Part shown: positions 1 to 64,000 of the stretch, piece by piece
Layout of the letters: every line of letters begins with the position of its first letter
Position numbering within the stretch: the first letter of the stretch is position 1
Assembly: GCF_030295385.1 (NCBI RefSeq)
Contig: NZ_AP027079.1
Span: 2,852,001 to 2,916,000, forward strand
From: Geothrix oryzae
Lineage (GTDB): Bacteria > Acidobacteriota > Holophagae > Holophagales > Holophagaceae
Length of the DNA stretch: 64,000 bases
Reading direction: 5' to 3'
Position numbers and translations under genes: made by a program
The notes under the pieces: model-generated
Database searches by the model: none
Told to the model about the DNA's origin: nothing
Seen by the model: only the letters and a program-made list of their open reading frames with translations

Positions 1-513
1 CATCGATTGCTGAGCGCCACCCTGATCGCCGCTTTCTCCCTGGCCGTCCTGCCCGCCAGCGCCCGGCCCGATGACCACCGCCGCGACCAGCGCGAAGATC
101 GACGCGAAGATCGCCGAGATGACCGGCGGGACGATCGCGAAGACCGGAAATACTGGAAGGAACGCGACAAGGCCGAGCGCAAGTATTGGAAAGAACGGGA
201 GAAAGAAGGCCGGAAGCACGAACGCCACCGCTATGAAGATGAGGATCAGGACCGGGGCCGGGTGGGCCACCACCGCCCGCCCGCCTGGATGGACGGGTAC
301 TGGCGCCCTGGCGATCAGCGCCGCTATGTGGCCCTGGTGCCCGGCGACCCCTCCCGCATGTATGTCTTCCTCGAAGGGCGGTGGGTGCTGCGCCAGGTCC
401 GCGACCCCCGGGCCCGCCTAGATCTCGAAGGCGCCTTCCGTCTGCCCATGGCCCCGCCCCCGGTCGCCCCGCCCCGGATCGGCCTGGACCTGCATGTGGT
501 GCTGTTCAACTAG
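1..513 (+). CDS. Secreted, highly charged protein with RcnB-like C-terminus (5' end outside window)
   Basis: The reading frame is open from base 1, and the first possible start inside the window (TTG at 7) falls in the middle of a hydrophobic stretch (LLSATLIAAFSLAVLPASA). That stretch looks like a signal peptide, so the true start is probably just upstream. After the likely cleavage site comes a low-complexity segment rich in Arg, Asp, Glu and Lys (about residues 22-85). It contains two near copies of a KYWKER-type unit. A compact C-terminal part follows, with PPAWMDGYWRPGDQRRYVAL and a conserved-looking FLEGRWVLRQV stretch, which resembles small periplasmic RcnB-type proteins. The family link is weak. 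I infer an exported envelope protein of unknown role. Confidence 0.6.
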   Translation, partial: HRLLSATLIAAFSLAVLPASARPDDHRRDQREDRREDRRDDRRDDREDRKYWKERDKAERKYWKEREKEGRKHERHRYEDEDQDRGRVGHHRPPAWMDGYWRPGDQRRYVALVPGDPSRMYVFLEGRWVLRQVRDPRARLDLEGAFRLPMAPPPVAPPRIGLDLHVVLFN

Positions 514-607
514 CGTTGGTCAAAAATCGAGGATGGACCCAGGGTAATCCTGAGTCCATCCTTATGCGTTGGCCGGGACTCCGGACGGAGCCTGGACCGG
601 AGGATGC

Positions 608-1006
608 ATGCTGCGCCACTTCCTGCTCGGAAAGATCCATCGCGCCACCGTGACGAGGGCCGATCTGGACTATGTGGGGTCCATCACGCTCGATCCCCTG
701 CTCATCGAAGCCGCCGGCTTCATGGAGAACGAGAAGATCGACATCTACGATGTGACCAACGGGTCGCGCCTCTCGACCTATGTCATCCCCGGAGTGCCGG
801 GCTCAGGCGAGGTGGGCATCAACGGCGCCGCCGCGCACCTGGTGCACAAGGGGGACCTGGTCATCATCGCCGCCTACGGGTGGATGAGCGCGGAGGAGGC
901 CGAAACCGTGGCCCCCAAGGTCGTCTTCGTGGATGAGCGCAACCGCATCACCGAGCGCCGCACCCAGGAGCGGACGCCCCTCTGTGTCAGCGCCTTCAGG
1001 GATTGA
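608..1006 (+). CDS. panD: Aspartate 1-decarboxylase proenzyme
   Basis: It makes beta-alanine from L-aspartate for pantothenate and coenzyme A synthesis in the cytoplasm. The ATG at 608 has a GGAGG ribosome site at 599-603 and gives 132 residues, about the usual family length. An in-frame upstream start at 569 lacks this support. The self-cleavage site is visible: Gly24-Ser25 in the segment DYVGSITLD, where Ser25 becomes the catalytic pyruvoyl group. Lys9 and the [13 protein letters not shown] and [14 protein letters not shown] segments are typical of PanD. It stands alone on the plus strand between a secreted protein gene and rng; no other pantothenate gene is nearby. The assignment is secure. 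Confidence 0.96.
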
Positions 1007-1251
1007 AGCGCTGGGACAGGATTAATAGGATTTAATAAATTATTTAACTTTAGTTAAGTAACTACTTAGCCCCACCAATCCAGTCCGCACTTCTCCCGAT
1101 TCAAAGAATTCGCACGGCCCGCGGAACCTACCCCGGTTGGCGCGGCATCCAAGGGTCATGGTAGAAATGACCTACCCTTCGGCCTGGTACGGCCCTGGGG
1201 CCCGCGGTCCGGGCAAGGCGCCCCTCCGCACGGTTCTGAAAGGTTGGTTCC

Positions 1252-2778
1252 ATGGAAGTCCGCAAGTCCCTGGTGGTCAATTCGACCCCGCTGGAGACGC
1301 GCATCGCGCTGCTTGAGAACGGCCAGCTCTGCGAGCTGTTCCTCGAGCGGACGATGAACAAGAGCCAAGTCGGGGATGTCTACAAAGGTCGGGTGGCCAA
1401 GCTGCTCCCCGGCATGCAGAGCGCCTTCGTGGGCATCGGAGGCGCCAAGGACGGGTTCCTCTACCTGGACGACCCCGTGGCCCAACGGCTGGGGGCGGAC
1501 CTGTCCGCCGACGAGGACGGGGAGGAGGCCGCTGAGGACCTGCCGCCCCCGCCACCGCCCCTGCCCCCCCTCAAGGAGGGCGAGGAGACCCTGGTCCAGG
1601 TGGTGAAGGACCCCATCGGCTCCAAGGGTCCGCGGCTGTCCCGCCACCTGAGCTTCCCCGGCCGCTTCCTGGTGTTCATGCCGGGCATCGACCACATCGG
1701 CATCTCCCGCAAGATCACGGATCCCGAAGAGCGGGAGCGTCTCCGCGACCTCATCCGCAGCCACACCCAGCCCGGCGAGGGCTTCATCGTCCGCACCGCC
1801 GCCATCGGTGAGAAGGACGAGGACCTGGTGGGGGATGTGACCTTCCTGCGCCAGATGTGGCAGGAGATCCAGGCCAAGGCCGACACCGTGCCGGCGCCCG
1901 GCCTGGTGTGGCAGGACCTGCGCCTGCTCCAGAAGGTCATGCGCGACATCTTCCGCGAGGAGGTCTCCACCTTCTGGGTGGATGACGCCGAGGCCCACCA
2001 GGAGGTTCTGGCCTTCGTGGAGAAGCTCCACCCGGAGTGGGCCAACCGCGTGAAGCAGTTCACCTCGGACCTGCCCATCTTTGATGCGTTCGGCATCGAG
2101 GCCGAAATCGACTCGGCCCGGCAGCCCAAGGTCTTCCTCAAGCACGGGGGCTCCATCGTGCTGAACCAGACCGAGGCCCTGGTCAGCGTGGATGTGAACA
2201 CGGGCAAGTTCGTCGGCAAGAAGGATCTGGAAGAGACCGTCTACCTCACCAACCTCGAGGCCATCCCCGAGATCGTGCGGCAGCTCCGCCTGCGCAACCT
2301 GGGCGGCATCGTGGTCATCGATTTCATCGACATGGTGGATCCCACGCACCGCGATGAAGTGCTGGCCCGCCTCCAGGAGGAACTCAAGCGGGACCGCAAC
2401 CACGCCCGGGCCGGCGGCATCTCCGAATTCGGGCTGGTGGAGCTCACGCGCAAGCGGACCGGGCCTTCCCTCGAGCGGCTGCTCACGCAGCCCTGCCCTG
2501 TCTGCAACGGGGCCGGCCGCACCCAGAGCCCCGAGACTTCCCTGCTCAAGGCCTACCGTGAGCTCGTGCGGCTGGGGGAGCGCCTGCGCGGCGCCGATGT
2601 GCGCCTGACCGTGCACCCCGAGCTGGCGGGGGCGCTGCACCAGGAAGCCCGGGAGGGCCTCATGCAGCTGGCCCGGCTCCTCGGCGCCCGCGTCCAGTGG
2701 ATCGAGCGCCAGGACGCTCCCCGGCACGCCGTGGTCATGGACCTCCAGCTGGCCGGTTCGGACTCGGCAACCGCCTAA
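1252..2778 (+). CDS. rng: Ribonuclease E/G family endoribonuclease (RNase G type)
   Basis: This is a single-strand-specific endoribonuclease for rRNA maturation and mRNA decay. The 508 residues match RNase G length and lack the long RNase E scaffold tail. An N-terminal S1-type domain (about 35-150) is followed by the catalytic domain with metal-binding Asp314 (SVDVNTG) and Asp357 (VIDFIDM), and by the zinc-link CPVC (Cys415, Cys418). The S1 domain carries an unusual acidic and proline-rich insertion at about residues 84-108. The ATG at 1252 begins the conserved N-terminus. The 245-base upstream gap has an AT-rich patch near 1020-1060, including a short inverted repeat TTAACT-TT-AGTTAA at 1044-1057, which might be promoter or operator sequence. 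Confidence 0.95.
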   Translation: MEVRKSLVVNSTPLETRIALLENGQLCELFLERTMNKSQVGDVYKGRVAKLLPGMQSAFVGIGGAKDGFLYLDDPVAQRLGADLSADEDGEEAAEDLPPPPPPLPPLKEGEETLVQVVKDPIGSKGPRLSRHLSFPGRFLVFMPGIDHIGISRKITDPEERERLRDLIRSHTQPGEGFIVRTAAIGEKDEDLVGDVTFLRQMWQEIQAKADTVPAPGLVWQDLRLLQKVMRDIFREEVSTFWVDDAEAHQEVLAFVEKLHPEWANRVKQFTSDLPIFDAFGIEAEIDSARQPKVFLKHGGSIVLNQTEALVSVDVNTGKFVGKKDLEETVYLTNLEAIPEIVRQLRLRNLGGIVVIDFIDMVDPTHRDEVLARLQEELKRDRNHARAGGISEFGLVELTRKRTGPSLERLLTQPCPVCNGAGRTQSPETSLLKAYRELVRLGERLRGADVRLTVHPELAGALHQEAREGLMQLARLLGARVQWIERQDAPRHAVVMDLQLAGSDSATA

Positions 2779-2819
2779 GCGGCCTGCAAGCTCCAGCCCC
2801 AGCCCGCTATCCGAGCCCA

Positions 2820-3500
2820 CTACCCGAGACAGGTCGGACAGCGCATGCCGGCTTGGAGGTTCTCGATGAGCTCGGGCACCCGATCCAGGCTCCGCACTTC
2901 GTAGAGAGGCGCGTCGGGGTGGTGATCGGGCCGGGGCTTGGCCTCCCGGTTCACCCAGATGGCGGTCCAGCCTGCGGCCAGGGCGCCTTCCACATCATCG
3001 GTCCAGCTGTCGCCCACCATGGCCAGGTTGCCGGGAAAGAGGCCCAGGCGCCGCTGCACGGCCTCATAGGCCGCGGCCTCGGGCTTGAGCGCCCCCAGGT
3101 CGGCACTCCGGTGTTGGAGTCGGATCCGGTCAGAGATACCCAGCCGATCCAGCAGTTCCAGGCCGAAACTCTGCGTATTCGACAGCAGGGCCACCCGAGC
3201 CAGGTCGCGCACGGCACCCACAGCCTCCGGCGCGCCGGCAAAACACTGGGCCTGGTCGCCCGCCTCCCGGAAGGCCTGGGCCATCGCCTCCACCTGCGCC
3301 TCATCCAGGCCCGCAGGCTCGCGCCAGGCCTCCAGAAAGGCCTCCACCGAATCATAGGGGCGGATCATCCCGTCCCGCATGAGGGGGCCGTGCAGATGGA
3401 CCTGCTCCGGCCTCATCAGGCCCTTCAACCGCTGGAAGGGGCTGCCCGCCGGGCTGAAGACCAGCGTATTCCAGAGGTCGAAGACGACGGCGCGGATCAT
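2820..3500 (-). CDS. HAD-superfamily hydrolase
   Basis: A 226-residue haloacid-dehalogenase-like hydrolase, probably a small-molecule phosphatase. Motif I is VVFDLWNTL with nucleophile Asp8. The second Asp of classic HAD phosphatases (position +2) is Trp10 here, as in a recognisable subset of the superfamily. Motif II is near LLSNTQ, the motif III Lys lies in the ALKPEAAAYEAV segment, and motif IV is GDSWTDDVEGALAAG. An alpha-helical cap sits between motifs I and II. The C-terminus ends in CPTCLG, a pair of cysteines of unknown purpose. It is the last gene of a minus-strand set after queD and the LEA-like lipoprotein (33-base gap), and is convergent with rng. The substrate cannot be told. Confidence 0.85.
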   Translation of the reverse strand: MIRAVVFDLWNTLVFSPAGSPFQRLKGLMRPEQVHLHGPLMRDGMIRPYDSVEAFLEAWREPAGLDEAQVEAMAQAFREAGDQAQCFAGAPEAVGAVRDLARVALLSNTQSFGLELLDRLGISDRIRLQHRSADLGALKPEAAAYEAVQRRLGLFPGNLAMVGDSWTDDVEGALAAGWTAIWVNREAKPRPDHHPDAPLYEVRSLDRVPELIENLQAGMRCPTCLG

Positions 3501-3533
3501 GTCAGGCGGTGCAGCGTGGACAGTGGACGGGCC

Positions 3534-4034
3534 TCATCGGCCGCTCTCCCGGCGGGTGCGGAAAGGCACGCCGAATTCGATCCCCAGCACTTCGAAGCGG
3601 GCCTCGCCCGCCAGGTTCCAAGTGGCGGGCTCATGGCGCAACACCGCCCCGGACAGGGGCCCCCAGGCCGACTTGAGGTCGGCATATCCGAGCACCACAT
3701 CCACGCGCAGAACGCTGCGGCCCTTCGGAGCGAGGTCGGCGCCTTCGGGGAAGCTCACCGATCCGAGGCCATGGTCTCCGCCCTGGGCCGCCAGCCGGAG
3801 GTCTCCGCTCACCCGCCGGGTGCGGAGGCGCTGGTCCGAGGGGTTGTCCACGCCCACCTCGAGCCTCAGGCGAAGCCGGGACTGCTCGAGGGGAAAGGCC
3901 AGTTCCACCTGGGGTTCCACCCGATCCAGGGTGAACCGCAGCTGGCGGGCGGCCTCTTCATAGCGCAGGGCGGGGTTGATGGCCTCACAACCGACCAACA
4001 GCACCAGCGCGGGAAGGGCCCAGAGGCGTCGCAT
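3534..4034 (-). CDS. LEA14/WHy-type lipoprotein
   Basis: A small envelope lipoprotein of 166 residues. The N-terminus has a lipoprotein signal peptide with lipobox LVGC (Cys at about residue 16). The rest reads as a single beta-sandwich of the late-embryogenesis-abundant type 2 (WHy) kind. Features are alternating hydrophobic strands, a VGVDNPSDQRLRTRRVSGDL segment with the typical NP turn, and a late DVVLGYADLKSAWG segment. Such proteins are found tethered to bacterial membranes but their exact role is unclear. The start ATG follows the queD stop by one base, so it is very likely co-transcribed and possibly translationally coupled. Confidence 0.75.
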   Translation of the reverse strand: MRRLWALPALVLLVGCEAINPALRYEEAARQLRFTLDRVEPQVELAFPLEQSRLRLRLEVGVDNPSDQRLRTRRVSGDLRLAAQGGDHGLGSVSFPEGADLAPKGRSVLRVDVVLGYADLKSAWGPLSGAVLRHEPATWNLAGEARFEVLGIEFGVPFRTRRESGR

Positions 4035-4035
4035 G

Positions 4036-4383
4036 TCAGGCTCCGCGGTAGATCACGCAGTTGTCGGTCGTTTCAAAGACCTCGATCTGGCAGAGCTGGG
4101 GCAGGGACGGCTTGAGCTGCTCCCAGATCCACACCGAGATGTTCTCGGCCGTGGACAGGGGGATCAGGTCGTTGAGGAAGCGGTGATCCAGCTTCGAGAT
4201 CACCTTGTCCACCACCACCTTCGAGAGGTCGTCGAAATCGATGATCATGCCCGTTTCGGGATTCACGGCACCTTCCAGCAGCACGAAGAGCTTGTAGCTG
4301 TGACCATGCAGGTTCCGGCACTTGCCCGGGTGGTTGTAGATGAAATGGGCGGCTTCGAACCAGTACTCTTTGCGCAGGATCAT
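4036..4383 (-). CDS. queD: 6-carboxytetrahydropterin synthase / 6-pyruvoyl-tetrahydropterin synthase family
   Basis: It converts 7,8-dihydroneopterin triphosphate to 6-carboxytetrahydropterin, the second step of queuosine (preQ0) synthesis. Family features from the start at 4383 are FEAAHF with zinc ligand His13, the CxxxHGH motif (Cys22, His26, His28), MIIDFDDLSK, and the LDHRFLND segment. At 115 residues it has normal length. A longer in-frame start at 4410 would run through the terminator hairpin at 4398-4423, so the ATG at 4383 is preferred. It leads a compact minus-strand group (queD, LEA-like lipoprotein, HAD). No other queuosine gene is in the window, so a pterin role other than QueD cannot be excluded. 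Confidence 0.9.
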   Translation of the reverse strand: MILRKEYWFEAAHFIYNHPGKCRNLHGHSYKLFVLLEGAVNPETGMIIDFDDLSKVVVDKVISKLDHRFLNDLIPLSTAENISVWIWEQLKPSLPQLCQIEVFETTDNCVIYRGA

Positions 4384-4397
4384 GGCACTCACGATGA

Positions 4398-4423
4398 AAA
4401 GGCCCCGCATGGGCGGGGCCTTT
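4398..4423 (-). terminator. Intrinsic terminator of the SLBB export gene
   Basis: An 11-bp perfect inverted repeat (AAAGGCCCCGC at 4398-4408 and its complement at 4413-4423) with a four-base loop. Read on the minus strand it is followed by a run of T. It lies between the stop of the export-protein gene at 4446 and the start of queD at 4383. Confidence 0.85.
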
Positions 4424-4445
4424 CATTCTATCAGCAGGGCCGGGC

Positions 4446-7250
4446 CTATTTGACGGCGTTCAGGATCAGGGCCAGTGGCGTCAGGGCCTGGAGGTTCTCC
4501 TGCCAGCTGGAGTCGCGGCGGAAGCGCTGGGGCACCAGCACCGTGTCGCCGGGTTCCACGGTCCTGCCCTCGATCCAAGAATCCAGGATGCGGCCATCGG
4601 CCTTGAGCAGGCGGATGTTCGAGGTGTCCGCATTCCGGGTGGTGCCACCGGCGAGCTTGAGCAGGTCACCCACCTTCATGCCCTTCCGAACCTTGTAGGT
4701 GGCGAAGGGACTGGCCGTTTCGCCCACCACATAGGCCGCCTCGGTGGCCCGGGGGATGATGATCTCATCCCCGTCCTGCAGCTCCACATCCGAGAGGGCC
4801 TCTCCCTTCAGCGCACCGCCGAAATCCACCACCATGCGGTTCAGGCTGCCGGCCAGGAGGCCGTGGAGCAGGGGATTCTTCAGCAGCTGGCCCGAAAGAG
4901 GCTGCCGCTTGGTTTCGTTCAGGCGTTCGAGGATCTCGTTGATCCCCTTGGCCGTGGGATCCTTCCCCATGAGGCCGGATTCCTCGGCCGCCCGCTGCAG
5001 GGAGGCGTCCTGGGTGCTCATCCGCCGCAGGAAGATGCCCGCCTGGGGCATGGCCTCCGCAGTCAGTCCGCCGGCCCGCTGGATGAGCCCGCTCAGCGAG
5101 GGTTTGGCCGAATCCAGCGTGTACGATCCCGGCCGCGCCACCTGCCCCGTGATCCGCACGGTGCGATGGATCTTGTAGTCGGGCTTCTCGAAGAGGCTCA
5201 GCTGGTCATCCGACTGGATGCGGGGGTTCGTGGCCTCGTCCAGGAGCGTGATGGGGCTGGCGGTTTCCGTGGAGAGTAGCTTGGCCAGGTCGAGTCGGAT
5301 CACCTCGCTGGGCTTGCCATCCTTGCTGCGAGCCAGCTCGGCCACCAGGCGGTCCGCCGATTTCGCAGGCACGCCGGCGCGGAAGATGAGGTCCGAGGCC
5401 CTCATCCCGTCATGGAAGGCGTAGGTGCCGGGCCGGGCCACGGGCCCCAGCACCGTCACGAGCTTCGGCAGGCGGAGATCTTCCATGCGGAACAGCTCCA
5501 CCCGGTCCCGGTCCTCCAGCAAGAGGTTGTGCGTGGCGTCGCCCGCCAGGGCCTTGTCCACATCGAACGCCAGGAACCGGCTCGTGCCGTCCACCGCGGT
5601 CCGCACCACCTCTCCCCGGGCCCGATAGGTATCCGGCAGCACCTGAGCTTCCCGGCGGAGCAGGTCGCCCACCTTCAGCCCCTCCGTGCGGGCGAAGACG
5701 CCGGGCACCCGCGCCCAGCCGCTGATCTGAACCACAGGCCCCGTGCGTTCCCGGCGAGGGAGGGCCGACAGCACATCCCCGCGCTGCAGGGCCAGATGGT
5801 TGGCCGAATCCAGGGGCACATCCTGGCCGCTGAGGGTGCCTGCCGCATCCCGTCGGCGGAGGGTCAGCGTCCCGGGACCCGCCTCCGGGGCAAATCCACC
5901 GGCAAACCGCAGGGCCTCGGCCACGGTCTCACCCGCCCGAAGCTCGAACTGCAGGCGAGGGGCCACGCCAGTCGATTCCCAGCGCCGCAGCCACTCCGGC
6001 AGAGACTCGTTCGCATCCTGGGGGAACACGGGGAGTTGGGTCTCGGGATTGATCCGAACGCGATGGTCGCCCTGGGGCGCTTCCTTGAGGACCACCAACT
6101 GACGCTTCAAGAAGAAAAGCCGATCCTCCAAAGCGGCCCGCTCCGTCAGGCTAAGCACAGGTGCCTGAGGCATCCGGCTGCCCAACTGCGCGGCGGTCTG
6201 GGGCTCACGCCCCTGACTCTGGGGGTCCGCATTCTCACCACCCTCCGCGATTCCAGCTCCCTGGTTCGGCGACAGCTGGGCCTCGATGGCCTTGATTTCA
6301 CGCTGAGTCCGCTCGCGTTGTTCCTTCAAAGGATCCAGATCCAGATCCTCCGGCTCGACCGTGTCCCCTTTCTGCCGTTTCGGCTCAGGCGGAAGGGCCA
6401 CCACCCGCTGGAAGGCGCCCTCCAGCAGCACTTGGTTCTGGGCCAGGGGCACAAAGACGGTGTCCCCGTTCTGGAGGGCCACATTGGGATTCCCCAGGCC
6501 TTCGGCCCGAAGCGGATAGAGGTCCAGCCCGGCCACCTTGTGCCCGCCCCGCATGACGCGGATGTCGCGGTAGCTGCCGACCGCGGTGGGCCCCCCGGCC
6601 AGGCTCAGCACATTGACCAGCGAACTGAGGCTCGACACCAGATAGCTGCCGGGCCGGTAGACCTCACCCATGACGAAGACCCGCACCTCGCGCAGCTTGA
6701 TCACCTGCAAGTCCACCGAGGAGCGCGAGAAGTTGCGGCTCACCAGCCCCTGCACCGCCGCCTTGGCCTTGCCCAGCGTCAGGCCGCCCACCTTGGCCGT
6801 GCCCACCTTGGGAATCACGATCTCGCCCCGGCCGTCCACCTGCACCGGAAGGTCGAAGGTGGCGCTGCCGAAGACATTGAGGTTCAGCCGGTCGCCCGTG
6901 CCCAACACATAATCCTCGGCAATGCCCCCTTCCGTGGCGGCCGAACCCCGCTGCCGCACCTGGAACAGATCGGCGCCGAAGCGGCGCGGTCCCTTCTCAC
7001 GGCGCTTCAGGGCCCGGACCTCCTCGTCCAGCTTTTCATCTTCGCTTCGCTGACGGGCGGCGTCTTCAGGGGTCGCAGGGGTCGCGGTAGCCGCAGGAAG
7101 GGTCGTAGAACGCCCGGGCACGGCATCCGCCGCACCCACCCCCTGGGCCCCGGCTGCCTGTTTCAGGGCCTGGAGATCGAGTCCCTGGGGAAGTTGAGCG
7201 AAGAGGGCCGAGGTCAGGATCGCCGCGCCGCCCAGAAGGTTGAATCGCAT
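4446..7250 (-). CDS. Large outer-membrane polysaccharide export (OPX) protein with multiple SLBB domains
   Basis: Predicted to form or gate the outer-membrane exit for a surface polysaccharide. The ATG at 7250 has a GGAG ribosome site and begins a clear signal peptide (MRFNLLGGAAILTSALFA), giving 934 residues. This is far longer than Wza (about 380). A polysaccharide-export domain is seen near 110-190 (YVLGTGDRLNLNVFGSATFD), then at least five SLBB-like repeats. Each shows a GxVxxPGxY-type core, such as GEVYRPGSYLVSS, GPVARPGTYAFHDG and GQVARPGSYTLDSA. A charged linker rich in Glu and Gln lies near 285-370. No tyrosine-kinase (Wzc) partner is in the window. It is transcribed divergently from the WbpM-like dehydratase, with 124 bases between starts. 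Confidence 0.9.
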   Translation of the reverse strand: MRFNLLGGAAILTSALFAQLPQGLDLQALKQAAGAQGVGAADAVPGRSTTLPAATATPATPEDAARQRSEDEKLDEEVRALKRREKGPRRFGADLFQVRQRGSAATEGGIAEDYVLGTGDRLNLNVFGSATFDLPVQVDGRGEIVIPKVGTAKVGGLTLGKAKAAVQGLVSRNFSRSSVDLQVIKLREVRVFVMGEVYRPGSYLVSSLSSLVNVLSLAGGPTAVGSYRDIRVMRGGHKVAGLDLYPLRAEGLGNPNVALQNGDTVFVPLAQNQVLLEGAFQRVVALPPEPKRQKGDTVEPEDLDLDPLKEQRERTQREIKAIEAQLSPNQGAGIAEGGENADPQSQGREPQTAAQLGSRMPQAPVLSLTERAALEDRLFFLKRQLVVLKEAPQGDHRVRINPETQLPVFPQDANESLPEWLRRWESTGVAPRLQFELRAGETVAEALRFAGGFAPEAGPGTLTLRRRDAAGTLSGQDVPLDSANHLALQRGDVLSALPRRERTGPVVQISGWARVPGVFARTEGLKVGDLLRREAQVLPDTYRARGEVVRTAVDGTSRFLAFDVDKALAGDATHNLLLEDRDRVELFRMEDLRLPKLVTVLGPVARPGTYAFHDGMRASDLIFRAGVPAKSADRLVAELARSKDGKPSEVIRLDLAKLLSTETASPITLLDEATNPRIQSDDQLSLFEKPDYKIHRTVRITGQVARPGSYTLDSAKPSLSGLIQRAGGLTAEAMPQAGIFLRRMSTQDASLQRAAEESGLMGKDPTAKGINEILERLNETKRQPLSGQLLKNPLLHGLLAGSLNRMVVDFGGALKGEALSDVELQDGDEIIIPRATEAAYVVGETASPFATYKVRKGMKVGDLLKLAGGTTRNADTSNIRLLKADGRILDSWIEGRTVEPGDTVLVPQRFRRDSSWQENLQALTPLALILNAVK

Positions 7251-7374
7251 GACAGCTCCAATGAATTCACATGAAATCCAGCATTGACAAGGGTTCAGGT
7301 TATCATGGCCCCGCAGCTCTTTCAGCCACCCAGGAACACCCGCGTATTCCTCATTTGATGAGCCGTCTCGAGTC

Positions 7375-9351
7375 ATGAACCCCCCTCCCTCTTACCGGCC
7401 CTCGCTCCCGCCTCCATCCACCCTGGATCAGCCCCTGCTTCGGCAAGGGGTCAAGCTCGTTCTGGATGGCGGGGCGGCCTTGGTGGCCTGGATGCTTTGC
7501 GAGCGGGTCTTCGTGGGGGCCCACCTGACGCCGCATGGGGCCTTGAAGTGGACCCTCCTGGCCCTGGCCATCAACCTCGTCTTCCAGTTGACCCGCCAGC
7601 ACTACCGCCTCATCGGCTTCCGTGACGCCGTCCGGCTGGCCATGGCCACCACGACCCTGCTGGTAATGAGTGCGTTCGTGACGATCCTGGCCCGCGAATT
7701 CCATTCAGTCTTCGATCTGGAAACGGCCATGGCCTCCGCCCTGACCACGGGCGGATTGTGGCTCACCCTCCGGGGCGCCATCCGCGCCCGCCACGAACGG
7801 GATCTCGGCATCGATCAGCTGCCTGATGGGGCCATCCCCCACCGGACCCTCATCGTCGGGGCAGGCCGGGCGGGGCTCATGATTGCCGAGGAGCTCAAGC
7901 GGCATCCTGAACTGGGGACTCGAATCGTAGGATTCATTGACGATGCCCTCGACAAGCAGGGCATCCGCATTCAGGGGACCCGGGTGCTGGGCCCGTCTCG
8001 GCTGCTTCACCAGATCATCCGGAAAGAAGAAGCCACCCAGGTGGTGCTGGCCATTCCCAGCGCCCCCGGTTCCGTGATCCGGCAGCTGACGGATGTGGTC
8101 CGCTCCGCCGGGATCGAGGTCAAGACCACGCCGGGACTCTTCAACCTGCTCGGGTCGCGGGCTTGGAAACCCGAATTGCAGGATGTCTCCATCGAGGACC
8201 TTCTGCGCCGGGAGCCCGTGGAGTTGGACCAGAGCTCCCTCAATCTCGTGCTTGAAGATGCCGTGGTGCTCATCACCGGGGGCGGTGGGTCGATCGGGGG
8301 CGAAATCGCCCGCCAGGTGGCGGCCTTCCGTCCCGCCCGAATCGTCCTGCTGGGGCGTGGAGAAAACAGCCTGTGGGAGACCGAGCGCTCGCTTCGGAGC
8401 CTCTTTCCCAACCAGGGACTCTCCCTGGAGCTTTGCGATGTCCGCAATCCGATCCGTCTCCAGCAGGTGTTCAACCGCTGGAAGCCGCAGGTGGTGTTCC
8501 ACGCCGCGGCCCACAAGCATGTGCCCTACCTGGAAGCTCATCCCGAAGAAGCCGTGGACAACAATGTCTTCGGCACCCTGAATGTGGTGAACGCCGCCTT
8601 GGCGGTGGGCACCCATACCTTCGTGAACATCTCCACGGACAAGGCCGTCAACCCCACCAATGTGCTCGGGGCAACCAAGCGGATCGCCGAATCCCTGGTA
8701 CTCCGGGCGGCCCGACGGGCTCCTGAAGGAACGCGCTATGTCAGCGTGAGGTTCGGCAATGTCCTGGGAAGCCGGGGGAGTGTCATTCCCATCTTCAAAG
8801 AACAGATCCGCGTGGGTGGACCCATCACCGTGACCCACCCGGACATGACCCGCTACTTCATGACCATCCCCGAAGCCAGCCAGCTGGTGCTTCAGGCAGG
8901 CATCCTGGGCGACACCGCCAAGGTCTATGTCCTGGACATGGGCGACCCCGTCAAGATCGTCGATCTGGCCACAGACATGGCGCGCCTTTCCGGATTGCTG
9001 CCCGGACAGGACATCGAGGTGCAGTTCAGCGGCATCCGACCCGGCGAGAAGCTGTTCGAAGAACTCTTCACGCAGCAGGAGGAATCCCGCACGGGGGTCC
9101 ATCCCAAGGTCTTCAATGCCAATCCGGAAGAGCTGGATGACGACCTACTGGAAGAAGGGGCGGCGGCCCTGCGTCTTTCAATCATGGAGGGAGAGGGTAG
9201 GCGCCAGGCCCAGATTCTCCGCTGGCTCCAACAGCTTGTGCCAACCTATGCCCCCTCGCCCAGTGGCCTGGGACGCTATTCGGAAGAGGCCCGCGACCGC
9301 CGCAGTTCAGGCGCCCATGCCATCTATGTGCCCAAGGCCCAGCAGGCCTAA
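7375..9351 (+). CDS. Membrane-anchored nucleoside-diphosphate-sugar 4,6-dehydratase (WbpM/CapD/FlaA1-like)
   Basis: Likely converts UDP-GlcNAc to the UDP-4-keto-6-deoxy sugar, the precursor of sugars such as QuiNAc, FucNAc or bacillosamine. The 658 residues are the long form. There are four N-terminal membrane segments (about 25-130), then a first Rossmann domain with TLIVGAGRAGLMIAEEL. The catalytic SDR domain follows, with VLITGGGGSIGGEIARQ near 298 and the active-site segment NISTDKAVNPTNVLGATKR, in which the usual Tyr is replaced as in the WbpM group. In pseudomonad O-antigen loci this enzyme works with a WbpL initiating transferase, and one is found here at 11862. The product sugar cannot be told without the following aminotransferase or reductase. 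Confidence 0.9.
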   Translation: MNPPPSYRPSLPPPSTLDQPLLRQGVKLVLDGGAALVAWMLCERVFVGAHLTPHGALKWTLLALAINLVFQLTRQHYRLIGFRDAVRLAMATTTLLVMSAFVTILAREFHSVFDLETAMASALTTGGLWLTLRGAIRARHERDLGIDQLPDGAIPHRTLIVGAGRAGLMIAEELKRHPELGTRIVGFIDDALDKQGIRIQGTRVLGPSRLLHQIIRKEEATQVVLAIPSAPGSVIRQLTDVVRSAGIEVKTTPGLFNLLGSRAWKPELQDVSIEDLLRREPVELDQSSLNLVLEDAVVLITGGGGSIGGEIARQVAAFRPARIVLLGRGENSLWETERSLRSLFPNQGLSLELCDVRNPIRLQQVFNRWKPQVVFHAAAHKHVPYLEAHPEEAVDNNVFGTLNVVNAALAVGTHTFVNISTDKAVNPTNVLGATKRIAESLVLRAARRAPEGTRYVSVRFGNVLGSRGSVIPIFKEQIRVGGPITVTHPDMTRYFMTIPEASQLVLQAGILGDTAKVYVLDMGDPVKIVDLATDMARLSGLLPGQDIEVQFSGIRPGEKLFEELFTQQEESRTGVHPKVFNANPEELDDDLLEEGAAALRLSIMEGEGRRQAQILRWLQQLVPTYAPSPSGLGRYSEEARDRRSSGAHAIYVPKAQQA

Positions 9352-9548
9352 AGCGCCTGAAGGCTCAGCGTGTTATGCTGATCCTGCCGATTTCCACCCG
9401 CTCCCCTTCGGCGGCGACCTCTGCAGGAAGCCCACCTCCCCTCCTGATTCAGGATTTGGCGGACGGGTTTCATGGAGCGATCGCGGGAGACCCGGACGCT
9501 GAGCCGGGCTCAGGGGAGCCCATTGGGCCCGAGGGCCCAGGAGCTTGC

Positions 9549-11729
<2,181 letters not shown>

Positions 11730-11745
11730 ACTAATTTCTCATCAA

Positions 11746-11783
11746 GCACAAAAGGAACCCACAGCCCAGGGTTCCTTTTGTGC
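11746..11783 (+). terminator. Intrinsic terminator of pnp
   Basis: A perfect 15-bp inverted repeat (GCACAAAAGGAACCC at 11746-11760 and its complement at 11769-11783) with an eight-base loop, lying 16 bases after the pnp stop. A T-run lies inside the 3' arm, and the A-rich 5' arm could let it act in both directions. Confidence 0.85.
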
Positions 11784-11861
11784 TCATGATTGACCTTTCG
11801 CCTTAATCCAATCAACAACCACGATGGTTTTCCTTCAACATTTCCCGGAAGATCCATATTA

Positions 11862-12860
11862 ATGCCTCGATTGCTCCTCCCGCTCATTTCCATGTTCGCA
11901 ACCATGGCTGCAAGCCTCCTGCTTCTCCGGAAAGCCGTCAGCTGGGGATTCATCGACCAGCCGGATCCCCGAAAGGTGCACGCCATGCCCACCCCGCGAA
12001 CAGGGGGTTTGGCCATGGTGCTAGGAGGGGCGCTGGTGTTTTTCCTGCTTTCAGCGTTCGGGAGAATTCCCTCCCCGGGTCTACCTTGGCAGACCTGGGT
12101 GGCGGGTCTGAGCTTCATTGCGGTTGGGACAATGGATGATCGATATAGTTTTCATCCACGACAGAAATTCCTGGTACTCCTTTCGATCTCAGCCATGGCT
12201 GCCTGGCCCTGGGTACTGACCCTGAAGGCCACCAATCCGTCATGGCTTCCCCAGACCTTGGTGGGGTCGCCTCTTTTCCTTGTTCCTGTGGCTCTTTCGA
12301 TCACCTTCTGGTTCATGGCAGTCCCCAATGCTGTGAACATCGAAGACGCCATCAATGGTTACATGGGAGGATTCACATTCATCCTGTTGTTTGCCCTCTA
12401 CCTGCGTGGCGTGGACACCCGGATCGCACTGGGGGCTCTTGCTGGTTTTCTACTGCTGAATTGGCCAAAGGCCAAGCACTTCATGGGCGATGCCGGAAGC
12501 TTCGGTTGCGGATTCTTTATCGCCGAGGGCATCCTTCGTGGGGGTGGGATAGAACACCCCTTAATGACCCTGGCGTTCACTGCACCCATATCCATGGATG
12601 TCGCCATGGGATTGATCCGGCGAAAAAGGCTGGGAATGAGTTTCTTTACCGCTGATCGCGCCACCTTCCCCCATCATCTGCTTGCCCGGTTCGGCGGGTC
12701 GCATGTGAAAGCGACCTTGGTACTCTGGCTTATCAGTTCCGGATTCGTGGTCCTGTACCCCTTCCCGACAGCCCTCCTAATCATTTTCTTGGGATACGCC
12801 TTCGCACTGGTTTTCCTGAATGCGAATTCTCTGTTCCCCCAGCAATCAGCCGGAACCTGA
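11862..12860 (+). CDS. Undecaprenyl-phosphate sugar-1-phosphate transferase (WecA/WbpL-like, GT4 MraY family)
   Basis: Starts glycan assembly by moving an N-acetylhexosamine-1-phosphate (or a 6-deoxy form) from UDP onto undecaprenyl phosphate in the inner membrane. The ATG at 11862 gives 332 residues with about ten membrane helices. A longer frame from 11790 adds only a non-hydrophobic leader. Family motifs are GTMDDR (Asp pair after the third to fourth helix), the loop PNAVNIEDAINGYMGG with conserved Asn and Asp, and FMGDAGSFGCGF. A late loop (FTADRATFPHHLLARFG) has the HH motif of the WecA branch. WbpL works with WbpM in Pseudomonas; the two homologues here flank pnp. Confidence 0.88.
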   Translation: MPRLLLPLISMFATMAASLLLLRKAVSWGFIDQPDPRKVHAMPTPRTGGLAMVLGGALVFFLLSAFGRIPSPGLPWQTWVAGLSFIAVGTMDDRYSFHPRQKFLVLLSISAMAAWPWVLTLKATNPSWLPQTLVGSPLFLVPVALSITFWFMAVPNAVNIEDAINGYMGGFTFILLFALYLRGVDTRIALGALAGFLLLNWPKAKHFMGDAGSFGCGFFIAEGILRGGGIEHPLMTLAFTAPISMDVAMGLIRRKRLGMSFFTADRATFPHHLLARFGGSHVKATLVLWLISSGFVVLYPFPTALLIIFLGYAFALVFLNANSLFPQQSAGT

Positions 12861-13174
12861 CCTCATCACTATGTTTTGGCATTGCCGGAATAAAGGTCCA
12901 GATGAAGCTAGCCACAGGAAACCCTGGCAACATTTGCTCAAAGGCTCAACCTCTAGGAGGCGAGGGACCTTGACTCGCAAATCCGCGCCTAAGATCATGG
13001 ATTGATGCCTCGCTTGAGATGCTGCGGCGAATGCTCATCGCTTCAGAGATTGTGTCGGATTTGGCCCGTTTTACATATTGTTTTTTAACTTTTTCCTAAT
13101 ATTTTATTTATAGATAGTTGTGAATGATGGACCAATTCGATTATTGAAGTTTTTCGGAGCCAATGGAGTCCAAA
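12861..13174. other. Intergenic leader before the L-FucNAc module
   Basis: No credible gene. The last 110 bases are markedly AT-rich, which suggests the promoter region of the fnl genes. I see no ops/JUMPstart element. Confidence 0.5.
13085..13114 (+). promoter_or_regulatory. Possible sigma-70-type promoter for the fnl module
   Basis: A weak match: TTAACT at 13085-13090, an 18-base spacer, and TATAGA at 13109-13114 (each four of six to consensus), in the only strongly AT-rich stretch of the leader. This is pattern matching only. Confidence 0.25.
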
Positions 13175-14197
13175 ATGTTCAATCAAAAAACGCTTGTTAT
13201 CACTGGGGGGACTGGAACATTTGGTAATGCCGTTTTAGAAAGGTTTCTTGAAACGGACATTGGGGAAATTCGAATCTTCTCTCGCGATGAAAAGAAGCAG
13301 AACGATATGCGAGACCAGTTCTCCCACCCGAAATTGAAGTTTTACATCGGGGATGTCCGAGACGAGTCAAGCATCCGGGACGCCATGCGAGGCGCGGATT
13401 TCGTTTTCCACGCCGCAGCCCTGAAGCAGGTTCCGTCCTGTGAGTTCTTCCCTCTGGAAGCCCTTCGAACCAACGCAGTCGGCACGGAGAATGTCCTCAA
13501 TGCCGCAATTCAGACCAGGGTGGCCAGAGTCATCGTCCTCTCCACAGACAAGGCGGTCTACCCCATAAACGCCATGGGCATTTCCAAGGCGATGATGGAA
13601 AAGTTGGCCATCGCAAAGTCCCGGACAGCTGCTCCCGATACCACCATCTGCGTCACACGCTATGGCAATGTCATGGCCAGTCGCGGATCCGTGATTCCGC
13701 TCTTCCTGAAACAAGTCCAGGACGAGATCCAGTTGTCCGTGACCGACCCGAAGATGAGCCGGTTCATGATGACCATCGAAGATGCGGTCGATCTGGTTCT
13801 ATACGCCTTCGAACACGGTCTGCCAGGAGACACCTTCGTGCAGAAGGCGGCTTCCAGCACCATCGGAGTTCTGGCGGAAGCCATCCAGTCCCTCCTAGGC
13901 CGTCCCATGCCCCTCCGAGTGATCGGCACTCGCCACGGCGAAAAGCTGTATGAAACCCTCCTCACACGGGAGGAGAAAACCATCGCCGAGGACCTGGGAG
14001 GCTACTATCGGGTTCCCGCGGATAATCGGGATTTGAACTACGGAAAGTATTTCACTGAGGGTGAAGAAGAGTTGAGCGAGCAGACCGACTACAATTCCCA
14101 TAATGTGCCACTCTTGGATATCGAAGGCATGAAGCGCATGCTCATGCGGCTGGATTGTGTCCAGCAGGCCCTAAGAGGCGAACGGGTGCAGGTTTGA
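13175..14197 (+). CDS. fnlA: UDP-GlcNAc 4,6-dehydratase/5-epimerase (FnlA/WbjB/CapE)
   Basis: First enzyme of UDP-N-acetyl-L-fucosamine synthesis. It dehydrates UDP-GlcNAc at C4/C6 and epimerises C5. The ATG at 13175 has a GGAG site six bases upstream and begins MFNQKTLVITGGTGTFGNAV, in register with family members. An ATG at 13163 is a less likely alternative. The 340 residues are of normal length. The Rossmann glycine motif is near the N-terminus, the HAAALKQVPSCEF segment follows, and the catalytic region is STDKAVYPINAMGISKAMME. The C-terminal half has RHGEKLYETLLTREE, typical of this extended SDR group. It starts a plus-strand run fnlA-fnlB-fnlC-wbuB with short gaps. Confidence 0.93.
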   Translation: MFNQKTLVITGGTGTFGNAVLERFLETDIGEIRIFSRDEKKQNDMRDQFSHPKLKFYIGDVRDESSIRDAMRGADFVFHAAALKQVPSCEFFPLEALRTNAVGTENVLNAAIQTRVARVIVLSTDKAVYPINAMGISKAMMEKLAIAKSRTAAPDTTICVTRYGNVMASRGSVIPLFLKQVQDEIQLSVTDPKMSRFMMTIEDAVDLVLYAFEHGLPGDTFVQKAASSTIGVLAEAIQSLLGRPMPLRVIGTRHGEKLYETLLTREEKTIAEDLGGYYRVPADNRDLNYGKYFTEGEEELSEQTDYNSHNVPLLDIEGMKRMLMRLDCVQQALRGERVQV

Positions 14198-14207
14198 GGG
14201 CACCACG

Positions 14208-15323
14208 ATGAAGAAAACCGTCCTGGTGACTGGCGCAAATGGATTCGTGGGTAGCAACCTATGCGCGGCCCTCAAATACCGGAAGGATGTGAACCTTCTG
14301 ACCTACGATGTAAACGACCCGCTGGATGCACTTCCTGAGCGGGTCCTAGCCGCCTCGGCCATCGTGCATCTCGCAGGAATCAACCGGCCGGAGCACCCAA
14401 AGGAGTTCTTGGCGGGAAATGTCAACCTGACTACCCAACTGGTCCAAATACTTCAAACGGCCGGGAAAAGCACCCCCCTGATCTTGTCTTCGTCCACCCA
14501 GGCAGCCCTCGCCAATCCCTACGGCGAGAGTAAGCTCGCTGCAGAGGAGGCGGTGTTCGAATACAGCCGGGCCACAGGAACTTCAGTCTTTGTCTACAGG
14601 CTGCCAAATCTCTTCGGGAAGTGGTGTCGCCCCAATTACAACAGCGTCGTTGCCACCTTCTGCCACAATATCGCCCACAAGCTCCCCATCCAGATCAACA
14701 ATCCGGATGCCCCCCTCGACTTAGTCTACATCGACGACCTCATAGACGCGTTCTGTCAAGCCCTGGAAGGAAGGGCAGTGATGAACGGACCGTTCTGCAC
14801 TGTTCCTGTGGTTTACAAGACCACAGTGGGAAACTTGGCTGATCGAATCCGGGCATTCGCCTCCAGCCGGGACGACCTGTCTATTCCACCGATGGACGAC
14901 CCTTTCACTCGCAAGCTCTACAGCACCTACTTGAGCGCCTTACCCACGGACCAATTCAGCTACCCCATCAAAATGCACCGTGATTCCCGAGGTTCCTTCA
15001 CGGAATTTCTGAAAACCCCGGACCGAGGTCAAGTATCCGTCAACATCTCGCACCCCGGAATCACTAAGGGCAACCACTGGCACCACACGAAGAACGAGAA
15101 GTTCCTTGTGGTAAGCGGGACAGGAGTCATCCGTTTTCGAAAACTCGGGACTCAAGAAGTGATCGAGTACCGGGTCAGCGGTGAAAAACTGGAGGTGGTC
15201 GACATCCCCCCTGGTTACACCCACAACATCACCAATATCGGTGAATGTGACATGGTCACCATCATGTGGGTGAATGAACCTTTCGACAGGGACCGCCCAG
15301 ATACTTGGATCGAAGAAGTATGA
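14208..15323 (+). CDS. fnlB: UDP-2-acetamido-2,6-dideoxy-beta-L-talose synthase, SDR-cupin reductase (FnlB/WbjC/CapF)
   Basis: Second step to UDP-L-FucNAc: epimerisation at C3 and reduction of the 4-keto group to the L-talo sugar. The 371 residues have the two-domain layout known from CapF. The N-terminal NAD(P)-binding SDR domain (VLVTGANGFVGSNLCAAL, then YGESKLAAEEAVFEY as the Tyr-Lys active site) spans about 1-245. A C-terminal cupin of about 110 residues has metal-site segments GNHWHHTKNEKFLVV and PPGYTHNITN. A GAGGG ribosome site precedes the ATG, 11 bases after fnlA. The start and order match the fnlABC/capEFG arrangement. Confidence 0.93.
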   Translation: MKKTVLVTGANGFVGSNLCAALKYRKDVNLLTYDVNDPLDALPERVLAASAIVHLAGINRPEHPKEFLAGNVNLTTQLVQILQTAGKSTPLILSSSTQAALANPYGESKLAAEEAVFEYSRATGTSVFVYRLPNLFGKWCRPNYNSVVATFCHNIAHKLPIQINNPDAPLDLVYIDDLIDAFCQALEGRAVMNGPFCTVPVVYKTTVGNLADRIRAFASSRDDLSIPPMDDPFTRKLYSTYLSALPTDQFSYPIKMHRDSRGSFTEFLKTPDRGQVSVNISHPGITKGNHWHHTKNEKFLVVSGTGVIRFRKLGTQEVIEYRVSGEKLEVVDIPPGYTHNITNIGECDMVTIMWVNEPFDRDRPDTWIEEV

Positions 15324-15372
15324 TGTGCTGTTTCCGTCGGAGGCCTACTGCCAGGGCAATGCGGAGTGAAAC

Positions 15373-16500
15373 ATGAAGAAGCTGAGGGTTGCCACCGTCG
15401 TCGGGACTCGGCCTGAAATCATCAGGCTGTCCCGAGTGATGTCCAGGCTGGACCAAGACATGGATCACCTCCTGATCCACACGGGGCAGAACTACGACTA
15501 CGAACTCAACGAGATCTTCTTCAATGACCTCGAGATCCGCAAGCCCGACCACTTTCTGGGTGCCGCGGGAGCCACAGCCGCGGAAACCATCGGCCAGATG
15601 ATCGTGAAGGTGGACCAGTTGCTGGCAGAGGACAAAATCGATGCCCTTCTCCTGCTGGGCGACACCAATAGTTGCCTGGCCGCCATCCCTGCGAAACGCC
15701 GCCACATTCCCATCTTCCACATGGAGGCCGGAAACCGCTGTTTCGACCAGCGTGTTCCAGAGGAAACAAATCGAAAAATCGTCGATCACATCAGCGACAT
15801 CAACTTAACCTATTCCGATATCGCCAGGGAATACCTTCTCCGCGAAGGTCTGCCACCCGACCGGGTGATCAAGACTGGTTCACCCATGTACGAAGTGCTC
15901 AACCATTACAGGCCGAAGATCATGTCGTCAGACATCCTTGATCGCCTTGGGTTATCGCGGCACGACTACTTCCTGGTGAGTAGCCATCGAGAAGAGAACA
16001 TTGAGCCCGAGGATCATTTCAGGAAGCTGGTCACCATCCTTAATAACCTGGCCGAAACCATAGGAAAGCGGGTGATTGTCTCCACCCATCCACGCACTCG
16101 CAAGCGCCTGGACACCCTTGGGATAACCTTTCATCCCGGCGTTGAGTTGCTGAAGCCACTTGGTTTTACGGATTATGTCCGCCTTCAGGTCGATGCCCAC
16201 ACCACCCTTTCCGACAGCGGAACCATCACCGAGGAATCCTCCATCCTGAACTTCCCGGCCCTCAACCTGCGGGAAACCCATGAACGGCCGGAAGGCATGG
16301 AGGAAGCCAGTGTCATGATGACCGGCCTAGAATGGGAACGAGTCCACCAGGGTCTGGCCATCCTGGCTCATCAAGGACGAGGCGAGGTACGAACTCTCCG
16401 CCCTGTATCGGACTACTCCATGCCAAATGTGTCCGACAAGGTCGTCCGGATCATCCTTAGTTACACCGACTACATCAATCGCACGGTCTGGAGGAGATGA
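15373..16500 (+). CDS. fnlC: UDP-N-acetyl-L-fucosamine synthase, C2 epimerase (FnlC/WbjD/CapG)
   Basis: Third step: C2 epimerisation of the L-talo intermediate to UDP-L-FucNAc. The 375 residues belong to the non-hydrolysing UDP-GlcNAc 2-epimerase family (GT-B fold). Seen are [19 protein letters not shown] at the N-terminus, the [15 protein letters not shown] segment, [39 protein letters not shown], and [21 protein letters not shown] near 275-295. It follows fnlB by 49 bases with a GGAG site before its ATG. The ordinary MnaA/WecB epimerase is the main alternative, but its position directly after fnlA and fnlB makes FnlC the best call. Confidence 0.92.
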
Positions 16501-16506
16501 CCGGCT

Positions 16507-17730
16507 GTGCGCGTCCTGATCGTCTCTCAGTATTTCTGGCCAGAGCACTTCCGGATCAATGATCTAGCCGAGGGGTTGACCCAGCGTGGACACGAAGTGA
16601 CGGTCCTAACGGGGGCTCCGAACTATCCGGGCGGAAGAATCTTCACGGGATACGGCCTTTTCAACAGGGGCGAAACGCATCGTGGCGTAAAGATCATCCG
16701 GGTTCCCCTGATTCCCCGCGGCTCCGGGAAGGCTGCGGGGCTGGCGCTCAACTACCTATCTTTCATGCTCAGTGCAAGCATTCTCGGTCCCGTGTTGTGT
16801 CGGGAATCTTTCGACATCATCTTTGTATGTCAGCTCTCGCCGGTCACGGTAGGTGTTCCTGCCGCCTTCTTAAAATTCATTAAGAGGGTACCTATTATCT
16901 TCTGGGTACTTGATCTGTGGCCTGAATCCATCGTCGCGGCAGGTGGTATCCGCTCTCAATGGCTATACAAAAGCGTCGGAAGCCTGGTGAGACTAATCTA
17001 TAAATCGTGTAACCATATTCTTTATACATCAAAAGGATTCACGGACAGCATCCAGTCCCACGGGGTCGATCCCTCGCGGCTTTCTTACTTCCCGAATTGG
17101 GTGGAGCCGGTGGAAGGTTCAAACGCTGCCCTTCCTACAAGTTTGCCCGATGGATTCAGGATCCTTTTTGCCGGGAATGTGGGGGAAGCCCAGGACTTCG
17201 GAACCATCCTGGGAGCGGCAGAGCTTCTTCGTGAGGATCCCTCCATCCAGTGGATTATATTGGGCGAAGGCCGTCAGTGGAATTGGGTCAAGGCCCAAGT
17301 TGAATCCAGGGGCCTGTCCCGCTGTTTCCACTTGCTTGGTCGGTTCCCATCGGAGACCATGCCCGCCTTCTTCGAGCAGGCAGACGCGCTGTTGGTGACC
17401 CTGAAGCAAGATCCGACATTCGCCCGAACGGTACCCGGAAAGGTGCCTTCCTATATGTCCTGTGGCAAACCGATCTTGGGAGCTCTGGACGGTGAAGGCG
17501 CCGATCTGATCAAGGAGGCGCAGGCAGGACTCGTCGTGTCCTCTGGGGACGCCAAAGGATTGGCAAACAGCGCCTTGAGATTAAGGCAGATGAGCGCAGC
17601 TGAGAGGGCCAGAGTGGGTCAATCCGGGAAACATTACTGCGAGGCCCATTTTGATCGCGAGCACCTGTTCAACCAGTTGGTGGCTGCCATGGATCAGCTG
17701 ATGGAACCGACCAAGGCTAGAGGTGCTTGA
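16507..17730 (+). CDS. wbuB: Glycosyltransferase, GT4 (WbuB family)
   Basis: Likely transfers the L-FucNAc made by the three preceding enzymes onto the lipid-linked glycan on the inner face of the membrane. It begins with GTG at 16507, six bases after the fnlC stop, and has 407 residues. The N-terminal segment MRVLIVSQYFWPEHFRINDL and VTVLTGAPNYPGG are typical of the WbuB/WcaI group. A hydrophobic patch at about 75-130 may touch the membrane. The C-terminal GT-B domain has LLFAGN-type and LGRFPSETMPAFFEQADALLV segments. WbuB homologues follow fnlABC in several O-antigen loci. The acceptor sugar is unknown. Confidence 0.85.
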   Translation: MRVLIVSQYFWPEHFRINDLAEGLTQRGHEVTVLTGAPNYPGGRIFTGYGLFNRGETHRGVKIIRVPLIPRGSGKAAGLALNYLSFMLSASILGPVLCRESFDIIFVCQLSPVTVGVPAAFLKFIKRVPIIFWVLDLWPESIVAAGGIRSQWLYKSVGSLVRLIYKSCNHILYTSKGFTDSIQSHGVDPSRLSYFPNWVEPVEGSNAALPTSLPDGFRILFAGNVGEAQDFGTILGAAELLREDPSIQWIILGEGRQWNWVKAQVESRGLSRCFHLLGRFPSETMPAFFEQADALLVTLKQDPTFARTVPGKVPSYMSCGKPILGALDGEGADLIKEAQAGLVVSSGDAKGLANSALRLRQMSAAERARVGQSGKHYCEAHFDREHLFNQLVAAMDQLMEPTKARGA

Positions 17731-17986
17731 TGTCTCCGCCCGCCGGCCGGTGGACCTCGATCTGATGCAGGGGCGGCCGGGCTCCGAACTACATCAACCT
17801 CGCGCCATCGGTCAGGAGCCTCCCGGGGCAGTCGTGATATCCTAAGCTCAGGTTATTGAAAGCATCACACCTCCCCTACCCGAGACGGTGAAACATGGCC
17901 GAGTTTCCCTCGCGGTTGGGTCGGCAACGAAGAGGAAATTGAACCATTATTTATAACCTTCCATTACTTCTACTACGGTAACCCAA

Positions 17987-19141
17987 ATGCAGAATAAAAC
18001 TCCTAACAACAGACCATATGCCATATGTTCAAACTGCATTATGGATACAAGTGATTCAAATATTTTTTTCGATGAGCGCGGCTGGTGTGATTACTGCAAT
18101 AATTATCATAATAATATCCTCCCCAATTGGCACCCAGATGAAAGGGGAGAGCAAGAGTTACTCCCGACCATTGAAGCCATTAAAAGGGAGGGTAAGGGCC
18201 GGGATCATGATTGCCTCATCGGCATCAGCGGTGGTGTCGACAGTTCCTATGTTACTTACATTGCCAAAGAGAAATTCGGCCTTCGTCCACTAATTTTTCA
18301 TGTTGATGCTGGTTGGAACTCCCAGCAGGCAGTCAATAACATCGAGAAACTTATTGATAACCTCGGGCTCGACCTACATACAGAAGTTGTCAATTGGGAG
18401 GAAATGAAGGACCTACAGTTGGCCTTCTTCAAGGCTCAGGTTCCTCACATTGACACCCCCCAGGATCATGCATTCTTCGCGGCCATGTACAATTTCGCCG
18501 CTAAATATAAATTTAAATACATTCTTACAGGCGCTAATTACTCCAGCGAATGCGTAAGAGAACCTCTTGAATGGCACTATCACGCCTCGGATCTCCGCCA
18601 GCTTCTAGACATCCACAGCAAGTTCGGGAAACATCCCCTGAGAACTTTCCCCTTAGCTGATATTTTCAAATATAAACTCTACTATCGATTCATTAAAGGG
18701 GTCCGAGTTGTAAAGCCTCTTAACCATATCCCGTTTTATAAGGAAGCGGCGATGGATGAACTTGTGGACCGGTTCGGATGGCAAAAATATGCACATAAAC
18801 ACTATGAATCAAGATTCACCCGGTTCTATGAAGGCTACTGGTTGCCCACCAAATTCGGGTATGACAAACGCAGGGCCCATTTCTCAAGCTTGATCCTCAC
18901 CGGACAATTGAGCCGTGCGGATGCTCTTGAGAAAATCGCCCTGCCGGCCTATAGCGAAGAAACCATAGCTGAGGACTTCGAGTACATCGCTACGAAACTT
19001 GACCTCACGGTTGAAGAACTCAAGGCGATTATGGCCGGGCCGAACAAGACCTATCGGGACTACAAGAACGCCATGACTTTCATTGATCTCGGGACAAAGG
19101 TACTCAGGGCGGTAGGCGTTCAAAGGGCCATCATTCGATGA
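17987..19141 (+). CDS. N-acetyl sugar amidotransferase (WbpG/LfnA family)
   Basis: An ATP-dependent enzyme that turns the acetamido group of a sugar into an acetamidino group with ammonia delivered by a HisH/HisF-type pair. The 384 residues carry an N-terminal CxxC...CxxC zinc-like site (Cys14, Cys17, Cys34, Cys37) and the PP-loop SGGVDSS at 81-87, which adenylates the substrate. A GANYSSECVREPLEW segment is conserved in the family. LfnA of Pseudomonas aeruginosa O12 makes L-FucNAm from L-FucNAc, so the fnlABC neighbours point to that sugar. WbpG and PseA act on other sugars and remain alternatives. The gene is clearly AT-richer than pnp or rng and follows a 256-base gap in which I find no gene. 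Confidence 0.88.
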   Translation: MQNKTPNNRPYAICSNCIMDTSDSNIFFDERGWCDYCNNYHNNILPNWHPDERGEQELLPTIEAIKREGKGRDHDCLIGISGGVDSSYVTYIAKEKFGLRPLIFHVDAGWNSQQAVNNIEKLIDNLGLDLHTEVVNWEEMKDLQLAFFKAQVPHIDTPQDHAFFAAMYNFAAKYKFKYILTGANYSSECVREPLEWHYHASDLRQLLDIHSKFGKHPLRTFPLADIFKYKLYYRFIKGVRVVKPLNHIPFYKEAAMDELVDRFGWQKYAHKHYESRFTRFYEGYWLPTKFGYDKRRAHFSSLILTGQLSRADALEKIALPAYSEETIAEDFEYIATKLDLTVEELKAIMAGPNKTYRDYKNAMTFIDLGTKVLRAVGVQRAIIR

Positions 19142-19752
19142 TTACCATTGTCGACTACGGCCTTGGGAACATCATGGCGTTTGCGAATGTCTACAAACGG
19201 CTGAACATCGGAATAGCCATCGCTCAAACGGCCAAAGAAATCAGGAGTGCAACCAAGATCATCCTTCCAGGCGTCGGAGCCTTTGATCATGCTATGGAGC
19301 GCCTCACTGCTTCTGGGATGAGAGAGACACTCGATGACCTTGTTCTTGCTAAGGGCGTGCCCGTGATCGGAATCTGTGTAGGCATGCAGATCCTGGCCAG
19401 CTCCAGTGATGAAGGCCAGAGGCCAGGCCTTGGGTGGATCAACGGAAGGGTCAGAGGGTTCAAGTCCACCCCAGGCACCGACCACCTTCCGTTACCCCAC
19501 ATGGGTTGGAATGATGTCCAACCTCTGCCGAATCAAAAGATTTTTGCTGGACTTGAAACGGACAGTCGATTCTATTTCCTTCATTCCTTCTACTTCGAAT
19601 GCGAGGACCCGAGGGATATTTCTGCGAAATCAGAGTACGGCATAGATTTTCCTGCCGCCGTCACCCATGGAAACATCCATGGAATCCAATTCCACCCGGA
19701 AAAGAGTCACCACTATGGAACTCGGCTCCTGAAAAATTTTGCGGACCTTTAG
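19138..19752 (+). CDS. hisH: HisH-like glutamine amidotransferase subunit for sugar amidination
   Basis: Releases ammonia from glutamine. The 204 residues are a class I glutamine amidotransferase with nucleophile Cys80 in GICVGMQIL and the His186/Glu188 pair in QFHPEKSH. The ATG at 19138 overlaps the TGA of the amidotransferase gene by four bases, so the two are translationally coupled. No other histidine gene is in the window. Together with the HisF-like gene one base downstream, this points to amidination of a sugar and not to histidine synthesis, as in the hisH2/hisF2 pairs of pseudomonad O-antigen loci. Confidence 0.9.
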   Translation: MITIVDYGLGNIMAFANVYKRLNIGIAIAQTAKEIRSATKIILPGVGAFDHAMERLTASGMRETLDDLVLAKGVPVIGICVGMQILASSSDEGQRPGLGWINGRVRGFKSTPGTDHLPLPHMGWNDVQPLPNQKIFAGLETDSRFYFLHSFYFECEDPRDISAKSEYGIDFPAAVTHGNIHGIQFHPEKSHHYGTRLLKNFADL

Positions 19753-19753
19753 C

Positions 19754-20548
19754 ATGCTGAGGCCACGAATCATTCCATGTCTGCTCGTCCATAATGGCGG
19801 TCTCGTGAAAACCGTCGAATTCAAGGACAGCAAATATGTTGGAGATCCCATCAACGCGGTGAAGATTTTCAACGAGAAGGAAACAGATGAACTCATGGTC
19901 GTGGATATCGATGCGACGAAGAATGGCTGTGAGCCGAACTTCAAGATGATCGCAGACTTGGCCGCCGAATGTCGCATGCCCCTGGCCTATGGCGGCGGGA
20001 TCAAGACTGCTGCCCAAGCCAAACGGATCATCGGGCTGGGCGTGGAGAAGGTGGCCATCTCCTCTGCCGCCATCACCGACCCCAGCCTGATCACTCGCGC
20101 CGCGGATGAGATCGGGAGCCAGAGCGTCGTCGTGGTTCTGGACATCAATAAGTCCGCTTCCGGCGATGCCTATGAAGTCTGGACCCACAATGCGACCCGG
20201 AACACGAAGCTTTGCCCCTTCAAGATGGCTGAAGAGGCCCAAGCTCTCGGTGCCGGAGAGATCGTCCTGAATTCCATCGCGCATGATGGGAAGATGAAGG
20301 GGTACGACCTGGCCCTGGCTACCGCCATGCGCGCTCGAATCGACCTCCCCATGACCATTCTCGGCGGAGCCGGGTCACTGGCCGATCTGGGGAAACTGAT
20401 CGCCGCCTGTGGCATCGTCGGAGCCGCCGCTGGGAGCCTGTTCGTCTTCAAGGGCCCATTCAGAGCCGTGCTTATCAACTACCCAAATCAGCAGCAGAAG
20501 GATGACTTGATCCGCGTAGCTCTTCATGCAAACACATCAAACCATTAG
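19754..20548 (+). CDS. hisF: HisF-like ammonia-channel partner for sugar amidination
   Basis: A TIM-barrel partner of the HisH-like subunit, thought to channel ammonia to the amidotransferase. The ATG at 19754, one base after the hisH stop, starts the conserved MLRPRIIPCLLVHNGGLVKT, giving 264 residues. In true HisF this strand reads IPCLDVKDG. Here the catalytic Asp11 is replaced by Leu, as I recall for the O-antigen HisF2 group, so cyclase activity is unlikely. Other barrel features are kept: VVDIDATKNGCEPN, ATNT-like KFEVWTHNA region, and LGGAGSLADLGKL near the phosphate site. It ends the FucNAm module. Confidence 0.9.
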   Translation: MLRPRIIPCLLVHNGGLVKTVEFKDSKYVGDPINAVKIFNEKETDELMVVDIDATKNGCEPNFKMIADLAAECRMPLAYGGGIKTAAQAKRIIGLGVEKVAISSAAITDPSLITRAADEIGSQSVVVVLDINKSASGDAYEVWTHNATRNTKLCPFKMAEEAQALGAGEIVLNSIAHDGKMKGYDLALATAMRARIDLPMTILGGAGSLADLGKLIAACGIVGAAAGSLFVFKGPFRAVLINYPNQQQKDDLIRVALHANTSNH

Positions 20549-20643
20549 CCAAGACCGATGCTCACCTAAAAACAGAGATCAATAGGTTTGAATTATCCCT
20601 GACAAGGACGGCGGTTTCCTCCCATGTAGACCATGCTGGGGAA

Positions 20644-20826
20644 ATGCGGTAAAGAAGGATCGTTGCTGGTTCATCCCGGTTTTCTGTCGCAACCCGCTGG
20701 CTCGGAATCTCGGGCCAGGCCTTCTACCAACCGACGGCGAAGTTCGAAGACTTGGTAGTCCCAAAGACCCGATACCTGAAGCATCCGGAGATCGAGAATG
20801 TGACGCTTCTCCTGGTACTGGGTTGA
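20644..20826 (+). pseudogene. IS3-family transposase OrfA relic
   Basis: One frame from the ATG at 20644 reads MR, a stop at the third codon, then after 15 more codons a continuous 46-codon stretch from 20689 to the TGA at 20824. That stretch contains LGISGQAFYQPTAKFEDL and PKTRYLKHPEIEN. It aligns with the helix-turn-helix part of IS3-type OrfA and with the second relic at 41233-41498 (LGVSDQAFYRWKAKFGGFEV). The first half of the protein is mostly lost. No OrfB sequence is left here. Confidence 0.7.
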
Positions 20827-21496
20827 GGGGTGGCATCGGAGTCCCGAGGTTCCTACTCCAAAAACCGAGACCCGCCAGATCTCAGATAGACCGTGGCGTC
20901 ATTGTCTGGGGCCTTCCAGGTGAGTGAAGGGGTGGCCTACAGGGCATACACGGGGTCAGTTTCCGGTATCGAAGTCACCGGGGGAGATCACTGACTTCGG
21001 AAATGGCTTCTGGAACTGATGTAGAACCGAAGTGCTTCAGTTCGCCATTGCTCTATCTGTGGATGAGATGAGGGTGATTCAGGGTGAATCCCGAACATGT
21101 CAACTAAGAAGGCTGTTGTGCGAGAGGCATATCCGGAAGCGAATGAAGAACCTTCCCCGCTGGAGTTTGCGTAGCAATGGGGTGAGTTCCGGTCGACTCC
21201 ACCTTCTTTCGCTCAGTCCACCAATACAACTCCAATCAATCCAGATTTGGAAAAGAGAATGGGCACCACGGGGTGGAGATCCCAGTCCCATCATGATGCC
21301 ATCTCAAACTGCAAAATCACATGATCCTTGGCTTGGTTTCGAACATCGGGCCAGAACTGGTCACCAGAGTGGGGGAATCTTGTCTCATTCTGCCAATCTG
21401 CACCCGTGCGACAGTTCGGTTGGCAACCTAAACTGGGGTCGGCTTGGCAGCCATGCCCACCAAGAAGAAGACGGTGTCCAGGGTGGAGAGAATGGT
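20827..21496. other. Intergenic scar without a recognised gene
   Basis: Open frames exist here (one runs in frame into the downstream lipoprotein from 21032) but have no ribosome site, no family likeness and odd composition. The position next to an IS relic suggests worn-down mobile DNA. A 25-codon frame near 21096 (starting MSTKKAVVREAYPEA) is noted only for completeness. Confidence 0.5.
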
Positions 21497-22849
21497 ATGA
21501 AGCGACTTGCATTCTTTTTACTTATAATGATTGCGCTTACAGCATGTACCGGCAGTAGAGGTTCGCCAGGAACGAAGGATATGACACTTGCTTCGATCGC
21601 CATATCTAGCGGTGATAATCAAACCGCGGTGGTCGGTACTCAATTATCGGCACCACTAGTTGCTCAAGTGCTAAACAAACAAGGCCAACCAATTCCCGGC
21701 TTCGTTGTTAATTTTGTAGTGACATCAGGTGGAGGGGAAATATTCGCCAAAACAATGATATCCGATGCAAATGGTTTGGCAGGAGGGATATGGACACTGG
21801 GGACCATAGCAGGGGTTCAAACTATGGAAGCAAGAGCTATTACTCCATCTGGAACCATAATTTATGCCACCTTTAGTGCCATCGCAACTGTTGGGGAACC
21901 CAAAAGCATAGATATTCTTTCTGGCAATAATCAAACTGCTCAACAACTGCAGCAACTTCCACTATTGCTCTCGGTAGTTGTAAACGACACCTATAGAAAT
22001 CCAGTGGCCGGGGTCCCCGTGGCTTTTATAGCGAGTGACGGAGGAGCAACCACCCCTTCATCATCAGTAACAGATGTACATGGGTCAGCCTCTACAATGT
22101 GGAAATTAGGTCCGACACTCGGAGTTCAGACATTAAATGCTACAATTTCTGCCTCAATAGATATAAAATTCAGCGCAGTAGCCACCCAAGCACCTCCTGG
22201 TGAAGTTAAAGCTATTATCAAAATATCTGGAGATGAGCAAGCAGTATCTCAATATTTATTACTACCATATCCACTCCAAGTGATTGCTATTGATCAACTT
22301 GGAAACCCTGTTCCTGAATTGCAAATCACATTCTTTTCTGCCACCTCAGGGAGTGATTATAACAATCCTCAGACCATAATTACTAATACCAGTGGGATTG
22401 CAAGTTGGGCAGGATATTTCTATAATACCGGCCAACAAAATACCACTGCTTCTGCCGCCGGAGTCACACCAATTGAATTCACAACCAGTGTATTGGCTTC
22501 TACACATAAATACGATGGTATATATCTATGTAACCTTGAAAATACCGGTCTATATGGATTAACCCCTTTTCGGTTTTCCATTGTCAATGGTCAACCATAT
22601 AGCGATAGCTACACAGACTCACATGGCGGTATCTCCATTAAAATCGGGGGCACTTTTAATGAAAATGACGCTACGCTATTGTTAAGCGTAGAATACAATA
22701 GTATCTTTGATTTCGCCAGGCATTATTTTATTGACTTCACAAGTAGTCTAACGATCGACTCCCTCGGCAATATCACGGGCTCTGGGGTATGGATGTACAA
22801 GGCTCAACTTGCGGAGCATAATGGTAATGGCACATGCAGTAGAAAATAA
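21497..22849 (+). CDS. Ig-like (Big_1-type) repeat lipoprotein
   Basis: A 450-residue predicted lipoprotein starting at the ATG at 21497, which has a GGAGAG-type site upstream and opens a lipoprotein signal (MKRLAFFLLIMIALTAC, lipobox LTAC). The mature part has three related repeats of about 95-100 residues. Each begins with an ISSGDNQTA-like segment and carries a P(I/V)xGxxVxF core and a DxxGxAxxxWxLG turn, as in invasin-type bacterial Ig domains. A unique C-terminal domain of about 120 residues follows (from KYDGIYLCNLENTGLYG), rich in beta strands. The gene is AT-rich beside its neighbours and lies between two gene-poor stretches, a likely sign of transfer. Its role, perhaps surface adhesion, is inferred. 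Confidence 0.75.
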   Translation: MKRLAFFLLIMIALTACTGSRGSPGTKDMTLASIAISSGDNQTAVVGTQLSAPLVAQVLNKQGQPIPGFVVNFVVTSGGGEIFAKTMISDANGLAGGIWTLGTIAGVQTMEARAITPSGTIIYATFSAIATVGEPKSIDILSGNNQTAQQLQQLPLLLSVVVNDTYRNPVAGVPVAFIASDGGATTPSSSVTDVHGSASTMWKLGPTLGVQTLNATISASIDIKFSAVATQAPPGEVKAIIKISGDEQAVSQYLLLPYPLQVIAIDQLGNPVPELQITFFSATSGSDYNNPQTIITNTSGIASWAGYFYNTGQQNTTASAAGVTPIEFTTSVLASTHKYDGIYLCNLENTGLYGLTPFRFSIVNGQPYSDSYTDSHGGISIKIGGTFNENDATLLLSVEYNSIFDFARHYFIDFTSSLTIDSLGNITGSGVWMYKAQLAEHNGNGTCSRK

Positions 22850-23329
22850 AATCGGCATGTCAGAGAACATACAAAAGCAGGTGCCGTCGCTTCAATGATT
22901 TCAAGTAGCGCTAACTGGTCGGCACCCCCCGGCAAACTCAAGCGACATTGAGGAACGGACCAGGCCTTCATAATGTGGCTAGCAAATTACCTACCGCCCT
23001 CCTGAATTCGCTTGTAACCATACCGGGTGAACTCTGCGATGGGCCAGCATCTGCTGAATGCTGTGGCCGGCGCCACTGAAAATGATGCTCTGCCGATCCC
23101 CGACCACCCCCTTCAAGAAATTCCGCCCGGTAAGCCCATCACCCTCTTCGGGTGCCAATGCCAGGCTGGATAGCCAATCGATGCTGGAGGTCTCACTGAG
23201 CAATCTGCCGATCTTCCGGGTGTCGATGGTGGGCACCTGAACGCTATGGCTGTGACATTTTGAACGCCCCTGCTCAAATTTGTCGGAGCGGGTGGTTGGA
23301 CCAGTCCCATACCTCAAAAAAGCCTCTAA
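22850..23329. other. Intergenic region with an unassigned open frame
   Basis: A 108-codon minus-strand frame (22991-23317, with segments such as TIDTRKIGRLLSETSSIDWL and GDRQSIIFSGAGHSIQQML) looks more protein-like than random. It lacks a ribosome site and I cannot match it to a family. It may be a transposase or gene remnant. Confidence 0.4.
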
Positions 23330-24493
23330 TCATTTTGCGACTGGCGTGAAGGTGTTCAATTCGGAAATGAATCGGGTAATCACGCTCTTGCAGTCAAATA
23401 TCCTTGAATAAATTTCGCCACTTGCCTCTCCCATTTGCTTCCAATCAGCTTGCCTGGATAGCATGGATTCGAAAGCTGTTTTGATTTGGCTGGGATCAAA
23501 GGGATCGAATAAGAACCCATTCTTGCCTTCTTCCAGGACCTCAAAATGATTCCCACAACGATTGGATACCAACAATGGAAGTTTCATCCTTAGTCCCTCT
23601 ACTAGGACGAGGGGGCTGGCATCGGTGAAGGAGGGGAGGGTAAGAACTTGGGCTTCCCTGTACAGCCTAACGAGTTGCTGAGTCTCGCAGTGTCCCAGCA
23701 ATTGCACATGGGACTCGATGTTGTGTTCTGAAAGATAGGCCTGGACAGAGGCTCGATCCGGACCGTCACCAGCGACTACAAAGCGGGCTTTTCGAATGTT
23801 ATCGTCCCCAATGGCCTTCAAGAAATTAATGAGGCCCTTGATTCGTTCATCAAGCCGGAGTGAAAAAAGGATAGTGGGAGTTATTCGAAGATATCTTTGT
23901 TCCACATCTTCGTTTGTGAGTTGGAAACTCGATTCATCAATGGTATTGGGGAGATCGATAAAAGCCTTGTCTGGCATACCCCATTTCTGGAAAGTGATCT
24001 CGACCATCCGACCGGAACTAATCTGAGCCCCAGTCGAGGCATTATATACATATTTTCTCATCCATTTCTTAATCATGTTGTCGTTTGAGGCGCCGATAGT
24101 AAGATAGTTGGCCTCAGACCAGAAATGTAATTGGCTCCGATAAAGGCCCAATCGTTTCAATGTCGCAAGAATGAGAACATTGATGTCATTCCAACTGCCG
24201 CCAATGACGACCTCTTTCCTACGAGAGGTGAGCAACATCCATAGGAGGCGCGGATTGAAATGGATGTGGAAGCGACCAAGCCTCCAATAGAAGCCGCGGT
24301 CAATGTAAAAGGGATGCTTCAGTGAAGCCCTATCCAAAACCCAATTCCGGTCATTTTCCGTCTCCCGCATGTAATAGACGATGAAATCCAGGCCTCGCTC
24401 ATACAGTTCATTATAAAAAGCGATCCGGTAAGGTGCGGGAATGTTGGTAAAGAAGATGAATTGTTTATTGGATATTGCTGGCGATTCTGTCAT
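23330..24493 (-). CDS. Glycosyltransferase, GT4-like
   Basis: Probably adds one sugar of the lipid-linked repeat unit. From the ATG at 24493 it has 387 residues; a GTG nine bases upstream is possible. The N-terminal domain has FFTNIPAPYRIAFYNELYER, a common start for GT4 enzymes of O-antigen loci. The C-terminal domain has TILFSLRLDERIKGLINFLK, FVVAGDGPDRASVQAYL, LLGHCETQQLVRLYREAQVL, and the EX7E-type motif in FTDASPLVLVEGLRMKLPLL. It is the last gene of the minus-strand legionaminic acid operon, 37 bases after the epimerase gene. Donor and acceptor are unknown. Confidence 0.85.
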   Translation of the reverse strand: MTESPAISNKQFIFFTNIPAPYRIAFYNELYERGLDFIVYYMRETENDRNWVLDRASLKHPFYIDRGFYWRLGRFHIHFNPRLLWMLLTSRRKEVVIGGSWNDINVLILATLKRLGLYRSQLHFWSEANYLTIGASNDNMIKKWMRKYVYNASTGAQISSGRMVEITFQKWGMPDKAFIDLPNTIDESSFQLTNEDVEQRYLRITPTILFSLRLDERIKGLINFLKAIGDDNIRKARFVVAGDGPDRASVQAYLSEHNIESHVQLLGHCETQQLVRLYREAQVLTLPSFTDASPLVLVEGLRMKLPLLVSNRCGNHFEVLEEGKNGFLFDPFDPSQIKTAFESMLSRQADWKQMGEASGEIYSRIFDCKSVITRFISELNTFTPVAK

Positions 24494-24530
24494 TGAATCC
24501 ACATCTTATAAGGGCAACACGGGCGAGAAT

Positions 24531-25499
24531 CTAGCGAAGGCGATCAGGATGATTACGGCACCACTCCACCGTCCTGGAAATCCCTTCATGTATATCAATA
24601 GAATTTTCGTAACCCAAGAGTGATTTTGCCCGCTGGATGTCCGCAAGAGAGTCCCGAATATCGCCCTTGCGTTCCTCCACATGGATAGGGGTGATGGAGG
24701 AGTGTAGGGCAAGGGCGATGAGACGGTAGAGATCATTGATGGTGGTTCGTTGGCCACTGCCGACATTGATCAGGTGCGCACCGGGAGGAAGGTCTCCGAA
24801 AAGTCCGAGGATGTTGGATTGGGCCACATTCCTTACATAAACAAAATCTCTTGATTGCTCGCCGCTACCAAAAATGGTGGGGGATTCCCCTCGAAGCAAC
24901 TGGGAGACGAAAAGCGGGATGACGGCTGCGTAGGGCCCTCGAGGGTTCTGCTTCGGGCCGAACACATTGAAATAGCGAAGGCCTACGAGAGTCATTCCGT
25001 GTGCGTAGTGGAAGGCGGCTGCGAAGTCTTCATTTCCCTGTTTGCTGGCCGCATAGGGAGACAAGGGAAGCCCGCGGTTGGTTTCGGAGATCGGACTTTC
25101 CTTCAAGTCGCCATATATGGAGGAAGAGGACGCATAGACAATCCTTGTGACCCCCGCAAGCCGGGCCTGATTGCACAAGGTGACAAAACCGTGAAGGTTG
25201 TGAAAGGAGTATAGTTCAGGCATGACGACCGACCGAGGAACAGACCCCAAGGCGGCTTGGTGGGTGACAAGGTCCACGCCGCGGCAGGCACGGGCACAAT
25301 CCTCTGATCGGGTGATGTCTCCCTCCATAATCTCCAGGTCACCCTTAAGATCTTCAAGGTTTCGCCTATCCCCTTCGCTGAAATTGTCGAGAATCCGTAC
25401 AGAATGGCCCATTTCGAGCAGACATTCCGCGAGATTACTACCGATGAACCCTGCGCCACCTGTAACCAATACTTTCAATGAAGTGTCTCCTAGAGGCAT
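24531..25499 (-). CDS. NAD-dependent nucleotide-sugar epimerase (extended SDR)
   Basis: A 322-residue enzyme of the UDP-glucose/UDP-N-acetylglucosamine 4-epimerase or UDP-glucuronate epimerase type. From the ATG at 25499 the sequence reaches KVLVTGGAGFIGSNLAECL at once; a longer frame from 25601 has no signal or conserved part and is not favoured. The active site shows Ser and Tyr-Lys in VYASSSSIYGDLKESP and PYAASKQGNED. The segment HQAALGSVPRSV and the C-terminal VGSGQRTTINDLYRLI fit WbpP/Gne-like members, suggesting an N-acetylated substrate. It sits between the Wzz-like gene and a GT gene and supplies an activated sugar for the glycan. Confidence 0.85.
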   Translation of the reverse strand: MPLGDTSLKVLVTGGAGFIGSNLAECLLEMGHSVRILDNFSEGDRRNLEDLKGDLEIMEGDITRSEDCARACRGVDLVTHQAALGSVPRSVVMPELYSFHNLHGFVTLCNQARLAGVTRIVYASSSSIYGDLKESPISETNRGLPLSPYAASKQGNEDFAAAFHYAHGMTLVGLRYFNVFGPKQNPRGPYAAVIPLFVSQLLRGESPTIFGSGEQSRDFVYVRNVAQSNILGLFGDLPPGAHLINVGSGQRTTINDLYRLIALALHSSITPIHVEERKGDIRDSLADIQRAKSLLGYENSIDIHEGISRTVEWCRNHPDRLR

Positions 25500-25610
25500 G
25501 ATTGAAAATCGGCCCGCCCCGCAGAGGGCCAGATCAGTAGATTCATTGTCCGTTGGCCCGAGCCGATTGCCTCTGGACATGTGCCCCAGAGGTGATTCCA
25601 TGGCCCTAAT

Positions 25611-26555
25611 TCATCCCAGTTTAACCCGTAGCCATTCACGATTAAACCAAGCCCAGCTACACAATCCAGTAAAGAATGAGGCCCAAAAAACCATGTTTGC
25701 ACGGGCTGGACGGCTCTTGTCGAAAGGAAGGTTGCCTGCATCAAGAAGGTTCAGGATCGGAAGATCATTTTTCTCCTCTAGCAGAGACTGCTCCCGAGTC
25801 ATGGAGATGGAGCTGACGAGCTGCTGACGAAGTCGGAGCTCGGTTTCAAGTCGGATGCCTTTGAGGCGGATGGCGGGGTCGCTGCTCGTTTGGTAGTTGC
25901 GATTGACTTCCAGAAATCGGCGAAACGCATCCTCTGCCTCATCCATTTCCTTCCGGGCCTCGACCAACCGGGCTTCTGCGAACAGCGCCTTGGCCCCGCC
26001 GCGGGTGCGGCCCTTCTCGCGGTTGAATGTCTCAAGCAGGCTTACGGCCTCCCGAACCACGGACTGAGACAGTTCGGGCGAGGTCGTCTCGGCGCTGAGA
26101 GTGATCACCTTGGACTTCATGTCCCGCGAAACCGTCAGGACGGTCGTCAATCCCGCGATAGCCCGATCCATATTCCTGGCCTTCAAGTAATCGTAGAGGG
26201 TCTTTTTCTGGGTTTCGGCGCGCCCAAATCGCCAAGTGCGCTCGTGGAATTGGAATTCGGTCTGGAGCAGCTTTTCGCGCAACCAACGGCTGTTGAGAAT
26301 ATCGACAAAATTTGCGTCGCTGCCATCGCCTCCCGGGATGCTCACGCCGAAGGCCGCCGCCGCGCTGGCCAAGCCACCCAGATTCCCCCCGAGCGCCTTG
26401 CTTTCCACGGGTAGCAGGCGTGCCTCGGACCGGTAGTAATCCGGCAGGGCCAGGGAGTAGAGGGCAGTCAGGAGCCCTGCCAGAAGGGCTAGGCCCAGGG
26501 ACCGTTTCGCGCTGCCCAGGAGTGCCAGGGCCTTGGAAGTGAAGGAATCGTTCAT
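25611..26555 (-). CDS. Wzz-like polysaccharide chain-length determinant
   Basis: A predicted inner-membrane co-polymerase that sets chain length in Wzy-dependent synthesis. From the ATG at 26555 it has 314 residues: a membrane segment near 15-38 (LGLALLAGLLTALYSLAL), a periplasmic region with predicted coiled coil (about 170-235, rich in Glu, Arg and Ala), and a second membrane segment near the C-terminus (ANMVFWASFFTGLCSWAW) preceded by the Pro-containing LPFDKSRP motif. A Wzz_N-like domain follows the first helix (YYRSEARLLPVES, then NSRWLREKLLQ). There is no cytoplasmic kinase domain. It is downstream of the legionaminic acid genes on the same strand. Confidence 0.85.
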   Translation of the reverse strand: MNDSFTSKALALLGSAKRSLGLALLAGLLTALYSLALPDYYRSEARLLPVESKALGGNLGGLASAAAAFGVSIPGGDGSDANFVDILNSRWLREKLLQTEFQFHERTWRFGRAETQKKTLYDYLKARNMDRAIAGLTTVLTVSRDMKSKVITLSAETTSPELSQSVVREAVSLLETFNREKGRTRGGAKALFAEARLVEARKEMDEAEDAFRRFLEVNRNYQTSSDPAIRLKGIRLETELRLRQQLVSSISMTREQSLLEEKNDLPILNLLDAGNLPFDKSRPARANMVFWASFFTGLCSWAWFNREWLRVKLG

Positions 26556-26626
26556 TCGCTGGTATCCCTTTCGGGTCGAAGACCCCAATTGCAGGTCGAG
26601 TCCTGTCCAGGAGGGTGGGCGGCCGA

Positions 26627-27835
26627 TTAACTGACTGGTCTCGTGGGAGTCGGCTCCGGATTCAGGTCAGTCGCTACGCCATCCAGGTCATGGAATCGTT
26701 TCTTCAGGATGCCATCCAGGGGGAATTTCTCCAAGACCTGGACGATCCGCCGGCTGGCCCCGCCATCCCCGTAGGGATTCCGGACGGATGGGAGCATCTG
26801 CCGGAACGAGAGGTCATACAGCTTGTGTATGGCGTCCAGGATGTCGCGATGGAACGGAGGGCAATCGATGACGCTGGCCGCCTTCAGACGGCCCCGTTGC
26901 CGGTCGCCGATGTTGACCGTTCCAATCCCGAGGCTGGGGGCCTCGGCAAGTCCGCTGGACGAATTCCCGATCACCCCATCGACCCACTTCAGGCAGGACA
27001 GGTATCTGAGCTGACCCAACGAGGTATAGGCCCGTGCATTCGGGTGAGCCGCCACAAAGCCTTCAACCTGCCGGGCCAAGTCTCGGCTTCCGGCGTCTGC
27101 GTTCGGCATCGAGAATATCAGATGGGTATCGTCAAGTTGGTCGAGAGCCCGGAGAAGCTCTGCCATCTGATGGGAGGACTGCCCCCCTTCGAGGGTCACG
27201 GGGTGGAAGGTCACTAGAAGGTTCTTCGCCCCCAACTGGAACTCAAGCGAGGCCTCGAGTTCCTGGCGACTCAACAGGTTCACGCGGGTAATCGCATCCA
27301 CGCCCAACCCGCCCACCATAAAAACCCGATCAGGGGCCTCACCCAGCTGGATGACCCGGGCCCGGTATTCGGGGGCCGCGACGAAGTGGAGGTGGGCCAT
27401 CTTCGTGACGGAATGGCGGATGGCCTCGTCGAACGCACCTTCGGTCGTTTCCCCTCCGTGCAGGTGGGCCACGGGGATGCCCAGGATGAGGGCGGCCGAG
27501 GCGGCGACCAGTACCTCGAACCGGTCTCCCAGGAGGAGGACCAGGTCCGGGGCCAGCCGGGCATACGCCTCCGACATGCCGATCAATCCGAGCCCCATGG
27601 ACTTGCAAGTTCCGAGGTCCGTGTCGGAACTGAGCAGCATCTCGACCTTCGCGGTGATGGAGAACCCGTCGCGTTCGATGTCCCGGTAGGTCAGGCCGAA
27701 TTCCGGGGACAGATGGGCTCCAGTGGCCAGGATCTGGAGCTCTGCCCGGTGTGAGTCCTTCAGCTCCTGGAGAATCCACCGGAGGAGCCCGTACTCCGCA
27801 CGCGTGCCAGTGACCACACAGATTTTGCGATTCAT
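26627..27835 (-). CDS. legG: Hydrolysing nucleotide-sugar 2-epimerase (LegG/NeuC family)
   Basis: Releases the nucleotide and inverts C2 of the diacetamido sugar to give 2,4-diacetamido-2,4,6-trideoxymannose for the legionaminate synthase. The 402 residues begin KICVVTGTRAEYGLLRWIL. They contain LLLGDRFEVLVAASAALILG, HLHGGETTEGAFDEAIRHS and NSSSGLAEAPSLGIGTVNIG, all hallmarks of the NeuC/LegG group. Its ATG overlaps the stop of the synthase gene by four bases. The presence of a hydrolysing 2-epimerase argues for legionaminic acid and against pseudaminic acid, whose pathway uses the UDP-sugar hydrolase PseG in its place. Confidence 0.92.
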   Translation of the reverse strand: MNRKICVVTGTRAEYGLLRWILQELKDSHRAELQILATGAHLSPEFGLTYRDIERDGFSITAKVEMLLSSDTDLGTCKSMGLGLIGMSEAYARLAPDLVLLLGDRFEVLVAASAALILGIPVAHLHGGETTEGAFDEAIRHSVTKMAHLHFVAAPEYRARVIQLGEAPDRVFMVGGLGVDAITRVNLLSRQELEASLEFQLGAKNLLVTFHPVTLEGGQSSHQMAELLRALDQLDDTHLIFSMPNADAGSRDLARQVEGFVAAHPNARAYTSLGQLRYLSCLKWVDGVIGNSSSGLAEAPSLGIGTVNIGDRQRGRLKAASVIDCPPFHRDILDAIHKLYDLSFRQMLPSVRNPYGDGGASRRIVQVLEKFPLDGILKKRFHDLDGVATDLNPEPTPTRPVS

Positions 27836-28839
27836 AGGTCGATTAATTCGTCAGGGGCGAAATCCCGATGGGCCACCCGGCCAAGCACCTCGTCCCACCG
27901 CATGGGCGAGATGCCGGTGCCTGGGCGCTTGGCGGTCAGGTTGTCCGCCGTGAAACGCTCCCCTGCGCGAATCGCACGGGCGGCAATGAGGGATTTACGC
28001 GCAATGCCCTTGTTCTTGATTTCGCTTGGATTGGGGCGCTTGATGCCGTCGCCGAGGGCCTGCTCGATGTTGCGGATGGCATCCACCATGGCCTTCAGTT
28101 CGTGGGGTTCGAGGCTGGCCTGGTGATCGGGGCCGGGAAGGTTCCGGTCCGTCGTGAAGTGCTTCTCGATCACCGTGGCACCCAGGGCCACAGCGGCCAC
28201 CGGAACCTCGATCCCAACCGTGTGGTCGGAGTAGCCGACCTCGACTCCGAACGCGTGGCCCATGTTGCACATGGCCCGGAGGTTTACCTCGGCCATGGGG
28301 GTCGGGTACTCGGTGCTGCAATGGAGAACGGTGACCTTGTCACGGGGGGTGCCGGCCTGCTCGATGACATCGAGCGCGGCCTCGATCTCGCCGAGGGTGG
28401 CCATTCCGGTCGAGAGGAGAACCGGTTTCCCGGTCCTGGCCACATGGCGGAGGAAGGGGAGGTTCGTGATCTCGCCGGAAGGAATCTTGACCCAGTCGAT
28501 GCCGAGTTCGATCAGCATGTCAAAACTCTCCGGGTCGAACGCGGTGGAGAGAAACTGGATCCCGTGCTGTTGGCAGGTTTCAAGGAGGACAAGGTGGTCC
28601 TCCTTGGTCAATTCCAGCTTTCGGACCATCTCGAACTGGCTCTCACTCGGATTAGTTGTCGCATTTTGGTAGTTGGCCTTCGGCGCAGAAGACGAGACCA
28701 GTTTGGTGGTAACAAAGCTCTGGAACTTTACGATATCGGCCCCTGCAACTGCCGCAGAAGCAATAAGTTTCTTGGCAAGCATGAGGTCACCGTTATGATT
28801 GACCCCGGCCTCGGCTATGATGAGTGTTCTCTTAACCAT
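27832..28839 (-). CDS. legI: N-acetylneuraminate/legionaminate synthase (LegI/NeuB family)
   Basis: Condenses phosphoenolpyruvate with the six-carbon aminosugar to make the nine-carbon acid. The 335 residues show the NeuB TIM barrel (IIAEAGVNHNGDLMLAKKLI at the start, KFQSF, KIPSGEITNLPFLRHVA, LLSTGMATLGEI, LHCSTEYPTP, GYSDHTVGIEVP, and EKHFTTDRNLPGPDHQASLEP, kept here as shorter conserved pieces). A C-terminal SAF/antifreeze-like domain runs from about 278 (ARKSLIAARAIRAGERFTA). It lies eight bases after the acetyltransferase gene and overlaps legG by four bases. The substrate is inferred from the neighbouring dehydratase and aminotransferase. Confidence 0.93.
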   Translation of the reverse strand: MVKRTLIIAEAGVNHNGDLMLAKKLIASAAVAGADIVKFQSFVTTKLVSSSAPKANYQNATTNPSESQFEMVRKLELTKEDHLVLLETCQQHGIQFLSTAFDPESFDMLIELGIDWVKIPSGEITNLPFLRHVARTGKPVLLSTGMATLGEIEAALDVIEQAGTPRDKVTVLHCSTEYPTPMAEVNLRAMCNMGHAFGVEVGYSDHTVGIEVPVAAVALGATVIEKHFTTDRNLPGPDHQASLEPHELKAMVDAIRNIEQALGDGIKRPNPSEIKNKGIARKSLIAARAIRAGERFTADNLTAKRPGTGISPMRWDEVLGRVAHRDFAPDELIDL

Positions 28840-28847
28840 AATTATCC

Positions 28848-29465
28848 CTAACCAATGAACCGAGTGTAATCCGCAAGATCATGTCGCACAGTGAGTCCCA
28901 TCCCCACAATGCATTCCTTTCCAATTCTGACGCCTTGTTTAATCGTAACTCCACTACCCACAAAACTGCCATTCCCGATTGTTACATCGCCGTTAAGAAT
29001 TGCACCGGTAGAAATGTGACAATGATTCCCAACACTTACATCATGTTCAATAAGAGAGCTTGTATTTATGATGCAATTGTTGCCAATGGCTGAGCCTGCA
29101 TTGACGATTGCTCCATGTAATATGACAGATCCATCTCCGACAATTGAATTTTTAGACACATAGGCACGCGGTGATATAATAATAGGTAGTTTGAATCCAA
29201 GGCTTTGAACTTTCTCATATAATCGGACTCGATTTTCTGATGATTCGATTTGTCCAATTGTAATTAGTGCGTAGCTGTATGATTTGGACAATCGGGAGAG
29301 GTCCGCATCTGTCCCGATTACTTTGTAGCCTAAGTGTAAAGAACCGATTTCCGTTTCTTTGTCAATTAGACCGGCAATCTCGTATATATTTTGCTGTTCG
29401 ATGACATCAAGGCACGAATGGCAGTGACCGCCGGCTCCAACTAATATTATTTGGGGTTTGTTCAT
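28848..29465 (-). CDS. legH: Sugar O/N-acyltransferase with hexapeptide repeats (LegH/NeuD-like)
   Basis: A 205-residue acyltransferase of the NeuD/PglD type. The N-terminal Rossmann-like domain (IILVGAGGHCHSCLDVIEQQ) binds the sugar nucleotide, and a left-handed beta-helix of imperfect hexapeptides follows (about 100-195: SKNSIVGDGSVILHGAIV and later turns). The likely catalytic His is in SLIEHDVSVGNHCHISTG. In this operon it most likely N-acetylates the 4-amino sugar made by the aminotransferase, the LegH step. O-acetylation of the finished acid is the alternative. The gene is AT-richer than its neighbours although it sits inside the operon. Confidence 0.85.
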   Translation of the reverse strand: MNKPQIILVGAGGHCHSCLDVIEQQNIYEIAGLIDKETEIGSLHLGYKVIGTDADLSRLSKSYSYALITIGQIESSENRVRLYEKVQSLGFKLPIIISPRAYVSKNSIVGDGSVILHGAIVNAGSAIGNNCIINTSSLIEHDVSVGNHCHISTGAILNGDVTIGNGSFVGSGVTIKQGVRIGKECIVGMGLTVRHDLADYTRFIG

Positions 29466-29515
29466 TTGCGGGACTCATCATTGACGGGGAATACTGGGAT
29501 GGCCGGGACTTGACT

Positions 29516-30640
29516 CTACTTGAGGATTTCTCGCACGGCCTCGATGACCATCGCTTGATCCTTCTTGGACAGGCTCGTGGAGCACGGGAGGGACAGGCCA
29601 AAGGAGCAGAGGGATTCGGACACCTTTCCCGATCCGAGAAGCGGGACCCCCTGGTAGGGGGGCATCAGGTGCAGGGCCGTCCATAAGGGGCGGGTTTGGA
29701 CGCCCCTTTTTAGCAGTTGCTCTAGGGGCTGCTCCCAGGGGCGAGAGAACATCACGGAGTATAGCCAGAAGGTCGGGGTCAACCCCGTCGGGCGAGGAGG
29801 GCAGCGCAGGCCTTCGAGGCCCTGGAAAGCTTCATCGTAGGTGCGGGCAATGTCAGCCTTCTTGTCGAGAAAGGCGTCGAGGCGTTCAAGCTGGGCCACT
29901 CCGAGTGCTGCCGCGAGATTGGTCAGCCGGTAGTTGTACCCCACTTCGTTGTGGAAATAGGCATAGCCGGGAAGCTTGGCCTGAGTGATCAGATATTTGG
30001 CTCGCTGGGCCAGGGCGGCGTCCGAGGACACCAGCATCCCCCCGCCTCCAGTGGTCATGATCTTGTTCCCGTTGAAGGAGAAGCATCCAATCCGACCGAT
30101 GGTGCCGACCTGTCGCCCCTTGTAGGGGCCGTCAGTGTAGCGGGCCCCGAGGGCTTCAGCGGCATCCTCGATCAGCCAGACTCCGTGGCGATCGCAGGCG
30201 TCCGCGATGGCCTCGATCCGGGCCGGATAACCCAGGATGTGCACGGCCAGGACCACCTTTGGCATGCGCAGGCCGAGGCGGGCGCGCCGGTCGAGTTCCT
30301 CGACCACGAGACCAGGCTCCAGGTTCCAGGTATCGAACTCCGAGTCGACCAGGATGGGGGTCCCACCCTGGTAGAAGATGGGGTTCCCTGAGGCGGCAAA
30401 GGTGAAGTCGCTGACGATGACCTCGTCTCCGGGGCCGACGCCCGCCAGGATGAGCGCCATGTGGATGGCCGCGGTGCCGTTGGATACGGCCACGGCATGA
30501 GGAGTACCCACGAACTGGGCGAAAGCCTCTTCAAAGCGGGGGACGAATGGGCCCACTGAGGAGACGAAGTTGGTGTCCATGCACTGGCGTATGTACTCCG
30601 ATTCGTTGCCGGAAAGATTGGGTTCAGCTAATGCGATCAT
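29516..30640 (-). CDS. legC: PLP-dependent sugar aminotransferase (LegC, DegT/DnrJ/EryC1 family)
   Basis: Adds the 4-amino group to the 4-keto-6-deoxy-sugar made by LegB. From the ATG at 30640 (MIALAEPNLSGNESEYI) it has 374 residues; the longer frame from 30682 only adds sequence overlapping the legB end. Family features are the AVSNGTAAIHMALILAG segment, HILGYPARIEAIADAC, WLIEDAAEALGARYTDGPYK with the PLP-ring Asp, and the Schiff-base lysine in CFSFNGNKIMTTGGGGML. The N-terminus FVSSVGPFVPRFEEAFA is typical of the LegC subgroup. It begins five bases after the legB stop at 30645. Confidence 0.92.
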   Translation of the reverse strand: MIALAEPNLSGNESEYIRQCMDTNFVSSVGPFVPRFEEAFAQFVGTPHAVAVSNGTAAIHMALILAGVGPGDEVIVSDFTFAASGNPIFYQGGTPILVDSEFDTWNLEPGLVVEELDRRARLGLRMPKVVLAVHILGYPARIEAIADACDRHGVWLIEDAAEALGARYTDGPYKGRQVGTIGRIGCFSFNGNKIMTTGGGGMLVSSDAALAQRAKYLITQAKLPGYAYFHNEVGYNYRLTNLAAALGVAQLERLDAFLDKKADIARTYDEAFQGLEGLRCPPRPTGLTPTFWLYSVMFSRPWEQPLEQLLKRGVQTRPLWTALHLMPPYQGVPLLGSGKVSESLCSFGLSLPCSTSLSKKDQAMVIEAVREILK

Positions 30641-30644
30641 CTTG

Positions 30645-31907
30645 TCACATCCCTTTGTCCAGCGAATGTTCTCTGGTGACATGGTGCAGCGAATCCACCA
30701 CCAGCTTCATGCAGTCGACGATCTGCTCCTTCCCGGTGCAGAGGTCGGGTTCTTCGCGCCATCGGGCGAGCTTTCCGAAGACCTCCTTGAGGGTCTTCGT
30801 TTCGGGCAGAGGAGGGGGCTCGACTATGTGCAGGTTATCCAGGCCAATTTCGAGCGGGGTTTCCCCGGTGCCCACGAACTCTTCGTATTCCTTCTCACCC
30901 ATCGCCTGGCTAGGAGCAAAGAAGCAGGGCCAGGTGGTTCCCGACGGGGTGGCCAGACGGGCGCTGGCCTCCGTGTCCAGCCATCTCGGCTCAAGGCCGT
31001 AGTGATGGAGGACCAGTTCGGCGATCTGCTTGAAATTCTTCTGGTCATCCGCCAGCGACAGGCGGGGTACCAGAATCTGCCCGTGGGAGGGACAGATGGC
31101 GCCCAGGCAGCAAATCTGACCCGCCTCTTCCAGGGTCACGAAGTAGCGGCGGATATCGCTCGGGCCGGCCAAGGGCTGCCCCTTGGCAATCCGGTTGAGG
31201 AATCCGAGCAGCAGGCTCCCATCGGAGAAGGCCACATTGGCGAATCGGGCCGTTGTGCATCGCAGCGGGTTGCCCTCGATGGGTTCGCCATGGAGATTGC
31301 CCTGGGAGGCATCCTCCGATCCGTGCCAGATGAGCAGTTGCTCCATCATCCTCTTGGAAGCGCCCATCAGGTTGGCCGGGTTAGCGGCCTTGTCGGAGCT
31401 CACGAAGAACACCCCCATCTGGCCATGGCCGTACTTCCGCAGCCACCCGAGAAACCGGTCCGCCTTGAGCAGATTGGTGTCCACCATCTGGAGAAGGCTC
31501 GGAACATCCCGCTCGCTCCGCACATGCTTGACTGCGGCGAAATTGAATACCCAATCAAAGCCTGCCTGGCCGGCGAGGATGCTCTCCATCATCGGGGAGC
31601 CGAAGTCAATGGGTTCGATGGCGATGTTGGATTCGCCGACCTTGGGATCTGATCGGATCTCCCGGAGCACCTCGACAAGGTTGTTCTCGGCCGTATCCAC
31701 GAGCAGGACCTCTCCCGGACGCCATTCCAAGAGACACCTGAGGGTGGCGCTTCCAATCGATCCAGCGGCCCCGACGACCAGGATGCGCCGATTCGAGAAC
31801 GCCTCCTCAAGCTGGACGGCGGCCGCCCTGTAATCCGATTCGAACAAGGACTGCTTGCGGCCGGTGACCAGTCGCCCCAGTTCAAGGAGGCGTGTTTCTG
31901 CCATCAT
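30645..31907 (-). CDS. legB: Nucleotide-sugar 4,6-dehydratase (LegB-like, SDR)
   Basis: Makes the 4-keto-6-deoxy-N-acetylglucosamine nucleotide that LegC aminates. The 420 residues are longer than common LegB (about 320-340). An N-terminal extension of about 40 residues precedes the Rossmann motif ILVVGAAGSIGSATLRCLLE, and a C-terminal extension (from about 330) carries LGLEPRWLDTEA-like and EEFVGTGETPLEI segments. The active-site region is VSSDKAANPANLMGASKRM, of the CapD/FlaA1 type. The start overlaps the legF stop by four bases. Whether it uses GDP- or UDP-GlcNAc is not visible; the PtmE-like gene at the head of the operon favours GDP. Confidence 0.85.
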   Translation of the reverse strand: MMAETRLLELGRLVTGRKQSLFESDYRAAAVQLEEAFSNRRILVVGAAGSIGSATLRCLLEWRPGEVLLVDTAENNLVEVLREIRSDPKVGESNIAIEPIDFGSPMMESILAGQAGFDWVFNFAAVKHVRSERDVPSLLQMVDTNLLKADRFLGWLRKYGHGQMGVFFVSSDKAANPANLMGASKRMMEQLLIWHGSEDASQGNLHGEPIEGNPLRCTTARFANVAFSDGSLLLGFLNRIAKGQPLAGPSDIRRYFVTLEEAGQICCLGAICPSHGQILVPRLSLADDQKNFKQIAELVLHHYGLEPRWLDTEASARLATPSGTTWPCFFAPSQAMGEKEYEEFVGTGETPLEIGLDNLHIVEPPPLPETKTLKEVFGKLARWREEPDLCTGKEQIVDCMKLVVDSLHHVTREHSLDKGM

Positions 31908-32611
31908 CTAGCTCCCATCGAGGATCCGTTGTGGCGGAGCAACCCCTCGGCCATCCAAAGATCCGATTGTCGGTCGATGTCGATGCCCCTTTCTGGAGGC
32001 ACAACGACGGATTGGGTGAGACCTTCAACGATGAACGAGTTCTGCGCATCGAGGAAGCTGCGTCGGGCCAGGTAGAAACCTGCGGGGCGGAATCCCTGGG
32101 GGAGATCCTGGCGTCTTGATGCATCGCGGAATTCGAATAGCGGGTGCAGGGTGCCTTCCGGGCCCAGGCTCCAGGTCCACTGGATAGGGTGGTCCAGAGG
32201 TACCATGCCAACGACGCAGGGGGCTCCTCCAGCCAGGAGGGACCAAGCCGCCTCGAGGTCCTCAAGGGCCAGCAGGGGGGAGGTCGGCTGGAGCAGCAGG
32301 AGCGCCTCAGCCTCGAACCCTTCCGCCGCGGCCTGCGCCATCTCGTATCGCACAACATCCATGCTCGCAGCAGTATCAGAGGCGAGGTGCGGGGGGCGAA
32401 GGCGGTTGGGTCGGTCTTCTGGCGGCCAAGCCTCCGCGATATCCCGGCTGTCGGTCGAGAGGAACAGTCGAGTTGCCTGATGCAGGGATCGGAATGAAGA
32501 GAGTATCCGGTGGCTCCAGCCCACCAGGGGGTGATCGCCCAATAGGGCCAAGTTCTTCCCGGGGAACCCCTTGGACCCTCCTCGTGCGGTCACGAGGGCA
32601 AGCGTCTTCAC
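31904..32611 (-). CDS. legF: CMP-legionaminate/acylneuraminate cytidylyltransferase (LegF/NeuA family)
   Basis: Activates the nine-carbon acid with CTP to give the CMP-sugar. The 235 residues begin at a GTG (32611) with a GGGGTGA site. They show the family N-terminus ALVTARGGSKGFPGKNLALL, STDSRDIAEA, and ALLLLQPTSPLLALEDLEAA. The start overlaps the ptmE stop by four bases and the stop overlaps the legB start by four bases, so the three genes form one tightly coupled unit. The nonulosonic acid identity comes from context; sequence alone cannot separate LegF from NeuA. Confidence 0.92.
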   Translation of the reverse strand: MKTLALVTARGGSKGFPGKNLALLGDHPLVGWSHRILSSFRSLHQATRLFLSTDSRDIAEAWPPEDRPNRLRPPHLASDTAASMDVVRYEMAQAAAEGFEAEALLLLQPTSPLLALEDLEAAWSLLAGGAPCVVGMVPLDHPIQWTWSLGPEGTLHPLFEFRDASRRQDLPQGFRPAGFYLARRSFLDAQNSFIVEGLTQSVVVPPERGIDIDRQSDLWMAEGLLRHNGSSMGAR

Positions 32612-33639
32612 GCATCACCCCGGGCTTTCTTCAATTCCTCATGCCGACCCACATCCACCCAGTCATCCCCGATCGGGAACACACCCACAGGTTCACCCTG
32701 CGAGAGGCAATTGTCGACCACCCAGGTGATGGGAGTCGGACCGAGCGGACGAAGCCTTGGGGGAACCGCCGGGTCGACGACATAGACGCCCGCGCTGACC
32801 GGGAAACTAACCCTTGGTTTCTCCTGCCAGCCATAAACCCGGTCCCCTTGCAGGTCCAAGACTCCGAATGGGACTTCATGGATGTGCGTGGAGTAGCCGA
32901 CCGTCACCATGTTTCCAGATGCGGTGTGGTGATCGATCATGCGGCCCGCATCGAAATTCGTGACGAGGTCCCCGTTCATTACCAGCAGAGGTGAGGTAAT
33001 GCTCGGAGGCAACAGGCCGAGTGCCCCCCCGGTACCCATGGGTACGGTTTCCTTGATGTATTCGATCGAGCACCCGAACTTTTTGCCGTCTTCGAAATGG
33101 GCTTCAATGATTTCGCTCAGGTAATGTGTTGCGAGAAAAATCTTCCGAAATCCTGAGCCGACCAAGTGGAGGACAATGCGCTCCAGGATCGGGCGTCCGG
33201 CGACCAGAATCATGGGTTTCGGGATGGTGGCCGTGATGGGATGCAACCGGGTCCCAAAGCCGCCACAGAGGATGAGGGCTGCATTTTCTCGTGGCTTGGT
33301 CCCGAGCAGATCGTCTATCGTATGCAGCCCGAGAAGTTCCATATTGGGGCCAAGAATGGGTATCTGTTTGAACCCGCGGGCTTTCATGATGTCGAGGACT
33401 TCGGCTCGATTCATCTCTGGGGACACCCATGTGAACCTGGTTTGCATGGCCTTCCCAACTGGACCTTCAAACCCGAGCCCGCTCAGGAGAGCTCGCCGAA
33501 GGTCCCCATCGGTCATTAGCCCAACCAGCTTGGAGTCCTCTACAACGAGGACAATTTCAAGGCCGGCTGCATCTAAGGCCTTCATTCCCTGGATGATGGA
33601 ATCCATTGGGCTGACCACGGGAATGTCTGAACGATACAT
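32608..33639 (-). CDS. ptmE: CBS-domain nucleotidyltransferase (PtmE-like glucosamine-1-phosphate guanylyltransferase)
   Basis: Probably makes the GDP-hexosamine that opens the GDP-linked legionaminic acid pathway, as shown for PtmE in Campylobacter. The ATG at 33639 has a GAGGAA site; a start at 33681 has no such site. Of 343 residues, the first 115 or so are two CBS repeats (VLVVEDSKLVGLMTDGDLRR, then QIPILGPNMELLGLHTIDDL), which may sense a nucleotide. The rest is a sugar-phosphate nucleotidyltransferase with LILCGGFGTRLHPITATIPK, the Asp of VMNGDLVTNFD, and GWQEKP. It heads the minus-strand leg operon. Uridylyl- or mannose-specific activity cannot be ruled out. Confidence 0.85.
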   Translation of the reverse strand: MYRSDIPVVSPMDSIIQGMKALDAAGLEIVLVVEDSKLVGLMTDGDLRRALLSGLGFEGPVGKAMQTRFTWVSPEMNRAEVLDIMKARGFKQIPILGPNMELLGLHTIDDLLGTKPRENAALILCGGFGTRLHPITATIPKPMILVAGRPILERIVLHLVGSGFRKIFLATHYLSEIIEAHFEDGKKFGCSIEYIKETVPMGTGGALGLLPPSITSPLLVMNGDLVTNFDAGRMIDHHTASGNMVTVGYSTHIHEVPFGVLDLQGDRVYGWQEKPRVSFPVSAGVYVVDPAVPPRLRPLGPTPITWVVDNCLSQGEPVGVFPIGDDWVDVGRHEELKKARGDA

Positions 33640-33777
33640 CACGGTTCCTCTTGAGACCTTTTGGACAGCAATCAACCTCAATCATACCATTCGCAGTTCG
33701 GAGGCAATCACGAGAACCCATCGAAGTCGTCTGGCTCGCTGTGTTGGAATATTAAACAACTTGTTTATAGCTAACAC

Positions 33778-34281
33778 ATGTTAGTGCCAATCCGGTTGTT
33801 CACCCGAAACCCGGGAAGCCGAAAGCGCCAACAAACAGCGTTCGCGCAGTCTCAAATGAACCTCCTCAGTTCAGCAAAGCCCTGCTCTGCCAATCGAGTT
33901 GTACTAATCCGGCGAGTGCTTCAGGAGGGCTGGACCATTCAGGCTGCGACCGCCTTCATCGGGATCAGCGCTCACAGCACCTGTCGCTGGCTGGCCCACT
34001 TCAAGGTCGAGGGCTCGGAAGGCCTCCGGGACTGCTCCAGCCACTCGTATCGCCTATCGCGAAGCCACAAGTCTACCATCCAAGAACCAGCGGCAAGGCC
34101 GAGCGGCCGATCCAGCCCCCTCCGAGAGTGGGCTTATGGCCTCATCCGGCTGAGTCCAGACAAACGAAGCCATGCCCTCAGCGCCTGCCTCAATTACTAC
34201 AATCACCACAGGACCCGTTTCGGCCCTCAGCAGTCAGCCCCAGTCGCAAGGCTGAACAACCTTGTTGCCATCGACAGCTAG
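33778..34281 (+). pseudogene. IS481-family transposase relic with internal deletion
   Basis: The open frame is intact (167 codons) but joins only the two ends of an IS481 transposase. The N-terminal helix-turn-helix part (IRRVLQEGWTIQAATAFIG, then RWLAHFKVEGSEGLRDCSS) runs straight into the C-terminal end (REWAYGLIRLSPDKRSHAL, NYYNHHRTRFGPQQ, RLNNLVAIDS). The DDE catalytic core of roughly 150 residues is missing. It is a dead element placed just upstream of the leg operon in the opposite direction. Confidence 0.85.
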
Positions 34282-34887
34282 GGATCTCGCCGATCTTTGT
34301 ACGCGGGACCTGGCCGGGTGATACTCATCAGACCCCGGCCACAAGCGCTCGCTGAACCCATAGTCCTTCTGGACCCAGTACACCGGCTATAACCACACCG
34401 CAACCTTTAAATACTTTTGAATACATTCCCTTGAGTATGTCTTTATCCAGACTCGGGTCGACCACTCGGAGTTCCAGACGGCTATTTCCATCCTGAAACG
34501 GCCTCAGTTCTCGAAATTCCGGATTTCCAAGCCTTCGTAGTACTGTAGCCATGGATTGAAAGTCTGGCCGCTCACCCCGATGCTTTCGGCAAATCGGTGA
34601 CACCTTCGCTCCCGTTCGCCGCCTACATTCAAGGCAAATACAATCTGTCCCTCGCGGTGTCCCCATCCTTGGCACCTCTTCTGCCTCCCCGCCCCTTCTC
34701 AAAGCTTTCCTTCGGAGCTCCAAGTTTATAGGATTCTTAGCCTGCTTATTGAACATCGAGTCTCATCCCCCTCACGATGACCGCTTGAGGGCAGATCATT
34801 CGCTCCCGTGATATTCTTGCCGTCTGACTGTGTATTGGGGAACTTGCGACACCATGACACTCGGATGCTAATGTATGGATTACCAAA
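34282..34887. other. Intergenic region, no recognised gene
   Basis: A 142-codon minus-strand frame (34328-34756) has cysteine pairs (CICLECRRR, PICRKHRG) but no ribosome site or family match. The last 100 bases are AT-rich and probably hold the promoter of the gene at 34888. The region adjoins the IS481 relic and may be element debris. Confidence 0.4.
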
Positions 34888-36423
34888 ATGAAAATTGCAT
34901 TTCATAGCCCATACTCCGTTGGGAGTAATAATCTATCCTTGCTTCTGGATGAAGCTTTGGAGGAGCTTCGAGACGAAGCAAACTCGGTTGTTTTTGTAAC
35001 ATGCACAGGGCAATTGCGTCCATGTGATATTAATTACGAAAATTCATGGATTAAATGCCAAGAATGTATACTTTCAAGAAACATAGTATTGAAGCAAATC
35101 AACCAGCCCAGATTTATTCTTAAAAATATTGGTAATTATATCGATTCAAAACTGCTATCGAGGGGTCGATCGCTTCGTTTTGATTATGATTCGATTGAAG
35201 ATGTAAAAAAAATAGAATACAGAGGAATCAACCTAGGCCTCGGTGTGGTTTCCACTTATGTCTCCAAGACAAGGAACCTAGACCCAGACCTCAACAGGAC
35301 AACCCGGAATTTCATCGACCAACTGCTACAAAGTTCTGCAATTCTCACAGAATCCACCTCTCGGATGCTGGAAGTGGAAGAACCTGATCGGGTCTGCCTC
35401 GTCAATGGCCGCTTCCACGGTTACCGACCGTTTATGGAAGTAGGCCTGAATCGCCAGGTTGAAACCATTGTGCTTGAAAATACGCTCTCCACCTCACTTG
35501 AGTCCATGCATGTCGTGAGGTTCGAGAACAGTCTCCCACATGATATTGACAATGCATCGCGCCTAATCGATCTCAACTGGGAGACCTATCTGGACCAAGG
35601 GAATCGAGAGGAAGTGGCTTCTGTTTTCTATGAAAGAAGACGAAACGCTGAATTCGCCTCCGATAGGGTCTATGTGGCCCACCAAGATCCAAATCTTCTG
35701 CCCGAGGACTTCGATCCAGCCCGGAGGAATTTTGTCATTTTCAATTCTTCAGAGGACGAGTTCTTCTCCATCGGGGATTCATTCGACAAATACAAAATCT
35801 TTGATAATCAGATAGAAGGGATCCTTTACTTAATTCGCCAAACGTTGCATGACCCTTCTATTCATTATTATTTACGTATTCATCCAAATTTAATCAATAT
35901 AAAATACAAATATCACACGAAATTGAACACCATGTTTGATGTTTTTCCGAATATTACAGTTATTCCAGCATCTTCTCCCATATCTACTTATAAATTGATC
36001 GATAGTTGCGAGAAAATCATTGTCTTTGGATCCACGGTAGGCATTGAAGGTAGTTATTGGCAAAAGCCAGTAATACTCTTGGGAGGAGCTTTTTACATAC
36101 ATCTCAATGCAGTTTACTGCCCCAAAAATTTTAATGAACTTAACACTCTTCTGACCGATACACTGGAAACTAAGCCTAGGGTCGGCGCCTTGAAATACGC
36201 TCTTTATATTTTTGGCGAACGAGGCTCTCTGTTTCGGCAGTTTGATTTTAATTGTACGACTTTAAAATTTGGGAATATGAAAATTATTGTTGAAAATTGT
36301 TTTCGATTTAAAGGCACCTTTATTCCTTATTTGATATTCAAAACCATTTTTCAGTGCCTGAATTATCCTTTTCGATTTTACTTTAAAAAATTCATATTAC
36401 CTAAACTCCAAATTGAGAAGTAA
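34888..36423 (+). CDS. Capsule-synthesis-like protein, possible GT-B glycosyltransferase
   Basis: A 511-residue cytoplasmic protein with no signal peptide. The second half looks like the nucleotide-binding domain of capsule synthesis proteins. It has FVIFNSSEDEFFSIGDSFDK, YYLRIHPNLINIKYKYHTKL, NITVIPASSPISTYKLIDSC, and IVFGSTVGIEGSYWQKPVIL, where the HPN and G-S-T-x-G-x-E patterns recall KpsC/KpsS-type and some sialyltransferase GT-B folds. The first half has RNIVLKQINQPRF and a GINLGLGVVSTYVSKTRN segment common to uncharacterised members. It is strongly AT-rich. Given the leg operon, transfer of a nonulosonic acid is an attractive but unproven role. Confidence 0.6.
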   Translation: MKIAFHSPYSVGSNNLSLLLDEALEELRDEANSVVFVTCTGQLRPCDINYENSWIKCQECILSRNIVLKQINQPRFILKNIGNYIDSKLLSRGRSLRFDYDSIEDVKKIEYRGINLGLGVVSTYVSKTRNLDPDLNRTTRNFIDQLLQSSAILTESTSRMLEVEEPDRVCLVNGRFHGYRPFMEVGLNRQVETIVLENTLSTSLESMHVVRFENSLPHDIDNASRLIDLNWETYLDQGNREEVASVFYERRRNAEFASDRVYVAHQDPNLLPEDFDPARRNFVIFNSSEDEFFSIGDSFDKYKIFDNQIEGILYLIRQTLHDPSIHYYLRIHPNLINIKYKYHTKLNTMFDVFPNITVIPASSPISTYKLIDSCEKIIVFGSTVGIEGSYWQKPVILLGGAFYIHLNAVYCPKNFNELNTLLTDTLETKPRVGALKYALYIFGERGSLFRQFDFNCTTLKFGNMKIIVENCFRFKGTFIPYLIFKTIFQCLNYPFRFYFKKFILPKLQIEK

Positions 36424-36465
36424 ACCCAATTTACTTGTTTTGATGAAAACAACCATGAGGGCGAC

Positions 36466-36693
36466 ATGAATCGCGGAAATTGGAAGCCGACTCCTCTTCC
36501 AGCAAATTATGAACGGACTTCACTGGATGTTCAGAACCTTGGAGACGACGGCAGTTCCCCATTGGAAGTAAACATGAGCGCGGAGAGTGTTCCCGTACCG
36601 AGATTACGGCTCCGCTTGCATCAGGAGAAGGGTTTTGTCATGGCCAGAACACATTCTGTTCGGTTCCCCCGCGCAGTTTTTGGGGGCAGGTGA
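36466..36693 (+). CDS. Small hypothetical frame coupled to the next gene
   Basis: A 75-codon frame with a GAGGGCGAC sequence before its ATG and a TGATG overlap with the following epimerase start. The translation has no recognised domain, and its composition is not convincing. It may be a leader, debris or chance; I do not propose a function. Confidence 0.25.
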   Translation: MNRGNWKPTPLPANYERTSLDVQNLGDDGSSPLEVNMSAESVPVPRLRLRLHQEKGFVMARTHSVRFPRAVFGGR

Positions 36694-37535
36694 TGAACAT
36701 CATCGTGACCGGTGGAACAGGATTCATTGGTAAGCACCTGACAGTGCAACTAGCCTCGGAAGGGCATCAGGTGCATTCCATGAGTTCGTCCCAAGGTAAC
36801 ATTTGGGAATCTGATGTCTGGCAAAATTTCCCAGATGCAGAGGTGGTGGTCCATCTCGCTGCCCGCACTTTCGTTCCCGAGAGTTGGGCCAATTCGGATG
36901 GTTACTTGCAAACCAATTTCATGGGAACTGTGCAGGCCCTTGAGTTTTGCCGTAGTAGAAATGCCCATTTGGTGTTTTTAAGCTCCTATATGTACGGCGA
37001 ACCTAAATTTCTCCCGATCCCAGAGACTGCTGATCTTGCAGCACGAAATCCATATGCATTCTCCAAAATGATTTCAGAGAAAGCATGCCAATTTTATATG
37101 GACTCCTTTGGCATGAAGGTCACAGTACTACGCCCATTTAATGCCTATGGTTCAGGGCAGTCTACGGCCTTCCTCGTTCCCTCTATCGTCAGTCAGATAA
37201 TGGCAGGGGGACCGATCCGCGTACTAGATCTAGCGCCTAAGCGGGACTATATCTATGTGAAGGACCTAGTGGCCGCAATTAGTGCTGTAATTGATACTCA
37301 CGCGAGCGGTGGTGTGTTTAACATAGGTTCGGGTGTTAGCCACTCTGTCGCGGAGCTCATCGCAGAAGTACAGGCGGTCCTAGGAACTTCGCTCCCCGTC
37401 GAATCGGCGGAAGAAAGACGCCCAGGGGAAATATTGGACACCGTTGCGGACATTTCCGCAGCTCGTATGGCCTTGGGATGGACCCCGCGTTTTTCCCTCC
37501 GTGAGGGGCTAGCCGACATGTTGAGGGTTCCATGA
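36693..37535 (+). CDS. NAD-dependent epimerase/dehydratase (extended SDR)
   Basis: A 280-residue sugar-nucleotide enzyme. The ATG at 36693 is preceded by a GGGGGCAGG ribosome site and begins MNIIVTGGTGFIGKHLTVQL. The active-site region has LSSYMYGEPKFLPIPET and the Tyr-Lys pair in NPYAFSKMISEKAC. RPFNAYGSGQSTAFLVPSIV, RDYIYVKDLVAAISAVI, and a C-terminal GWTPRFSLREGLADML complete a standard member of the family. It is short, close to reductases such as Rmd or RmlD-like enzymes, but the substrate cannot be inferred. Its stop overlaps the start of the next glycosyltransferase by four bases, so the two act as a unit. Confidence 0.82.
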   Translation: MNIIVTGGTGFIGKHLTVQLASEGHQVHSMSSSQGNIWESDVWQNFPDAEVVVHLAARTFVPESWANSDGYLQTNFMGTVQALEFCRSRNAHLVFLSSYMYGEPKFLPIPETADLAARNPYAFSKMISEKACQFYMDSFGMKVTVLRPFNAYGSGQSTAFLVPSIVSQIMAGGPIRVLDLAPKRDYIYVKDLVAAISAVIDTHASGGVFNIGSGVSHSVAELIAEVQAVLGTSLPVESAEERRPGEILDTVADISAARMALGWTPRFSLREGLADMLRVP

Positions 37536-38665
37536 GAGTGCTGTTCATTGCACCGCTGCCACCGCCGATTACCGGACATTCTGTAGCTTCCAGGGTTCTG
37601 CTTGAGCATTTAGAAAAAAAGCATCGTGTGGCCGTAATCAATCTTTCGACAGCGAGTTCACATGATGGGGCCCTTACTTGGCGGCGCGTGGTGGCGGTGG
37701 CTAAAGACCTTTATCGAACCTGGAAGGAGAAGCGCGAAGCTAATGTCTTCTATCTCACCATCTCCGAATCTTTTTTTGGCAACATCAAAGATTTATTAAT
37801 TTATTCGATCTGTTATAATAAATTGAATAAATTTTACATCCATCTCCACGGTGGATCAATCAAACAACTTCTTTTCGACACGCACCCCACACTGAGGCGC
37901 CTGAACGCGATATTCATCCGCCGAATGGCTGGAGTCATCATTTCGGGGCAGTCTCATGTTGCAATATTTGAAGAAATGCTGGATCCCAAAAAAATTCATA
38001 TCATTCCCAACTTCGCCCAGGATTACCTTTTTATCGATAATGCTAAGATTGATACCAAATTTCACAACTTGTTCCCCTTAAATATTCTCTATATCAGCGG
38101 CATGACTCGAGGAAAGGGATATCTTGATTTGCTGAATGCCTATCATTTTCTTGAAGAGGCCATCAGAGAATGCATCCATATTGATTTTGCAGGAAAATTT
38201 GATTCGGATGAGGAGCAGTCTGAATTCATCCATGCCACCCAGGGGCTACCTGGACTCACTTATCATGGGGTGGTGGATGATGTTAGAAAACAAGAATTGT
38301 TTTTTAACTCTCATGTCTTCTGCCTTCCAACCAGCTATTTTGAAGGCCAACCCATCTCCATTCTTGAAGCCTATGCTTCTGCCAATGCAGTGATGACCAC
38401 CGGCCAAGCGGGAATTCGCGATATATTTACTGATGGAGTAAACGGATTCGAAATTGGAGTTCATGATGCTGCTTCAATCGGGAAAGTTATTCGAAACCTT
38501 GTCTCGAATCCCACCCCATTGGTTGAAATAGCCATACGAAACAGAGATATGGCCCTCCTAAATTATCGTACTGCTGTATTTGGCAGTCGAATCGAGATGG
38601 TCCTGGCCGGGTGTACTGCCCCTGAATTTGACATATCCACACCCATTGGTCAGCGCGCCGATTGA
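37532..38665 (+). CDS. Glycosyltransferase, GT4
   Basis: A 377-residue GT-B enzyme, probably adding one residue of the repeat unit. The N-terminus VLFIAPLPPPITGHSVASRV is typical of retaining GT4 members. HLHGGSIKQLLF lies in the acceptor domain, and the donor domain has ILYISGMTRGKGYLDLLNAY and the EX7E motif in YFEGQPISILEAYASANAVM (Glu pair). The start overlaps the epimerase gene stop (ATGA). Base composition falls toward AT in the second half. Donor sugar unknown; the paired epimerase may make it. Confidence 0.87.
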   Translation: MRVLFIAPLPPPITGHSVASRVLLEHLEKKHRVAVINLSTASSHDGALTWRRVVAVAKDLYRTWKEKREANVFYLTISESFFGNIKDLLIYSICYNKLNKFYIHLHGGSIKQLLFDTHPTLRRLNAIFIRRMAGVIISGQSHVAIFEEMLDPKKIHIIPNFAQDYLFIDNAKIDTKFHNLFPLNILYISGMTRGKGYLDLLNAYHFLEEAIRECIHIDFAGKFDSDEEQSEFIHATQGLPGLTYHGVVDDVRKQELFFNSHVFCLPTSYFEGQPISILEAYASANAVMTTGQAGIRDIFTDGVNGFEIGVHDAASIGKVIRNLVSNPTPLVEIAIRNRDMALLNYRTAVFGSRIEMVLAGCTAPEFDISTPIGQRAD

Positions 38666-38785
38666 AACTTCAAATGGCTCGCTTGCCCTTAAGTTTTAAC
38701 GAAATTCAGGGTTGCGTATAAAAGCGTCTGTAGGCCCGGCTTGGGGACCTTGAAGTAGAGGTTGACCACGAGTCCGGTAGATTGA

Positions 38786-39330
38786 TTGCGTTCTAAATCA
38801 GCAACCATGAAAGACATGATGGCCGAGGGGAAGCATGAGCCCGGAAGAGGCTTTGGGGAAGGTCTGTTCGTAGACGGAGGCGAGGGGATGAAGGCGCTCG
38901 CAGAGGGGTCATGCAGGCGCTTGATCAGGGCAGAGGCCGATGAACATTTCGGGGTGCCCTGGTATGCGAAGAGGGTGCTCTGACTCACCGCCTACCGGAA
39001 CGGGCTGAAGGCGCGGGGGCTTCGGACATGGATCGGGACACTGAAGCTGAGGCTGCCGCAGCCCCGGAACGGGTCGTTCTCCCCTCGTGCCTGGAGCGGT
39101 GGCCTGCCTGGAGGAGCACTTCGACTCGGTGCTGGCCGTGCTCAACATCCGGGTTGGTCACCAGAAGCGCCTGCAGACGGCTAAACATGGCGAGCGGGTG
39201 AACCAGGAGTTGAAGCATCGAGGGCGCACTGTCCGCATCTAGCCCAACCAAGCTGGCCGGGACCGCCTCTATAGCTCTATAGGGGACTGCTCATAAAGCA
39301 TCGCGAACGCTGGGTTGGCACCGCCTAGCT
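38786..39330 (+). pseudogene. IS256-family (mutator-type) transposase relic
   Basis: Pieces of the IS256 transposase lie in order but in different frames and with stops. The N-terminal part is CRRLIRAEADEHFGVPWYAK, then after a stop YRNGLKARGLRTWIGTLKLR. Near 39085-39280 comes the C-terminal part LEEHFDSVLAVLNIRVG, then RVNQELKHRGRTVRI, a stop, and GRDRLY. The catalytic middle is deleted. The remaining stretch to 39657 has no gene that I can support. Confidence 0.75.
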
Positions 39331-39657
39331 GAAGCCAGAGGGCCCGTGAGCCAAGCGCTGCAGGGGGGTCAGCGAAGGGAAGCGGAGCCCGACCGGAACT
39401 GCCCCTACATTCACTGTGATCCACCTGCCATCGAGGACCGACAGGGACTTCTGGGGGCCACTATTAACACTTACAGTTCGGCAATGATGCATGCATAGAA
39501 GTGAATGAAGGAGAACCCGTAGCCGCCTATGTCTTATCCAGCGATATAGGATTGATTTTCTGTCGGAGGCTCTGTGGCAGGATGATGGTCCATAGAAAAT
39601 GTCGAAAATCTAATTACCCAAATAGAATAGGCCATCAGACCAGCGACGCAAAAAATG

Positions 39658-40341
39658 TTAACTCCGCCTTGAGGCAACAGCCAGCAATTGCCTTCGGCAT
39701 TTCACGGAGGCCAACATCCAACCCGCGAGGCGCTGCAGGACCCCTGTGCCCAGGAAGAATAGTTTGGGATGCCAGGCCTGGGTGATGATGTCCAGATGCT
39801 CGGGAATTAATCCAGCTTCATCCAGTAGGTTACCAAATTGGAGGGGTGTCCAGGTATGAAGATGGCGGTCCAGATTGTGCGGCACCCAAACACGGTTCTC
39901 TTTCTGGCGAATATCCTCGATCGGAACCACAACAATAAGTTTGCCTCCAGGGTGGAGCTTTTCACGCAGCGCACACAAAGTTCCATAAGCATTTGGAATG
40001 TGCTCGAGCACATGGTTAGAAATTATCTTATGGTAGCGTTTATCTCCAGGGATTTCCTCTAGGCTCCCATAGGTATGGATCTCCTGCGAGAGCGCAATTT
40101 TACGAGTGGTTTCGTTGATCTCGAGCCCCTCGATCTTCTTGATAGTCTTCCGTAAAGCCACCACCAAGGAACCATTGGCACATCCGAAATCCAACACGGT
40201 ATCCTCTGAAGTCAGATATGGTTGGAATAATTGGGCCTGCAGTGTATAGCCTAAATGATTCAGGTCATTGTGACCAATTCGCATCGCGTAATTCTTACCC
40301 TTCTCTGCCTGATAGTAATCAGAAGCCATGCCGTCTTTCAT
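39658..40341 (-). CDS. Class I SAM-dependent methyltransferase
   Basis: A 227-residue enzyme that would methylate a glycan sugar or end group. The ATG at 40341 has a G-rich ribosome site (GGGGGGG) just upstream; nearby in-frame ATGs make the exact start uncertain. The SAM-binding motif I is VLDFGCANGSLVVALRK, motif II acid lies in IEGLEINETTRKIA, and KIISNHVLEHIPNAYGTL with LREKLHPGGKLIVVVP are motifs III-IV of Methyltransf_11/23-type proteins. Such enzymes may cap O-antigens or act on other sugars. It is alone on the minus strand between IS256 and IS3 relics. Confidence 0.82.
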   Translation of the reverse strand: MKDGMASDYYQAEKGKNYAMRIGHNDLNHLGYTLQAQLFQPYLTSEDTVLDFGCANGSLVVALRKTIKKIEGLEINETTRKIALSQEIHTYGSLEEIPGDKRYHKIISNHVLEHIPNAYGTLCALREKLHPGGKLIVVVPIEDIRQKENRVWVPHNLDRHLHTWTPLQFGNLLDEAGLIPEHLDIITQAWHPKLFFLGTGVLQRLAGWMLASVKCRRQLLAVASRRS

Positions 40342-40422
40342 TAGCCCCCCCCAGATCATCGAAATTGATTACCGCCAAGTATGGTCGCATCAATACGCAT
40401 CGACAAAAAAGTTTTATCTCTT

Positions 40423-41532
40423 CTATTTTCTCGCCGGTCTTGCTGTCAATGGGATCCAAATAAAGATAGCGAATCTGAAAGATAGGGTCTGGCATCCCCC
40501 ATGATTCGCCCGATAGTTGTGCGGAATCCAGATCGGTTGGGGTGGCGTCGCTGGGCTGGGCGGAGGCGACCGAAGTTCAACCCAGCGACTCGCGAACTCC
40601 TCTGGGGGAAATCCCCCGAGGGTGCGGTGCGGTTTGTAGTGGTTGTCGTCACGGAGCCATCCTCGGGCCACCTGCCGGCCTACTGCAAGGCCCGTGAACC
40701 AGTTCTCGTTCACGCACTCATCCCTGAACCGCCCGTTGGAAATTAGGTGCCGGACCAGGCCCCTGCTGGTGCCGCCGCTGCTCGAAGGCCCTGGGGTGAA
40801 CTCTGGGCCATCGTCGTTCACCAACAACTCTGGAGGTCACGGCTTCCACATCAGGTCCTCCAGCGCCCTGGCCATCCGCAGGCTCGGCAGGCTGAAGTCC
40901 ACTTCGATGGCCAGCCTCTTCCGCGCAAAGATGTCCACCACATTCAAGGTCCGGATGGCTCGCCCTTCGGCCAATGGCTCCGACACGAAGTCCATCGCCC
41001 ATTTCTGATTGGGCTTCACGGGCGGCTGCAGTGCCGGTGCGGAACCCTCTTCATCCGCTTCCGGATTCACTTCCTCACCCGCAGGCCCTTCTCGTTGCAG
41101 AGCCGCTCCACCCGCTCGTGATTCACCATGACCCCCTCCCGGCGTTCGTTACCGGCAGGTGCATCTCCGCATGGCCTCCCACCCGGCAGGCCCGCCTAAA
41201 AGCCCCGCTGGCCTTCCGTAGGCCGGCGGGCTTCAGAAATTTTTTAGGAAAAGGGACCTCAGCGCTTCGATATCGAGATCCCGCTGTCCAAGCCTCCGCG
41301 GGGGCTTCGCAATCTCGATCTCCAGATGCTTGGGGCGCTTTGCGTCCGAGACCTCAAAGCCGCCGAACTTCGCCTTCCACCGGTAGAAGGCCTGGTCCGA
41401 GACTCCCAGGCGACGCAGATATCCGCTGTCTTTGTCCCCGCCTCGTGCTCCTTCAGCGCGTGGATGATCTGCTCCTCGCTGAACCCACTCTTTCTCATGG
41501 CTCCTCCTCTTCCTTATTGAGGTGGATTCCAC
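40423..41532 (-). pseudogene. Degenerate IS3-family element (OrfA and OrfB relics)
   Basis: On the minus strand OrfA starts at 41498 (MRKSGFSEEQIIHALKEHEA) and continues after a one-base loss near 41415 in another frame as RRLGVSDQAFYRWKAKFGG to the end near 41233. OrfB follows in pieces: VNHERVERLCNEKGLRVRK ending in a stop near 41090, then NQKWAMDFVSEPLAEGRAIR (first catalytic Asp), and from 40827 NDDGPEF (second Asp) and FRDECVNENWFTGLAVGRQV (Glu region) with RPHRSLGG-like KPHRTLGG. Several frameshifts make it inactive. It is of the same group as the relic at 20644-20826. Confidence 0.88.
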
Positions 41533-41622
41533 GAAATAGGCGGGCTAATTTACGGGGAGAACATCAAGTCGGGGTGAGGAGATCAGCATCATCTTGCGAT
41601 TGAGTTCAGTCTCCGAGCAGGG

Positions 41623-42891
41623 TTATCTGAATCTTGCCGTAGACACATTAAGTTTAGGTTTTAAGTAAAAATAAATAATTACAGCATAAACAAGAGCCAA
41701 TTCATAAAAGACACTTTTCAATTGAGAACTGGTGATGCCCATGGCCGGAAATACGAATAAACTCCCAAGAACGATAAAATGGTGAAACATGATTACCCCA
41801 TTTTTAGGGCGAAACTTGGTTAGTAATGAACCATAGGCTAGAATACAAAAAAGTGTGCCCATATACCCAAAGTCAAACAGCAAATCAGAAATCAAGCCAT
41901 TGAATCCATCAAAATGTGTGCCCCACAGAGTGTATAATTTGGCTTCAACTCGCCCTGCTGGATAATCAATTAAATTCATTTTGTTTCCGAATGTCAACGG
42001 CAAGGATGCTGACAGTTCTCCATAAAGAGGATTAAATACATACAAAGACATTACTTCATTACAATTTTTGTACCATTGCGAAAAATAATCAAGGAGGCTC
42101 AGTAGAATCGGGTTTTCAATGCGAGATTGGGTTGATGCACTTTCAAGGTACTGCAGGGCATCTACAAATCGGCTGGCCGTGATAATATAGAACACCATCG
42201 CAGCTAATCCGGCGACAAGAGCACTGGCAAACTTCATTATATGTTTTGCTTTAGTTGCAAACTGTGGATAATAAAATGGAACATACACAATATACATAAC
42301 GAAGAATACCAAAAATCCGGATCGACTGAAGTGGGTGATCCCGTTTAATATGATGTTCAATGAGAATAGAAGTGCAAGTATAGAATATTTATAGTTCCTC
42401 TGTTTTAGGTAGTAAAAATGTAATGGCACTAAAAAATAGGATGTAGGACACAAATATATCGCCAGCAACCAAAGTAAATGATTGATTGGCATCTGCCCGA
42501 TCACCCCCTCACTGTCCATACCATTTTTAAATTCCGAATAATCCGTCACATGCGTAAAAACATAATAAATAAAGATTAGGCAGACAACGAATACTACAGA
42601 ATTAATAAGCAAGAGAATCTTGGCCAAACGATTCACTCTATCCGGGTCGGGGTCAGCGATGAGTGATGTATATTTAAATCGATTCCACGGCATAAACAGA
42701 AGGGTAAGCATCGCAGCCATGAAAACCAAATTAAATACTTTAAAGTAAGTGTCCGGGAAATAATCATAGCCAATCACGACTGCACAAATCAATGAAATTG
42801 CATAAAGAATAACAAGAAAGCTTCCCGGGGAAGCTCCCCTTTTCAGATGGAATAAAAAGTATATTAAAACAAAATAAATCAGTAACAACAT
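41623..42891 (-). CDS. wzy: O-antigen/repeat-unit polymerase (Wzy-like)
   Basis: A 422-residue inner-membrane protein with about 11-12 hydrophobic segments and one larger external loop (about 265-340, YFSQWYKNCNEVMSLYVFNP and following), the layout of oligosaccharide repeat-unit polymerases. It would link repeat units on the periplasmic side. Sequence identity within the Wzy family is too low for motif proof, so the call rests on topology and on its place next to a Wzx-like flippase. The gene is strongly AT-rich, as Wzy genes often are. It follows the flippase gene by 52 bases on the same strand. Confidence 0.75.
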   Translation of the reverse strand: MLLLIYFVLIYFLFHLKRGASPGSFLVILYAISLICAVVIGYDYFPDTYFKVFNLVFMAAMLTLLFMPWNRFKYTSLIADPDPDRVNRLAKILLLINSVVFVVCLIFIYYVFTHVTDYSEFKNGMDSEGVIGQMPINHLLWLLAIYLCPTSYFLVPLHFYYLKQRNYKYSILALLFSLNIILNGITHFSRSGFLVFFVMYIVYVPFYYPQFATKAKHIMKFASALVAGLAAMVFYIITASRFVDALQYLESASTQSRIENPILLSLLDYFSQWYKNCNEVMSLYVFNPLYGELSASLPLTFGNKMNLIDYPAGRVEAKLYTLWGTHFDGFNGLISDLLFDFGYMGTLFCILAYGSLLTKFRPKNGVIMFHHFIVLGSLFVFPAMGITSSQLKSVFYELALVYAVIIYFYLKPKLNVSTARFR

Positions 42892-42943
42892 TTTAAGGAC
42901 ATCCTTTCGATTGCAAATTTTGCATTTTAGATCATCTCATTCC

Positions 42944-44242
42944 TTATCTCCGCCTTAGGAGCCATGGTAGCTCATAGAGTGTGTTGGCGTACCCGAAGAC
43001 CAACAAAAATGTTGTAATAGATACCAGAACACTCGAATATGCCGCCCCCATGATACCAAATCGCTTAACCAAAACAATCGTAAGCGCCATTTGAAGTAGT
43101 GATGAGCCAAATGTGATGGAGCCTAGAACTTTTGTCTTTTTGCGATAAAATATATATCCAGAAACAATGGAATACATTCCTTCAAAAAACAGCGTCAACA
43201 TGAGGAATGGGAGTACCCTAAGGGCGCCCAAATAATCACCCCTAAAGAATATCGGAATTATCCAGCTCATCATAAAATAGCACCCAAAACAAACCGTTAT
43301 CAATAGACACGAAAATAAATACGATATTTTGACAAGCTTTAGCTTCAACTCTATACTTTCGGTATGACTGACTTGATCGATCAAGCTTAAGTCTTTGTAC
43401 ATTAAAGGAGAATAGGCATTAAAGAATGACCCCGTAAAAATCCCTATTACACTGACTAAAGTCAGAGCAATAGAATATACCCCATTTGCGGATAAGCTCA
43501 CGATATTCGTTAGAATGATTTTATCCACTCCCGACTTGAACCAGAAGGATAAAGTGTGTGGCAACAATGGAAGACCAAAAGAAAAAGCCTCTTTTATGTT
43601 TTTCACATCGATTTTTGTAAAAATATGTCGTTCTTTCATTAGCAACCACAAACTAACTATTACAGAAAGAATGCTACCCCCAACCATGCTTAAAACTCTT
43701 CCCTGCCAATTCCACTTCAGAATCACCACAAAATAGATGGCCAGAAGACCTGCGATCAAGGCCTGAAATATCTGAATACTACTAAACATTATTGGGCGCT
43801 TCTCCATTCGCAATACTGAGGTATGCAACATGAAGATGCTTGTTGCAAGCGAGGAAACGATCGCAAGGATCTGCCACAGTAATGAAATACCAAGCCGCTG
43901 AGCAATCAAATCTGAAAATATAACAACGACCAAAAGACACGCAAATGCCAATAAACATATTAAATAAATTAAATTTGAAATGTAAGACGCTCGCTCTTCT
44001 TCCTTCAGAGAAAAGTACGATACCGTCAATGCCGAATAAGTGTTCAAGGCGCAAATGGCAGTGAAAATTTGTACAGCCACGCTAAAATTGGAGAGAATAC
44101 CAAAGTCCGTTGTCGTTAAGTACTTTGTTACTATCGGAAGCAAGAAAAATGGAATGGCTTTGCCAATGGCATCCCCCCCAGTGTAGAGCAAGGTGGATTT
44201 GGCCAGTGGACTATTGATACTTTTAGATAAAAATTTAATCAT
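42944..44242 (-). CDS. wzx: Lipid-linked repeat-unit flippase (Wzx-like, MOP superfamily)
   Basis: Would move the finished undecaprenyl-linked repeat unit across the inner membrane. From the ATG at 44242 it has 432 residues and about 12-14 membrane helices. The N-terminal MIKFLSKSINSPLAKSTLLY is followed by IPFFLLPIVTKYLTTTDFGI, the typical opening of Polysacc_synt/Wzx proteins. The middle SGVDKIILTNIVSLSANGVY and FFNAYSPLMYKDL segments are also characteristic. The longer frame to 44386 starts with polar sequence; an ATG at 44260 is another option. AT-rich, paired with the Wzy-like gene. Confidence 0.87.
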   Translation of the reverse strand: MIKFLSKSINSPLAKSTLLYTGGDAIGKAIPFFLLPIVTKYLTTTDFGILSNFSVAVQIFTAICALNTYSALTVSYFSLKEEERASYISNLIYLICLLAFACLLVVVIFSDLIAQRLGISLLWQILAIVSSLATSIFMLHTSVLRMEKRPIMFSSIQIFQALIAGLLAIYFVVILKWNWQGRVLSMVGGSILSVIVSLWLLMKERHIFTKIDVKNIKEAFSFGLPLLPHTLSFWFKSGVDKIILTNIVSLSANGVYSIALTLVSVIGIFTGSFFNAYSPLMYKDLSLIDQVSHTESIELKLKLVKISYLFSCLLITVCFGCYFMMSWIIPIFFRGDYLGALRVLPFLMLTLFFEGMYSIVSGYIFYRKKTKVLGSITFGSSLLQMALTIVLVKRFGIMGAAYSSVLVSITTFLLVFGYANTLYELPWLLRRR

Positions 44243-44459
44243 GTTGTAATTATCGACCATCCATTTAACATCGAACGCGTTGAGGCTGTGACCCACCCTC
44301 TGGATGGACATGCCTGTGCTTCCCGATTTTGGGTCCTTCCTGCGCACAATCTTATCAGGATAGATGGACCAAACCACCCTAACCAAGCACCCACAGGCTA
44401 CTGGTCCACGATTCGGCCCGGTTTTCAGCCGTCTTGCACTCCATTTAAAACAAGAAAGA

Positions 44460-44876
44460 CTGGAGTCTACAGCTCTTCACCGTCGATCTCGGTCATCCCC
44501 TGGAGTTCTTCGACATGCCGCGCCGTGCTGGCGTGTTCGTTATCGAAGTTCTTACCGTTCTGGAGTTCGCTCCAGGTGGCTCGATCTCCAGGTTGCGAAG
44601 TGGGCCATGCCGATGCCCGTGGTGATCTGGCGACTCAGAGATGGCCTTCCCCTTGAAACCGTACGCGTAGTCCACGCGGCCTTCCAGGACCGCCTCGGTG
44701 AGGGTCTGCTCGTTGATCTCCTTGAAGCGGTGCTTGTCCACCTTCTCCTCAACGATGAGCGGGGTGCCGCCCCCATCGGTGATCAGGCCCCAGCATATCA
44801 TCTGGCAGATGATCACCTCGATGTGCTTATTGCTGATGACCACACCCTGGGCCGGTAGACCTCCTGCACTTCGCTG
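44460..44876 (-). pseudogene. Decayed duplicate of the 3' end of rpoC
   Basis: This segment mirrors the last part of rpoC at about 58883-59440, in the same direction. Shared pieces are AQGVVI, KHIEVII, the run [16 protein letters not shown], then [11 protein letters not shown], and the terminal coding bases around the TAG at 44467-44469. About 117 bases are missing between the NEQ and LTEA codons. There are also one-base losses (for example near the [10 protein letters not shown] equivalent) and many substitutions. It cannot encode a functional product. It ends the polysaccharide locus and begins 14 kb upstream of the true gene in map order. Confidence 0.9.
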
Positions 44877-44910
44877 AATAAATTCGTTGGAATTTCCGGT
44901 CAATTCAAAA

Positions 44911-44983
44911 GGAACGGTGCAGGGACTTTGATCCTTATAAATTAATTACCGATTTTTGGGACCTTCCGCTACTGCACCGTTCC
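44911..44983. repeat. 12-bp inverted repeat pair
   Basis: GGAACGGTGCAG at 44911-44922 and its exact complement at 44972-44983, 49 bases apart. The right copy is the last coding part and stop region of the lipoprotein gene. It may be a weak terminator stem or a recombination footprint beside the rpoC fragment. Confidence 0.5.
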
Positions 44984-47900
44984 CACCACGGTCACGGACA
45001 CGGGGGAGGCCCCAGCGGTGTGGAAAGTGGGGCTGAGCAGGACGCCGGTGGCGGGGTCGATGGCGCCGACGGCGATCCGGTTGCCCCAGTAGTCGGTCAT
45101 GAAGCCCCACAGGCCGTTGCGGCTGACCATCAGGTTGTCCGAGCCGGTGCCCCCGAACAGCGCATAGGTGCTGCCGGTCAAGGGGGAGAGGGCACCCGTG
45201 ACCAGATTCAGGGCGTAGGCTGCGTAGTCGTTATCCGTGGTGGAGAGGGTGATGTAGATGACGGGCTGGGTGGGGTTGGCGGAGACCCCGTGGAAGGTAT
45301 CCGCCTGGGTCGTGCCGGTGTCGGTGGCGGCCAGTGGCATGAGGCCGCCGGTCTGCAGATCCAGGTAATAGCCGTAGACGATGCACTCCTGGGCCGCGCC
45401 CCCGGCGGCACCTTCGCTCTTGGTGAAGAGGTACTCCCCGCTGTGGCTGAGGGCCAGGGCCAGCGGACCGGTGCCGGTGGGCAGGGTGGTGCCGCCGTTC
45501 AGGCTGAGGGCCCCGGTGCCGGGATTCAGTTCGAAGACCTGCAACTGGTCGGAAGTCCGCCCCACCGTGAAGAGCCACCGGCCAGAGGGGTGGATCAGCA
45601 CCTCGCCCGTGCCTCCGGAGGCGGCGACGGAACCCAGGGCGGTCAGGGCTCCGCTGACGGCGTTCAGACCATAGGAGGAGATCAGGCCATCGCACCGCAC
45701 ATAGACGAACTGGCCCGTGGGATCCACGGTCGAGGCCCAGGGATTGGGGTCCGTGGGATAGGCGGCCACTTCCGTCAGGTCGCCCGTGGTGGAGTCGATC
45801 TTAAAAACGGTGAGGGTATTCGGACGCTGGTTGAGCCCATCCCCGTTGACCGCGAAGAGGAACTTGCCCTCGGGGTCGCTGGTGACATGCAGCGCGGGGG
45901 TTCCGTCATCGAAGGGCGAATTGCCCAGCTCAACGAGCGCGCCGGTGGTCTCATTCAGGGAGAACCCGGAGATGCCGCCGCCGGAGTTCGCCACATACAC
46001 GAACTTGCCGGTGAAAGCCTTCACCGTGACCGTCGCCACGGCCGTGGTAGTGGCGCCGACGGCATTGGTGGCCGTGAGGGTGTAGGTGGTGGTCGCCACG
46101 GGGAACACGGCGATCTGACTACCGCTGGTGACGGGACCCACGCCGTGATCGACGACGCCATCCCCCGTGAAGGTGAAGGTCAGCAGGCTCCCCTGGCCCT
46201 GGGTGATGGTGGTGGGGCCCGCCTTGAAGGTGCTGATGTTCGGCAAGGCGCCCACGGTGACCGTCACCGTATCGGTGGTGGGATCCCCGGCCGGATTGGT
46301 GACCGTCAAGGTATAGGTCGTGGTGCCGGCGGGGTGGACCACGGAGCTGCCGCCGCTGGTGACCGCCCCCACGCCCTGGTTGATGAGGCCGGTTCCTCCC
46401 GCGAAGGCATAGGAGAGGGTGGAAGCTCCACCCGACGCCACATCGGCGGGGCTGGCCGACAGCTGGGAGATGGTCGGGAAAGGTACGATGGCGCTGCTGG
46501 CGCTGCCCGTGGCGGAGGTTCCAGCGGCATTGGCAGCCTTGCAGCTCAGGAATACGGACCCCGTCCCCCCCGCGGAGAAGGTGATGTTCGTGCCCGTGGT
46601 GCCAGAAGTGATCGTGCCGCCGGAAATGGTCCAGGTCAGCGTCATCCCGCCCTGGGCGGGCACCGAGGCGGCATAGCCGCCCTTGCCGGCGGTCACATAG
46701 GCGGGAGTCGAAATGACCGGTGCCGTGGGTGCCGGGGCGATGGCACTGCTGGCGGTTCCCGGGGCGGAGTCCGTTCCAGCCAGATTGGTGACGGTGCAGC
46801 TGAAACCCACGGTGCCGGTGGCCCCCGCGCGGAAGGTGAGGATGTTCGTTCCGTTCCCGGACACGATGCTGCCGTTGGTCAAGGTCCAGGCGTACGAGGA
46901 GCCGGACTGGGCGGGAACGGACTGGGCCGTGCCCACCTGATTGGCCGTGATGTTGGCCGGGACGGTGAGGGACGGCGTGGTCGGGGCCGGCGTGATGGTC
47001 GAGCTGGCCGCCCCAGGGGCGGAAGCCGTGTTGGCCGTATTGGTCACGGTGCAGCTGAAGGTCACAAAGCCCGACCCCCCTGCCGTGAAGGTGATGCTGG
47101 CCGTTCCCGCGCCGGCCGTGACCGTGCCGTTGGTGACGGTCCAGGCATAGCTGGAGCCAGCCTGGGTCGGAACGGAGGCGGTGTACCCGGCCTGGCTCGC
47201 GGTGACATAGGCTGGCGCGGTGACCGCGGGCGTCGCCGGCGCAGCCACGATGGTGCTGCTGGCAGTTCCCGTGGCGGTAGTGGACGCCGCATTGGTCGCC
47301 ACGCAGCTGAGGCTCACAGAGCCCGAGGCTCCGGCCGTGAAGGTCACGCTGGTGCCGGTGCTGCCCGAAGTGATCGTGCCGTTGGTGATCCTCCAAGCGA
47401 GGGTCATTCCGCTCTGGGCCGGCGTGGAGGCTGTGTAGCCTGCCTGCCCGGCCGTGACATTCGCCGGTGCCGTGATGACCGGGGCCGCCGGGACGGCCAC
47501 GATGGCCGCGCTGGCCGTTCCGGGCGCCGAGGCGGTGCTGGCGGCGTTCGTGACCACGCAGCTCAGTCCGACGGAACCCGTGGCGCCTGCCGTGAAGGTG
47601 ATGCCGGCCGTTCCCGCGCCAGCCGTGACTGTGCCGTTGGTGACGGTCCAGGCGTAGCTGGAGCCCACCTGGGCCGGAACGGAGGCGGTGTACCCGGCCT
47701 GGCCTGCCGTGACATAGGCTGGCGCTGTGACCGCGGGCGTCACCGGCGCAGCCACGATGGCGCTGTTGGCATTCCCCGTGGCAGCGGTCGACGCCGCATT
47801 GGTGGCCACGCAGCTGAGGCCCACGGAGCCCGAGGACCCGGCCGTGAAGGTCACGCTGGTGCCGGTGCTGCCCGAAGTGATCGTGCCGTTGGTGATGCTC

Positions 47901-49138
47901 CAGGCGAACGACATGCCCGCCTGGGCGGGCGTGGAGGCCGTGTAGCCTGCCTGTCCGGCGGTGACATTCGCGGGTGCCGTGATGACCGGGGCCGCCGGGG
48001 CGGCCACGATGGTCGCGCTGGCGGTACCGGCCGTGGAGGGGGTGCCGGCGGCGTTGGTGACCACACAGCTCAAACCGACGGAACCCGAGGCGCCGGCCGT
48101 AAAGGTGATGCCGGGGGTGCCCGCGCCGGCTGTAATCGTGCCGTTGGTCGCAGTCCAGGCGTACGAGGAACCCGCCTGAGCCGGGACCGAAGCCGTGTAA
48201 CCGGACCGTCCCGCCGTGACATTCGCCGGAGAAGTGATCACCGGCGAGGTGGGGGGGGCCACGATGGCGGCGCTGGCCGCCCCGGCCGCCGAGGAGGCCC
48301 CGATCGTATTGGTCGCCACGCAGCTCAAGGCGACGGAGCCCGCAGTCCCCGCACTGAAGGTCACGGAGGCACCCGTGGTGCTGGAGGTGATCGTGCCGTT
48401 GGTGATGGTCCAGGCGAACGACATGCCCGCCTGGGTGGGCGTGGAGGCGGTGTAGCCCGCCTGACCCGCGGTGACGGTGGCCGGCAGGGTGATCACTGGC
48501 GTCGAGGGGACCGCCACGATGGCTGAGTTGGCGATGCCAGCCGCGGAGGCCGTGCCTGCGGCGTTGATGACGACGCAGCTCAACCCGACGCTTCCCGTGG
48601 TACCTGCCGTGAAGAGGATGCTGGGGGTCCCCGCGCCGGCAGTGATCGTGCCGTTGGTGAGGGTCCAGGCATAGCTGGATCCGGCCTGGGCCGGAACGGT
48701 GGCGACATAGCCCCCCTGCCCGGCCGTGACCTGGGCCGGAGCCGTGACGACGGGCATGGTGGGTGCGGGCACCACGACCACCTGGGCCGTGGCGGTGGCC
48801 GGCACACCGGCGCTGTTCGTCACCGTGAGGGTGTAGGTGGTGTCGGTGGAAGGGCTCACCGACACGGCGACGCCGCTGGCGAGGGCGCCGACGCCCTTGT
48901 CCACTGTGCCGGTCCCGTTGGCGAACACGCCGGTCAGGGTCGTGGAGGCCCCGAGCGTGATAGGGCTCTTGGCGGCCGCGAAGCTGGTGATGGTCGGGAC
49001 CGGAGGGGGTGGAACCACCGTCGTCCCGCCGCCGCCGCCTCCCCCGCAAGCGACCTGCAGCAGCGTCCCCAGCCCTCCCAGCGCGATGGCCACGAGAGCC
49101 TCACGAAAGGTGTTCCGCCGGATGAGGGTAGAGGACAT
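44969..49138 (-). CDS. Giant lipoprotein with nine Ig-like repeats and a beta-propeller
   Basis: A predicted surface lipoprotein of 1389 residues. The ATG at 49138 has a GGAG site and opens a lipoprotein signal ending LLQVAC, followed by a run of seven Gly. An Ig-like domain comes first, then nine tandem repeats of about 84 residues (about 130-890), then two more domains like the first (GASTLSYAFAGGTGLINQGV type). The C-terminal 330 residues form a YVTN/lactonase-like beta-propeller (GKFVYVANSGGGISGFSLNE, FLFAVNGDG, GRWLFTVG, GEYLFTKS). The nine repeats come in two kinds, one with GSSYAW and GAGT, the other with GMSFAW and STGTS, in the order ABABABAAB. It is GC-rich like the core genes. Function is unknown; adhesion or ligand display is an inference. 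Confidence 0.85.
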   Translation of the reverse strand: MSSTLIRRNTFREALVAIALGGLGTLLQVACGGGGGGGTTVVPPPPVPTITSFAAAKSPITLGASTTLTGVFANGTGTVDKGVGALASGVAVSVSPSTDTTYTLTVTNSAGVPATATAQVVVVPAPTMPVVTAPAQVTAGQGGYVATVPAQAGSSYAWTLTNGTITAGAGTPSILFTAGTTGSVGLSCVVINAAGTASAAGIANSAIVAVPSTPVITLPATVTAGQAGYTASTPTQAGMSFAWTITNGTITSSTTGASVTFSAGTAGSVALSCVATNTIGASSAAGAASAAIVAPPTSPVITSPANVTAGRSGYTASVPAQAGSSYAWTATNGTITAGAGTPGITFTAGASGSVGLSCVVTNAAGTPSTAGTASATIVAAPAAPVITAPANVTAGQAGYTASTPAQAGMSFAWSITNGTITSGSTGTSVTFTAGSSGSVGLSCVATNAASTAATGNANSAIVAAPVTPAVTAPAYVTAGQAGYTASVPAQVGSSYAWTVTNGTVTAGAGTAGITFTAGATGSVGLSCVVTNAASTASAPGTASAAIVAVPAAPVITAPANVTAGQAGYTASTPAQSGMTLAWRITNGTITSGSTGTSVTFTAGASGSVSLSCVATNAASTTATGTASSTIVAAPATPAVTAPAYVTASQAGYTASVPTQAGSSYAWTVTNGTVTAGAGTASITFTAGGSGFVTFSCTVTNTANTASAPGAASSTITPAPTTPSLTVPANITANQVGTAQSVPAQSGSSYAWTLTNGSIVSGNGTNILTFRAGATGTVGFSCTVTNLAGTDSAPGTASSAIAPAPTAPVISTPAYVTAGKGGYAASVPAQGGMTLTWTISGGTITSGTTGTNITFSAGGTGSVFLSCKAANAAGTSATGSASSAIVPFPTISQLSASPADVASGGASTLSYAFAGGTGLINQGVGAVTSGGSSVVHPAGTTTYTLTVTNPAGDPTTDTVTVTVGALPNISTFKAGPTTITQGQGSLLTFTFTGDGVVDHGVGPVTSGSQIAVFPVATTTYTLTATNAVGATTTAVATVTVKAFTGKFVYVANSGGGISGFSLNETTGALVELGNSPFDDGTPALHVTSDPEGKFLFAVNGDGLNQRPNTLTVFKIDSTTGDLTEVAAYPTDPNPWASTVDPTGQFVYVRCDGLISSYGLNAVSGALTALGSVAASGGTGEVLIHPSGRWLFTVGRTSDQLQVFELNPGTGALSLNGGTTLPTGTGPLALALSHSGEYLFTKSEGAAGGAAQECIVYGYYLDLQTGGLMPLAATDTGTTQADTFHGVSANPTQPVIYITLSTTDNDYAAYALNLVTGALSPLTGSTYALFGGTGSDNLMVSRNGLWGFMTDYWGNRIAVGAIDPATGVLLSPTFHTAGASPVSVTVVGTVQ

Positions 49139-49211
49139 GGGCGACTCCCTGAGCCCCGGGTTGCGATCATCCCGAGGGAAATCCGTGATTTGAAGGTCGT
49201 GGTGCAAAGAA

Positions 49212-49239
49212 ATGGGGAAGGAATCGCTCCCTTCCCCAT
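49212..49239 (-). terminator. Hairpin upstream of the giant lipoprotein gene
   Basis: Ten-bp stem (ATGGGGAAGG at 49212-49221 with its complement at 49230-49239) and an eight-base loop, 74 bases before the lipoprotein start. It could be a terminator or a leader structure. No clear T-run follows. Confidence 0.4.
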
Positions 49240-49284
49240 CCGTGGTTTGATGCCATCAAGCAGGTTGGGTACTGGAACCGCAGT

Positions 49285-49310
49285 CCCCGGGCGGATCGCT
49301 CCGCCCGGGG
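49285..49310 (-). terminator. GC-rich hairpin after the multicopper oxidase gene
   Basis: Perfect 11-bp stem (CCCCGGGCGGA at 49285-49295 and complement at 49300-49310) with a four-base loop, ten bases beyond the stop of the oxidase gene. It is a likely transcription end, although the T-run is weak. Confidence 0.6.
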
Positions 49311-49319
49311 GGGAACGGG

Positions 49320-52300
49320 TTACTGTCCGTTGAACCTCAGCCCGGTCACATTGGTGATCAGGTTGGTGTAGCTGAAGGTCGCGGGCGTCCAGACATGCAC
49401 GCCGCCATCCGAAGCCGAGAGGCTTCCGGTCCAACCGGTGGGGACCTGGAGCGTGAAGTTGCCATTGACATCTGTGACCGTGGAGCCACCCGTGCTGAGG
49501 GTGATGGTCACGCCGGGAAGTCCGACATTCTGTCCGTTGACCTGGATCCTGGCCCGTCCGGAGATGGACTGGATCGTGGTGAAGTTCTGACTCAGGGCGC
49601 CGGCCAAGGGCGTGCTGACGGTCACGGAGGCGGGGCTGAAGGAGTAGCCGCGCAGGGTGGGCGTGATGGTGCCCGTCCAACCGGCCCGGACATAGAGGCT
49701 GTAGGCACCGGTGGCATCCGTGTTGACTGCGCTGCCGCCGTTGCTGAGGGCCACTCTCACACCCGCCAGGCCTGCACCGTTGGAAGTGATGGTGCCGGAT
49801 ACCAGGAAGGTCTGGCCTGCGGTGAAGTTCTGGCCCGCAGGGCTGGCGGTGACATTGGTCAGGTTCCGCTGGCCGGGAGAGAAGACCCAGCCCACCAGGG
49901 ACGGCGTGACGGATCCGCTCCAGCCGGAGGGGACATAGTGCGTGTAGAGACCATTGACATCCGTGACGGCCGTGCCGGCGCCGTTGCTGAAGGTCATGGT
50001 GACGCCGGCCAGAGGCACGGGCGGCACGGCATTGGTGGTGACGAGGCCGTAGACCGCGATGGCGTTGACGGCCGTGAAGTTCTGGTTGGGCTGATTCACG
50101 GTGCTGCCCACCAGGCTCAGGGACAGCGGCGTCAGGAAGTAGCCCGCCTTGGCGGCCGTGATGGTGCCGGTGTAGGGCGAGGCGACGACCACGGCGTAAT
50201 TGCCATTGGCATCCGTAGAGACCGTCTGGCCCGTGCTGAAGGTGATGGTCGCACCGGAGAGGCCCACCGCATTGAGGGTGACCTGGCCCGAGACGGTGAT
50301 CACGGCGGTGGCGGCAAAGTTCTGAGCCGTCTGGTCCACCGCGGTGGCGGCGTAGGTCCGGGAGGCCGGGGTGAAGATGAAGCCGGCCATCGAGGGCGTC
50401 AGCGTGCCGCTAAAGGGGGACGGCAGGGTGAGGCTGTAGCTGCCGGCGGCGTCCGTGGTGGCGGTCTGGCCGGTGCTGGCGGTGAGGGTGACGCCGGCGA
50501 GGCCGGTGGCGCCGTTGGTGACCGTCCCGGAGAGCGTGACGATGGCGGCGGCGTTGTAGTTCTGGACGGTCTGGTCCACGGTGACCGCGGCATAGGAGCG
50601 CGAGGCCGGGGTGAAGGCGAAGTCCAGCTTGGAAGGCGTGATCGTGCCGGTGAAAGGCGAGGGCAGAACCATCGTGTAGTTGCCGGCGGCATCGGTGGTG
50701 ACGGTGGAGCCGGTGCTGGCCGTGAGGGTGACGCCCGCCACCGGGGTGGCGCCATTGGCGATGGTGCCGGAAATGGCCACCACGGCCGTGGCCGCGTAAT
50801 CCTGGGCCGCCTGGTCGGTCACGACATTGCTGTAGGTGCGGGAAGCCGGAGCGAAGATGTAGCCGGCCAGGGTGACGGTGGCAGTGCCAGTCCAGCCGCT
50901 GTTGACGACGGCGGAATAAGCGCCGAGGGCATTGGTGACGGCGGAGCCGCCTGCATTGCTGAGGGTGACGGTGGCACCGGCCAGGGGCAGGCCGCCGACA
51001 GTCACGGTGCCGCTGAGGGTGGCCACGGCGCGGGCCTGGAAGTCCTGGCCCGTCTGGTTGGCGTTGAGGGCAGTGTAGGTGCGGCTGGCGGGGGTGAAGG
51101 CAAAGCCCGCGAGTGCCGGGGTGATGGTGCCGGTCCAGGCATAGGGAACGGCCACGGTGTAGGCGCCTGCGGCGTCGGTGGTGGCGGTGGCGGTGGTGAC
51201 GCCGGCGCTGGCGAAGGTGAGCAGCACGCCGGCCTTGGGCAGGTTGCTGACGCCATCGAAGGTGAAGACGGTGCCGGAAATCTGGACCGTGCTGGGGGTG
51301 TTGACCCCGGCGATGTTGGACGGAGCGGAGTCGCCCGCCTGGTTGTAGGCGATGACCTGGTAGTCGTAGAGCGTGCCGGGCACCACGGTGAGGTCGCTGT
51401 AGCTCCTCACATTGGGAACGGCGGTGGCGATCGTGGCGAAGGGATCGGTCCCCGAACGGCGCTGGATGGTGAATCCGGTTTCGTCCGTGGCGTTGTCCGT
51501 CCAGGCGAGCTCAGCCCGGCTGGGGGCCGACAGGGCGGCCGTAAGTCCGGTGGGGGCGGAGGGGGCTGAAGTGGCGACGGTCAGCACCATGGGGCGCATG
51601 AAGTCGTTCTCTTCGTGGCCGAGGATGTGGCAGTGCCACACATATTCCCAGCCGAAATCCTTGGCGGCGTTGCTCACGCTGATGGGATTGCCATCCACCG
51701 GGTTGGTGACGGTGATGTTGACATTGTCAGGCTGCACGACATTGGGCGAGCGCAGGCTGTTGGGCAAGGGGAAGGGCAGCCGGGGGGACAGGGGCCGGAA
51801 GGCGACGACGATGTCCTCCAGCGGGTTCATCTTGACGGTTTCCTTCCAACCGATCTCGTTGGCGTCGGGCAGGCGCACGGCGCCGTCCCAGCCCACGCGG
51901 TTGACGATCTGCACATCGAAGAGATGGAAGTGCACGGGGTGGGTGTCCACGCCGTTGTGGGTGATCTTCCAGTACTGGGTGGTGCCGTCCACCAGCTGCT
52001 CGGTGGCGGGATCCGCGTAGCCGAGGGGGATGGTGGTCTGGATGTTGAAGTTGGTGAAGGGCATTTCCACGCCGAGGGTGGCGTTCATGCGGCCGTAGTC
52101 CAGCTCGAACAGCTCCTGGATGGCCTTGGAACCCATGTAGGGCTGGATGAGGTCGCCGTTCTCCATGGCGGGGAAGGGCGTGCGGAACTGCCAATCCTGG
52201 ATGCGGGCATAGACATCCTTGGCCACGGCCTTGTTCAGGGCGCTGTTGTAGGCGACCTGGGGCACGATGGGCAGGTGCTGGGACTCGGCGAAGGCGCCGT

Positions 52301-54467
52301 TGGAAGTCGCGGTGGACTGGAAGGCCGCGTTGAGGGCTGCCATGTCGAAGGCCGGATCGGGCGTGGCCGCGGCCACCTCGAACAGCATGAGGGTGCGGGT
52401 GTTGGGGCCGAAGCCCGGCAGGGTGGGCGCCGCGCCACCGGTGTCGGTCTGGTCGGGGCAGCCGGTGTAGTAGTCGAAGCGCGTATCGAAGGCGGGCACG
52501 GGGGCCGGGGAGTCGTTGTAGAGGATGAGCTTCTGGCCCGCGAAGGCCGAGAAGTCCACGATCACATCGGCGCGTTCCGCGGGGCCGAGGAAGAGGGCTT
52601 TGTCCTGCACATTGAGCACCACGATGTCCCGGCGGTTGTAGTTGTAGCCGACGGGCTGCGGGGCGATCACCACGGGCGAGGGGAGGTAGCCGCTCTCATT
52701 GCCGATCTGGATGAGGGAGGGGCCTGCGGTGGTGGGATCCGGCACGCCGCCGAGACGACCATCCGTGGGCCAGGTGGCCGGCCAGGTGGGATCGGCCGGA
52801 TCGTGGGGAACGGCCGGCACCATGGAGACTTCCGTGCCCGAGGCGTCCGCCTTGAAGAAGGACAGGTTCCAGAACCGGTCGTTGGCGGCGTTCAGGATGC
52901 GGAAGCGATAGGCCTTGGGCTGGACGGTGATCTTGGGATAGGGCGTGCCGTTGATCACCGGCGTATCCATGAACGCTTCGGGGACCAGCGAGGGGTTGGG
53001 CGTGCCGGGGTACTCGGTGCCGTTGGGATCACCGGGAATGGGCTCCGCGCCGTGCTGCAGGCCGGCGGCGGCGGTCACCGGGGGCCAGAACCACGGGCCG
53101 TAGTCCCACCGGCCCATGCCGTTGGCGCCGGAGATGTCGGCGGGGTTCTGGTTGACCATGTAGACATGGGGATACCAGAGGCTGCCATCGCCGCCGTACT
53201 TGGTCACATCCCAGGTGGGGTCGGTGCCGCCCACGACGCCGACGGTGCCCAGGGTGGCGGTGTTGACGAAGGTCTTGTCCTGGATGATGAGGGGGATGCC
53301 ATATCGGTAGACGCCGTTGGGATCGCCGTTGCTGGGGATGACGCCCGCGTTGATGAGCTTGTCGTCCACCGGGTCGACGATCATGTACCCGGCGGCCTCG
53401 CCGGCATACACATTCAGGCGGGTGAGACCGAAGGAGTGGTCGTGGTAGAACATGAACCGGCCGCTCTGCTGGTTGGTCCAGTAGTAGGTGGCGATGCCGT
53501 CCCCGGGGGTGCCGGCGCCCATGTCGGGCACATTCTGGAAGGAGGCACCCTTCTGGTAGCTGGTGACCTCCCCGGCGGGCGTCACCCACTGGTGGGGCGT
53601 GCCGTCGCTGATCCAGGGGTTGAGTCCGCCGTGGAGATGGAACTCGGCACGGTTCTGGGTGTAGAGCCCAGTACCGATGGCGGCGTTGCCCAGCGGGCCC
53701 ACACCGGCGCCCATCATGGTGGTATCCACCGGGATGAACAGGTCACCTGCGGTGCCCGTGGGCAGCTGGTTGAACATCTTCACGCGCACAGGCCGATCGC
53801 GCTTGGCGATGATGACGGGCCCGAGGTAGTTCGAGCTGTTGGCGCCGTTCGCCGTGCTCTCGGCGGAGGGATTCAGGTCCCGGTAACCGCGGAGGCGGGT
53901 GGGGTCCAGCTCGGAGTGCAGCTTCTGGGTGTACTGCTCGACGGCGATCTCGTAGTAGTCGGAGCCGTCGTTGAAGACGCCGGGAATGGGCTTGGCCACG
54001 GGGATGAAGTTCCCCAGGTTGTTGGCATTGGCGGCGCCCAGGCCCGGCAGCGTATCCACGAACTTGTGGATGGGCTTGGTGTTGTGCCAGTTGCTGGCGG
54101 TGCCGAACATGTAGTCGGGCTGGGCCAACTGGAAGCCGGGGCCGGGAACGGCCAGCTGTTCCACGCCCTTGGGGGCCAGGCCCGCGGTGCCCTTGGAGGC
54201 TAGCGCGTTGATCGGGTTCTGGCCCAGGGCCAGGGGATCGATCTTCCCGCCCTTGGCCTTGAGGGCAGCCTGCGTGCGGGCCGCGGCGGCCGCCCGGGCG
54301 TTGGCCAGGGTGCGCCGGCGGGTGGCCCGCTCGATGATGGCGTTCTTGTCGCCGCCCTTGGTGGGGGCCGCCGTGCGGTTGGCCACCTCGGTCGTGTCAG
54401 CCTGCAGGCCGAACCCCGTGAACAGGGCCACGGCGAGCGCCAGCAGACGGTTGAGCCTCTTCAGCAT
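49320..54467 (-). CDS. CotA-like multicopper oxidase with FN3 domain and eight carboxypeptidase-regulatory-like repeats
   Basis: A 1715-residue exported enzyme. It has a signal peptide (MLKRLNRLLALAVALFTGFG) and an AGGTG site. Copper ligands are all present: HLHG (His277, His279), HDH (His342, His344), HPVHFH (His843, His846, His848), and the type 1 motif HCHILGH with His945, Cys946, His947, His951 and axial Met957. This matches the CotA laccase/bilirubin-oxidase group. An FN3 domain (about 968-1060) and eight beta-sandwich repeats of about 80 residues follow, each with an SGTVxxNG start and a TDAxGxYT core. A linker rich in Ala and Arg lies at 40-75. It would oxidise metals or phenols, or take part in extracellular electron flow; the substrate is inferred only. 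Confidence 0.92.
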   Translation of the reverse strand: MLKRLNRLLALAVALFTGFGLQADTTEVANRTAAPTKGGDKNAIIERATRRRTLANARAAAAARTQAALKAKGGKIDPLALGQNPINALASKGTAGLAPKGVEQLAVPGPGFQLAQPDYMFGTASNWHNTKPIHKFVDTLPGLGAANANNLGNFIPVAKPIPGVFNDGSDYYEIAVEQYTQKLHSELDPTRLRGYRDLNPSAESTANGANSSNYLGPVIIAKRDRPVRVKMFNQLPTGTAGDLFIPVDTTMMGAGVGPLGNAAIGTGLYTQNRAEFHLHGGLNPWISDGTPHQWVTPAGEVTSYQKGASFQNVPDMGAGTPGDGIATYYWTNQQSGRFMFYHDHSFGLTRLNVYAGEAAGYMIVDPVDDKLINAGVIPSNGDPNGVYRYGIPLIIQDKTFVNTATLGTVGVVGGTDPTWDVTKYGGDGSLWYPHVYMVNQNPADISGANGMGRWDYGPWFWPPVTAAAGLQHGAEPIPGDPNGTEYPGTPNPSLVPEAFMDTPVINGTPYPKITVQPKAYRFRILNAANDRFWNLSFFKADASGTEVSMVPAVPHDPADPTWPATWPTDGRLGGVPDPTTAGPSLIQIGNESGYLPSPVVIAPQPVGYNYNRRDIVVLNVQDKALFLGPAERADVIVDFSAFAGQKLILYNDSPAPVPAFDTRFDYYTGCPDQTDTGGAAPTLPGFGPNTRTLMLFEVAAATPDPAFDMAALNAAFQSTATSNGAFAESQHLPIVPQVAYNSALNKAVAKDVYARIQDWQFRTPFPAMENGDLIQPYMGSKAIQELFELDYGRMNATLGVEMPFTNFNIQTTIPLGYADPATEQLVDGTTQYWKITHNGVDTHPVHFHLFDVQIVNRVGWDGAVRLPDANEIGWKETVKMNPLEDIVVAFRPLSPRLPFPLPNSLRSPNVVQPDNVNITVTNPVDGNPISVSNAAKDFGWEYVWHCHILGHEENDFMRPMVLTVATSAPSAPTGLTAALSAPSRAELAWTDNATDETGFTIQRRSGTDPFATIATAVPNVRSYSDLTVVPGTLYDYQVIAYNQAGDSAPSNIAGVNTPSTVQISGTVFTFDGVSNLPKAGVLLTFASAGVTTATATTDAAGAYTVAVPYAWTGTITPALAGFAFTPASRTYTALNANQTGQDFQARAVATLSGTVTVGGLPLAGATVTLSNAGGSAVTNALGAYSAVVNSGWTGTATVTLAGYIFAPASRTYSNVVTDQAAQDYAATAVVAISGTIANGATPVAGVTLTASTGSTVTTDAAGNYTMVLPSPFTGTITPSKLDFAFTPASRSYAAVTVDQTVQNYNAAAIVTLSGTVTNGATGLAGVTLTASTGQTATTDAAGSYSLTLPSPFSGTLTPSMAGFIFTPASRTYAATAVDQTAQNFAATAVITVSGQVTLNAVGLSGATITFSTGQTVSTDANGNYAVVVASPYTGTITAAKAGYFLTPLSLSLVGSTVNQPNQNFTAVNAIAVYGLVTTNAVPPVPLAGVTMTFSNGAGTAVTDVNGLYTHYVPSGWSGSVTPSLVGWVFSPGQRNLTNVTASPAGQNFTAGQTFLVSGTITSNGAGLAGVRVALSNGGSAVNTDATGAYSLYVRAGWTGTITPTLRGYSFSPASVTVSTPLAGALSQNFTTIQSISGRARIQVNGQNVGLPGVTITLSTGGSTVTDVNGNFTLQVPTGWTGSLSASDGGVHVWTPATFSYTNLITNVTGLRFNGQ

Positions 54468-54735
54468 GGTGCACCTCGCTTTGGAAATGGAACTGAATGG
54501 AAGATCGGAACGGCGAAGACCAGGTAGAGCCGTCAGCCCTCACAGCCCTGAAAACGGGCCGGGTGCGACGATGTGTCGTAGGTGAATGAAAGGTTCAGCT
54601 GAAACCGGATCCATACCTATGGGGAGTTCCCCCCATCGGATGGGTAGGAATCATGTAAATGCGGGTCATCCGACCCGACCCTCTCAGGCTCGGGAAGGCG
54701 ACCCGCTCATCGCGAAGGCCCGCAAGGGCCCGGGA

Positions 54736-56361
54736 TCAGTAATAGAGTTCGGCGCTGGCCAGGTAGCCGAAGCCACCGCCACCCGCGACCAGCACCTTCC
54801 CACCCGGAAGGGCCGTGGCCGTATGCGCCTCGCGCAGGGCCGTCATGGGGCCCGTGGCGGTGCAGAGGCCCGTGGCCGGATCGAAGAGTTCGGCGGCGGA
54901 GAGCACCGCGCCCGGCGAGCCGGCCCCGACGCCACCGGCGATGTAGACCGTGCCTGTGGGCAGGAGGACGGCCGTGTGCCAGTGGTCCCGGGCCGTGACC
55001 AGGCTGCCCGACGCCGCGAAGGCGCCCGTGGCGGGGTCGTACAGCTCGGTGACGAGCGTCGCGGCGCCGCCGACGACAAGCACCTTGCCGTTCGGCAGCA
55101 GGGTGGCGGTGTGGTAGGCCCGGGCCGAAGCCAGGCTGCCCGTGGCCGTGAAGGTCCCGGTGGCCGGGTCATAGAGCTCGGCCGTCGCCAGCGAGCTGGA
55201 CCGGAAGCCGCCGGCCAGGAGGACCTTGCCGTTGGCCAGGAGGGTGGCGGTGTGGGTGGCCCGGCTGGCGAGGGGCGCATTGGCCGTAGCCGCGAAGGTG
55301 CCCGCGGCGGGATCGTAGAGCTCGGCCGTGGCGAGGTACGAGCCCAGGTTGCGCCCGCAGGCCACCAGCACCTTGCCATTCGAGAGCAGGGTCGCCGTGT
55401 GGTCGGATCGGGCCGCCCCCAGGCTGCCCGTGGCCGTGAAGGTCCCGGTGGCCGGGTCGTAGAGTTCGGCACTGGCCAGGGCCGTGCCGAAGCTGCTGCC
55501 CCCGCTGATCAGGACCTTGCCGCTGGCGAGCAGGGTCGCCGTATGCGACTGCCGGGGCGTGACGAGGCTCCCGGTGGCCTTGAAGGTCCCCGTGGTTGGG
55601 TCGTACAGCTCCGCGCTGGCGAGGCTGAAGGTCCCGTCATAGCCCCCGACCACCAGCACCTTGCCGTTGGCGAGCAGGGTGGCCGTGTGGAAGGCTCGGG
55701 CCGCGACCAGGCTGCCCGTCACGAGGGAAGTGCCCGGGCCGCCCTTGGCCACCACCGTGAGCTTGGCCGCGCTGCTGGTGACGCTGCCGCCGAAGGCGTC
55801 GGAGACCTGGACGCTGAAGGTGCTGGCATCGTCCGCCAGGACGGCGGCCGGTGTGGTGTAGGAGGCGGAGGTGGCGCCGGAAATGGCGACGGCGTTCCTC
55901 AGCCACTGGTAGGTGAGGGTGCCCGTGCCCGTGGCCACGACGGTGAAGGTGGCCGTCTGGCCCACCACGATGGACTGGTCGGCCGGCTGGGTGGTGATGG
56001 TGATGGGAAGGATGGGGTCGTTGACGGTGATGCTGAGGCTCACCGTGGCGCTGCCGGCGCCGTTGGTGCCCGTCACGGTGTAGCTGGCGGCGGCGGAGGC
56101 GGCGGTGGGCGTCCCGGAGATCACGCCTGACTTGGTGTCGAGGGCCAGGCCCGCCGGCAGGGCGGGGCTCACGGAGTAGGCGTCGATGGCGCCGCCGCCA
56201 TGGGTGGGGCTGTTCGGCGCGATGGCCGTGCCGGTGGTGTAGATCGCCGGGTTGGTGCCGTAGCTGAGGCCCGTGGGCAGCTCGACCGTCTCGCGGCACC
56301 CCAGCCCGAGCAGGGCCAGGCCAAGGAACATCGCCCACAACCCGCGCCCGATCGCACGCAT
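54736..56361 (-). CDS. Kelch-repeat lipoprotein with Ig-like domains
   Basis: A 541-residue predicted lipoprotein (signal ending LLGLGC) from the ATG at 56361, which has a GGGGTG site. A putative-Ig domain ([20 protein letters not shown]) and a PKD/Ig-like domain ([20 protein letters not shown]) fill the first 215 residues. The rest is about six to seven Kelch-type blades of about 48 residues, each with a consensus like [23 protein letters not shown] and NGKVLVAGG. It would form a beta-propeller. It lies 64 bases after the cytochrome-fusion gene and 268 bases before the oxidase gene, same strand. No enzymatic site is seen. Confidence 0.85.
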
Positions 56362-56424
56362 GAACACCCCGGTCAGAAGAAGGAGAGCACCACGGAAGAA
56401 GGATAGATCATACGGGGTTTCCGA

Positions 56425-58131
56425 TTAGTGGATCACCCATTCGCTCTTCCGGATGAGCCGCGGCTCGGGGCCGGGGCCGAGCTGCATGATGAAGCAGCCC
56501 TTGGAGGCGTAGCGCTGGCCGGGGCCGAAGCTGAGGCGCAGGTAGTCCGGGAGGACCTGGTCCCGCTGCATGCTGAGGCGGTCCATGAAGTTGTCCCGGT
56601 AGAAGTTCCGGTCCATGTCCATGAGGCCCTGACGCAGGATCTGGATCATCGAGTAGGTCCGGGTGGAGATCCGCGTCTCCGGGTGGCGCTCGGTCAGGCC
56701 CGCCAGCAGGCTATCGGCGTACTTCGAGGCGCTGGGCTCATCCTTGGGATCCCGGTAGGGATAGGTGAGCCAGGTGAAGGTCCGGGCCTGCTCCGGCAGG
56801 GCGTACGCCTTGGCGCCGAGCAGGCGGGAGGACATGAAGACGGTCCCCGGCCGATCGGGCTGTCCGGCCAGGCTTTTGATCGCCTCGAAGGCGCCCGGGC
56901 CTGTCCACAGCAGGATCACGGTGGGCTTCTCCTGTTGGACCAGGCTGCGGAGGGCGGCCGGGCTGAGGGTCTCCCCCTTCGCCAACCGGATCTCCTTCGG
57001 AGCCCCCTGCCCCAGCTCCTGCCAGGTCTCGCGGAATCCCGCCGACAGGTCGCGCCCCTCCGGACCGTCCTGAATGACCTGCACGATCCGCGACGGCGTG
57101 GACTCCGCCGCCCCGTGGAGGTAGCGGGCCGCCGCCTGCCCTTCCTGGTAGTAGCCCTTGGAGAAGTAGAGGGTGTACCAGTCGGTGTCGGAGACCACCG
57201 GTAGGTCGGTGAGGGGGAAGAGGCAGGGCAGCTGGCGGCTTTCGCAAAAGGTGTGGATGGGCTTCCAGTCCCCATAGGAGATCCCGCCCAGAAGGGCGAA
57301 GACCGGCTCCTTGGCGAGGTAGGCCTCCAACTGGCGGGTCCAGGTGTCCGGGGCCCCCTTCAGCCGCCAGACGGAGAGGGCGAGCTTGCGGTAGCTGCCG
57401 CTCATCTCGTTGCCGCCCACGCCCAGGTACATGCGGTTGCCGAAACCGTTGGAGATCTGGTTGTGCCGGGCCACATAGTTGTTCATGGGCACCAGCATGG
57501 CCTGCTGGTCTTCCGGGCTGACCTCGTCCGTGATGACCGTGGCAAAGCGGATGGTGGTGGCATCCACCCCCGGCGACAGCTGGGCCGAGAGCGAGCGCAG
57601 ATACTTGATCAGAAGGGCCATGTCCGGGTCCTTCAGGTAGTAGCGGGGCATGATGGGATGCAGCTCCCGACCGCCGGGATCGATGCCCGTCCGGAGGACA
57701 TGGGCCAGCGCTTCATCCGTGTAGGCGGGTCGGGCGGGCGGGTTCTGGAGCTTCAGGTCCTTCCGCTCCTCCGGGCTCAGGTTCGGGAACTTCCAGTAGC
57801 GCGGCAGGGCAAGCCGCGCCCCGTTGGTCGCGAGCGTGACGATGCCGCCCTCCCAGGAGCCGAGGCCCCCCCGCAGGTGGCAGCTCACGCAGGTGAAGGA
57901 GGTTCCGGCCACGGGGACATCGCCGCTCACCACGGCCTGCATGGGCTCGCCGGAGGGGAGGAGGCCCTCGCGGTACATGCGCTCGCCCTGGGCCAGGGCG
58001 GCCGAGGCCTTGTCTCCGGGTGCGGCCCCGAGTCCGGCCGCAGAGGCCGCCAGGACAATCAGGCCCAGGGCCATGGCGAAGGTTCCCTTCAGGGTGGACT
58101 TCAGGAGGGGCTTCAGCCTCGGCCCGCTCAC
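56425..58131 (-). CDS. Monohaem cytochrome c fused to a type-1 periplasmic binding protein
   Basis: A 568-residue periplasmic protein. The GTG at 58131 overlaps the Sco gene stop (GTGA) and starts a signal peptide (about 1-37, AMALGLIVLAASAAGLGAA), so it is preferred over upstream ATGs. A cytochrome c domain has CVSCH (Cys81, Cys84, His85) and a likely distal Met161 in PIMPRYYLKD. From about 195 to the end it resembles leucine/branched-chain amino-acid binding proteins (IRFATVITDEVSPEDQQAML, LLGGISYGDWKPIHTFCESR, QVIQDGPEGRDLSAGFRETW). A binding domain with a haem on the same chain is unusual. I infer a sensor or ligand-linked electron carrier; no ABC transporter genes are adjacent. Confidence 0.8.
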   Translation of the reverse strand: MSGPRLKPLLKSTLKGTFAMALGLIVLAASAAGLGAAPGDKASAALAQGERMYREGLLPSGEPMQAVVSGDVPVAGTSFTCVSCHLRGGLGSWEGGIVTLATNGARLALPRYWKFPNLSPEERKDLKLQNPPARPAYTDEALAHVLRTGIDPGGRELHPIMPRYYLKDPDMALLIKYLRSLSAQLSPGVDATTIRFATVITDEVSPEDQQAMLVPMNNYVARHNQISNGFGNRMYLGVGGNEMSGSYRKLALSVWRLKGAPDTWTRQLEAYLAKEPVFALLGGISYGDWKPIHTFCESRQLPCLFPLTDLPVVSDTDWYTLYFSKGYYQEGQAAARYLHGAAESTPSRIVQVIQDGPEGRDLSAGFRETWQELGQGAPKEIRLAKGETLSPAALRSLVQQEKPTVILLWTGPGAFEAIKSLAGQPDRPGTVFMSSRLLGAKAYALPEQARTFTWLTYPYRDPKDEPSASKYADSLLAGLTERHPETRISTRTYSMIQILRQGLMDMDRNFYRDNFMDRLSMQRDQVLPDYLRLSFGPGQRYASKGCFIMQLGPGPEPRLIRKSEWVIH

Positions 58132-58715
58132 AGGATCCCCGCCTTGCGGCATTCGGCCACGAATTCCGAAGAGCTCATGAGGCCGAAGATGCGGATCCAC
58201 TTGCCGGTCTTGGGATCCCGGATGTTGGTCAGGGGGAAGTGGGACATCTTATTCGGGATGTAGGCGTTGAAGGCCCGCATGACCTTGTCGATGTCCTCCC
58301 GCTTGCCCGTGAAGAAGTCCCAACCCGGCCGGGCCCGGTAGCGCTTGAGGTAGTCGCGCATCACCTTGGGCGTGTCGTTCTCAGGGTCGATGGAGATGGA
58401 GACCAGGTGCACCTTCGAACCCGCCGGCAGCTTCGTCTGCAGGTTGGCGTAGCCCGCGGACAAGACCGGACAGATGGTCGTGCAGGTGCCAAAGATGAAG
58501 TCCACGATGACGGGCTCGCCGGATTCCAGCATGGCCTTGAGGTTCACCTTGGCCCCCTCCTGGTTCACCAGGGTCACCTCGGGCACCGCGTAGCCTTCGA
58601 GGGTGCGCGTATAGGGCGGAGGGGCCTGGGCGGACAGGGGCCCGGGCAAGGCGGCCCAGCTCACAAAGATCAGCCCGGTGATGCGGGCTCCGAGTCGATT
58701 CCTGCGTCCGTTCAT
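58128..58715 (-). CDS. Sco1/SenC/PrrC-family copper protein
   Basis: A 195-residue thioredoxin-fold protein that binds copper and helps metallate cytochrome oxidase or other cuproenzymes. The N-terminus has a signal or anchor segment (LIFVSWAALPGPLSA). The Cu site is Cys78-Cys82 in GTCTTICPV together with His159 in NKMSHFPL. It leads the minus-strand redox block, directly coupled to the cytochrome-fusion gene by a GTGA overlap. No cytochrome oxidase gene is in the window, so supply of copper to the multicopper oxidase downstream is an attractive reading. Confidence 0.92.
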   Translation of the reverse strand: MNGRRNRLGARITGLIFVSWAALPGPLSAQAPPPYTRTLEGYAVPEVTLVNQEGAKVNLKAMLESGEPVIVDFIFGTCTTICPVLSAGYANLQTKLPAGSKVHLVSISIDPENDTPKVMRDYLKRYRARPGWDFFTGKREDIDKVMRAFNAYIPNKMSHFPLTNIRDPKTGKWIRIFGLMSSSEFVAECRKAGIL

Positions 58716-58844
58716 GCCTCGGTTCTCCCTGGATCCTGCGGCGGCGACACGATGGACCCGGTTCCAGACCAGGTCATTGGAGTGATTTTTTACATCACAC
58801 CATGAATCCGCGCAATTGCCTCGGGCCAGATCAGGGTCAAACGA

Positions 58845-58872
58845 GAAACGGCCCGCCGAAGCGGGCCGTTTC
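58845..58872 (-). terminator. Intrinsic terminator of rpoBC
   Basis: Perfect 12-bp inverted repeat (GAAACGGCCCGC at 58845-58856 and complement at 58861-58872) with loop CGAA, 18 bases after the rpoC stop. On the minus strand the stem ends in a T-run (GTTTC) and further T-bearing sequence. Confidence 0.85.
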
Positions 58873-58889
58873 CGGGAGGCCTCTGGAGG

Positions 58890-63113
<4,224 letters not shown>

Positions 63114-63155
63114 GGGGACCTCTCAGGATTCGTCGGGAAGGAATGCGGAAGGAGA

Positions 63156-64000
<845 letters not shown>

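Follow-up and report, generated by a model that had tools for sequence, protein, structure and literature searches.

A decayed copy of the rpoC 3' end between a redox gene block and a polysaccharide locus in Geothrix oryzae

The window, meaning the whole stretch of DNA analysed here, comprises 64,000 nucleotides of the Geothrix oryzae genome (G000). Downstream of rpoC it carries a redox block, a fragment that repeats the end of rpoC, and a polysaccharide locus. The features are listed in the order in which they follow rpoC, with positions counted from the first letter of the window.

58890-63113, minus strand: intact gene (ORF) that we take to be rpoC, 1407 aa, the source of the fragment; the same protein (100%) occurs in the sister genome G002
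58128-58715, minus strand: block gene for a SCO1/SenC protein (Pfam)
56425-58200, minus strand: block gene of the periplasmic binding protein family (Pfam Peripla_BP_6)
54736-56367, minus strand: block gene for a Kelch-repeat protein (Pfam)
49320-54467, minus strand: block gene for a multicopper-oxidase-type protein with CarboxypepD_reg repeats (Pfam Cu-oxidase_2)
44969-49207, minus strand: last block gene (ORF), with repeats (Ig-like by eye) and a lactonase-type beta-propeller (Pfam Lactonase)
44878-44968, no strand: AT-rich spacer of 91 bases that separates the fragment from the stop codon of the last block gene
44946-44967, no strand: imperfect direct repeat of about 22 nt, copy beside the Ig/beta-propeller gene
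44911-44922, no strand: 12 nt that recur in inverted form at 44972-44983, where the Ig/beta-propeller gene ends
44460-44877, minus strand: decayed rpoC 3' copy, a pseudogene fragment (BLASTN, alignment, self-comparison, own-genome search)
44320-44341, no strand: imperfect direct repeat of about 22 nt, copy on the wzx side of the fragment
42944-44269, minus strand: wzx-type flippase, the first gene after the fragment (Pfam Polysacc_synt)
41623-42891, minus strand: membrane protein by eye, wzy by position only, no Pfam match
25611-26588, minus strand: wzz-like chain-length protein (Pfam Wzz, 23.4 bits, under the cut-off of 25.5)

The block has a G+C content of 65-72%, like its flanks, and the DNA from 12 to 45 kb is mostly lower (38-63%). 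The fragment does lie at a composition boundary, as had been claimed earlier from the sequence, with 38% G+C at 42-44 kb against 67% at 45-46 kb. Transposase remnants are found in the polysaccharide locus at 40423-41532 and 33778-34281 (rve_3, HTH_Tnp_1; LZ_Tnp_IS481). NeuB, UDP-GlcNAc 2-epimerase family, PglD-like and dehydratase genes occupy 26627-33681, and we take this set to be a pathway of the nonulosonic-acid type. The gene on the other flank of the locus (9375-11729) is presumably pnp-like; in the relative G044 the pnp-like gene and rpoC are 19 kb apart.

The initial annotation described the fragment as a decayed rpoC 3' copy of about 140 residues in the same orientation, with a loss of about 117 bases, frameshifts and the stop codon region, and nucleotide alignment confirms this. 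The segment 44460-44877 repeats the 3' end of rpoC (58883-59437) on the same strand. A BLASTN comparison of 44200-45200 with 50000-64000 returned two plus/plus pieces, one with 173 of 190 identities (91%, E 1e-71) and the other with 204 of 264 (77%, E 2e-57). Comparison of the window with itself pairs 44690-44877 with 59248-59437 and 44460-44703 with 58883-59145. At its threshold of E 1e-4, and with pairs wholly within the repeat-rich block (44970-56400) left out, this comparison gave only two other matches, an inverted 108-base pair joining a transposase remnant (41304-41409) to 20701-20806 at 72% and a palindrome at 11745-11784. A search with the whole of rpoC against its own single-contig genome (3,265,981 bases, E 0.001) found only rpoC and the two pieces of the fragment. 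Of the 411 bases aligned (about 137 codons), 52 are substituted. The alignment also has a gap of 117 bases (39 codons) that carries CCTCA at each end, one 19-base loss, two 1-base deletions and one 1-base insertion. The stop codon is retained (minus strand TAG, 44467-44469). The motif CTCCAG, starting at the second base past the stop of the fragment, is common to the rpoC genes of G. oryzae and G002 and is absent at that position in the other 31 relatives compared.

The fragment is a functionless, dead copy of the lineage's own rpoC 3' end. Its differences from the intact gene are spread evenly over codon positions 1, 2 and 3 (18:17:17; uniform, p 0.98), and it has therefore decayed as non-coding DNA. 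Working rpoC genes, compared between G. oryzae and six relatives, differ by 1:2:15 to 9:4:39 (Fisher p <=0.001), with an excess at position 3 that is clear against G044 (1:2:15) and G008 (1:1:20); against G002 the changes are too few (1:0:4, p 0.056). Because the even spread is unlike that of working rpoC, nearly all changes in the fragment postdate the loss of gene function. The even spread and the frameshifts show no sign of purifying selection since the duplication. In a tree of 411 columns, the fragment, G. oryzae and G002 split from 29 other rpoC ends with an ultrafast bootstrap of 98, and alignment column 453 is T solely in these three; the 3'-end alignment behind the tree and the codon counts was made without G014 and G018. 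Hence, the fragment descends from the rpoC of its own lineage. The intact genes of G. oryzae and G002 differ at only 5 sites in this region. At four of the five, the base in the fragment is the most frequent one among the other 29 sequences, and at the fifth it is one found in 10 of the 29; no clear new change is shared with either genome at these sites. The divergence of the fragment is 0.139 per site, accumulated along one line. Fourfold-site divergence between G. oryzae and G002 ranges from 0.087 (rpoC) to 0.22 (Ig gene) and is spread over two lines. This dates the copy to roughly the time when the two species split, or earlier, at a resolution set by highly variable rates.

Short repeats were sought at the ends of the match, as had been advised earlier. 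An imperfect direct repeat of about 22 nt does flank the fragment, with a score equalled in 2 of 1000 shuffles and 8 of 2000 random pieces, and we treat its meaning as a lead only; a short exact att repeat was not found. At the end of the Ig/beta-propeller gene, a perfect 12-nt inverted repeat (44911-44983) is followed by TTTT, and G002 has a G+C-rich hairpin-like spacer at this place. The direct and inverted repeats mildly favour a complex joint. Within its own genome the AT-rich spacer (44878-44968) matches only itself, and the interval between fragment and wzx matches itself and short stretches at E 0.35 or worse. One account of such a joint is that the fragment was copied as templated filler from rpoC, 14 kb away, while foreign wzx DNA was being attached, and that both sets of repeats would have been made in the same event. 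The flanking direct repeat, the inverted copy of the Ig gene end and the illegitimate look of both fragment ends would suit this account. However, these repeats are short and were singled out in hindsight, and a random patch would rarely end less than 10 bases from the rpoC stop codon, and we regard filler synthesis as distinctly unlikely.

A one-off duplication was held earlier to be the simpler option, and the data are compatible with it. A fuller form of it would be a tandem duplication of the rpoC 3' end together with the block, with a new joint from the Ig gene end to the middle of rpoC, and later loss of the second block that left the rpoC end behind. The shared lineage of both copies, their orientation and order, and the CTCCAG past the stop that is common to the block-adjacent rpoC genes of G. 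oryzae and G002 would all follow from it. It also needs a second event that removed 13-14 kb and stopped about 7 bases past the rpoC stop, the joint consists of 91 bases of unrelated AT-rich DNA, and the self-comparison of the window found no further copy of block DNA outside 44970-56400. On this evidence a collapsed duplication is unlikely, though it and templated filler both stay live as rivals.

The 3' flank of the fragment was compared with rpoC spacers, wzz leaders and the rpoC-sco1 spacers of G. oryzae and G002, and nothing convincing was found (137 and 121 of 1000 shuffles as good in some comparisons, 41 to 269 of 300 in others). A native rpoC-wzx junction is therefore not demonstrated. 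A decayed terminator (CGGGCCG) drawn by eye behind the fragment was not borne out by a shuffle test. The predicted RNA fold of the joint is ordinary (z -1.49).

In G002 the wzz homologue directly follows the block, and the roughly 18 kb that separate the Ig gene from wzz in G. oryzae are missing there. This stretch contains the fragment, wzx, the wzy-like gene, the transposase remnants and the NeuB/Epimerase_2 sugar gene set. The wzx-wzy DNA has no match in 46 other genomes of the genus, and the best relative of the wzx protein in 77 family genomes, own counted, is 31% identical. The arrangement expected of a donor, rpoC directly before this wzx, was found in none of the 77 family genomes (protein) or 47 genus genomes (DNA), own counted in both. 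The wzz proteins of G. oryzae and G002 are 67.5% identical (aa), whereas the outer flank has 94% DNA identity over 10.5 kb (1122-11675). The polysaccharide locus has therefore been exchanged in G. oryzae, in G002 or in both, and the fragment lies at the edge of the exchanged region.

Gene order downstream of rpoC is polymorphic among the 33 genomes surveyed, own included. The redox block is present in 12 of them (own and 11 others). It comes first after rpoC in nine and stands behind another gene in G009, G065 and G062; the block of G013 has no SCO1 match. A wzz-like gene directly follows rpoC in 13 genomes, and in G012 and G007 wzz comes after other genes. Six genomes have neither block nor wzz in the sequence examined, which amounts to only 347 bases in G018 and to 1.5 to 12 kb in G022, G051, G056, G019 and G014, two of them spanning 7.6 and 12 kb. 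The survey therefore shows rpoC bordering the polysaccharide locus in many, though not demonstrably all, members of the genus. The far side of the block can be read directly in G002, where a spacer and then wzz follow cleanly, with no fragment. This spacer is homologous to rpoC-wzz spacers of species that have no block, namely those of G006, G048, G045, G008, G015 and G044 (0 of 300 shuffles as good in each case) and also to those of G058 and G001 (0 of 300). It matches the rpoC spacer of G018 weakly (4 of 300) and that of G012 not at all (101 of 300). The block is therefore an insertion or a loss at the rpoC-wzz junction. Identity between G. oryzae and G002 is 97.6% in rpoC and 96.7% in the multicopper-oxidase-type gene.

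The terminator-like hairpins behind rpoC (58820-58890 and the rpoC ends of relatives) fall into two classes, GGCCCGCTTCGGCGGGCC and GGGCGGGAGCGATCCCGCCC. The GGCCCGCTTCGGCGGGCC hairpin is found in all 12 block genomes and also in G007, which is without the block. The GGGCGGGAGCGATCCCGCCC hairpin is found at most wzz-adjacent rpoC ends, with G020 and G046 as exceptions. In Geothrix rubra, multicopper-oxidase-type, Ig, Kelch, SCO1 and binding protein genes occur in a different order (L108:10001-22656), and no rpoC or wzz match was found within the 25 kb examined. Such clusters therefore also occur away from rpoC.

The initial annotation considered that the two rpoC ends might be a bracket marking capture of the 45-58.7 kb block, and it named beforehand, as evidence to the contrary, relatives that have the block next to rpoC and no rpoC fragment beyond it. 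G002 and ten more genomes are of this kind, and the claim is not supported. None of these 11 has a second rpoC piece longer than 46 bases among the best eight or fewer candidates scored per genome. Across the 77 family genomes, second rpoC ends were found in G. oryzae and G012 only, together with an exact 32-base tip in G054; with at most eight candidates scored per genome, a very decayed piece could escape this search. Matches of 26-70 bases elsewhere, apart from the G054 tip, were taken as chance, and two full rpoC ends on two contigs of G073 were taken as mixed strains. The exceptional G054, which is outside the 33 surveyed genomes, bears the block and has its tip before the block, not beyond it.

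Capture by homologous recombination through rpoC, with the fragment as the recipient's rpoC end, would fit the geometry of the bracket, the age of the fragment and the presence or absence of the block at the rpoC-wzz junction among relatives. Additionally, the relatives most identical to G. oryzae over rpoB-rpoC are without the block where this can be judged. A tree built on the final 1.3 kb of rpoC, from which G012 and G064 were left out for length and in which G014 is also not included, joins G. oryzae and G002 with nine other block genomes and six others (support 75); this grouping might be expected had the rpoC end arrived with the block. Since the tree shows this though the closest rpoB-rpoC relatives are block-free, gain of the block on the G. 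oryzae/G002 branch is possible, only unmarked. To detect an rpoC 3' end of outside origin, identity to 19 relatives was followed over 16 kb in windows of 800 bases, and by eye it makes no jump as far as the rpoC stop. There is nothing foreign-looking about either rpoC copy, the block equals its flanks in G+C, and G002 carries the block without the fragment. In these comparisons no block-bearing relative had an rpoC remnant beyond the block and no imported-looking rpoC end was found, and with the 1.3-kb tree leaving some room, we consider capture through rpoC very unlikely.

Two relatives carry shorter pieces of the rpoC end. The order in G012 (L029:851-2977, contig C143) is rpoC, a terminator-like spacer, a wzi-type gene (Wzi family PF14052, E 3e-12), an rpoC tip of about 150 bases, a second terminator-like spacer and wzz. 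The tip is identical to the genome's own rpoC at 148 of 150 bases, and the two spacers are more diverged than the coding copies. One homologous and one illegitimate joint would be expected to give this arrangement, which is a fresh version of that of G. oryzae. In G054 (contig C114, L084:262-1820), a small gene that is hipB-like by eye and a HipA gene (PF07804) are followed by an exact 32-base rpoC 3' tip. The genes after this tip look like cysDN, the second with a GTP_EFTU domain, and the redox block lies about 7.6 kb beyond the tip. The bracket of G054 is incomplete because this genome has no assembled rpoC match. As in G. oryzae, part of the rpoC 3' end stands behind a different gene in both relatives (the wzi-type gene in G012, hipA in G054). 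Unlike the decayed fragment, their tips are nearly intact and measure about 150 and 32 bases. In G014 (contig C121, L036:11794-11827), a 34-base stretch 11 kb downstream of rpoC is identical to rpoC coding sequence at 31 of 34 bases (E 1e-8), too good for chance at that place; other short matches of 14-57 bases in that comparison were set aside.

Insertion of a mobile element at the end of rpoC by site-specific integration would agree with the position at the end of a gene and with nothing else. The tips in G012 and G054 have other lengths than the fragment, a Pfam scan found no integrase domain in the five block proteins, and the two copies in G. oryzae exceed 400 bases and are far diverged (77-91% identical), with no exact att repeat. 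Such an integration is extremely unlikely in our view.

The fragment is real, well resolved and ordinary in kind. We hold, with a cautious probably, that it is the decayed scar of an old junction at which a block-bearing half of the chromosome was joined to the polysaccharide locus by partly illegitimate recombination. It looks like a recombination scar of a known kind and not like a mobile element. The starting state would have been a polysaccharide locus attached to the rpoC 3' end, as in many members of the genus, with the redox block between them or absent. Around or before the split from G002, a half ending in rpoC and the redox block would have been joined to a polysaccharide locus that brought an rpoC 3' end with it. 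Homology may have served at one end of the exchange. On its block side (44878-44968) the fragment would have been joined illegitimately, and for this reason a spare rpoC end would have been left behind. Point mutation and slippage deletions would then have caused its decay. We infer from the scar which DNA came in, the direction of the exchange and its exact one-sided mechanism, and likewise that a donor of the same lineage with rpoC next to wzx existed.

In favour of this junction scar we count the even codon-position spread of the changes in the fragment, its grouping with G. oryzae and G002, the presence of wzz or of the block after rpoC in relatives, the homology of the G002 spacer to rpoC-wzz spacers, the divergence of the two genomes beyond the block next to a closely similar outer flank, and the fresh parallel in G012. 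A truncated copy of the gene that flanks the locus lies at the joint of block and locus. G002, which has no fragment, serves as the empty-site relative, with the reservation that it differs in its polysaccharide locus too. The donor arrangement is missing from the genomes searched, and the donor may be unsampled. As to which rpoC copy stems from donor and which from recipient, both group with G. oryzae and G002, whose five differences are all that the region offers. Against the scar stand the lack of resemblance between the 3' flank of the fragment and any tested rpoC spacer or wzz leader, and the lack of a genome with rpoC directly before this wzx. The G002 spacer, with no match to that of G012 and a weak one to that of G018, and the six of 33 genomes with neither block nor wzz after rpoC in the sequence examined also count against it. 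Both fragment ends may be illegitimate joints, as filler or a collapsed tandem duplication would give, and G002 is without the fragment although 0.139 changes per site suggest that the copy arose close to the split or earlier. There are also few cases (G. oryzae, G012 and G054).

Homology-facilitated illegitimate recombination in natural transformation was reportedly described by de Vries and Wackernagel in 2002. In that process one homologous anchor and one illegitimate joint would leave one intact and one truncated anchor gene. Unlike in the natural-transformation system, the event in G. oryzae is deduced from its scar in the sequence, not from a donor molecule or competence. Among the titles listed for open-licence PMC text, no paper deals with an rpoC end beside a polysaccharide locus. 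The capsule island of Neisseria meningitidis contains a truncated galE2 remnant (Region D') for which illegitimate recombination into galE has been proposed (PMC5349592). Like the fragment, this remnant is a shortened copy of a conserved gene from the flank of a polysaccharide locus, in that case one gained by horizontal transfer. It keeps the last 615 bases of the gene within an inverted repeat that permits inversion, whereas the G. oryzae fragment is a direct and heavily decayed copy. Additionally, the galE2 remnant is there related to the capsule-null (recipient) allele, whereas the fragment is of the same lineage as the intact rpoC (PMC5349592).

The reading of the locus is thereby turned around, with host-like DNA inside the rpoC bracket and foreign-looking DNA outside it. 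Candidates for cargo placed between rpoC and the polysaccharide locus are the redox block, wzi, hipA and two genes judged by eye, one for an ATPase and one cytochrome-like. The sequences of three genomes (G. oryzae, G012 and G054) may point to recurrent use of the rpoC end as a cargo junction in the genus. It is a tentative proposal, which we hold at less than even confidence, that the rpoC 3' end has served time and again as a homology anchor at which one-sided recombination placed cargo, with the tips of 32, about 150 and 418 bases as dated footprints. The findings suggest that the junction of rpoC and the polysaccharide locus is a place of cargo gain, loss and swap in the genus, and that spare ends of an essential gene may be read as a record of such exchanges.
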